A stretch of DNA of 28,945 nt from the IMG/VR virus record IMGVR_UViG_3300032006_002784, positions 1 to 28,945 of that record. The stretch is one strand, 5' to 3'. The position numbers and the translations under genes were made by a program. Every line of letters starts with the position of its first letter. Position 1 is the stretch's first letter. Positions 1-28,945 of the stretch are shown one piece after another. The notes under the pieces are model-generated. The model worked only from the letters and a program-made list of their open reading frames with translations. It ran no database searches and had not been told where the DNA came from. Origin of the DNA: a virus.

Positions 1-1038
1 TCAGCCAGCCACTTCCATCTTCGCCCGCGTTTTGAGCCCGCCGTTGCCGTCCATGGTGTGTTCGGCTTCCCCGATCAGCCACTTTTCGCGGTCGATCTCC
101 GCCTTGAAGCCGCTGGTGGTGGCCTTCATGCCGGGGGCGATCAGGGCATCGCCCAGCGCCAGGGTGAGATCGAGCGAGGCGGCGGCGCGCTTCAGGCGAT
201 TGGTTTCGGCGGCGGCAGCGGCGCTGGCATCCGCCTCGCTGGCGTAAATGCGTTTCAGCCGCTTGCGGTTCTTGCCGCCGGCACCGGTCGTCTTGCGCGC
301 CGCCGCGCCGCGATCGTGCCATTGGGCCTCGGCACCATCCTGCCCCTGTTCGCGGGCGGAGCGGCGGTAGGCCGCCCTGCTGGTCCGCTGTCGATCGATG
401 ACCAAGGCGCCGATCGGCTTGCCGGTGGCCGTGGTGGTGGCGTTGATCGGCGCGAGGATGAGGCAGCCGCCCTTGACCGTGGCGACCGCATCATAGCGCC
501 GGCCAAGATCGCGCAGGAACTGCATGTCGCTCTTGTTGTGCTGTTCGGCCGCCGTGACGGTGGTGCCCGCGAGATCCGCATGGCAGCGCGGGGCAATACC
601 ATGATCGGCGGCAATCTGCCCGACGATGTCCGCCAGCGTGCGACCGGTCCAGGCACGCGTGCGGCGGGTGCGGAAGCTGCCCTTGAAATCGGCCGAATGG
701 GCGGTGATCGTCACGCGATCGGGCGGGCCGTCCCACGACACGTCATCGACGGTGAAAGCGCCCTTGTCGACCAGGCCGGGCGTTATGCCGGTGCCGCGGA
801 GCCATCCGATCCGCACCGTCAGCACCGCGCCTTCGGGCGGCAGGGCCAGCTTGCCATCATGATCGTGGACCACGATTTCGAGCGCATCCGCCTCTTCCCC
901 GCGCTTTTCCGTGAGGCGCAGCGAGAGCAGGCGCGGGGCGAGCTTGTCGGTCAGATCCTTGCCGGCGAGCATGACCTGCCACCCGGCGCGGGGCTGGACA
1001 TAGGCCTGCCCGTTGCTGCTGAGGGTGGTCGTTGCCAT
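1..1038 (-). CDS. D: Tail protein D, baseplate hub (late control protein D family)
   Basis: This protein matches the P2 gpD family, the gp27-like hub that joins tail tube and spike in contractile tails. It is 345 residues from the ATG at 1038, somewhat shorter than P2 gpD. The N-terminal half reads as typical gpD (VMLAGKDLT, then LTEKRGEEADALEI). An Ala/Lys-rich stretch around residues 240-285 precedes the C-terminal domain. The stop codon is bases 1-3, so the gene is complete. I chose the ATG at 1038 over the TTG just upstream because the U stop and this ATG overlap as TGATG, which implies translational coupling. It is the last visible gene of the V-W-FI-FII-E-T-U-D operon. In P2 the next gene would be ogr, which lies outside the window. 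Confidence 0.93.
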   Translation of the reverse strand: MATTTLSSNGQAYVQPRAGWQVMLAGKDLTDKLAPRLLSLRLTEKRGEEADALEIVVHDHDGKLALPPEGAVLTVRIGWLRGTGITPGLVDKGAFTVDDVSWDGPPDRVTITAHSADFKGSFRTRRTRAWTGRTLADIVGQIAADHGIAPRCHADLAGTTVTAAEQHNKSDMQFLRDLGRRYDAVATVKGGCLILAPINATTTATGKPIGALVIDRQRTSRAAYRRSAREQGQDGAEAQWHDRGAAARKTTGAGGKNRKRLKRIYASEADASAAAAAETNRLKRAAASLDLTLALGDALIAPGMKATTSGFKAEIDREKWLIGEAEHTMDGNGGLKTRAKMEVAG

Positions 1039-1412
1039 CAATCGACCCGCGCGAGCTCGATCGAAAAGGCATTGCGGCGGGCGATGCCTTCCTCTGTGAA
1101 GTTGTCCTTCTCCTCATCGATCCGTTCGATGGTGTAGGTGCCGATGACGTTGCCCAGACCATCGGCCAGCGGCCATGCTTCCCCTTCGTCCGCCATGCGC
1201 GCGAGGGTTTCGATGGCGAAGTAATCGCCCACCAGTTCCGGCACCAGCGTTCCCGTGATCGAAATGCGATCCTCACCGGGACCAAGGAACTGGCTGGCCG
1301 GGCGCGCGCCGAAACGGTCGCTGCGATCGTGCCGCCAATCGCGGCTGCGGCGCAGGCGATCGAACAGGGCGGAATCGGTCTCGAAAACGAACATGCCAAT
1401 GGCGGCAAGCAT
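1038..1412 (-). CDS. U: Tail protein U, tail terminator
   Basis: This 124-residue protein matches phage P2 gpU, thought to cap the tail tube at the head-proximal end. The start MLAAIGMFVFET followed by FDRLRRSRDWRH is characteristic of the family. A ribosome binding site AGGGGAA lies eight bases before the ATG and overlaps the TAG stop of the tape measure gene (1425-1427). Its own stop overlaps the ATG of D. The tight packing T-U-D is the P2 order. Confidence 0.92.
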   Translation of the reverse strand: MLAAIGMFVFETDSALFDRLRRSRDWRHDRSDRFGARPASQFLGPGEDRISITGTLVPELVGDYFAIETLARMADEGEAWPLADGLGNVIGTYTIERIDEEKDNFTEEGIARRNAFSIELARVD

Positions 1413-1424
1413 GGTGCAGTTCCC

Positions 1425-3698
1425 CTAGAAATCGTCCCCGAAGCCGCCCAGGCCGCGCCGCCGCTGTTCATCCTCGATCCGGCGCATCACGCGATCGGCC
1501 AGGGCATCGGCATCCTCGCCGGGCTGCTGGTGGATGTGGATCTCGAGCTTGAGCGGTGCCCGCGCGGTGGCGGACAGCGAGGACAGTCGCGCTGGCGCCA
1601 TGGCTGGGCCGGCGAGGGCGGGGCCGACGGAAGCCAGCATGGCGCCGCCGGTGAGTGCGCCGGCAGCCGGGCCGGCGCCTGGGTGCAACGCAGGCCCGGC
1701 CAAAGCCGGCGCGGCCAGCGCGAACGTGCCGGCGCCGGCCACACCGGCGGCAACCCTGCCGATCGCGCGCATGGGTTGCCGGCCGCCGCGATCGATGCCG
1801 AGCGCAAGGCCGCTGGTCATGAATCCGCCCATGGCCATGAACAGGCGTGAGGGGCTCTTGATGCCGAAGAAGTTCTTGAATGCGGCAACGCCGTTGCGGG
1901 CCACTTCGAGCAGGCGGTTGCGAAGGCCCATCGGATCGATCATCATCAGCAGGCCCTGCATCATGGCCGCGCCAGCGCCCTTCATCCATTCACCCGCACC
2001 GGACAGGATGCTCTTGATCCATTGCCAGCCCCGCTGGAAGGCGGCCCTGATCTTGTCCCAATTGGTATAGACGAGATAGGCGACCACGGCGATCGCCGCG
2101 CCGATGGCCACAATTGTCAGCACCACCGGGTTTGCCATCATCATGGCCCCGGCGCGCATCACGCCCTGGGCCAGAAACAGTGCCGCCATGCGCAGACCGC
2201 CGAAGGCGGAACTGGCCATTGTGAAGACGTTGCGCGCGGTGGCCACGGTGTTTAGCACCGTGCCGAAGCCGAACTGGAACGACCCGAGCGCGACCTTGCC
2301 GGCTATGAAGGCCGTGGCCAGCGTCATCAGTCCACTGGCCAGTTGCGGGTTGGCCTGCGCCCACTGGTTCGCGCGCTGGATCATACCGTTGATGGTGCCA
2401 AGGAAGGCGGAAGCCGAAGGCAGGAGCGTGGTGCCCAGCGTGATGGCAAGGGCGCTGGCGGTGCCCAGGAAGGATTGCCAGACGACCGAGGCATCCTGCG
2501 CCTCTCGCTGGGCGAAGGCCTGCGCGGTGGTGCCGCCCGATTGCGCGATCTGGGCGCGCATATCGCGATAGTCCTTCATGTTGAGGATCAGCGCGCGCAG
2601 GGCGGATTGCGCCTGCATGTCCTCCACCACGAAGCCCAGCTTCGACAGATCGCCGCCGAGCGCCTTGCTGGTGACATCGGCCAGCGCCTCCATGGGCGAC
2701 TTGCCTTCGGCATAGGCGCGTTTCAGCGCGGCGGGCAGATCGACACCGAACTTTTTCTGGAACGATGCGATCACGGTGGGCGAATTGATCTTGGCGAGAA
2801 GGTTCTGAACGTTGGTGGCGGCTTCTTCCGAAGTGCCGGACGCGCGGCGAGCGATCTGCAGCGCGGCGGTCAGGTCTGCGACCGCGCCAAGGCCGGACTG
2901 GCCCAGCGACTGCATCTGCGCGGTCAGGCCGGGGAAGTAGCGGGCCATGTCCTTCACTTCAAACGCGCCGGCATTGCCGCCCGCCGCCATGATATCGAGT
3001 GCGCGGCCGGTTTCCCCGATGCCGACCTTCAGGTTGTTGAGATTGGCGAATGCGGCGGCCGCACCATCGGCGATATCGACCTTGAACGCGGTGCCAAGCC
3101 GGCCGATCGACCCGATCATCAACTGCGCCTGGCGCGGATCGAGACCGAAGCCGGCCAGCGTATCGACCCCCGCGCGCATCGCTTCGGGCAACTGGTGCGC
3201 GGCATCGGCGGCCGCCATGATGTTGCGCGCCATGGCCTGCGTTTCCGCGTTGGACAGGTTGGCCTTTTGCTGGATGTCCACCATGCCGCTGGAGAAATCC
3301 ATGGCGGCCTTGCCCGCCAGGACGATGGGGGCGGCAAGACCGATGCCGCCAGCGACATTGGCGGCGCCGCTGGACTGCAGCGCGCCGCCACGTGCCGCGA
3401 TGCGCGCGGTATCGCCCTTGAAGGCGTTGACGCGCTTCTGCTTTTCGATCTGGGTATTCACCCTGGCAAGCTGGGCGGCGAGATCCCTTTCCTTTTCAGC
3501 CAGGTGGGCGAGGTTCCCGGTGCCGCCGGCGATAGCGGCGGCCACGTCCTTCATCTGGCCCTTGAGATCGCCTGCCTGCCGGTTGAGACCGCGCAATGCC
3601 TGATCGCCGGATTTGCCCAGCCCGATCATGTTGCGCAGCGCGCCGGAGAGCTTGTCGTCTCCCAGGAACTGCACGATCAGGCTAAGCTTGTTGTCCAT
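1425..3698 (-). CDS. T: Tail tape measure protein T
   Basis: This 757-residue protein is the tape measure, which sets tail length and is ejected with the DNA. It is slightly shorter than I recall for P2 gpT (about 815 residues), so the tail may be a little shorter. Residues from about 40 to 85 are Lys/Glu/Gln-rich and probably coiled coil. The region around 100-330 resembles the TP901-type core domain. A hydrophobic segment near residues 520-550 (VVLTIVAIGAAIAVVAYLVY) is typical of tape measures. The C-terminus is Ala/Gly-rich and ends with a charged helix. A GGAG ribosome binding site precedes the ATG. It lies directly downstream of E/E', the expected position, since its chaperones are encoded just upstream. 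Confidence 0.93.
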   Translation of the reverse strand: MDNKLSLIVQFLGDDKLSGALRNMIGLGKSGDQALRGLNRQAGDLKGQMKDVAAAIAGGTGNLAHLAEKERDLAAQLARVNTQIEKQKRVNAFKGDTARIAARGGALQSSGAANVAGGIGLAAPIVLAGKAAMDFSSGMVDIQQKANLSNAETQAMARNIMAAADAAHQLPEAMRAGVDTLAGFGLDPRQAQLMIGSIGRLGTAFKVDIADGAAAAFANLNNLKVGIGETGRALDIMAAGGNAGAFEVKDMARYFPGLTAQMQSLGQSGLGAVADLTAALQIARRASGTSEEAATNVQNLLAKINSPTVIASFQKKFGVDLPAALKRAYAEGKSPMEALADVTSKALGGDLSKLGFVVEDMQAQSALRALILNMKDYRDMRAQIAQSGGTTAQAFAQREAQDASVVWQSFLGTASALAITLGTTLLPSASAFLGTINGMIQRANQWAQANPQLASGLMTLATAFIAGKVALGSFQFGFGTVLNTVATARNVFTMASSAFGGLRMAALFLAQGVMRAGAMMMANPVVLTIVAIGAAIAVVAYLVYTNWDKIRAAFQRGWQWIKSILSGAGEWMKGAGAAMMQGLLMMIDPMGLRNRLLEVARNGVAAFKNFFGIKSPSRLFMAMGGFMTSGLALGIDRGGRQPMRAIGRVAAGVAGAGTFALAAPALAGPALHPGAGPAAGALTGGAMLASVGPALAGPAMAPARLSSLSATARAPLKLEIHIHQQPGEDADALADRVMRRIEDEQRRRGLGGFGDDF

Positions 3699-3716
3699 CG
3701 TCCGCGCTCCGCCGCC

Positions 3717-3845
3717 CTATTCCTGCCCCTGCATCCTGTTCCAGCGCGCGACGGCGAGGCGGCGCCAGCGGCAGAGTTCGAAAAAATCCATCGCCAGCAG
3801 ATCGGCGATTGGCCAATGGAACACCGCCGCGATATCGGCGATCAT
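3717..3845 (-). CDS. E': GpE' (P2 GpE family), -1 frameshift extension of the tail chaperone
   Basis: This short frame encodes MIADIAAVFHWPIADLLAMD and continues to a 42-residue protein ending RMQGQE. The core motif, hydrophobic-FHWP followed by Leu-rich and CRWRR, is that of the small P2 GpE family, often annotated as a free-standing protein. The reading frame stays open upstream of this ATG and is -1 relative to E across a G GGG GGC heptamer (3863-3869). The likely product is therefore an E-E' fusion of about 174 residues, analogous to P2 E+E' and lambda G-GT. Independent initiation at 3845 is possible, but I see no convincing ribosome binding site. It sits between E and the tape measure. 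Confidence 0.85.
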   Translation of the reverse strand: MIADIAAVFHWPIADLLAMDFFELCRWRRLAVARWNRMQGQE

Positions 3846-3856
3846 GGCATCGACGT

Positions 3857-4240
3857 TCAGCCGCCCCCCATCTGCGCCAGTGCCGCCTTGATCGACGGCG
3901 GCAGAAAAAAACCGCGCACGGTGCCCGCCACTTCCATCAGATCTTCGGTGGAGAGCATTTCCGCTTCCTGCGTGGTGATGAACGGCGTGGCGATGCGCGG
4001 GACGACGGTGAGCAGCGCGTCCACGTTCCCGGCAAACAGGTCTTCCACTTTCAGCCCACCGCGCAGATCCCCGGCGCGGGGCTTTTTGAGAAGAAGCTTG
4101 TCGATGACCTGGCCGGACTTGCGCTCGATTGGTTCCATCAGCGTGATCATGGCGGAGGAGGACGATGGCGTGGGCTCTACGGAAGGAGCAGCTGCGATCG
4201 GCGGCGTTGCGGCATTCGTTGGCGTTTCCGGGATTTCCAT
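3857..4240 (-). CDS. E: Tail assembly chaperone E
   Basis: This 127-residue protein matches the P2 gpE-type tail assembly chaperone that coats the tape measure during tail assembly. The first 35 residues are Pro/Ala/Ser-rich and look disordered. The conserved part begins near ITLMEPIERKSGQVIDKLLL and includes LRGGLKVEDLFAG. I chose the ATG at 4240 because AAGGA lies seven bases upstream, although the frame stays open as far as 4390. It is expressed as a short form ending at 3857 and probably as a longer -1 frameshift product. Confidence 0.88.
   Translation of the reverse strand: MEIPETPTNAATPPIAAAPSVEPTPSSSSAMITLMEPIERKSGQVIDKLLLKKPRAGDLRGGLKVEDLFAGNVDALLTVVPRIATPFITTQEAEMLSTEDLMEVAGTVRGFFLPPSIKAALAQMGGG
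3863..3869 (-). other. Programmed -1 ribosomal frameshift site (slippery G GGG GGC)
   Basis: Read on the minus strand, the E frame is ATG GGG GGC GGC TGA. The heptamer G GGG GGC fits the X XXY YYZ rule. Slipping back one base gives GGG CGG CTG and runs without a stop into the FHWP-containing GpE frame. The E stop codon lies two codons after the heptamer, so the window for slipping is short. P2 and most tailed phages use the same strategy to make two forms of the tape-measure chaperone. Confidence 0.82.
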
Positions 4241-4279
4241 GGCGGGTTCCTTGGGCGGGATTGTGCAGGTCTGGTTCTC

Positions 4280-4310
4280 CCTCCCGGCGCCCGCCACTGT
4301 CGCCGGGAGG
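4280..4310 (-). other. GC-rich perfect hairpin downstream of the tail tube gene
   Basis: CCTCCCGGCG (4280-4289) is the exact reverse complement of CGCCGGGAGG (4301-4310), giving a 10-bp stem with an 11-base loop. It lies 34 bases after the FII stop and 40 bases before the E start. No T-run follows on either strand, so it is not a classical intrinsic terminator. It may protect the 3' end of the tube mRNA or partly attenuate transcription. Confidence 0.5.
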
Positions 4311-4343
4311 AAGCTGGTGCGGGGCGCGGGCGCGCCCGAACCG

Positions 4344-4853
4344 TCAGGCGCCGATGGCGGCGCGGATCTCCGCGCGGCGATCGATGCCAAAAACCTTGAA
4401 GATACCGGCGACGAGATCGATCTCGATCCAGTCCACGCCGTCGACCGTTAGCTTGTAGTAGCTGCAGGCCATCTTGTACTTGTGCTGGGTATCGTCGCCC
4501 GGCTTGGCGTTGCCGAAATCAACCTCGGCATAGCGGCCCAGCACCACGATCTCGACCGCCTGGACGTCTCCGGTGGTATCGTCCTGATAAGCGCCGGCAA
4601 AGCGGCCCAGCCCGGCGTTGTGTGTGGCCGCGCCGAAGCTGCGCAGGGCCGAAGCGATCAGACCGCCGATCGTGAATTCGAGTTCCAGCTTATCGAGCCC
4701 CATATCGATCGGGACGGGGCCAAGCATGCCGCCGCCGCGCCAATCCTCGAACTTGATCATCAGCTTGGGAACGGTGACTTCGGCGGCTTCACCCCGGTGG
4801 TCGTTGCCATCGAGGTAGAGCCCCATATCCTTGAGCTTGGAAGGGAAACCCAT
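4344..4853 (-). CDS. FII: Major tail tube protein FII
   Basis: This 169-residue protein matches P2 FII, the tail tube subunit, and is close to the P2 length. The opening GFPSKLKDMGLYLDGN and the mid-region GGMLGPVPIDMGLDKLE are typical. It stacks into the inner tube surrounded by FI sheath. AGGAGA lies upstream of the ATG at ideal spacing, consistent with very high expression. FII follows FI by 14 bases. A strong hairpin lies just after the gene. Confidence 0.93.
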   Translation of the reverse strand: MGFPSKLKDMGLYLDGNDHRGEAAEVTVPKLMIKFEDWRGGGMLGPVPIDMGLDKLELEFTIGGLIASALRSFGAATHNAGLGRFAGAYQDDTTGDVQAVEIVVLGRYAEVDFGNAKPGDDTQHKYKMACSYYKLTVDGVDWIEIDLVAGIFKVFGIDRRAEIRAAIGA

Positions 4854-4867
4854 CGTGCTGTCTCCTG

Positions 4868-5998
4868 TCAGGCGGCGATCTGCGCGGCGAAATCGCGGTA
4901 GTAGCGGTCGGTGATGCGCTGGTTCAGCGTGAGCCCTTCGAGCGGGGCGGCAGGCGTGAAATCGTAGTCGATCACCAGCTTGCCGGCGGCGAGATCGGTT
5001 TCGCTGTTGAGCGCCGGATCGAACCAGGCGCGCGCGCCGATCAGCCGGTTGCCTACCGTGAGGGTGCGGAAGCGCGCGTTGATCGTTTCCAGCATGTCCT
5101 TGACCAGGCGCGCGGTCAGCGGCTTGTCCACGGCCCAGATGAGGCCGTTGGCGATTTCATCCTGCAGGATCTGCGAGGTGCGAACCGCGCTTTCGAATGC
5201 CCAGGGGCCGGTTTCGGCGCAAGTGCGGTTGCCCCAGAAGACGAAGCCCGTGGGAAGGCGGACCATGGTGACGATGCCGGCCGCGTTGAGCGTGGAGACA
5301 TCGGTGGTTTCGTCCTGGATGTCGAAGAACAGGTCCTTTGAAATGCCCGAAACGCCGGCAACCGCCACGTTGGACAACGTCTTGTGCCAGCCTTCGGTCT
5401 CATCGATCAGCGCGCGCATGCCCAGGGCGCGCGCCACGGCGTCACCGGGGAAGGCACTGGTCCAGTCGGGCCAAATCAGGGAAAGTTCGCGCTGGGCGAA
5501 GAGGGCGCGATAGGTGAGGACATCGGCAATGGTATCGCCCACGGCGCGCGCATAGGCACGGCCACGCAGCCGCGCGGCAACGATGGCCAGGGCGGTGGTG
5601 ACCGCCTGGTTGTCGAGCCCCGGCGCGCCGATGATGCGCGGGCGAAGCCCGGTACGCGCTTCTGCGGCCAGCAATGCCTGCATGCCGGAATAATCGGCTA
5701 TATTGCCCACGACCAGGTCATCCTGATCGGCGGCATCGGCATCGGCGGCAACGCGCACAAGCACAACCTGGGGGCTGACCTGATCGTTGATCGCCTCGAG
5801 CGCGGCGGGCAACGTGCCGGTGGCACCGATGCTGGCCAGGGCACGGCGCACATCGGTGAAGGGGACCGCCGTATCGAGCGGGAAATCGGCGGCGGCGGCA
5901 TCGGGTGCCGTTCCGACCAGACCGATTACGGCGGAGGCGGCGGCCGAGATGGTGCGCGCACCGGTGACAAGCAGATTGGTCTTGATGCCGTGCAACAT
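4868..5998 (-). CDS. FI: Tail sheath protein FI
   Basis: This 376-residue protein matches the phage tail sheath family (P2 FI, about 396 residues), the contractile outer cylinder. The start MLHGIKTNLLVTGARTI, the GLVGTAP motif and the C-terminal segment with LEGLTLNQRITDRYY are conserved sheath features. AGGAG precedes the ATG by seven bases. The gene lies between W and FII. In P2, FI-FII begin a separate operon, but I see no late-promoter dyad upstream of 5998. Here it is probably transcribed from the promoter upstream of V. Confidence 0.95.
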   Translation of the reverse strand: MLHGIKTNLLVTGARTISAAASAVIGLVGTAPDAAAADFPLDTAVPFTDVRRALASIGATGTLPAALEAINDQVSPQVVLVRVAADADAADQDDLVVGNIADYSGMQALLAAEARTGLRPRIIGAPGLDNQAVTTALAIVAARLRGRAYARAVGDTIADVLTYRALFAQRELSLIWPDWTSAFPGDAVARALGMRALIDETEGWHKTLSNVAVAGVSGISKDLFFDIQDETTDVSTLNAAGIVTMVRLPTGFVFWGNRTCAETGPWAFESAVRTSQILQDEIANGLIWAVDKPLTARLVKDMLETINARFRTLTVGNRLIGARAWFDPALNSETDLAAGKLVIDYDFTPAAPLEGLTLNQRITDRYYRDFAAQIAA

Positions 5999-6008
5999 GG
6001 CGCAGCTC

Positions 6009-6365
6009 CTATCGGTTCAACGGGATGGTCAGGCGGGTGAGCGTGTTGCCGGCGAGGTTGCGGCGGCGGGCCAGGATGGTGACGGCGGTCAGCCCGGTGG
6101 CGAGTTCACCGGTGTAGGTTACGCCCTGCACGGCAATGCGCGGCTCCCAGCGCGCCAGGGCAATCGCGATGGCCATGGTGCAGAGCATCAGCGTGGCGCG
6201 GTGCAGGGGCTGATCGAGCAGTTGCAGGAACAGGCAACCGTAATCGCGGTTCATCGGGCGTGAGCCGATCGGCGTTGTCACGATGTCAGCCACCGACTGG
6301 CCAAGGTGGTCATCGCCCGCCAGCGCCTTCCCGGTTGCGCGGTCCATGCCGGTCAGACTGGTCAT
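6009..6365 (-). CDS. W: Baseplate wedge protein W (gp25-like)
   Basis: This 118-residue protein matches P2 gpW and T4 gp25, the wedge component that nucleates the sheath. The stretch TPIGSRPMNRDYG (residues 31-43) and the EPR motif at residues 74-76 (RWEPRI) are hallmarks of the family. The EPR loop contacts the first sheath ring. The ATG overlaps the V stop as ATGA, so W is translationally coupled to V. Confidence 0.94.
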   Translation of the reverse strand: MTSLTGMDRATGKALAGDDHLGQSVADIVTTPIGSRPMNRDYGCLFLQLLDQPLHRATLMLCTMAIAIALARWEPRIAVQGVTYTGELATGLTAVTILARRRNLAGNTLTRLTIPLNR

Positions 6366-6892
6366 AGCGGCGTACCCGTCTGGCTGCTGCCGCCCTGGAC
6401 ACCGCCATGTTTGTGGTCTTTTAGGCTCTTGCCTGCGCCGATCACATCCTCGTCACCCGTCACAGTGCCGGAGGCGGAAAGGTCGCCTTCGACCGTCACG
6501 TTCGCGCGAACGGACACCGTGCCGCCATCGGGCAAAGCGAGTGCCAGTTCGTGCGCTTCGGGATCGTAGGACAAGGTGGCGCCATCGCTGAACCGGACGA
6601 GCGCGCGCGGATCAGACGCCGGCAGGGGGAAGGCGTCGCAAGCCACGCCGCCGAGCGCTATGGCGGCACCGATATCGCCCGCCGGGCAAAGAAGCATCAC
6701 CTGTTCGCCCACAGCCGGGGGCAGCCAGATACGGATTGCGCCCAGGCGCGGCGCGATCCAGCGGATCGGAGGGGTTTCGACGCCATCGTCGATCCGGACC
6801 GTGCAGGTACCGCCCGCAAGATCGATCGCACTGACAACGCCATAGCGGATCAGTTCGTCGGGATCGGTCGGGTGGTCTTCGGGCGTTCGCAT
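6362..6892 (-). CDS. V: Baseplate spike protein V
   Basis: This 176-residue protein matches P2 gpV, the membrane-piercing trimeric spike. An N-terminal OB-like domain (about 20-95, with PPAVGEQVMLLCPAGD) is followed by a beta-helix-like repetitive stretch. The C-terminus carries DHKHGG, with the HxH pair H160/H162, then ends TGTPL. In P2 the HxH histidines of three chains bind the iron ion at the spike tip. The frame extends upstream to 6976, but the alignable protein starts at the ATG at 6892. No Shine-Dalgarno sequence precedes it. The centre of the late-promoter dyad lies 56 bp upstream, so the message may be leaderless. Confidence 0.92.
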   Translation of the reverse strand: MRTPEDHPTDPDELIRYGVVSAIDLAGGTCTVRIDDGVETPPIRWIAPRLGAIRIWLPPAVGEQVMLLCPAGDIGAAIALGGVACDAFPLPASDPRALVRFSDGATLSYDPEAHELALALPDGGTVSVRANVTVEGDLSASGTVTGDEDVIGAGKSLKDHKHGGVQGGSSQTGTPL

Positions 6893-6933
6893 GAGCGCAC
6901 CAGACACGGGCCGCGCGGCCTTCGCCAGGGGGC

Positions 6934-6962
6934 CGCGTTGTGCCCCCGGCAGGGACAACGCG
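6934..6962. promoter_or_regulatory. Late-promoter dyad 1 (Ogr/Delta-type site) upstream of V
   Basis: CGCGTTGT (6934-6941), 13 bases, then ACAACGCG (6955-6962) form a perfect 8-bp inverted repeat. The centre is 56 bp from the V start codon. Two further copies with the same arms and the same spacing lie at 10252 and 19390. P2-family late promoters carry an Ogr/Delta zinc-finger activator site of the form TGT-N12-ACA centred near -55. Here the spacing is TGT-N13-ACA. Confidence 0.7.
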
Positions 6963-6990
6963 GGCGTTTCCCGCAAACAGTGGAAGAGGC

Positions 6991-7224
6991 CTATTCAGGA
7001 GAAGAGGCTTCGGAATCAGCCGGATTGACGATTACACCGATCGCGATCTTGTGTTCCACGCCGGTCGCGACCTCCGCCACGCGGGCCTCGGTGGCGGCCT
7101 TGTCGTATTTTCCGGCCTCGGTGAGGCAGGCGTTGACCGCGCGGCGATGGGTGACCCCGGCATGGACGAACGTGACGGCGACAGTGCCGGCCTTCGCATC
7201 AAATTTGCCGATGGTGGTTTTCAT
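6991..7224 (-). CDS. Small phage protein of unknown function (77 aa)
   Basis: This 77-residue protein starts with a good ribosome binding site (AAGGAA, seven bases before the ATG). I do not recognise it. It begins MKTTIGKFDAKAGTVAVTFV and ends with an acidic tail (DSEASSPE). The stretch VTHRRAVNACLTEAGKYDKA is helical in character. No signal peptide or membrane segment is visible. It follows the tail fibre gene by 23 bases, in the place where other P2-like phages carry the tail fibre assembly chaperone (G). It could be part of the J-I-H operon and assist fibre assembly, but it shows no clear similarity to gpG. Confidence 0.65.
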   Translation of the reverse strand: MKTTIGKFDAKAGTVAVTFVHAGVTHRRAVNACLTEAGKYDKAATEARVAEVATGVEHKIAIGVIVNPADSEASSPE

Positions 7225-7247
7225 GACGGGTTCCTTCGCGATGGAGA

Positions 7248-8732
7248 TCAGCGGCCGACGGCGCGCCAGCGCACGGTGACCGGGCGGTTGAAATACTGGT
7301 CTGACTTGGCGCTATCGGCGGTGATCTGCGATCCTGTGGTGGTGGGATCGGCAAAGCAGATCACCGCAACGTTCCAGCCCGCGTTCGCGCCCTTGTTGGC
7401 GTTGCCGGAGATGTGGACCGTGGCCGCATCGGTGAATTCGATAGGGAAGGTGACGGCCGCAAATTGCACGTTGTAGCCCGTGCCAAGCACCACGGCGCCC
7501 CATTGTTCGATAACGAAGCCGCCGGCCCCATCCGGATATTTACGCCAATGCCCGTTCGCGTTGCTGCCCGACGAATGATAGTCCGCGATGTGCTGGGCAG
7601 GCGTCTTGCCGCGCCATAGGTCGGCATCGAGACCGGATCCGGAGCCATCCACCGAAACCAGCTTGGCCAGGACGTCGCCCGCCGTGTAGCTGTAGTAATT
7701 GAGCGGTGTGTAACCAAGCCGGCCGATGATGTCCGCGTACCAGGACCCCTGCTGCCCATCGAGCAGGTCGGCATCGAGGCCGGATCCGGAACCATCCACC
7801 GAAACGACTTTGGCCAGCACGTCAGCCGCAGTGTAGCTGTAGTAATTGAGCGGTGTGTAGCCAAGTCGGCCGATGATATCAGCATACCAGGACCCGTGCT
7901 GCCCATCGAGCATATCGGCATCGAGGCCGGAGCCCGAACCATCGTTGGATGAGCGCCACACGTCCGCGATGTTACCGTCCATCACGAGATAGCCTTGATC
8001 CACCGTGTCGATCGTGACTTTCAGGCGATAGGCGGGGCTCCACCCGATCTTGACGGTATTGCCCAACTGGCCGACGCCTGTACCCATTTGGACAGGAGTG
8101 TAACCAAGCCGTGCCGGGATGTTGGTATAGAAGGCTCCATGCTGGCCATCGAGCATATCGGCATCAAGACCGCTGCCCGATCCATCTTGCGCCAATAGCC
8201 AGCCAAGGATAGCGGCCCTGGCGCCGGACGGGGTCAGTGCGCGCAGGGCGTCGATGCCCGCTTGCGCTTCAACCGGGGTGGCCAGTTCCACCACGCCCTG
8301 CCTTTCGGTGGTGGCTGGCGGGTTGATGAAGCTGGCATCGCCAAAGGTGATCGCTGCCGCGTCGATATCGGTGAAGATCACGTCGACAGACAGAAGCGCG
8401 ATAGAGGCGGCGACCTTTTCGAGGATCGGCGCGGCCTGGCCGTAGATGGCGAACAGGGTGCCGTCCGCCAGATAGAGGCCGAAGGCGCGCAGCGAATAGA
8501 CATCGGCGCTTTCGTCCATGGCGGTGACGTGGATGGTATCGTTCGCCACCACGTCGCCAGCGATGGAGCCGGTGCGCTTCATTTCGCCGGCCAGCACCGT
8601 CATCGTAGGCGCGGGTACGATCGCGGTGGGGGACAGGCCGATCTGCGCGATGGTGACCGGCGCGGTACCGGTGTTCTGCGCGTTGACGATGGCGGCGCGC
8701 CCGGCGTTGGTGATCGTGATGGTGAAGGCCAT
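7248..8732 (-). CDS. H: Tail fibre protein H with internal tandem repeats
   Basis: This 494-residue protein sits directly after I, the place of the P2 side tail fibre gene. The N-terminal 150 residues (MAFTITITNAGRAAIV, then the DADVYSLRAFGLYLADG region) match the N-terminal fibre domain that docks on the baseplate. The middle has four copies of DGSGSGLDAD, two of them inside near-identical 49-residue units. The C-terminus (from about GHWRKYPDGAGGFVIEQWG to WRAVGR) resembles the gp53-like fibre tip domain. GGAG precedes the ATG. Fibre tips usually decide host range, so this end is the likely receptor-binding part. Confidence 0.88.
   Translation of the reverse strand: MAFTITITNAGRAAIVNAQNTGTAPVTIAQIGLSPTAIVPAPTMTVLAGEMKRTGSIAGDVVANDTIHVTAMDESADVYSLRAFGLYLADGTLFAIYGQAAPILEKVAASIALLSVDVIFTDIDAAAITFGDASFINPPATTERQGVVELATPVEAQAGIDALRALTPSGARAAILGWLLAQDGSGSGLDADMLDGQHGAFYTNIPARLGYTPVQMGTGVGQLGNTVKIGWSPAYRLKVTIDTVDQGYLVMDGNIADVWRSSNDGSGSGLDADMLDGQHGSWYADIIGRLGYTPLNYYSYTAADVLAKVVSVDGSGSGLDADLLDGQQGSWYADIIGRLGYTPLNYYSYTAGDVLAKLVSVDGSGSGLDADLWRGKTPAQHIADYHSSGSNANGHWRKYPDGAGGFVIEQWGAVVLGTGYNVQFAAVTFPIEFTDAATVHISGNANKGANAGWNVAVICFADPTTTGSQITADSAKSDQYFNRPVTVRWRAVGR
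7650..7943 (-). repeat. 147-bp tandem repeat, two full units plus a partial third, inside the tail fibre gene
   Basis: On the minus strand the codon for the first Asp of DGSGSGLDAD lies at 7943, 7796 and 7649, exactly 147 bases apart. Units 1 and 2 both encode a block running from DGSGSGLDAD through GRLGYTPLNYYSY to the VSV end, with only a few changes. The third copy diverges after DGSGSGLDADL. An isolated earlier copy of the motif begins at 8186. The period is a multiple of three, so gain or loss of units would keep the frame. Confidence 0.85.
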
Positions 8733-8747
8733 GGAGGCGGCTCCGGA

Positions 8748-9311
8748 TCAGGCGGCTAAGCATGGAAGGCGGGCGTAAGTGACAGCGCGACCCATGGCCC
8801 TGAGGCCGATGCGCCCGCGCGCCGAAAGGCCCACGGTGAAATCGAAATGGGATCGCGCCGGCTTGGTGCGGGCAACCTCCGCGATCACGCCCTCGATAAA
8901 GTCCGCGCTGGGAGAGGCATCACTTTGCCCGCCAAGCGTGACCGTGAGCGAGAACGTGTGTGGCGTCTCTGGCGGTGACTGTTCCCACCATTCGCGGATG
9001 ACGACGTTGCCGCCGAAGCTGTTGACCACATCGGTGACCGATTTCCGCGTGCCCTTGCGCCGCTGGATGGCGATTGCGGACGCCACGCGCGCGCGGCGGA
9101 TGTTCAGCGGCCAGCCGGAATCCCACTGATCGATGGACAGCGCCCAGGCGAGCCAGGGAAGCACGTCTTCCGGGCATTGCTGCGGCGACCAGATTTCACG
9201 AAAGGGCGTGTCGATCGCGCCAAGGCGGATCTGCGCCAGCAGATCGAGTGCGTGTTCGAGCGGGGTGGCATTAGGCGGTAGCAGAGAGCTGGTTGTGAGC
9301 GCGACGATCAT
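8748..9311 (-). CDS. I: Baseplate/tail formation protein I
   Basis: This 187-residue protein matches P2 gpI, a baseplate component linking J to the tail fibre. The opening LLPPNATPLEHALDLL and the segment LPWLAWALSIDQWDSGWP are family signatures. The frame extends upstream to 9428, but the ATG at 9311 overlaps the J stop as ATGA and starts at the usual N-terminus. It lies between J and H as in P2. Confidence 0.93.
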   Translation of the reverse strand: MIVALTTSSLLPPNATPLEHALDLLAQIRLGAIDTPFREIWSPQQCPEDVLPWLAWALSIDQWDSGWPLNIRRARVASAIAIQRRKGTRKSVTDVVNSFGGNVVIREWWEQSPPETPHTFSLTVTLGGQSDASPSADFIEGVIAEVARTKPARSHFDFTVGLSARGRIGLRAMGRAVTYARLPCLAA

Positions 9312-10210
9312 TCGCCCACGCCTCCATCGGTGATCGTCACGCTGGAGCAGTGGCCGGCCTGCTGGCGCGTGATCGGGATATCGGCGGGAGGACTGGCCAG
9401 TGCCACGTTCTGCACGCCTTCGGGGCACAGGGCGGCGATGATGCCGGCACGGGTCACGTCGCGGCCCAGGCGGCGCGCGTTGGCCTGATAGGTGGCAAGG
9501 CGCGATTGGGCGAGCGCCAGCACGATGGCGCGATCGGGGCCGGCGAAGAAGGTGAGCGTGGCGTCTATCGCGTAATCCACGATGCTTGCCGCCTGCACGG
9601 TGACGTGATCGGTCATCGGCCGCACGTTGTCATCTGTAAGTCGGGCTTCCACCGCCGCCAGCACGGCGGGCGCGGGCGTGCCGTCTCCGCTGCGCGAAAG
9701 CACGGTGACCACCACTTCGCCGGGATCGGAGCTGATGGCGGAAGCATCGTTCACATCGGCATCGGCGGACAGGGCGTGGAAGATATAGGCGCCTTCCGGC
9801 CCGGCCACCGAATAACCTTCGGGTGCGAGGACGATGCGGCGGCGGAAATCGTCATCGCTTTCCAGCACGGCGGGTGTGCCCGCTTCCGGAGCGGCCGGGG
9901 TAATGATGAAGCGTTCGACGCCGAACAGCGCGCCCAGATTGTCGAGATCCGCGCCAATGGCATAGGCGACCATCACCGCGCGCGCAGCATCGTTCATGCG
10001 CTGGCGCAGGCCCAGCTCGCGGTAGCTGAACAGTTCCACCAGTTTGACCAGGGGATCGCTTTCGACGATCGCGCTAAAGCCGGGCCATGCTGCGGCAAGC
10101 CAGGCGAGATTACTGGCGCGGATCGTCTTGAAATCCAGCGCCTCGATCACGTCGGGCGCGGGGAGGCGGGACAGATCGACCCCGGTGAAGCTGTCTGAAG
10201 CGATGGCCAT
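9308..10210 (-). CDS. J: Baseplate assembly protein J
   Basis: This 300-residue protein matches P2 gpJ (302 residues), a wedge protein of the baseplate. Diagnostic segments are LSRLPAPDVIEALDFKTI near the N-terminus, FSYRELGLRQRMNDAARAVM around residues 62-81, and the DDFRRRIVLAPEGYSVAGPEG region. It is the first gene of the J-I-H operon. No Shine-Dalgarno sequence is visible before the ATG at 10210. The shared late-promoter dyad is centred 56 bp upstream. Confidence 0.94.
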   Translation of the reverse strand: MAIASDSFTGVDLSRLPAPDVIEALDFKTIRASNLAWLAAAWPGFSAIVESDPLVKLVELFSYRELGLRQRMNDAARAVMVAYAIGADLDNLGALFGVERFIITPAAPEAGTPAVLESDDDFRRRIVLAPEGYSVAGPEGAYIFHALSADADVNDASAISSDPGEVVVTVLSRSGDGTPAPAVLAAVEARLTDDNVRPMTDHVTVQAASIVDYAIDATLTFFAGPDRAIVLALAQSRLATYQANARRLGRDVTRAGIIAALCPEGVQNVALASPPADIPITRQQAGHCSSVTITDGGVGE

Positions 10211-10251
10211 GCATCCACATCGGACGGCGGTGGCGATCTGCTCAACGCCCG

Positions 10252-10280
10252 CGCGTTGTTACCGAAATTCCGACAACGCG
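10252..10280. promoter_or_regulatory. Late-promoter dyad 2 (Ogr/Delta-type site) between J and the endolysin
   Basis: CGCGTTGT (10252-10259), 13 bases, then ACAACGCG (10273-10280). The centre is at about 10266, exactly 56 bp from the J start codon (10210, minus) and 56 bp from the endolysin start codon (10322, plus). One symmetrical site could therefore serve two divergent late promoters. Arms and spacing are the same as at 6934 and 19390. Confidence 0.7.
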
Positions 10281-10321
10281 GCCCCGATGCGGCGCGAAAT
10301 GCGATCCGCCAGCGTAGGGGC

Positions 10322-10879
10322 ATGCAAGACATCACCCCCCGCATCGCCCTGGAACTGATCTGCCATGAAGGCGTGGTCCGCGAAGCCTATCGCGACAGCG
10401 CGGGCGTGTGGACATGGAGCGTGGGCATCACCGACGCATCCGGCCACCGGGTGTTTCCGCGCTACAAGGACAATCCGCAACCGATCGACCGGTGCATCGC
10501 GGTTTACCTGTGGCTGTTGCGCACAAAATACCTGCCGCCGGTACTTGCGGCGTTCGGCGGGGCAGAGCCGACCGAGGCGCAGCTTGGTGCCGCCCTTTCG
10601 TTCCACTGGAATACCGGTGCGATCGCGCGGGCGAGCTGGATCAGGCGCTTCGTGGCGGGAGACATCGCGGGCGCGCGTGCTTCGATGCTCGATTGGGCGA
10701 AGCCTGCGGAACTTCTGGCGCGACGTAAGCGTGAGCAGGCGCTGTTCTTCGACGGGGTGTGGAGCGGCGACGGAACGGCGCTGATCTACGAGGTTGCGAA
10801 GCCGCGCTACGTCCCGGTTGGCCCGCGCCGAGCGGACATTCGCCCGATGGTCGCATTGGCCATGGAGGATCGGCCATGA
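10322..10879 (+). CDS. Endolysin, glycoside hydrolase family 24 (T4-type lysozyme)
   Basis: This 185-residue protein is a muramidase of the T4 lysozyme fold that cleaves peptidoglycan at lysis. The catalytic triad pattern E-x8-D-x5-T is present as E16, D25 and T31 (HEGVVREAYRDSAGVWTWSVG), the same spacing as T4 E11-D20-T26. The segment GAALSFHWNTGA (around residue 90) is also typical. No signal peptide or SAR anchor is visible, so release should depend on a holin. The frame is open from 10256, but the ATG at 10322 is chosen because it places the E-D-T motif at the usual distance and lies 56 bp from the late dyad. Its stop overlaps the next ATG as ATGA. Confidence 0.92.
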   Translation: MQDITPRIALELICHEGVVREAYRDSAGVWTWSVGITDASGHRVFPRYKDNPQPIDRCIAVYLWLLRTKYLPPVLAAFGGAEPTEAQLGAALSFHWNTGAIARASWIRRFVAGDIAGARASMLDWAKPAELLARRKREQALFFDGVWSGDGTALIYEVAKPRYVPVGPRRADIRPMVALAMEDRP

Positions 10880-11253
10880 GCTGGTGGGGTGATAAGGCGC
10901 CGCGCTGGGCAATCCTGGCTGCTACCCTGCTGCTTGCGCGACTGGCACTGGCATTCGTGCTGGATCTGGGGAGCAAGGCCCGATCGGAGCAAGTGCGCGC
11001 CAGACTGGAGACCGGGCGCGCTGATGCCGCCGTCGCTTCCGGACAGGACGCGGTCGAAGCCGTGGGCTGTGCCGCGTCCGGCGAAACCATCATCGATTCC
11101 ATCAACGGGGAGAATGAGCGTGCCATCCGTTCCGCACAGGGCGCGCATGCGCCTGTGGATCCTGCTGTCCATGATGCTGGTGTTGCCAGCCTGTGTCGCT
11201 TCGCCACCTATCGCAGCACCAAGGACTGCATGCAGTTCACTCCTGCCCGATGA
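10876..11253 (+). CDS. Probable inner-membrane spanin (Rz-like)
   Basis: This 125-residue protein has one N-terminal membrane segment (about residues 11-29, WAILAATLLLARLALAFVL). A charged helical region rich in Ala, Glu, Arg and Gln follows (about 32-90), as expected for the periplasmic coiled coil of an i-spanin. I recognise it by architecture and context rather than clear sequence similarity. It overlaps the endolysin by ATGA. Its last 140 bases overlap a lipoprotein gene in another frame, the nested arrangement typical of Rz/Rz1. With Rz1 it would fuse inner and outer membranes at the end of lysis. Confidence 0.75.
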   Translation: MSWWGDKAPRWAILAATLLLARLALAFVLDLGSKARSEQVRARLETGRADAAVASGQDAVEAVGCAASGETIIDSINGENERAIRSAQGAHAPVDPAVHDAGVASLCRFATYRSTKDCMQFTPAR

Positions 11254-11458
11254 CTGGCTGCGAGGCGTGGCTGGCGCGCCGCTGCCCGGCGTGCGCGAAG
11301 TGGCGGACTGGATATCGTTCGGATCGGCCCAGACCGGCCAGCTTGATAAGGCGAACGACCGGTATCGCGCGGCAATCGGCATCATCGCGCGCTGCGAATT
11401 GCGCGACCGCGAGGCCGTGAAGCGCGCAAGCACCCGAAAATTTCCTGGCCTGTTTTGA
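11114..11458 (+). CDS. Probable outer-membrane spanin lipoprotein (Rz1-like)
   Basis: This 114-residue protein begins inside the Rz-like gene in the +2 frame. GGGGAG precedes the ATG. It carries a lipoprotein signal peptide: positively charged residues 9-13, a hydrophobic core, and the lipobox LPAC with C27 as the acylated cysteine. The mature part is longer than classical Rz1 (about 40-60 residues) and ends in a charged helix. It therefore looks like an extended o-spanin. Translation could also begin at M12. Confidence 0.75.
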   Translation: MSVPSVPHRARMRLWILLSMMLVLPACVASPPIAAPRTACSSLLPDDWLRGVAGAPLPGVREVADWISFGSAQTGQLDKANDRYRAAIGIIARCELRDREAVKRASTRKFPGLF

Positions 11459-11471
11459 CCGGAGCGTTCCG

Positions 11472-11738
11472 ATGAAGGACCTTTTTACCTGGATCAAGGA
11501 TACCCTGTGGGCGCCATCGCGCCGCCCGTTCGCGATCACGCCGAGCGATGACGATCCGCTGCCCCTTCTGCCCAAGGGCATCTACGTGGGCACTGGTGGC
11601 GACGTGACACTTCGCGGCGTGGATAGCGAAGAAGACGTGACCTATAAAAACTTTCCATCGGCGAGCTTTATTGCCGTGCGAGCCAAATTTGTGCGCGCCA
11701 CCGGTACTACCGCCGCCGACCTGATCGCGGAGGCCTGA
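11472..11738 (+). CDS. Spike base protein (RCAP_Rcc01079-like)
   Basis: This 88-residue protein resembles the small spike base proteins known from the Rhodobacter capsulatus gene transfer agent and from many alphaproteobacterial phages. The pattern is FAITPSDDDPLPLLPKGIYVGTGGDV, shown here in two parts: FAITPSDDDPL and KGIYVGTGGDVTLRG. A later part, YKNFPSASFIAVRA followed by VRATGTTAADLI, also fits. This is a compact beta domain that sits under a tailspike. It begins 13 bases after the spanin gene and ends two bases before the tailspike ATG, which supports the role. Confidence 0.8.
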   Translation: MKDLFTWIKDTLWAPSRRPFAITPSDDDPLPLLPKGIYVGTGGDVTLRGVDSEEDVTYKNFPSASFIAVRAKFVRATGTTAADLIAEA

Positions 11739-11739
11739 C

Positions 11740-14043
11740 ATGCGTCCCTCCGGCTCCATGGGCTTTTCCCCCGAAGCGGCGGATAGCTGGCTTGTCACTC
11801 GCGGCCTTCGCCTGACGTCTGCCCAGGTCGCCACCACGCGCATTCCGGCGGCTGTCATGTCGTTCCGGACGATAGGTTGCACCACGGAAGGCGATGGTGG
11901 CGGCGGGTTATTCGTGCGCGTCGTCGCCGAACCGGCGCACGCCGGCAAACGGCAGGACGCGACCGGTGCTTGGTTCGAACTGGACGAAATGCTCGTGGAC
12001 CCGCGCATGTTCACCGGGGTTCCCGACGCTGCGAACGCGGACGGCAGCGACGCTGCAGGATTCACCGACAACACCGCCGCAATCAACAACGCGCTCTGGT
12101 ATGCCTCGCTGCGCGGCGCGTCGGCGCGCCCGGCCAGCACCTCCAAGATTGACGGCGCTTGGGCGGCGGGCGCTCGAATTGTCATCTTCCGGCCCGGCCC
12201 AACGCGCCAGAAGTCCGTCTATGGCGTCACCGGCCGATGCCAGATTTATCCCTGCTCTACCACGGTGATCGGACGCGGCGCGGAAGTGCGCGCCATGACG
12301 GGCTTCGCCAAGGCGGCGGCGGCGGATGCCGTTTCCGCCGTGTTTGAAAGCTCTACGGCACTGGAAGTTGCTGCCGGCGCCAAGAGCGTCCGCAATGTCC
12401 TGTTTGTCCTGCAAGGCAACATCAACTGCAACAGGATCGCTGATGTCGGTATTCAGGGTCACGTGGGCAACAACTGGAAGGTCATGGGAGAGAGCGGAAA
12501 AGTGCTCTTTCCGAAGCTGAACGGTGTCCGGTTCGGCCTGCCCGCCAACGGCGAGTCTATGTTCGAGTGCGACACCATCAAGTTGGATGTGCAGTTTTTC
12601 CGGACCGACACGGACACCGGCGGAACGAACGACCCCAACAGCGTCGGCATCGAATATGCGAAATGCACGGACAGCAAGATTGAGCAATGCACCGTGGTCG
12701 GCGGCCGGCGCGGTTTCCTCTCGCGATCCGGCGATAACACGTTCGACAAGTGCCATCCCTGGACTACGCCTGGTTGCGGCCCGATGGTGGCAGGGTTCAC
12801 AAACTATTCCAGCGGCGTGAAGTACGACAATTGCGTGGCCGATGGGATGCAGAGCATGGGCGTCGCCTCGATCGGCGGCTCTAACGGCAAGGTGGCGGCG
12901 TTCGAGTGCTATGGCTCTGCCGAGATTTCGAACCCCACGTTCCTCCACTCGGCCAACCTTGCGCCCGATGGCGGTTCCTATGCAGGCGAGGCTAACCTCG
13001 TCTACTCGACGATCGCGCCCGGTACGGGCACCGTTTCCGTCACCGGCACGGTGATGATCAAGAAGCTCAACACCGCACCGAAAATGGGGGCGCTTCTCAA
13101 CGGCGATCAGCGCGTCATCCGCATGTCGGCCCAGCTCGTGCTGCTGAATGGCGCGGACTATGACCGCACGCTGGGCGCGCTCCCGCTTGGCATCACCCGC
13201 AACGCCGCGCCGAACCGCGATTTCAGCATGTGGCAGCGCGGTAATGGTCCGAACTCGTGCATTGGCGCGGCCGGTCAAGTCATCCGCTTCTGTGATCGGT
13301 GGTGGACGCAAACCGGCTCCACCACCGGAGCGCGCACGCTCGGGCGCGAATGGATCACGGATGCCAACGCCGCAGGCATTTCGCACGCCTCCGTGCTCAC
13401 CGTCGAACAGACGGCCGATCCCGGCGATGCGCAATACTTCAACCTGTGCGCCACCCTGCCACCAGAAGACCTGATGGACGCCGCCGGGAAGTACATGACG
13501 GTCGCCTTGAAGGCGCGCCTTGTCAGCGGTGCCGTTGATACCGGCTTTTCGGCCAGCGCCTATTGGGTCACCAGCAACGGCATCAATGGCGCCACTGCCA
13601 ATTCGCCCGCGTCGCCGGTCCTGCCGCTCCCGGCGGTTACCAGCGCATTCCAGCTCTACCTGCTTCGCTTTCTGGTCCCCTCGATGGACGGCAAGGTGAT
13701 TGACCCCAACTATGCCAAGTTGCAGGTGCAGATCGCGCTGCCCAAGACGGGCATCTGGAAGATGCAAATCGGCGAAATGCTCCACTCGTTTGGCGACGTG
13801 TGGCAGGATTTTCAGGTTCCATCGCGCCAGGATGTCGAGAACGAAGCGCTGCGCTTTTTCGAGCGGGTCAACTTCCGCACGATCAACGGTTCGCGCGGGG
13901 TCAGTTACAAGCGAAAGGCCAAGACGCCAGCTCTCACTCTTTCGGCTGGGCCGGCGCTGGTCGGACAGTGGAACCTGTCAGACGTTGTGGTGTCACACAA
14001 TGCCAGCACCGACGCCGTGCTGGACGTGCTCGCCGAACTCTGA
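11740..14043 (+). CDS. Tailspike protein, predicted beta-helix with C-terminal binding domain
   Basis: This 767-residue protein is a probable tailspike. Residues about 100-130 (FTGVPDAANADGSDAAGFTD, then NTAAINNAL) match the start of pectate-lyase-like right-handed beta-helices in phage spikes. The following 300 residues have the Gly/Asn/Val-rich repeating character of a parallel helix (CTVVGGRRGFLSRSGDNTF). From about residue 490 a second part begins with NRDFSMWQRGNG and CDRWW, as in carbohydrate-binding domains of phage fibres. The FFERVNF motif near residue 707 resembles fibre C-terminal modules. Whether it cleaves polysaccharide is unknown, because I cannot place catalytic residues. It follows the spike base gene by one base, and the two are probably co-translated. 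Confidence 0.82.
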   Translation: MRPSGSMGFSPEAADSWLVTRGLRLTSAQVATTRIPAAVMSFRTIGCTTEGDGGGGLFVRVVAEPAHAGKRQDATGAWFELDEMLVDPRMFTGVPDAANADGSDAAGFTDNTAAINNALWYASLRGASARPASTSKIDGAWAAGARIVIFRPGPTRQKSVYGVTGRCQIYPCSTTVIGRGAEVRAMTGFAKAAAADAVSAVFESSTALEVAAGAKSVRNVLFVLQGNINCNRIADVGIQGHVGNNWKVMGESGKVLFPKLNGVRFGLPANGESMFECDTIKLDVQFFRTDTDTGGTNDPNSVGIEYAKCTDSKIEQCTVVGGRRGFLSRSGDNTFDKCHPWTTPGCGPMVAGFTNYSSGVKYDNCVADGMQSMGVASIGGSNGKVAAFECYGSAEISNPTFLHSANLAPDGGSYAGEANLVYSTIAPGTGTVSVTGTVMIKKLNTAPKMGALLNGDQRVIRMSAQLVLLNGADYDRTLGALPLGITRNAAPNRDFSMWQRGNGPNSCIGAAGQVIRFCDRWWTQTGSTTGARTLGREWITDANAAGISHASVLTVEQTADPGDAQYFNLCATLPPEDLMDAAGKYMTVALKARLVSGAVDTGFSASAYWVTSNGINGATANSPASPVLPLPAVTSAFQLYLLRFLVPSMDGKVIDPNYAKLQVQIALPKTGIWKMQIGEMLHSFGDVWQDFQVPSRQDVENEALRFFERVNFRTINGSRGVSYKRKAKTPALTLSAGPALVGQWNLSDVVVSHNASTDAVLDVLAEL

Positions 14044-14062
14044 CGACGTACCAAACAACTTC

Positions 14063-14107
14063 GCTTCCGTTCCTCTTACTCCTTACGGCGAAAGGGCGAA
14101 CGGAAGC
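14063..14107. terminator. Candidate bidirectional terminator between convergent operons
   Basis: GCTTCCGTTC (14063-14072) is the exact reverse complement of GAACGGAAGC (14098-14107). The loop contains a smaller CCTT/AAGG stem. It lies 20 bases after the tailspike stop and 90 bases beyond the S stop on the other strand, where the two operons converge. There is no long T-run, so termination is inferred only from position and structure. Confidence 0.4.
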
Positions 14108-14195
14108 TCTTAAGGCAATGGATGCCCTTGCCGCCCACTGATCCTGCCCGGCGCTCCTTTGGCGGTGGCGATATTTGGCCTGAAAAGAGCTCGGA

Positions 14196-14657
14196 TCAAC
14201 GCTCGATCGACTGCAGTGCCCGTTCCATGATCAGGTCGCGATCGTCTGGCGAAATACCCAGAAGCCGTCTGGCGGCATAGCGGGTGCGGATAGAGTTAGG
14301 AATGCGGCGGTCCACGAGTGCTTCACCGCCGAAATGATTTTCTGCAGCGGTCTGCGCGACGCGCGGTTTGAAGCCGATCTCCAGTTCATCGGGCCGGACA
14401 CGCATGGCGGTGTTGCGGACGAGTTCGATCTTCGGGAACATGCGGCCCTTGCGCTTGCGGATACGGCCACGCCGATCGCGTTGCGATCTGCGTGGCGGCA
14501 TTGGTGTGCCATCGGGTTGCACATTGTCGCGCACGCGCCGGGCGTTCGACTGTCGCAAGGCTCTGGCGATAGCGCGGGTGACCTTGAGCCTTTCCCCCGG
14601 CGCCAGGCGCGCGAGATAGCCGGCGAGCCAAGGCTCGATCGCGCGAAGATCTTTCAT
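14196..14657 (-). CDS. S: Tail completion protein S (virion morphogenesis protein)
   Basis: This 153-residue protein matches P2 gpS, needed to complete the tail and join it to the head. The pattern ARRVRDNVQPDGTPMPPRR followed by a basic run and MFPKIELVRNTAMRV is typical of the family. The ATG overlaps the R stop as ATGA. It is the last gene of the O-N-M-L-X-holin-R-S operon. Confidence 0.92.
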   Translation of the reverse strand: MKDLRAIEPWLAGYLARLAPGERLKVTRAIARALRQSNARRVRDNVQPDGTPMPPRRSQRDRRGRIRKRKGRMFPKIELVRNTAMRVRPDELEIGFKPRVAQTAAENHFGGEALVDRRIPNSIRTRYAARRLLGISPDDRDLIMERALQSIER

Positions 14658-15145
14658 ACCGGGTCAAGCGGCGCGATGCGCGTACCCTGATGCCAGATCG
14701 AGAGGAGCGGACCTTCGTTTGGCCGCAGAGGAACGTCATCGGGGAACAGAGTGGCCGGTTCCTCCACCGCTTCCAGCAGCCAGCCACCGTCGGGCGCCGG
14801 TGAAGCGCGTACCGCCTCATCCAGCGGCAGGGTGATCTGCACGTCCCACGACCGGTCATCGAGAACATCGGCTTCGAAGGTGAAGCCCGCAGCGGAATTG
14901 GCGGCAAGCAGATCCGGCTGATACCGGCGCAGCCAGTCCACCACCACGAACATCAGCACATCGGGATCGTGCGTGAACGCTGTGGCGATCACGGTGAGAT
15001 CGTAGGACCACATGAAACCGCGTTGCTGGGTTTGTGGCGCACGGATCCGCCCCTTTTCAACGAACATGGCGAGCCGAGCGGGGTCGGTGGCGAATTCCGG
15101 CAGGATCGCGGCGATTGCAGCGCGCAGGCTGTCCGGCTTCTTCAC
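14654..15145 (-). CDS. R: Tail completion protein R
   Basis: This 163-residue protein matches P2 gpR. It begins VKKPDSLRAAIAAILPEF, close to the P2 start MLKPDSLRRAL, and continues through FVEKGRI, VDWLRRYQPDLLA and GFTFEADVLDD. I chose the GTG start at 15145 because it overlaps the stop of the upstream small gene as GTGA and places KPDSLR at the N-terminus. The frame also has an ATG at 15178. R and S act together in tail maturation. Confidence 0.9.
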   Translation of the reverse strand: MKKPDSLRAAIAAILPEFATDPARLAMFVEKGRIRAPQTQQRGFMWSYDLTVIATAFTHDPDVLMFVVVDWLRRYQPDLLAANSAAGFTFEADVLDDRSWDVQITLPLDEAVRASPAPDGGWLLEAVEEPATLFPDDVPLRPNEGPLLSIWHQGTRIAPLDPV

Positions 15146-15273
15146 GGCCGATCGCGCCCGGTGCGATGCCGGTGGCATTCATAGTGCCAGGTGTGGCGCA
15201 GCGCGGCCGCCAGCGCGGCCAGGGCAACGAGAATGCTGATCGCCGTGCAGGCAATAATGACCGCCCTATCCAT
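15142..15273 (-). CDS. Small single-membrane-span protein (43 aa)
   Basis: This 43-residue protein has one hydrophobic segment (about residues 4-25, AVIIACTAISILVALAALAA) followed by a His/Arg-rich tail. It overlaps the holin-like gene upstream (TAG at 15266-15268) and the R start downstream (GTGA). P2 carries its lysis genes in this interval, so a lysis-timing role such as antiholin is plausible but unproven. No family is recognised. The tight overlaps argue that it is really translated. Confidence 0.6.
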   Translation of the reverse strand: MDRAVIIACTAISILVALAALAAALRHTWHYECHRHRTGRDRP

Positions 15274-15667
15274 GGCCGGCTCCGTCCGAAGGGGTGTCTG
15301 GCGTGGAAGAGGCGGTGCCCATGCCAAGGCGGCGGCGGAACAGCCAGGCCGCGCCATCGAGCAGCAAGGGAAAGCCGATGAAACCCTGCGCCAGGGCAAG
15401 CAGCACCGCCGCGACGGGGTTGAGGTGATAGTAGCTGACAAGGACCACCGAAACGGTTGCGAAGGCGGGCAGGGCCGAGACTTCGCAAATGGCGAGCCAG
15501 CGTCGACGGCGCGCCCAATGTTCGGCCAGGACAGGATCCGTCGGCGGATCGCCCGCCGTGCCATAGAGCATGATGCCAAGCCGGGCGACGACGACAGTAG
15601 TGCTGGCGAACAGCGAGGCCATCCACCAGAAAAAGAATTCGCGCCAGTCGGAGAGGTCGTTGCCCAT
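15266..15667 (-). CDS. Probable holin, three predicted membrane segments
   Basis: This 133-residue protein has three hydrophobic segments: about 11-34 (FFWWMASLFASTTVVVARLG), 56-81 (WLAICEVSALPAFATVSVVL) and 83-109 (PVAAVLLALAQGFIGFPLLL). The C-terminus is polar. Size and layout suit a class I holin of the LydA/superfamily III type. It occupies the place of P2 Y, the holin gene, between X and R. I infer holin function from topology and position, since similarity to a named family cannot be established by eye. Its endolysin is encoded on the other strand about 5 kb away. Confidence 0.65.
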   Translation of the reverse strand: MGNDLSDWREFFFWWMASLFASTTVVVARLGIMLYGTAGDPPTDPVLAEHWARRRRWLAICEVSALPAFATVSVVLVSYYHLNPVAAVLLALAQGFIGFPLLLDGAAWLFRRRLGMGTASSTPDTPSDGAGHG

Positions 15668-15671
15668 GAGC

Positions 15672-15890
15672 CTAGTTCCAGAGGTTTACGTTTTCGAGTG
15701 TGGCGGCATTGCTGGCGGGTGGATCGGGAAGCGTGACCATCGTGCCTTCGGCCAGGATCACGCCGGAATCGGCCAGTCCGCGGTTGAGCTCGTAGGCCTG
15801 TTCGACGATGCCGCCGGCGGTGGTGCCAAGCGTGCGCCAGCAGATCAGGTCCAGCGTATCGCCCTGGCAGGCGCGGACGACGGAGGGCAT
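15672..15890 (-). CDS. X: Tail protein X (LysM-like)
   Basis: This 72-residue protein matches P2 gpX (67 residues), a small LysM-type tail protein. The motif RACQGDTLDLICWRTLG near the N-terminus, YELNRGLADSG in the middle and G-TMVTLPDPP at the end follow the family. Its ATG overlaps the L stop as TGATG. It is in P2 order, after L. Confidence 0.93.
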   Translation of the reverse strand: MPSVVRACQGDTLDLICWRTLGTTAGGIVEQAYELNRGLADSGVILAEGTMVTLPDPPASNAATLENVNLWN

Positions 15891-16363
15891 CAGATCAGGT
15901 CCACAGCGACGCGGGAAACGCCGAGAATATCGCGTACCGCCTGGGTGGCGCGCTTGTGATAATCGGCGGCGGTCAGGTACTGGTTGCCCGCACGGTTCTG
16001 CGCTTCACCGGTGGCGGAGGTATCGGGAGGCTGATCGAGCAGTTCGGCAGCGGTGGCGAACGTGACCGCCCGCGTCCACAGCACGGTCAAGCGATGGCGG
16101 GAGCCGATCTTCCGTTCGGGTTCGATTGCCGCCAGCGAGGCCATGCCATCGGCTTCGTGCGTTGCGCGCCAGGCGGAGAGTTGCCCTTCGATCGTGAGGA
16201 GGCCGCCCTCGATCGCGCCGACCAGGCGCGCATGCGTGACGGGCGTGCCCAATTGCAGGGTTTCGCGCAGAGCGTTGCAATCGATTTCGGGCCACCAGCC
16301 ATCGCCCGGAACGATCGATGCCGGGGGCGAGGCAGGCGAGGGCGGGACGGCGACGAACGACAT
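15890..16363 (-). CDS. L: Head completion/stabilization protein L
   Basis: This 157-residue protein matches P2 gpL, the head completion protein that closes the filled capsid. Diagnostic parts are DGWWPEIDCNALRETLQLG and YLTAADYHKRATQAVRDILG. The frame extends to 16384, but the ATG at 16363 has AAAGGA seven bases upstream. In mature particles gpL probably binds the portal region after packaging. Confidence 0.92.
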   Translation of the reverse strand: MSFVAVPPSPASPPASIVPGDGWWPEIDCNALRETLQLGTPVTHARLVGAIEGGLLTIEGQLSAWRATHEADGMASLAAIEPERKIGSRHRLTVLWTRAVTFATAAELLDQPPDTSATGEAQNRAGNQYLTAADYHKRATQAVRDILGVSRVAVDLI

Positions 16364-16480
16364 GGAAGGTCCTTTGGCACGCACGATATCGGGAAGAAGT
16401 GGGGGGTGAGGGCGCGGACCCTGTGGCTGATGCCGCAGATCCGTTCCCGCCCCCCGGCGCGGGTGGCGCAGCTCGTAAAA

Positions 16481-17206
16481 TTATCCGGACGCGAGCTTTT
16501 TGCGTTCGCGCTCAAGGCCATCGATCAGTTTCTTGACGCCGCATCCTTCGTTCAGTTCCAGGGCGCGATGGAAAGCGGCCAGCGCCGCATCGATCAGGGC
16601 GCCCCTGCCGCCGGCGGACGCGCTTTCCGCTTCCGGATCGAAGGCATCGGCACGCGCCTTCAGCGCAATCCCAATGGCCTTCTTGAGCTTGGCCGAGACC
16701 TGCTGGTGCATGTCATGGTCCGTGGTGAGCGCGTCGATCGCGAGGAGCGTTTCAAGGTCCACGGTTGGTGTGGGGGTGAGCCCGGCGGTCGCCACTTCTT
16801 CCGCGATCAGCACGGCGGGCTTGCGCAGATATCGTTCGGGCAGCGCGATACCGGTGCCGAGTACGTAGGCGGCGAGCGGAAGCGCCAGCGCCCAATCGGC
16901 GATGTCGATTGACCAGACCAGCACGGTTCCGACGATCTCGTCCTGCGTGCCCGCATTGCCCGCCATCGCGCCTTCAACCCATGGGCGATAGCGGCCGATC
17001 ATTTCCCGCTTGGCGGCGATCTTGCGCTCGATCGACTGGATGTTGCGCAGGGTGGACAAGTCCTGCCCCAGCGCGGCCAGCAGGAACTGGTACTCCGTGG
17101 CGACAGGCCCTTCATCGGGCATGGGCGACGCGCCGGGCACATCGGGATCCCCCGTGGCGATGGCGGCAAGTGAGCGGAGAAGGTGAGCGCGTGCCGGGGA
17201 GTTCAT
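16481..17206 (-). CDS. M: Terminase small subunit M (endonuclease subunit)
   Basis: This 241-residue protein matches P2 gpM (about 247 residues), the terminase subunit that works with P in cutting at cos. The patterns NIQSIERKIAAKREMIGRYR and GTVLVWSIDIADW...ALPLAAYVLG are typical. The N-terminus is short and Ala-rich. AAGGAA precedes the ATG at 17206. The gene lies after N as in P2. The 117-base gap between M and L holds a short GC-rich hairpin (CCCGC/GCGGG near 16446) and nothing else I can support. Confidence 0.92.
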   Translation of the reverse strand: MNSPARAHLLRSLAAIATGDPDVPGASPMPDEGPVATEYQFLLAALGQDLSTLRNIQSIERKIAAKREMIGRYRPWVEGAMAGNAGTQDEIVGTVLVWSIDIADWALALPLAAYVLGTGIALPERYLRKPAVLIAEEVATAGLTPTPTVDLETLLAIDALTTDHDMHQQVSAKLKKAIGIALKARADAFDPEAESASAGGRGALIDAALAAFHRALELNEGCGVKKLIDGLERERKKLASG

Positions 17207-17227
17207 CGGCGGGTTTCCTTGGTTGGT

Positions 17228-17256
17228 TCCCCTCTCCCGGCGATGGAGAGAGGGGA
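17228..17256 (-). other. Hairpin downstream of the major capsid gene
   Basis: TCCCCTCTC (17228-17236) pairs exactly with GAGAGGGGA (17248-17256), with an 11-base loop. A second stem, GCCGGCT (17268-17274) with AGCCGGC (17288-17294), lies nearer the N stop. Both are in the 93-base N-M gap. There is no T-run. Like the hairpin after FII, they follow one of the most highly expressed structural genes and may stabilise that mRNA. Confidence 0.5.
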
Positions 17257-17299
17257 GGGCGATCGATGCCGGCTATCCCGCGCAGCGAGCCGGCTGTGG

Positions 17300-18331
17300 T
17301 CAGACGTTGCGTTCCTTGATGTTTTCCACAAGGCAGGCGTAGTCGAGATCCTCGATGACGTAGGCCTCGTTCGACGAGTTGTAGTCGGTCACCTGATCGA
17401 GTTCCGGTTCGTCCCTGATCAGGCGGCGGCGCTTGCCGTCCTGGTAGTAGATCGAGAGGTTGTCGAAGCGCGTGATGAACACCGTGCCCGCCGGGAAGCC
17501 GGGCACCTGATAGGCCGGCAGCCCGCCGAGGCGCTTGGTGGACATGATCATGTCGCGCGCGATCTGTTCGGTCGGCGCTTCGGCGCTGTTGATCAGCGGA
17601 AAATACTTGTCGTGAAGCAAGTCGCCCGAGACCAGCACCACGAGTTCGGTATCTTCCTTCGCCCATTCGGCCAGCAGAGACTGCTTGGCATCCCAGACCA
17701 GCGCATCGAGCGTGGCGTAATCGCCATCGGAGCCATAGGTGACTTTGCCGGCTTCCTTGCCACCGACAATGGCCGATAGCACGCGCGGCGCGTTTTCGGC
17801 CCGCATCTTCGCCAGCCACCCGACGTTGACGTCCTGCAGCTTGGGATTGGCGACGCGATCGGTCTGTGCGGCGGCGTGCGTGCCGTTGAACCCGATCAGG
17901 ATCCGGTCCAGCGCCACGCGCTTGACGTTGTTATCGCGCCACTTGGTTTCGAAGGTGGGGAACTTCGCCCACTTGTCGACCTTGGCGTACTTGATCGCGA
18001 CATCGAAATTGGTCTGCTTGCATTCATAGCTCCGCCCGTCCTGGGCAGAGGGATCGATGCCGGTGCGGCGGGTGCCGCCAGCGGTGTTGGTGCGGCCGGC
18101 GATGGTGCTGCCGATGCCAAGGCCAAGCAGTTCCCCGGTCAGTTCATCGACCGGTTCGATGTTGATCTTCGACAGGAACTCGCTGGATTCCTGCACGCGC
18201 TGTTCCAGCTTCTGCTGGACCGATGGTTCGACCGTGAACTTGGCGGTGCCGGCCGTGGCGGGATCGATGCCGTTGAGCAGGGCGATCTGCGAAACCATCG
18301 CATAGAATTTGGCCCGGGTAGTGTTCTTCAT
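17300..18331 (-). CDS. N: Major capsid protein N
   Basis: This 343-residue protein matches P2 gpN (357 residues). The N-terminal block (TRAKFYAMVSQIALLNGID, then AKFTVEPSVQQKLEQ and SSEFLSKINI) aligns closely with P2. In P2 the O protease removes the first 31 residues, and a similar cleavage before KFTVEPSV is likely here. The C-terminal part with DLLHDKYFPLIN and QIARDMIMSTKRLGGLPA also fits. GAGGA precedes the ATG. Confidence 0.95.
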   Translation of the reverse strand: MKNTTRAKFYAMVSQIALLNGIDPATAGTAKFTVEPSVQQKLEQRVQESSEFLSKINIEPVDELTGELLGLGIGSTIAGRTNTAGGTRRTGIDPSAQDGRSYECKQTNFDVAIKYAKVDKWAKFPTFETKWRDNNVKRVALDRILIGFNGTHAAAQTDRVANPKLQDVNVGWLAKMRAENAPRVLSAIVGGKEAGKVTYGSDGDYATLDALVWDAKQSLLAEWAKEDTELVVLVSGDLLHDKYFPLINSAEAPTEQIARDMIMSTKRLGGLPAYQVPGFPAGTVFITRFDNLSIYYQDGKRRRLIRDEPELDQVTDYNSSNEAYVIEDLDYACLVENIKERNV

Positions 18332-18397
18332 GAAATGGTCCTCATGATTGGGAGGGGGACAGCGCGGGCGGGAATGGGGCGGGCGGGAGCGGGGCGA

Positions 18398-19282
18398 TCA
18401 GCAATCGGTCCGTTCGACGTTGCCGCCGCCGGTGGCGGGCGGACGCTGGACGAAATTGCTGGCGGGGCTGCGATCGAGGGTTTCAGCCATGCCGGCGATG
18501 GTGGCTTCGATCCTGCCGAACCGATCGTTGCTGGCCCGAGCCATGGCATCGACGCTGGTGGCCATCTGGGCCATCATCGCGCCGAAGGCGGCAAAGCCGG
18601 CCGGATCAGCCGCAAGCGCGGCAGGGGATGCGGACGGGACGGAGGCAGGCGCGGCGGCGGGAGCGGTAGAGACCCGTTCCGGTTGCGGGGTTGCCGTGAA
18701 ACGATCGAAGAAGCCCTTGATCGACGCGAAAACGCCGGTGGGATCGGCATCCGTCTGCGTTTCGGCAAAGACGTCCGCCGGGATCTCGTATGCCTGGCAG
18801 AACAGGTTTGCCTTGTCCTGCTTGCGCGAGGCGAAGAGGTCCGGGTGCTGGGCGGCGAATTCCAGCGTCTGCGTGCCGAACGACGCGGGCGAGTCCGTGA
18901 CCGCCATGCCCACGAGATAGGCCTTGCCGGTCCCGCGGCAGTTCTGGCCGATCTCGATGCTGCTGAAGACCTTCTGCTTCTTCTGGTTGAGTGCGCGCAG
19001 CGATTCGAGCGGATTGATCGCCGCGAACAGCGCCATCACGCGCTGTGTGGCGTTGCCCACGGGCAGATCGACCTCCTCGGCCTTCACGGCCGTGACATCG
19101 CCCAGCATATCGAACGGGCCGCCGGGGATCAGGCCCCGGAAATGTTCGAGATTGACGCGCACGCCATAGAGCTGGGGGTTGAAGGTTTCCGCGCAGTCCA
19201 TGATGTCCTGCCGCGTGATCTTGCGGCCATCGGTGGTGTCGCCTTCGACTGCTACTCGGAAAAAACGCGGCTGTTGCGCCAT
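18398..19282 (-). CDS. O: Capsid scaffolding protein and protease O
   Basis: This 294-residue protein matches P2 gpO, an N-terminal serine protease fused to a C-terminal scaffold. The protease triad is conserved: D18 in GDTTDGR, H47 in VNLEHFRG and S108 in FSSIEI, corresponding to the Asp19/His48/Ser107 I recall for P2. An Ala/Pro-rich linker (about 205-240) leads to a helical C-terminus that would bind N. The frame is open to 19414, but the ATG at 19282 gives the P2-like N-terminus and has GGAG nearby. It is first in its operon. Unlike V, J, P and the endolysin, it has a real leader, because the late dyad centre lies 122 bp away. Confidence 0.94.
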   Translation of the reverse strand: MAQQPRFFRVAVEGDTTDGRKITRQDIMDCAETFNPQLYGVRVNLEHFRGLIPGGPFDMLGDVTAVKAEEVDLPVGNATQRVMALFAAINPLESLRALNQKKQKVFSSIEIGQNCRGTGKAYLVGMAVTDSPASFGTQTLEFAAQHPDLFASRKQDKANLFCQAYEIPADVFAETQTDADPTGVFASIKGFFDRFTATPQPERVSTAPAAAPASVPSASPAALAADPAGFAAFGAMMAQMATSVDAMARASNDRFGRIEATIAGMAETLDRSPASNFVQRPPATGGGNVERTDC

Positions 19283-19389
19283 CGGGGATACTCCGTCCTC
19301 TGATCGTTTTGCTGACCTGCCCTGGCGGGGACGGGCGACCGGCTGACGAGTGGCAGAGGACAGGTTGGCGCGGCGCTTCGCAACGCGGG

Positions 19390-19418
19390 CGCGTTGTGCC
19401 CGCAGGTGCGACAACGGG
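19390..19418. promoter_or_regulatory. Late-promoter dyad 3 (Ogr/Delta-type site) between O and P
   Basis: CGCGTTGT (19390-19397), 13 bases, then ACAACGGG (19411-19418), with one mismatch in the outer arm. The centre is 57 bp from the P start codon. A TAGCGT hexamer (19448-19453) sits where a -10 element would be if transcription began at the P ATG. The endolysin has CAGCGT at the matching place. An extra CAACGCG arm at 19381-19387 could belong to a second, leftward site for O. Confidence 0.65.
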
Positions 19419-19460
19419 GAAGGGTTAGGCGCGGGCGCCGAGGCTCATAGCGTGCCGGGT

Positions 19461-21341
19461 ATGGAGCTGCCGCCCGACTTCGGAAACGACAACACGACGG
19501 ATGCTGCCGGCGGGGATGCACCTGCCGGTGGCGCCGATGGCGTGCCATCGATCCCGGCGATCGTGGCGCGGCGGATTGAGGCGCGTTCCCTGTACTGGCG
19601 TGGCTGGGCGATCAGCCAGATCGCGGAGGAGCTGGATCTACCCTATTCGACGGTGGCGAGCTGGAAAACGCGCGGGCGATGGGATGATGCCAGCGCGATG
19701 CAGCGGGCCGAGGAGGGCACGCTCGAGCGGTACCTGATGCTGGTGGCCAAAGATCGCAAAACCGGCAGCGACTTCAAGGAAATCGACCTGCTGGGCCGGC
19801 AGTTCGAGCGGTTCGACCGGCGGCGCAAGTATCAGGACGGCGGCAACGAGGCCGACCTGAACCCCGATCGCGCCAACGGCGCGAAGGCAACCAACGCCCG
19901 GAAGGAAAAGGCACGCAACCGCGTCACGCCCGAGATGGTCGCGGCGCTGCGCGCGGACTTCGAAGCGAACCTTTACGGGCATCAGGAGACCTGGCTTTCC
20001 ACGACGCACCTGCGCACGCGGATGCTGCTGAAAAGCCGGCAGATCGGGGCGACCTGGTATTTCGCGCGTGAACGACTGCTGGTGGCGCTGGAGACCGGCA
20101 AGAACCAGATCTTCATTTCGGCGAGCCGGGCGCAGGCCAACATCTTCCGCAACTACATCGTGCAATGGGTGCAGAAGGTTTGCGGGATTGCGCTGAAGGG
20201 CGATCCGATCGTGATCCAGCGTGGCAGCGGCGACGAAAGCGCCGCCGAAGCGCAGGAGCCGGTCGAGCTCTATTTTCTGGGTACGAACTATCGCACGGCA
20301 CAGGGATATCACGGCGACGTCATCATCGACGAGTGCTTCTGGATTTATGGCTTCGAGGAGCTGTTCAAGGTCGCCAGCGCGATGGCGACGCAGAAGCAGT
20401 ACACGATCACGCTGTTTTCCACGCCCAGCACGCTGGCCCACGAAGCCTATCCGATGTGGTGCGGCGACCGGTACAACCGGAGGCGCGCCAGGGCGGACAA
20501 GGTGCGGATCGAGATCGGGCACGAAGCCTTGCGCGGCGGCGCGATCGGCCCGGATGGCATCTATCGCCAGATCGTTTCGCTCGATGACGCCATCGCGGGT
20601 GGCTATGACCTGATCGACCGGGCGCAGCTTGTGCTGCAATATGCCGTCGACGAATTCGAGAACCTGTTCGGCTGTGTTTTCCTGGATGACAGCCAGAGCA
20701 TGTTTCCGTTCCAGATCATGCGCCGGTGCATGGTGGATAGCTGGGACGTGTGGCGGGATTTCCAGCCCTATGCCTTACGGCCCTACGAAGGCGAGGTGTG
20801 GCTGGGGTACGATCCCAACGCCAGCGAGAACGGCACGGGTGACGATGCCGCGCTGGTGGCGGTTGCCGCGCCGACCAAGCCGGGCGGCAAGTTCCGCGTG
20901 CTGGAAAAGCTACGGCTGAAGGGCAAGGACTTCGAAGGGCAGGCCGAGGCGGTGAAGGCGATGGCCGGCAAATATACCGTGACCCGCATTGCCATCGACA
21001 CCACGGGCGCGGGCAAGGCGGTGCACCAGCTCGTGAGCAAGTGGTTCCCGACCGCCGAAGCCATCCATTATTCGGTGCCGGTGAAATCGGCCATGGTGCT
21101 GAAGGCCAAGAACGTGATCGCCAACGGCCGCCTGGAATTCGACGCCGGGTGGATGGACGTGATGCAGGCCTTCATGGCGATCCGCCCGGAAATCACCAAG
21201 CACGGCGTTTCCTATGTCGCGAGCCGGGCTGGCGGCGTGGGCCATGCCGATCTGGCGTGGGCGATCATGCACGCGCTCTATTTCGAACCGTTGGACAGCA
21301 GCGAGCCTGTCGGCGGTGGTTCTACCGTGGAGATCTTCTGA
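19461..21341 (+). CDS. P: Terminase large subunit P (ATPase and nuclease)
   Basis: This 626-residue protein matches P2 gpP, the packaging motor. An HTH-like segment at about residues 47-70 (GWAISQIAEELDLPYSTVAS) resembles the N-terminal DNA-binding part of this family. The ATPase follows, with SRQIGATW (192-199) as a divergent Walker A and VIIDE (287-291) as Walker B with catalytic E291. The C-terminal nuclease shows D451 (GYDPNAS), D513 (AIDTTGAG) and D597 (GHADLAW). The ATG at 19461 has no Shine-Dalgarno sequence. The frame opens further upstream, but that part would run through the late dyad. Its stop overlaps the Q start as TGATG. Confidence 0.94.
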   Translation: MELPPDFGNDNTTDAAGGDAPAGGADGVPSIPAIVARRIEARSLYWRGWAISQIAEELDLPYSTVASWKTRGRWDDASAMQRAEEGTLERYLMLVAKDRKTGSDFKEIDLLGRQFERFDRRRKYQDGGNEADLNPDRANGAKATNARKEKARNRVTPEMVAALRADFEANLYGHQETWLSTTHLRTRMLLKSRQIGATWYFARERLLVALETGKNQIFISASRAQANIFRNYIVQWVQKVCGIALKGDPIVIQRGSGDESAAEAQEPVELYFLGTNYRTAQGYHGDVIIDECFWIYGFEELFKVASAMATQKQYTITLFSTPSTLAHEAYPMWCGDRYNRRRARADKVRIEIGHEALRGGAIGPDGIYRQIVSLDDAIAGGYDLIDRAQLVLQYAVDEFENLFGCVFLDDSQSMFPFQIMRRCMVDSWDVWRDFQPYALRPYEGEVWLGYDPNASENGTGDDAALVAVAAPTKPGGKFRVLEKLRLKGKDFEGQAEAVKAMAGKYTVTRIAIDTTGAGKAVHQLVSKWFPTAEAIHYSVPVKSAMVLKAKNVIANGRLEFDAGWMDVMQAFMAIRPEITKHGVSYVASRAGGVGHADLAWAIMHALYFEPLDSSEPVGGGSTVEIF

Positions 21342-22357
21342 TGAGCGAGCCAGATACCGTGCCGGTGCAGGCCGATGCCTTCACCTTTGGCGAGCCGGTG
21401 CCGGTGCTGGACAGGCGTGAGGTATTCGACTTCTTCGAAGTGGCGCACAATGGCCGCTGGTATGAACCGCCGGTATCGCAGGCGGGGCTTGGCCGCGCCT
21501 ATCGCATGGCGCCGCACCACCAGTCCGCGATCCTGCTCAAGCGCAACCTGCTGGTGGCGAGCTTCGAGCCGACGCGGTGGCTGTCCAAGACTGATTTTGC
21601 CCGGTTCGCGCTCGACTGGCTGGTGTTCGGCAATGCCTATCTCCAGTCGGTGCCGAACCTGGCCGGGGGCACGGCGCTGCTGAGGCCTTCCCCGGCACCA
21701 TGGACGCGCGTGGGGCTGAAGCCTGACCAGTTCTTCTACGTGCAGCCGGGCCGGTTCATGGCCGATGCGCTGGAATATCAGCCGGGCTCTGTGTTCCACC
21801 TTATGGAGCCGGACCCGATGCAGGAGATCTACGGGATGCCGGAGTATCTCTCCGCCCTGCAATCCGGCCTGCTGAACGAGAGCGCCACGCTGTTCCGCCG
21901 CAAATACTACCTCAACGGCAGCCATGCGGGCTTCATCCTCTATATCGGTGAGGAAGGGCTGAACAACGCGGACAGCGACAAGATCCGCGAAGCGCTAAAA
22001 GAGTCCAAGGGGCCGGGCAACTTCCGCAACCTGTACCTCCACATCCCCAAGGGGAAGGACAAGGGCGTGCAGGTGATCCCGATTGCCGAGCTTGGCGCCA
22101 AGGACGAATTCCTGGGCATCAAGGAAGTGACGCGGGACGACATGCTGGCCGCGCACCGCGTGCCGCCGCAACTGCTGGGTATCGTTCCCAAGAATGCGGC
22201 GGGATTCGGCAATGTGAACGATGCGGCGCGCACGTTCTACCAGATGGAGATCGTGCCGATCCTGACGCGCATGCTGGAAGTGAATGACTGGCTGCGCAAG
22301 CCGGCGATCGTGACGAAGGAACCCGACTTCGTGCAGGTAGCTCGGGCCGCAGCCTGA
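21341..22357 (+). CDS. Q: Portal protein Q
   Basis: This 338-residue protein matches P2 gpQ (344 residues), the dodecameric portal through which DNA enters and leaves. Characteristic parts are FTFGEPVPVLDRREVFDF, YRMAPHHQSAILLKRN, LDWLVFGNAYLQ, and VPPQLLGIVPKNAAGFGN near the C-terminus. The frame continues upstream into P, but the coupled ATG at 21341 gives the normal length. In P2 the cos site lies just downstream of Q. Confidence 0.94.
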   Translation: MSEPDTVPVQADAFTFGEPVPVLDRREVFDFFEVAHNGRWYEPPVSQAGLGRAYRMAPHHQSAILLKRNLLVASFEPTRWLSKTDFARFALDWLVFGNAYLQSVPNLAGGTALLRPSPAPWTRVGLKPDQFFYVQPGRFMADALEYQPGSVFHLMEPDPMQEIYGMPEYLSALQSGLLNESATLFRRKYYLNGSHAGFILYIGEEGLNNADSDKIREALKESKGPGNFRNLYLHIPKGKDKGVQVIPIAELGAKDEFLGIKEVTRDDMLAAHRVPPQLLGIVPKNAAGFGNVNDAARTFYQMEIVPILTRMLEVNDWLRKPAIVTKEPDFVQVARAAA

Positions 22358-22523
22358 CCTTCTGCAACCGGCATTCCCGCCCGTGAGGCGGGGGCAGGGC
22401 TGCTGGAACAGCCCAAGCCGGCGGACTGGACCCGCCATGAACCGACCGACGTCGAATCGGTCATCCCGCCCACCACGTGGCGGCGGGAACAATTAAAGAA
22501 CAAATGAGCGGAGTCCAGTCCCC
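22358..22523. other. Intergenic region after Q with GC-rich dyads, candidate cos/packaging region
   Basis: This 166-base gap contains CCCGCC/GGCGGG (22377-22393) and a larger GC-rich imperfect dyad centred on CCACGTGG (22465-22487). In P2 the cos core begins GGCGAGGCGGGG and lies shortly after Q. GAGGCGGGG occurs here on the plus strand, but its orientation relative to Q is opposite to P2. On the minus strand GGTGGGCGGG has the right orientation with one base missing. Position supports cos, while the sequence does not decide it. No gene is visible in the gap. Confidence 0.25.
22487..22501. promoter_or_regulatory. LexA (SOS) box 1, upstream of the adenine methyltransferase
   Basis: GAAC-N7-GAAC (GAACAATTAAAGAAC) is the alphaproteobacterial LexA operator, a direct repeat written GTTC-N7-GTTC on the other strand. 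It ends 22 bases before the methyltransferase ATG, where bound LexA would block a promoter. The bases after it (AAATGAGCG) also resemble those after box 2 (AAATGGGCG). Confidence 0.6.
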
Positions 22524-23345
22524 ATGCAATGCAATACCCTTGCCAATGCCGCGCAGCTTGATCCCGTCGGCACCGTGCGCCCGCTTGCCCCGTACATCGG
22601 GGGCAAGCGGAACCTTGCGAAGCGCCTGGTGGCGCGGATCAATGCGATCCCGCACCGGACCTATGCCGAAGCGTTTGTCGGGATGGGCGGGGTGTTCTTC
22701 CGCCGAGATCGGCGCCCGGCGTCCGAAGTGATCAACGACTGGTCGGAGGACGTTTCCACGTTCTTCCGCGTGATCCAGCACCACTATGTGCCCTTCCTCG
22801 ATATGATCCGCTTCCAGATTACGAGCCGGGCGGGCTTCGACAAGCTGGCGGTGCTGGACCCGGCATCGCTGACCGATCTGCAGCGATCGGCGCGGTTCCT
22901 CTATCTGCAGCGCCTGGCGTTCGGGGGGAAGGTTGCCGGGCGTCATTTCGGCGTCAATCCGCCCGCGCCGGGGCGATTCGACATGACCAAGCTGGGGCCG
23001 ATGATCGAAGCCGTGCATGAGCGGCTTGCCGGCGTGGTGATCGAGCGTTTGCCTTGGGCGGATTTCCTTGCGCGGTATGACCGCGAGGGGACGCTGTTCT
23101 ACCTCGATCCGCCGTATTTCGGGTGCGAGAGCGACTATGGCCGGGATCTGTTCGACCGGGGCCAGTTCGAGGCCATGGCTGAAGCGCTGCGCGGTTTGCG
23201 CGGGCGCTTCCTGCTTTCGCTGAACGACCACCCGGAAGTGCGGCGGATCTTCGCGGGCTTCAACTTCGACGTGGAGGACGTGCGTTACCAGGTGGGCGGG
23301 ATGGACCGCAGCAAGATGGTGCGGGAGGTGATTATCTCGCGGTGA
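22524..23345 (+). CDS. DNA N6-adenine methyltransferase (D12/Dam class)
   Basis: This 273-residue protein is a Dam-class adenine methyltransferase that transfers methyl groups from S-adenosylmethionine to N6 of adenine. The N-terminal PYIGGK motif (23-28), the AdoMet-binding FVGMGG motif (51-56) and the catalytic DPPY motif (195-198, in FYLDPPYFG) are all intact and in the alpha-group order. The middle recognition domain (about 80-165) is not assignable to a target sequence. It lies directly downstream of Q with no restriction enzyme nearby, so it is probably an orphan enzyme that protects phage DNA or alters gene control. GGAG lies upstream of the ATG. A LexA box overlaps its likely promoter. 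Confidence 0.9.
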   Translation: MQCNTLANAAQLDPVGTVRPLAPYIGGKRNLAKRLVARINAIPHRTYAEAFVGMGGVFFRRDRRPASEVINDWSEDVSTFFRVIQHHYVPFLDMIRFQITSRAGFDKLAVLDPASLTDLQRSARFLYLQRLAFGGKVAGRHFGVNPPAPGRFDMTKLGPMIEAVHERLAGVVIERLPWADFLARYDREGTLFYLDPPYFGCESDYGRDLFDRGQFEAMAEALRGLRGRFLLSLNDHPEVRRIFAGFNFDVEDVRYQVGGMDRSKMVREVIISR

Positions 23346-23843
23346 TGCGGCGGGGCTGGCGATGGGGGCGTCGGCCCACAGCCCATGCATGTATGGTCTA
23401 TTGACCGATGGTTGGCTTCACCTGGTTCAGGCAGTTCGCGACCAGACCCCGCCGCTCCACGACCTTCCATAAACGTCGACTCACGCCGGAAACCGGACAC
23501 GCGCTGTCCCAGCAAGCGCCCGGATAGCAAGTGCCCAATTACCGACGTTAACTGTGAAGGCGCAGATCGATTATCTTCCGCTGGCCTTTTAGGGTTTGTC
23601 CAAGCCAAATGCGCCCGCTCGCAGCGATGCAAGTCAACCGCGGTTCCAATCGTTCAACTCCGCAGTTGCTACCGGATTGTCATCGATGGGTAGACAACTG
23701 GGGTTAAAGGGCGGTAGTTTTCCCCAGCAGAATGCGGCTGACTAGAGAAAAAGCAGCATTGCATTTATACGGTTGATATCGCCGCCGATTAGGTGCGCTC
23801 CCGATAAGGCAGTAGCTATGCAATCGACAAATGGGTTCATTCA
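23346..23843. other. 498-base intergenic region before the AAA ATPase
   Basis: I see no convincing gene here. Frames of about 100 codons exist on both strands but read as low-complexity, non-protein-like sequence. Composition falls from GC-rich near the methyltransferase to mixed and then A/T-rich near 23700-23843. CTGGGG (23698-23703) and CCCCAG (23722-23727) form a short dyad. The interval joins two parts of different base composition and may mark the left edge of an inserted cargo gene. Confidence 0.5.
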
Positions 23844-23847
23844 ATGA
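23818..23847 (+). promoter_or_regulatory. Possible nine-codon leader ORF coupled to the ATPase gene
   Basis: ATG at 23818 opens a frame encoding MQSTNGFIQ whose TGA (23845-23847) overlaps the ATPase ATG (23844-23846) as ATGA. AAGG lies about nine bases upstream of this ATG. The ATPase start itself has no clear ribosome binding site. Translation of the leader could deliver ribosomes to the ATPase start. The evidence is only the overlap and the ribosome-binding-site difference. Confidence 0.25.
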
Positions 23848-25802
23848 GATTGCAGTTTAACAAAACTCACCTCTCGGTGACGAGCTTCCCCACGATAGAG
23901 TTGCCAGTGTTCGCGCTGATCACCGGACCGAACGGGGCCGGAAAGAGTCATCTTCTTCAAGCGATCAACAACGGGTCCATTCAAACGGACGTCGCACAGG
24001 CTAACACGCCAGCTCAACAGATCAGAATGTTCGATTGGAACAATCTGGTGCCGTATGACACTGGCGCGTTCTCCAGCGAAAGTCTCCGGAATGAACGCGC
24101 AGGGGCGCGGGACAATTTTCTGACGTTGCGGCAGCAGCCCGAGGCAATGGAGCCGCTACGGGCAATTGGGCGGCAGTGGAACTTGTCGAGCGACTACATT
24201 GATAATCCGACCAAGTTAATTGGCCTTCCATCTGAGGTTCTAGCGACATTGGTACCCGCTGGAATGGATGTCGTTGCGGCCGAAGAGCAACTCGCCAACG
24301 CTGCAAACGCTTCTAGCAACTGGATTCTCCAGCATACAGACGACAACACCAAGGCCACCCTAATGGCGATGAGCGCGGCCGCGAAGCGTCCGATTATCGC
24401 AATGAACGATAAGCACCTTGATGCGTCGGGAATCCCGAACTGGGGAAGATCAGATCTCTTCCAGCAATCGTTCGCCAGGCTGTTCGTTGCATACCGAGAC
24501 GCAAAGCTTACGAACCTGCTGGCCGAACTGCAGGCCAGTAAGGGGCAACCGGGCGTAGAGTTCCTGTCCGAAGAGGAATTTACGAAGGCGAACGGGCCTG
24601 CACCTTGGGATTTCGTGAATCAAACGGTTAAGGCTGCTGGTCTTGATTTCGAGATTAACAGCCCAAGTCCGTACGACTTTTCTCCGTACACCCCGCAATT
24701 GACTAAGACGTCCAGCGGGGCAGAAGTGCAATTTTCCAGTCTCTCTTCAGGCGAAAAGATTCTGATGTCTTTTGCATTTTGCGTATACTATGCGAATGAT
24801 AGGAGGCAGCTCGCAGTTTATCCAAAGTTGATCTTGTTCGATGAGATCGACGCCCCGCTACACCCTGCAATGACAAAAAGTCTGGTTGACACAATCACCG
24901 GTACGCTCGTGGGGGAGTTCGGGATCAATGTTGTGGCCACCACCCACTCGCCTTCTACGGTTGCTATGTCGCCGGACGATTCATTGTTTATGATGCGGCC
25001 AGGACGTCCGGGTCTGACGCAGGTGAAGAAGGCAGAGGCGCTCAACATGCTGACTGTCGGTGTGCCCACCTTGGCAATCTCTTTTGACGGGCGCAGGCAG
25101 GTGTTTGTTGAAAGCCCCGCCGACGCAAAAACCTACGACGCTGTTTACAAGTTGTTGAAGCCGAGAATCGGTTCGGAACGGTCGCTGGAATTTGTGTCGA
25201 CCGGTGGGCTAACCAACGTCGGGTGTGACGTCGTAAAGCGACTGGTTGAGAGCCTTGTTGGGGCAGGAAACCAGTCCGTCTTTGGGTTGATCGACTACGA
25301 CGGTCACCACCAAGGCTTGGAGCGCATCGCAGTCTTAGGTAAAGGCGAGCGCAATGGGCTCGAGAATTTTCTTTTCGATCCGTTGCTTATCGCCGCGCTC
25401 ATCTGTCGTGATGTCAAAGTGCATAGGCCTGCGATCGGAATGGCAGAATCACTCAGCTATCCTTCGTTCCTGTTGCAAGGGCCTTCGGAGATGCAGGAGA
25501 TAGTTGACCGTGTAACTGAGGCTGTGTTCGGAGGCTCGGCTGAGCAGCGCATTGAGACTGAATACGTCGGTTCCTATTCACTTTCGCTGGACCAGCGCTG
25601 GTTGCTTGAAGACGATCATAGTTTGGAGGGGAAAGTCATCGAGGCGTTCCCGTCCATTCAAGCCCTGACAAAGAAGCAAGCTGGGAAGCTGATGCAGCAC
25701 ATCGTTGGAACGGTCTTGTCCGATCGCATCGAATTGCTTCCGCAAGCGCTTGCCAATACCTTTATTGATCTGCTGGAGTGGGACTCCCACATTCAGGAGT
25801 AG
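23844..25802 (+). CDS. AAA (ABC-type) ATPase fused to a TOPRIM/DUF4435-like domain, putative anti-phage defence protein
   Basis: This 652-residue protein has two parts. Residues 1 to about 400 form an ABC/OLD-type ATPase: Walker A GPNGAGKS (28-35), signature SLSSGEK (299-305), Walker B LILFDE (329-334) and H-loop H368 in ATTHSPS. Residues about 415-560 look like a TOPRIM-type nuclease of the DUF4435 kind: VFVESPAD with E423, then LIDYDG with D484 and D486, then ENFLFDP (507-513). This layout matches fused AriA-AriB proteins of PARIS defence and is related to OLD and GajA. The locus lies where P2 carries old/tin. GC is much lower than in the structural genes (27 of 60 in 24781-24840), implying separate origin. 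All catalytic motifs are intact. The specific system name is inference. Confidence 0.75.
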   Translation: MRLQFNKTHLSVTSFPTIELPVFALITGPNGAGKSHLLQAINNGSIQTDVAQANTPAQQIRMFDWNNLVPYDTGAFSSESLRNERAGARDNFLTLRQQPEAMEPLRAIGRQWNLSSDYIDNPTKLIGLPSEVLATLVPAGMDVVAAEEQLANAANASSNWILQHTDDNTKATLMAMSAAAKRPIIAMNDKHLDASGIPNWGRSDLFQQSFARLFVAYRDAKLTNLLAELQASKGQPGVEFLSEEEFTKANGPAPWDFVNQTVKAAGLDFEINSPSPYDFSPYTPQLTKTSSGAEVQFSSLSSGEKILMSFAFCVYYANDRRQLAVYPKLILFDEIDAPLHPAMTKSLVDTITGTLVGEFGINVVATTHSPSTVAMSPDDSLFMMRPGRPGLTQVKKAEALNMLTVGVPTLAISFDGRRQVFVESPADAKTYDAVYKLLKPRIGSERSLEFVSTGGLTNVGCDVVKRLVESLVGAGNQSVFGLIDYDGHHQGLERIAVLGKGERNGLENFLFDPLLIAALICRDVKVHRPAIGMAESLSYPSFLLQGPSEMQEIVDRVTEAVFGGSAEQRIETEYVGSYSLSLDQRWLLEDDHSLEGKVIEAFPSIQALTKKQAGKLMQHIVGTVLSDRIELLPQALANTFIDLLEWDSHIQE

Positions 25803-26069
25803 GTGAAAGAGCGAAGTAAAACAAATTCACGTATGCTTTCTCCCGCGAACCGGATCATGCCCAGGCCTGGCGAGTGCGGCTAAGTGGGGCCGCCTGAGTC
25901 GGTCTTTCCATTGGCCAGGGACGCGGTCAGGCGAGTTCTGAACCATCGCTTCTGGAAAGACTGCCATTAGGCATTTCGGTCGCATACGCGGGCTTTGTTC
26001 CATCCCTAGCCTGTCGTCGGCGCAGCTAGGCGCGGATTCCGGGGAAATACCTAACCGCTCGCGTTAAGG
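25803..26069. other. Intergenic region after the ATPase
   Basis: No gene is supported in these 267 bases. CCTAGC (26005-26010) and GCTAGG (26025-26030) form a short hairpin, and GC content rises again toward 26040. The ATPase and the next gene are convergent, so a terminator is expected here, but I see no stem followed by a T-run. Confidence 0.4.
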
Positions 26070-26396
26070 TCACCGCATTCGCCGCACCTGCTTTCGCCAG
26101 ACGCGATCGGGCGGGAAAGGCAGGCAGACGTCGCTATCGCTTTCCTGCACCAGATCGATGCGCGCCGGCGCGACCTTGCGGCGGTGGTTTGACCGGCAGA
26201 TGATGCACCAGAAGCGCTTGCGCACTTCGGGCAAGCGATCGTTCCAGCCCCGGCGCTCGAAATGCCACCACAGGCCGTGCGGGTTGAACACCTTGGAGTG
26301 ACCGCATTTGCAGATCGGCCGCACGCCTTTGTGGAACGCGGCGCATTCCAGCAGGTTGGTGGGGATCAGGATGCCATCGGCTGACCACTGGCCCAC
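26070..26396 (-). CDS. Small zinc-ribbon-like protein of unknown function (108 aa)
   Basis: This protein has two cysteine pairs 32 residues apart: C29-x-C31 (ICKCGH) and C64-x2-C67 (CIICR), with the conserved-looking stretch GLWWHFERRGWNDR between them. This suggests a zinc-ribbon fold. I recall similar uncharacterised small proteins in sphingomonad genomes but cannot name a family. I chose the GTG at 26396, five bases after the stop of the upstream gene. The ATG at 26471 would need a 71-base overlap. No strong ribosome binding site is seen, so translational coupling to the upstream gene is likely. The cysteine spacing is unlike Ogr. Confidence 0.6.
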   Translation of the reverse strand: MGQWSADGILIPTNLLECAAFHKGVRPICKCGHSKVFNPHGLWWHFERRGWNDRLPEVRKRFWCIICRSNHRRKVAPARIDLVQESDSDVCLPFPPDRVWRKQVRRMR

Positions 26397-26400
26397 GGCA

Positions 26401-26799
26401 TTACAGGGCGACGATATCCGTGTCGTCCGGATCGACCTGCCATTTGCCCGCGACGACCTGGTAATCGTCATAGACCCGGTAGAGCGTGAACGGATCGGTG
26501 GCGATCGTGGTGTACCGTTCCGGGTTTTCCGCCTTCATATCGTAGCCATTCGATAGCGCGTCCATGTAGACATAAGCCCGCATGATGATGGCTGTGGCGG
26601 CGACGTTCGGGGGCGAGAGGCCTTCTTCCTGGGCGAATCGGATCAGGCCATCTTCGCGTTCTTCCAGGGAAGATGCAGTGTAGACGTCATAGCCGCGCTC
26701 GATCTGGTCCATGGTGAGAGTGACGGCGTTCAACGCTTCCACGAATTGCTTCCACTCGCTGACGGGGGCGTTTTCTTCCGGAAGGTCGAAATGCTGCAT
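26401..26799 (-). CDS. Unknown acidic protein (132 aa), probably SOS-regulated
   Basis: This protein begins MQHFDLPEENAPVSEWKQFV. It is strongly acidic and mostly helical in character, with no membrane segment, signal peptide or cysteine motif. I do not recognise it. The frame opens at 26862, but the ATG at 26799 is preferred because LexA box 2 lies 24-38 bases upstream of it and would fall inside the coding region otherwise. It forms a two-gene unit with the zinc-ribbon protein downstream. A role in damage response or prophage induction is only an inference from the operator. Confidence 0.6.
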   Translation of the reverse strand: MQHFDLPEENAPVSEWKQFVEALNAVTLTMDQIERGYDVYTASSLEEREDGLIRFAQEEGLSPPNVAATAIIMRAYVYMDALSNGYDMKAENPERYTTIATDPFTLYRVYDDYQVVAGKWQVDPDDTDIVAL

Positions 26800-26822
26800 G
26801 GCTGAGGCCTCGATTGAATAAG

Positions 26823-26837
26823 GAACAATACAAGAAC
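26823..26837. promoter_or_regulatory. LexA (SOS) box 2, between the 132-residue gene and the SRAP gene
   Basis: GAACAATACAAGAAC fits GAAC-N7-GAAC exactly. It lies 24 bases from the start of the minus-strand 132-residue gene and 60 bases from the SRAP start on the plus strand, so it can control either or both divergent genes. SRAP proteins are often SOS-associated, which supports a real operator. Confidence 0.7.
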
Positions 26838-26896
26838 AAATGGGCGATTCGGTCAAGCGCATTGACGGGTAAGCCGGGGCGCGGAATCATCCGGAA

Positions 26897-27523
26897 ATGT
26901 GCAACCTCTATCGCCTGCGCAGTGCCGCCGCCGAAGTCGCGCATACGTTCGATGCCGAAGCGGACGAGGGCGCGAACTATGACGAGGAAGTCTATCCAGG
27001 GTACAACGGGCTGGTGGTGGTCGATGGCCGCGTGCGGGCGATGACGTGGGGCTTTCCCCGGCCAATGAAGGGCCGGAACGGACAGCCGATCAAGCCCAAG
27101 GCCGTTACCAACGCGCGCGAGGACAAGCTCCATACCTGGTTCTGGCGCGACAGCTTCGAGCGGAGGCGCTGCCTGATCCCGGTGACGGCCTGGGCGGAGC
27201 CGCAGGGCGAGGACGGGCGCATGACGCGCACATGGTATGCGCCGGCGGGCGAGGGTGTCTTCGCGATCGGCGGGATCTGGCGCCGGTCTGACGAATGGGG
27301 TGACGTCTATTCCATGGTGATGGTCGATAGCAGCCCGCAGATGGCGGACGTGCATGACCGCATGCCGGTGATCCTTCGCCGCGAGGACTGGACGCGCTGG
27401 ACCGGTGCGTCGGCGGACGAGGCGTTTGGCCTGTGCAGGACGTGGCCGGGGGAATTGGCGGTGGATGCCACCGATCAGCCGTGGGTGGCCCGGCGGGGCG
27501 CTGCAGCGCCCCGGCTGATTTGA
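26897..27523 (+). CDS. SRAP domain protein (YedK/HMCES family, abasic-site protein)
   Basis: This 208-residue protein belongs to the SOS response-associated peptidase family. E. coli YedK and human HMCES form a stable thiazolidine crosslink with abasic sites in single-stranded DNA through Cys2. All key residues are present: C2 directly after the initiator Met (MCNLYRL), N72 in TNARED, E101 in WAEPQG and H153 in VHDRMPV. These align with Cys2, Asn75, Glu105 and His160 of YedK. M1 must be removed to free Cys2, which fixes the start at 26897. It would shield damaged single-stranded DNA during phage replication or host repair. LexA box 2 lies upstream. Confidence 0.93.
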   Translation: MCNLYRLRSAAAEVAHTFDAEADEGANYDEEVYPGYNGLVVVDGRVRAMTWGFPRPMKGRNGQPIKPKAVTNAREDKLHTWFWRDSFERRRCLIPVTAWAEPQGEDGRMTRTWYAPAGEGVFAIGGIWRRSDEWGDVYSMVMVDSSPQMADVHDRMPVILRREDWTRWTGASADEAFGLCRTWPGELAVDATDQPWVARRGAAAPRLI

Positions 27524-27534
27524 TCGCGGGACGG

Positions 27535-27729
27535 CTAAAGCGCCAGGCGTTCCTGCCCTGATCGGCCCGGCGGGGGCGTTCGTTCGATCTGATCCGTAAT
27601 GCAGCGCGCCAGCTCGCGCGCGGCATCCTCTCGCATGATGGACGTGGGGGCCGTGATCCCCACGCGCGCCCAGCCAGGCGCGTTTAGGATGGCCTCTGCG
27701 ATGGCGGTGGTGTCGACTCTGTGTTCCAT
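27535..27729 (-). CDS. Small protein of unknown function (64 aa), DUF6771-like
   Basis: This 64-residue protein begins MEHRVDTTAIAEAILNAPGW and contains ARVGITAPTSIMREDAARE, which resembles small sphingomonad proteins I associate with DUF6771, though from memory only. The C-terminus ends QERLAL after a Pro-rich segment. The frame is open much further upstream, but LexA box 3 lies 12-26 bases before the ATG at 27729, so this start is preferred. It converges with the SRAP gene, with 11 bases between the stops. No function is known. Confidence 0.65.
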   Translation of the reverse strand: MEHRVDTTAIAEAILNAPGWARVGITAPTSIMREDAARELARCITDQIERTPPPGRSGQERLAL

Positions 27730-27740
27730 GGCGAGGATTG

Positions 27741-27755
27741 GAACATAATGTGAAC
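27741..27755. promoter_or_regulatory. LexA (SOS) box 3, upstream of the 64-residue gene
   Basis: GAACATAATGTGAAC fits GAAC-N7-GAAC exactly and ends 12 bases from the ATG of the minus-strand gene at 27729. Like boxes 1 and 2, it has the longer form GAACA-N6-GAACA. Confidence 0.65.
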
Positions 27756-28210
27756 ATCGATGCAAGGGCGGCCTCGATCGATCGATGGGCGAGGCAGGGC
27801 GTGCCCGGCCGCAGCGTGCCCCCTGCGACCTCGCGCGCCGCGCTTGCCCCCACGCCCCGCCTCCACGCTTTTTGGGTCGAAATTTCGCAGTCGAGGTAGG
27901 AAGCAAGGCGGTGTCGTAGCGCCAAAAACGGCCGTTTTGCGTGGTCACAGTGCAGTGTGAGGAATGACGCATTCCTACGCAGGTCACGCATTGGCGCTGA
28001 TCGGAAATATCGATGGGCAAAACGATCAATCCCGGCACGAACCTTGCCCCTCGGCCCCTGCCGAGCCCCAGAGCGGCATAGCCGCTCTGTACACAGGCGC
28101 CTTCCATGCTCCGCTGATGGCGGATAAGACGGTTCCGATAGTGCGACACGATCAAATTGCGCGTGGCGAAGCCACTCCTTTCCATAGGGGATATATCCCC
28201 TCCCGGTTTC
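27756..28210. other. Gene-free region rich in dyads between the 64-residue gene and the replication protein gene
   Basis: No gene is supported. Dyads in order are AAAACGGCCGTTTT (27925-27938, perfect), TCACAGTGCAGTGTGA (27945-27960, 14 of 16 symmetric), GGAATG/CATTCC (27961-27975), CTCGGC/GCCGAG (28050-28065), CAGAGCGGC/GCCGCTCTG (28069-28089, three-base loop), GTGGC/GCCAC (28163-28175) and AGGGGATATATCCCCT (28186-28201, perfect). Such density suggests operators, an origin or partition site, or a transfer origin, but no function can be assigned. The boundary between prophage and a plasmid-type element may lie here. Confidence 0.5.
28186..28201. repeat. Perfect 16-bp palindrome just downstream of the replication protein gene
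   Basis: AGGGGATATATCCCCT is its own reverse complement. It lies 10 bases beyond the stop codon of the minus-strand gene (28211-28213). It could be a protein-binding site or act as a hairpin in the transcript. No T-run follows on the minus strand. Confidence 0.6.
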
Positions 28211-28945
28211 TCAGCACGTCGACGATTCGCGCTCCTGGTCAATGAGCCTTGCGATTCTTGCGAGAGTTTCGCCCGCGAGCTGGTCGCCAGTCCAGGTGTC
28301 CCTGACCAGCTCCTGAGCGCTCAGGCCGGCAACCATCGTCCTCCATTCCTCTGCCTGTTGCTCTTTCCGCCAACGGGCGTCGTCAGGGATGGGGGCTTTG
28401 CCTAGGAGGTGCTTGACCAGCCCCTCAATCGACTTGGGAAGGAGCAGAGCATAGGCGTTGGTGATCTGTTCCACCTGCGGTCCAGCTTCGCTCTTTCTGT
28501 CAGTGGGACGGCACCGTCTGATCCAATGTAGGAAGCCAGCGGTACGCAGTCGGCGCAACGCAGCGTGGACGGCCGAGTAGGAGTGACCGACGGCATCGGC
28601 AATCGTAGCGATAGCCGGCTCGAGCGTGCCGGTCTTGAAGTCGACAAACCTTGTGTAGAGAACCTCAAGGACGTCCAGCCCGATTTGCCCCAGCACGCCA
28701 TTTCTAGTGCCGGGATGCGAGCGTTGCCGCTCGACGCGCGTGCGGCGCTCGAGCTCCTTGGCGCTTTTCAGGATTGCGCCGATCCTGCGTCTGGCACCAC
28801 GCTTGGTGCCGTCCGCGATCGGCCGCCAGAGCCGATGTTCGAGCTGCCCTTGGTTGTAAGTGTTCCGCCAGACCGGTTGTCCGGACCGATACACTTTCTT
28901 GGGCTTTGCCTGCGCGATGATCTCGCCAATCGACCGCACGGTCAT
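28211..28945 (-). CDS. HTH protein resembling plasmid replication proteins of sphingomonads
   Basis: This 244-residue protein contains a winged-helix HTH at about residues 95-145 (ATIADAVGHSYSAVHAALRR, then AGFLHWIRR). A motif QVEQITNAYALLLP and a C-terminus ending ERESST follow. I associate this arrangement with HTH replication-type proteins found on plasmids and integrative elements of sphingomonads. That is family memory, not a search result. A basic N-terminal third (about 10-75) may add DNA contacts. The ATG is bases 28943-28945, so the gene is complete but its promoter is outside the window. In P2 order the replication module belongs on this side of cos, so it may replace gene A or belong to a neighbouring element. 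Confidence 0.6.
   Translation of the reverse strand: MTVRSIGEIIAQAKPKKVYRSGQPVWRNTYNQGQLEHRLWRPIADGTKRGARRRIGAILKSAKELERRTRVERQRSHPGTRNGVLGQIGLDVLEVLYTRFVDFKTGTLEPAIATIADAVGHSYSAVHAALRRLRTAGFLHWIRRCRPTDRKSEAGPQVEQITNAYALLLPKSIEGLVKHLLGKAPIPDDARWRKEQQAEEWRTMVAGLSAQELVRDTWTGDQLAGETLARIARLIDQERESSTC

Follow-up and report, generated by a model that had tools for sequence, protein, structure and literature searches.

Predicted leaderless late mRNAs at a fixed distance from Ogr-type dyads in a P2-like phage contig and its relatives

Late transcription in phages P2, P4, 186 and PSP3 is activated by the Ogr/Delta/B proteins at dyads with TGT and ACA halves; the sites of P2, 186 and PSP3 were too imperfect to be described by a regular expression and were taken from annotation and by eye. 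In the GenBank record of P2, transcription of the V operon starts at base 10308, which is the first base of the V ATG, and the activator site of the PV promoter is centred 55.5 bp from that start. V alone is annotated as leaderless in P2, while P, O and F have leaders. The P leader is ~23 nt long in both P2 and 186, and the leaderless trait is therefore not universal. In P2, O and P diverge from promoters that share a single activator site. PMC4633059, with reference to Christie and Calendar 1985, names P2 as one of a small number of sources from which leaderless genes are known in E. coli.

In Fels-2 (Felsduovirus), the annotated P and V ATGs lie 55.5 bp from dyads with an N12 spacer, and the O and FI starts are found at 87.5 and 81.5 bp from dyads. 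For phage Smp131, an excerpt of PMC3931495 describes promoters PP', PO', PJ' and PV', with J and V in separate operons. The promoter positions published for Smp131 did not coincide with dyads in its record, and this phage was set aside as evidence on spacing. For phiRSY1, an excerpt of PMC5694545 places TGTTGT-N13-ACAACA at -50 to -90 from the start codons, and gives an N13 dyad for phiRSA1 also. The excerpts of these two late-promoter accounts do not mention leaderless transcripts, and a literature search returned nothing direct on leaderless mRNAs in connection with Sphingomonas or Ogr, or on phage 186 late promoters. In Zymomonas mobilis, a member of the Sphingomonadales, the order of the host, 119 of 2675 pairs of transcription start and gene are leaderless (PMC7566282), which makes leaderless translation plausible in the host group.

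The 28,945-bp contig of a P2-like sphingomonad phage studied here (the window) was searched on both strands for the pattern CGCGTTGT-N13-ACAACGSG, and exact dyads were found at positions 6934-6962, 10252-10280 and 19390-19418, the same three that had been picked out in a preliminary description. Because the dyads are palindromic they match on both strands, the dyad at 19390-19418 matching on the minus strand with one mismatch. With up to three mismatches allowed, the whole window gave seven matches, as against a mean of 1.02 and a maximum of 6 in shuffled sequence, where none of 100 shuffles reached seven. The first dyad, CGCGTTGT-N13-ACAACGCG, is centred on 6948 and is the putative late activator site of the V operon (V ATG 6892, minus strand). 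The second (centre 10266) is a putative bidirectional site for J and the endolysin, with 56 bp to the start codon on either side, and the third (centre 19404) a putative bidirectional site for O and P, 57 bp from the P ATG and 122 bp from the O ATG. The distances from dyad centre to ATG were thus 56 bp for V, J and the endolysin and 57 bp for P, as first reported.

The TGT...ACA halves upstream of late operons are as in Ogr/Delta-type P2 late promoters, and the dyads look like late activator sites of this type, a reading that the preliminary description had proposed and that the comparisons below support. By position alone, they fit the P-Q, O and V/J structural operons of a P2-like phage. The geometry at V resembles that of P2 PV, the O/P dyad is arranged like the shared site of P2, the spacings are like those of Fels-2 P and V, the separate J and V operons and the assignment of promoters to genes are as in Smp131, and the N13 spacer is as in phiRSY1 and phiRSA1. 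The window differs from P2, P4, 186 and PSP3 in its N13 rather than N12 spacer, in the extended CGCGTTGT half-sites and in the lack of an activator gene inside the contig; Fels-2 is enterobacterial, has an N12 spacer and carries J as an internal gene.

Gene identities for V, J, the endolysin, P, O and Q were assigned with PHROGs profiles. Four genes are predicted leaderless first genes, all with an ATG start codon: the baseplate assembly gene V (6362-6892, minus strand), followed by W, FI, FII, E, T and U; the baseplate gene J (9308-10210, minus strand, ATG at 10210), first in J-I-H; the endolysin gene (10322-10879, plus strand, ATG at 10322), first in a rightward operon; and the terminase ATPase gene P (19461-21341, plus strand, predicted leader 0-1 nt), which precedes the portal gene Q. 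The computed Shine-Dalgarno (SD) duplex energies were -2.8, -0.9, 0.0 and +0.1 kcal/mol, respectively, compared with ~-5 to -9.5 kcal/mol for O, N, M, L, H, FI, FII, T, U, Q and others, so that the preliminary claim of four genes lacking SD sites among genes that mostly have them was borne out. The internal genes R, S and X also have weak SD sites, and SD absence alone is therefore not decisive. A useful control is the scaffold gene O (18398-19282, minus strand), which the preliminary description had not listed: it diverges from P across the same dyad, at 122 bp, and has a predicted leader of ~65 nt with the SD sequence ggag (-7.3 kcal/mol).

Several other open reading frames of the window were noted. 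The endolysin gene lies outside the O operon and heads a rightward operon (10322-14043) with orf11472 and a 767-aa ORF (11740-14043). At the position of H is a tail-fibre-like ORF (7248-8732) with repeated DGSGSGLDADxLDGQ units. Beyond Q and a DNA methylase-like ORF lies a 652-aa ORF (23844-25802) that by eye resembles an AAA ATPase of the OLD type, and may be a defence gene; an ORF at 26897-27523, starting MCNLYRLRS, resembles the SRAP/YedK type by eye.

Relatives of P were collected from viral contigs and from named genomes, among which Novosphingobium and other sphingomonads were nearest; relatives of J were collected too. Spacing was counted for operon heads with a TGT-N12-14-ACA dyad upstream, with the start nearest 57 bp picked by rule and O treated under the identical rule as a control. 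Among the relatives with such a dyad, 84 of 85 distinct P heads had their start codon at 55-60 bp from the dyad centre, 40 of 45 V heads at 55-59 bp and 46 of 49 J heads at 56-58 bp. The same rule placed the O start at 55-60 bp in 0 of 85 cases, the O distances ranging from 63 to 306 bp (sd 29). A count of ATGs made without regard to genes gave 75 at offsets 55-60 across 195 clustered dyad sides, where ~19 were expected (mean 3.2 per offset); a further peak at 48 bp was attributed to a CATGGT-type -10 element. The start codon was ATG in 107 of 109 non-redundant heads. SD sites were present in 3-6% of heads, in 24% of the heads' own shuffles and in 84-93% of O, N, FI and FII genes (heads versus internal genes, p = 3e-51). 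An ATG at 55-60 bp on both sides of one dyad, as at J and the endolysin, was rare, being found at five of 58 J dyads (the window included), one of 72 P dyads and one of 47 V dyads.

The position of the -10 element was also examined. A -10-like AGCGT sequence lies at 10311-10315 in the endolysin promoter and at 19449-19453 in the P promoter (both plus strand), in each case ending in a T 49 bp away from the dyad centre; at P, CATAGCGTG is conserved in relatives. From this T to the A of the ATG there are 7 bp in the endolysin promoter and 8 bp in the P promoter, in agreement with the earlier remark that the one extra base in P matches its 57-bp spacing. V and J of the window have poor -10 matches. 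In relatives, the main conserved positions beyond the dyad were an A at +46 and a T at ~+50 from its centre. Across the 38 P heads that have a TAGCGT-like hexamer, the distance from the dyad to the -7T had a standard deviation of 0.47 bp, and total spacing correlated with the distance from -10 to ATG (r = 0.87), so that the variation in length sits between these two. The -10 element predicts a transcription start ~57 bp from the dyad centre, which would put the A of the ATG at +1 to +3 in these heads, with one at +4.

Such a geometry is what would be expected of leaderless or near-leaderless transcription, and a normal leader with an SD site would be hard to reconcile with it. The most serious competing account keeps the Ogr-type late promoters and supposes that transcription starts a few to ~20 bases upstream of the ATG, giving short leaders that lack SD sites and are translated independently of them. 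The 23-nt leaders made from the P promoters of P2 and 186 are a precedent, and leadered mRNAs without SD sites are also translated in Alphaproteobacteria. The predicted +1 nevertheless falls within two bases of the ATG, the spacing of the ATG is fixed within ~5 bp over the 109 non-redundant heads, which short leaders would not lead one to expect, and the start of P2 V is annotated at the ATG itself. Short leaders are thus considered an unlikely explanation.

Many heads without a TGT dyad carry another inverted repeat at the same place, built from CATTTGGA, TTTGGAGAGG, ATCGGGCGAGA, TCCTGTATAA, GGGTGTGG or GGTGTAA and their complements. A comparison of J, V and P heads with and without a TGT dyad was confounded by these repeats, and a search for inverted repeats that was blind to the dyad sequence was therefore made. 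An inverted repeat scoring at least 8 was present at 54.5-61 bp in 32% of heads, compared with 2-6% of control windows; when the comparison of genes with and without a dyad was repeated, true no-dyad genes proved to be few. The half-sites of P, J and V matched at 8.5 of 10 positions within a phage and at 5.6 of 10 between phages (permutation p <= 5e-4). In eight loci the half-sites are far from TGT/ACA, at the same position, and are common to V, J and P of each phage but differ from one phage to another; they may represent a diversified Ogr-operator specificity.

No ogr gene was found in the window, which is an incomplete 28,945-bp contig. The Ogr_Delta zinc-finger family (PF04606) was found above cut-off in 19 of 20 related records, and among 20 records selected largely for their other half-site types 16 had an ogr gene, the four without one being among the shorter contigs. 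Similarity between Ogr proteins correlated with similarity between half-sites (Mantel r = 0.49, p = 0.0002, uncorrected for phylogeny). The simplest reading would be a change in the specificity of the activator at a constant distance to the start codon.

These data also bear on the idea that the dyads are operators or structural elements, such as repressor sites or terminators, that have nothing to do with late activation, the spacing being a by-product of gene packing. They are indeed near-perfect intergenic palindromes. However, no terminator-like hairpin with a T-run was found at any of the three window dyads, a single weak terminator-like match at 19284-19300 lying away from them, and no sigma-70-like promoter was found beside them; two of the three lie between divergent genes. 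P, J and V keep their spacing whereas O does not, the half-sites are common to the operons of one phage, and the positions match those of the P2 late promoters, all of which makes this idea very improbable. That translation really begins further downstream, at start codons with SD sites of their own, and that the alignment of the ATGs is a coincidence is scarcely credible, even though the first 30 residues of P are poorly conserved among relatives, since J and V relatives align from about residue 1 at the predicted ATG, the annotation of Fels-2 P and V uses these ATGs, and ATG is enriched at these offsets in the gene-blind count.

One annotated start was found to disagree with this spacing. 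The P gene of KS14, annotated at 24693, begins with a GTG that falls within the promoter, at just 21 bp from the dyad centre; the likely start is an ATG in the same frame, 57 bp from the dyad.

The explanation we favor is that the dyads are binding sites for the phage's own Ogr/Delta-type zinc-finger late activator, which, bound ~57 bp upstream, would recruit the host RNA polymerase to promoters with a weak -10 element and no recognizable -35. The distance from activator to start being fixed, the first transcribed base would be the A of the ATG or lie at most two bases ahead of it, and V, J, the endolysin and P would be translated from mRNAs with leaders of 0-2 nt, while the divergent O and the genes further along each operon would mostly use SD sites. 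Activation of Ogr type from dyads at a fixed distance, yielding leaderless V, J, endolysin and P mRNAs, is considered highly probable. Binding of Ogr, the actual transcription starts and leaderless translation in the window phage are what we infer from the dyads, their spacing, the -10 position, the SD absence, the conservation of these features and the Ogr genes of relatives, all of which are present in the sequences themselves. The core proposal of the preliminary description, leaderless late mRNAs, is supported by the geometry, which predicts initiation at the ATG or no more than 2 nt from it, and by the spacing, SD absence and -10 position being conserved in many relatives, where a lack of the dyad and its spacing would have spoken against it. 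Its view that this is unusual for a P2-type phage did not hold, since P2 V has its annotated start on the ATG and a leaderless P2 gene features in PMC4633059; for V, that view is wrong.

The layout appears to recur in most of the P2 relatives examined, which would turn a lone observation in P2 into a family-wide design. That V is leaderless in P2 was already known; the predicted extension to P, J and the endolysin, and the conservation across the family, are new. With moderate confidence, leaderless late operon heads can be regarded as a conserved trait and the default in much of the P2 family, with a fixed geometry and diversifying activator specificity, and with P2 as a partial exception; virion and packaging operons would then be translated by a leaderless route.

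Leaderless mRNAs are usually regarded as rare in proteobacterial phages. If the packaging, baseplate and lysis operons are leaderless across P2-like phages, translation of virion genes would be tied to the state of the ribosome pool, through 70S initiation and initiation-factor levels, and this dependence, if true, would be a second and testable layer of late control. The leaderless geometry would also correct start-codon annotation, as for KS14 P, and the paired diversification of Ogr and dyads would offer many natural activator-operator pairs for study.

What the first reader, a model, noticed from the sequence alone, without database searches (positions are those of the whole stretch)
23844..25802. 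Single-gene ATPase-TOPRIM protein in the P2 old/tin position: probable fused PARIS/OLD-like defence
One polypeptide carries an intact ABC-type ATPase (GPNGAGKS, SLSSGEK, LILFDE, H368) followed by TOPRIM-like E423, D484-Y-D486 and ENFLFDP. It lies on the Q/cos side of the genome in a low-GC island. P2 puts old and tin here, and this is a known hotspot for defence genes including PARIS. A fused AriA-AriB-like protein in a sphingomonad P2-like prophage could be a new branch of that system, with an unknown trigger.
Basis: partly seen in the sequence, partly recalled or inferred. Interest (0 to 1): 0.72.

Follow-up and report, generated by a model that had tools for sequence, protein, structure and literature searches.

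The report
Fused PARIS-like defence gene in prophage
A single prophage gene joins an ATP-driven sensor to a nuclease domain whose predicted fold is closest to AriB, the tRNA-cutting part of the PARIS anti-phage system, making it very probably a one-protein PARIS-like defence carried as cargo; fused PARIS genes are already known, so this is a divergent new branch rather than a new kind of system.

Summary
[quoted passage not shown] The ATPase residues and E423, D484 and D486 are invariant in 32/32 aligned sequences. The C-terminal domain folds confidently alone (pLDDT 89.8). Its best solved match is AriB of PARIS (Z 12.1 over 188 residues), ahead of OLD/GajA TOPRIMs (Z 6-8). A profile of the domain finds DUF4435 proteins but not OLD-type or retron I-B TOPRIMs. 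P0001 itself has no Pfam DUF4435 match, so I call it PARIS-like rather than PARIS.

The gene is cargo. A 2.45-kb unit is 86% identical in a Novosphingobium genome with unrelated flanks. Its GC3 is low and dN/dS is about 0.17. It sits just beyond portal-methyltransferase in a P2-like prophage; none of 20 related sphingomonad prophages carries it there. Divergent relatives lie beside the portal in three other P2-like contigs.

Likely action: abortive infection. The ATPase senses a phage product, probably through its hypervariable insert (about 51-250), and switches on the attached AriB-like nuclease, perhaps a tRNase. Trigger and substrate are unknown. Single-gene AriA-AriB fusions were reported in 2022, so interest is moderate.

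The parts
23844..25802 (+). 652-aa fused ABC-ATPase / AriB-like TOPRIM protein (P0001)
   Evidence: relatives of the same single-ORF architecture
23925..23948 (+). Walker A, GPNGAGKS (residues 28-35)
   Evidence: K34 invariant 32/32
23994..24593 (+). Helical insert between the two ATPase half-lobes (residues about 51-250), most variable part of the family; candidate sensor surface
   Evidence: Conservation profile; helices in model. The sensor role is inference
24738..24758 (+). ABC signature SLSSGEK (299-305)
   Evidence: S301 and G303 invariant
24828..24845 (+). Walker B LILFDE (329-334)
   Evidence: D333/E334 invariant
24945..24947 (+). H-loop H368
   Evidence: Invariant 32/32
25083..25799 (+). 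AriB-like TOPRIM domain with C-terminal helical part (residues about 414-652)
   Evidence: Model of 396-652 pLDDT 89.8, pTM 0.86; AriB 8ux9_A Z 12.1, rmsd 3.7, 188 residues; DUF4435 profile matches
25110..25112 (+). Catalytic E423
   Evidence: Invariant 32/32; aligns with the E of VEG/FVEG in DUF4435 proteins
25293..25301 (+). Metal-binding D484-x-D486
   Evidence: Invariant 32/32; aligns with GLIDRD of DUF4435 proteins
25362..25382 (+). ENFLFDP motif (507-513), counterpart of IENYLFD in DUF4435 proteins
23554..26002 (.). Transferred cargo unit: gene plus about 290 bp upstream and 200 bp downstream shared with Novosphingobium sp. KCTC 2891 at 86% identity; flanks unrelated
22524..23345 (+). 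D12-class adenine DNA methyltransferase; follows the portal in about half of the sampled related sphingomonad prophages, so it marks the slot rather than being a partner
   Evidence: Pfam
21041..22357 (+). Portal protein (P2 Q-like; true start probably near 21341)
   Evidence: PHROG 68, 456 bits

Best explanation
A single-polypeptide, PARIS-like abortive-infection defence protein carried as superinfection-defence cargo by a P2-like prophage. SHOWN by sequence or predicted structure: an ABC/SMC-type ATPase with all motifs, joined by a short low-confidence linker to a TOPRIM domain of AriB fold with intact catalytic acids; a conserved family under purifying selection; a mobile unit inserted beyond the portal. 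INFERRED: the ATPase oligomerises and holds the TOPRIM inactive; a product of a superinfecting phage binds it, probably at the hypervariable insert (51-250); the resulting change lets the TOPRIM domains dimerise and cut an essential host substrate. A tRNA is the likeliest substrate by analogy with AriB, but only at about 45%. Growth then stops before the phage matures. Because sensor and nuclease are one chain, activation cannot be by release of a free subunit, as in two-gene PARIS; it must be a rearrangement in place, or proteolysis.
For: C-domain model: AriB rows 1 and 2 (Z 12.1 and 10.9), next OLD 7.7 and GajA 6.0. hhalign of the C-domain family profile: best DUF4435 proteins E 1e-10 to 6e-7; OLD-type and retron I-B TOPRIM proteins E above 0.01. 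PADLOC AriAB matches 32/32 family members and P0001 at 45 bits across ATPase and TOPRIM; two alphaproteobacterial fusions that do pass Pfam's DUF4435 cut-off have best stretches of 61 and 44 bits on that model. Tree: the family's nearest branch is DUF4435 fusions, apart from retron I-B and OLD. AriA is among the ATPase matches (8ux9_B Z 13.2). Catalytic residues invariant. Mobility, GC3 and dN/dS. Slot beyond portal. Relatives beside type I restriction genes and TIR-domain genes. AriB as tRNase and fused AriA-AriB from PMC12409363 and PMC9122126.
Against: P0001 has no Pfam DUF4435 match and only 9/32 family members have a weak one. The best PADLOC model is the retron I-B ATPase-Toprim. Foldseek alone gave no significant PDB match for the C-domain (best E 0.06); the AriB match rests on the second aligner. 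ATPase folds do not discriminate: PtuA and SMC score as high as or higher than AriA. No activity, trigger or substrate is shown for any family member here.
Confidence: 0.72

Rival explanations
1. A Class 1 OLD-type nuclease: a stand-alone ABC-ATPase/TOPRIM protein that attacks DNA, like P2 Old, acting on superinfecting phage DNA or on replication intermediates.
For: Single gene, same domain order, same genomic position as P2 old; OLD TOPRIM structures are the next-best fold matches (Z 6.4-7.7); OLD is among the PDB relatives of the family profile (6p74).
Against: No OLD-like_TOPRIM Pfam hit; the C-domain profile does not match proteins that carry that domain (E 0.01 or worse); AriB scores clearly above OLD; the tree separates them.
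Confidence: 0.13
2. The effector ATPase-TOPRIM of a type I-B retron, working with a reverse transcriptase and msDNA.
For: PADLOC's best model for P0001 is ATPase-Toprim_I-B, 73 bits, and all 32 family members match it.
Against: No reverse transcriptase in the record and no Rfam RNA; the shared 2.45-kb unit holds only this gene; proteins scoring 123-610 bits on that model do not match the C-domain profile and form a separate clade.
Confidence: 0.04
3. A Septu/PtuA-like or other ATPase defence protein that needs a separate, unlinked partner, the TOPRIM being only structural.
For: PtuA gives the best defence-family ATPase fold matches (Z 14.8); many PADLOC PtuA models match.
Against: TOPRIM catalytic residues are invariant; no gene recurs as a partner beside relatives except phage core genes and the methyltransferase; PtuA has no TOPRIM of its own (general knowledge).
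Confidence: 0.04
4. A non-defence mobile-element function, such as plasmid or prophage maintenance or SMC-like DNA handling.
For: Several relatives are on plasmids; the ATPase fold is SMC-like; an archaeal OLD-family protein has a cell-cycle role (PMC12796447).
Against: Patchy distribution (3/396), low GC, divergent versions beside the same prophage genes and neighbours such as type I restriction and TIR genes are typical of defence cargo.
Confidence: 0.07

Closest known systems
PARIS (AriA + AriB), especially the single-gene AriA-AriB fusions (Rousset et al. 2022, PMC9122126)
   Same: ABC/AAA_21 ATPase plus AriB-fold TOPRIM; intact catalytic acids; carried by phage-related mobile elements; fusion already described.
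   Different: Diverged so far that Pfam DUF4435 is not detected in this protein; separate clade next to DUF4435 fusions; large hypervariable insert; trigger and tRNA cleavage unknown; a fused effector cannot be released as a free dimer.
Class 1 OLD (P2 Old, Thermus scotoductus OLD 6p74)
   Same: Single gene, ABC ATPase + TOPRIM, old/tin-like position.
   Different: TOPRIM not of the OLD-like Pfam type; fold closer to AriB (Z 12.1 against 7.7 for the best OLD-family chain).
Retron type I-B ATPase-TOPRIM effector (Class 3 OLD)
   Same: Domain order; top PADLOC model.
   Different: No RT or ncRNA found; TOPRIM profile does not match; separate clade.
Gabija GajA (Class 2 OLD)
   Same: ABC ATPase + TOPRIM nuclease.
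   Different: No helicase partner among neighbours; weaker fold match (Z about 6).
PtuA (Septu / retron I-A)
   Same: ATPase lobe fold and signature sequence.
   Different: PtuA works with a separate HNH nuclease PtuB; here the nuclease is a fused TOPRIM.

Membership tests
PARIS (fused AriAB) | AAA_21 or AAA_15 ATPase above Pfam cut-off | tested here: met
   AAA_21 58.9 bits (cut-off 27); AAA_15 39.7 bits (cut-off 32.1)
PARIS (fused AriAB) | DUF4435 above Pfam cut-off in the same protein | tested here: not met
   No DUF4435 hit for P0001 at E<=1; 9/32 family members match weakly, best 6.6e-5. Profile comparison with DUF4435 proteins does match
PARIS (fused AriAB) | Match to a fused AriAB model across ATPase and TOPRIM | tested here: met
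   PDLC02981 45.2 bits, residues 288-520; 32/32 family members. PADLOC's detection threshold is not known to me
PARIS (fused AriAB) | AriB-type TOPRIM fold | tested here: met
   8ux9_A Z 12.1, rmsd 3.7, 188 aligned; 8v46_D Z 10.9; next best 7.7; model pLDDT 89.8
PARIS (fused AriAB) | TOPRIM catalytic E and DxD intact | tested here: met
   E423, D484, D486 invariant in 32/32
PARIS (fused AriAB) | Trigger by a phage protein (Ocr-like), AriA hexamer holding AriB inactive, tRNA cleavage | not testable with these tools
   Needs experiment; described for E. coli PARIS in PMC12409363
Class 1 OLD | Single gene with ABC ATPase then TOPRIM | tested here: met
Class 1 OLD | OLD-like_TOPRIM domain (PF20469) | tested here: not met
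   No Pfam hit; hhalign against PF20469-bearing proteins E 0.01-0.8
Retron type I-B | Linked reverse transcriptase | tested here: not met
   No RVT_1 in the 28.9-kb record (the record may be a fragment)
Retron type I-B | Retron ncRNA | tested here: inconclusive
   No Rfam family at gathering threshold, but not every retron ncRNA has an Rfam model
Retron type I-B | I-B type TOPRIM | tested here: not met
   hhalign E 0.05-0.4 against I-B-like proteins L113-L117
Gabija | Adjacent UvrD-like GajB helicase | tested here: not met
   Flanking ORFs of 22.5-28.9 kb scanned with Pfam: methyltransferase and SRAP only, no helicase

The most novel reading that the evidence does not exclude
A deep branch of PARIS-like systems, borne largely by mobile elements, in which sensor and AriB-type nuclease are permanently one chain, so activation must be by in-place rearrangement and TOPRIM pairing instead of effector release. 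Each divergent version would carry its own sensor insert tuned to a different phage product, and versions would be swapped at fixed prophage slots.
Probability: 0.45. Interest if true: 0.55.

Novelty: new member of a known kind. Interest (0 to 1): 0.4.

Why it matters
[quoted passage not shown] This family gives about 37 full-length examples with a variable insert, invariant active sites and, for this copy, defined cargo boundaries. That makes the question testable: how is an AriB-like nuclease switched on when it cannot be released? The gene also shows that the portal-proximal cargo slot of P2-like phages is used outside enterobacteria, in sphingomonads. PADLOC's best-scoring model for this protein is a retron effector, which could mislabel it.

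Tried and rejected
Direct protein-pattern scan of viral contigs with P0001 alone: no relative; tblastn in phage records: none. The alignment-based scan found 34 loci. Foldseek of the C-domain against PDB: nothing significant; the AriB match came only from the second aligner. Profile search of the C-domain against PDB sequences: no AriB match by sequence. NCBIfam: only sub-threshold ATPase matches. AriAB-family search over alphaproteobacterial genomes was swamped by generic ATPases (266/289 genomes, all 14 controls), so its counts were not used as prevalence. Methyltransferase as functional partner: rejected as the default, since it follows the portal in 11 of 20 related sphingomonad prophages (a twelfth has it split), none of which carries P0001. 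Split two-gene relative at L009: rejected, it is a copy interrupted by an IS3-type element. Promoter and terminator scan: no more sites than in shuffled sequence. 102-aa ORF 23385-23693: no family match, treated as spurious. The tree has long branches, so only its broad groupings are used.

Full report
OBSERVATION. It sits in a low-GC segment (0.53-0.55 against 0.62-0.68 in most of the window), with GC3 0.63 against 0.75-0.83 in TerL, portal and methyltransferase. The window is an IMG/VR virus record of 28,945 bases. It is P2-like: P2-family major capsid protein at 17300-18331(-), small terminase 16481-17206(-), large terminase 19350-21341(+), portal 21041-22357(+), sheath, tape measure and baseplate genes. 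After the portal come a D12 methyltransferase (22524-23345), the gene in question, and further right a replication-O-like gene (28211-28945, weak match).

FAMILY. Pfam sees only the ATPase (AAA_21 58.9 bits, AAA_15 39.7). PADLOC's best models include retron ATPase-Toprim_I-B (73 bits), AriA (66) and fused AriAB (45 bits, residues 288-520). Full-length relatives of about 590-690 aa, each one ORF, are in Novosphingobium (89% identity), on plasmids of Planktothrix (37%, full length), Rhizobium, Croceicoccus and Caballeronia, and in 34 viral-contig loci, a few of which are distant or cut by contig ends. An alignment of 32 (21-89% identity to P0001) keeps the Walker A lysine, signature serine and glycine, Walker B D-E, H368, E423, D484 and D486 in every row, N508 in 30 and E507 in 28. 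Residues about 51-250 are the least conserved and most gapped part.

WHAT THE C-TERMINAL DOMAIN IS. The full model (pLDDT 84.6) is dominated by the ATPase: PtuA, SMC and AriA (8ux9_B Z 13.2) all match, so the ATPase does not discriminate. The domain 396-652 folded alone gives pLDDT 89.8, pTM 0.86. Foldseek finds nothing significant, but VIA-align 2 ranks AriB of the two PARIS structures first (8ux9_A Z 12.1, rmsd 3.7, 188 residues; 8v46_D Z 10.9), then OLD TOPRIM domains (7.7 and below) and GajA (6.0). Independently, hhalign of the family's C-domain profile matches proteins found with the Pfam DUF4435 model (best E 1e-10, 3e-7, 6e-7). It aligns the FVES-x3-D, GLIDYD and RNGLENFLFDP stretches with VEGESD, GLIDRD and RWEIENYLFD. 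Proteins carrying the OLD-like TOPRIM or retron I-B-like effectors give E from about 0.01 to 0.8. DUF4435 is detected weakly in 9/32 family members but not in P0001. In a tree the family's nearest branch is DUF4435 fusions (SH-aLRT 87), apart from retron I-B and OLD; branches are long and only this broad placement is used.

MOBILITY AND SETTING. DNA shared with the Novosphingobium copy runs from 23554 to 26002 at 86% identity and stops on both sides; beyond it the Novosphingobium contig holds catabolic-type genes, not this prophage (the catabolic reading is mine, from the translations). dN/dS is about 0.17. Strong relatives occur in only 3 of 396 Sphingomonadales genomes, and one of these is interrupted by an IS3-type element. 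Among 20 related sphingomonad P2-like prophages fetched by their portal gene, 11 keep the methyltransferase whole after the portal and one has it split, and none has P0001. One carries a PHP-AAA ATPase beyond the portal (L144). In three other P2-like contigs (L031, L034, L046) family members 25-37% identical to P0001 also lie on the 3' side of the portal gene. L033, L042 and L057 share 78-84% identical DNA around a similar methyltransferase, yet carry family members only 24-31% identical to each other. This is the pattern of cargo swapped at fixed slots.

MECHANISM. In two-gene PARIS an AriA hexamer holds AriB inactive, a phage protein such as Ocr binds AriA, and AriB is released, dimerises and cuts tRNA-Lys and others (PMC12409363). 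The same parts are present here on one chain, joined by a low-confidence linker near residues 408-413. By inference, the ATPase cages the TOPRIM, a phage product binds the variable insert, and TOPRIMs pair in place and cut, probably, RNA. The sensor assignment, the substrate and the activation step are inference only. Retron I-B is unlikely: no reverse transcriptase, no Rfam RNA, no TOPRIM match. Gabija is unlikely: no helicase beside it.

NOVELTY. Rousset et al. already reported ariAB as a single-gene fusion and defined loose profiles for it (PMC9122126). This is therefore a new, divergent member of a known kind. Because a commonly used criterion (Pfam DUF4435) is not met by this protein, I call it PARIS-like rather than PARIS.

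Noticed in passing
window 22524-23345: A D12 adenine methyltransferase follows the portal and is found at the same place in 11 of 20 related sphingomonad P2-like prophages (split in one more); similar methyltransferases also lie within about 1 kb of family genes in L033, L039, L042, L050 and L057. Positional marker or functional link is unresolved.
   Followed up: partly
L137 1213-1776 and 4931-5161: The methyltransferase gene of this related prophage is split by about 3.1 kb that includes a BRO-family gene.
   Followed up: no
L144:2988-5690: A 901-aa PHP plus AAA ATPase (TrlF-like reading is mine) lies beyond the portal of a related sphingomonad prophage, possibly another defence cargo at the same slot.
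   Followed up: no
L131:217-3450: A 1078-aa Cas9-like protein (HNH_4 and RuvC_III) lies several kb past the portal of a related prophage; whether it is inside the prophage was not determined.
   Followed up: no
L009:1474-2427: A family member in another sphingomonad genome is interrupted at about residue 402 by an IS3-type transposase pair (the IS3 reading is mine).
   Followed up: partly
window 26897-27523: SRAP (SOS-associated peptidase) gene on the + strand, overlapped by a 434-aa minus-strand ORF (26687-27991) without any family match.
   Followed up: no
window 11740-14043: A 767-aa + strand ORF with no Pfam or PHROG match, overlapped by a 625-aa minus-strand ORF.
   Followed up: no
L006 (Caballeronia plasmid pNK84): A distant family member lies between two large TIR-domain genes near an integrase, looking like a defence island.
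   Followed up: no
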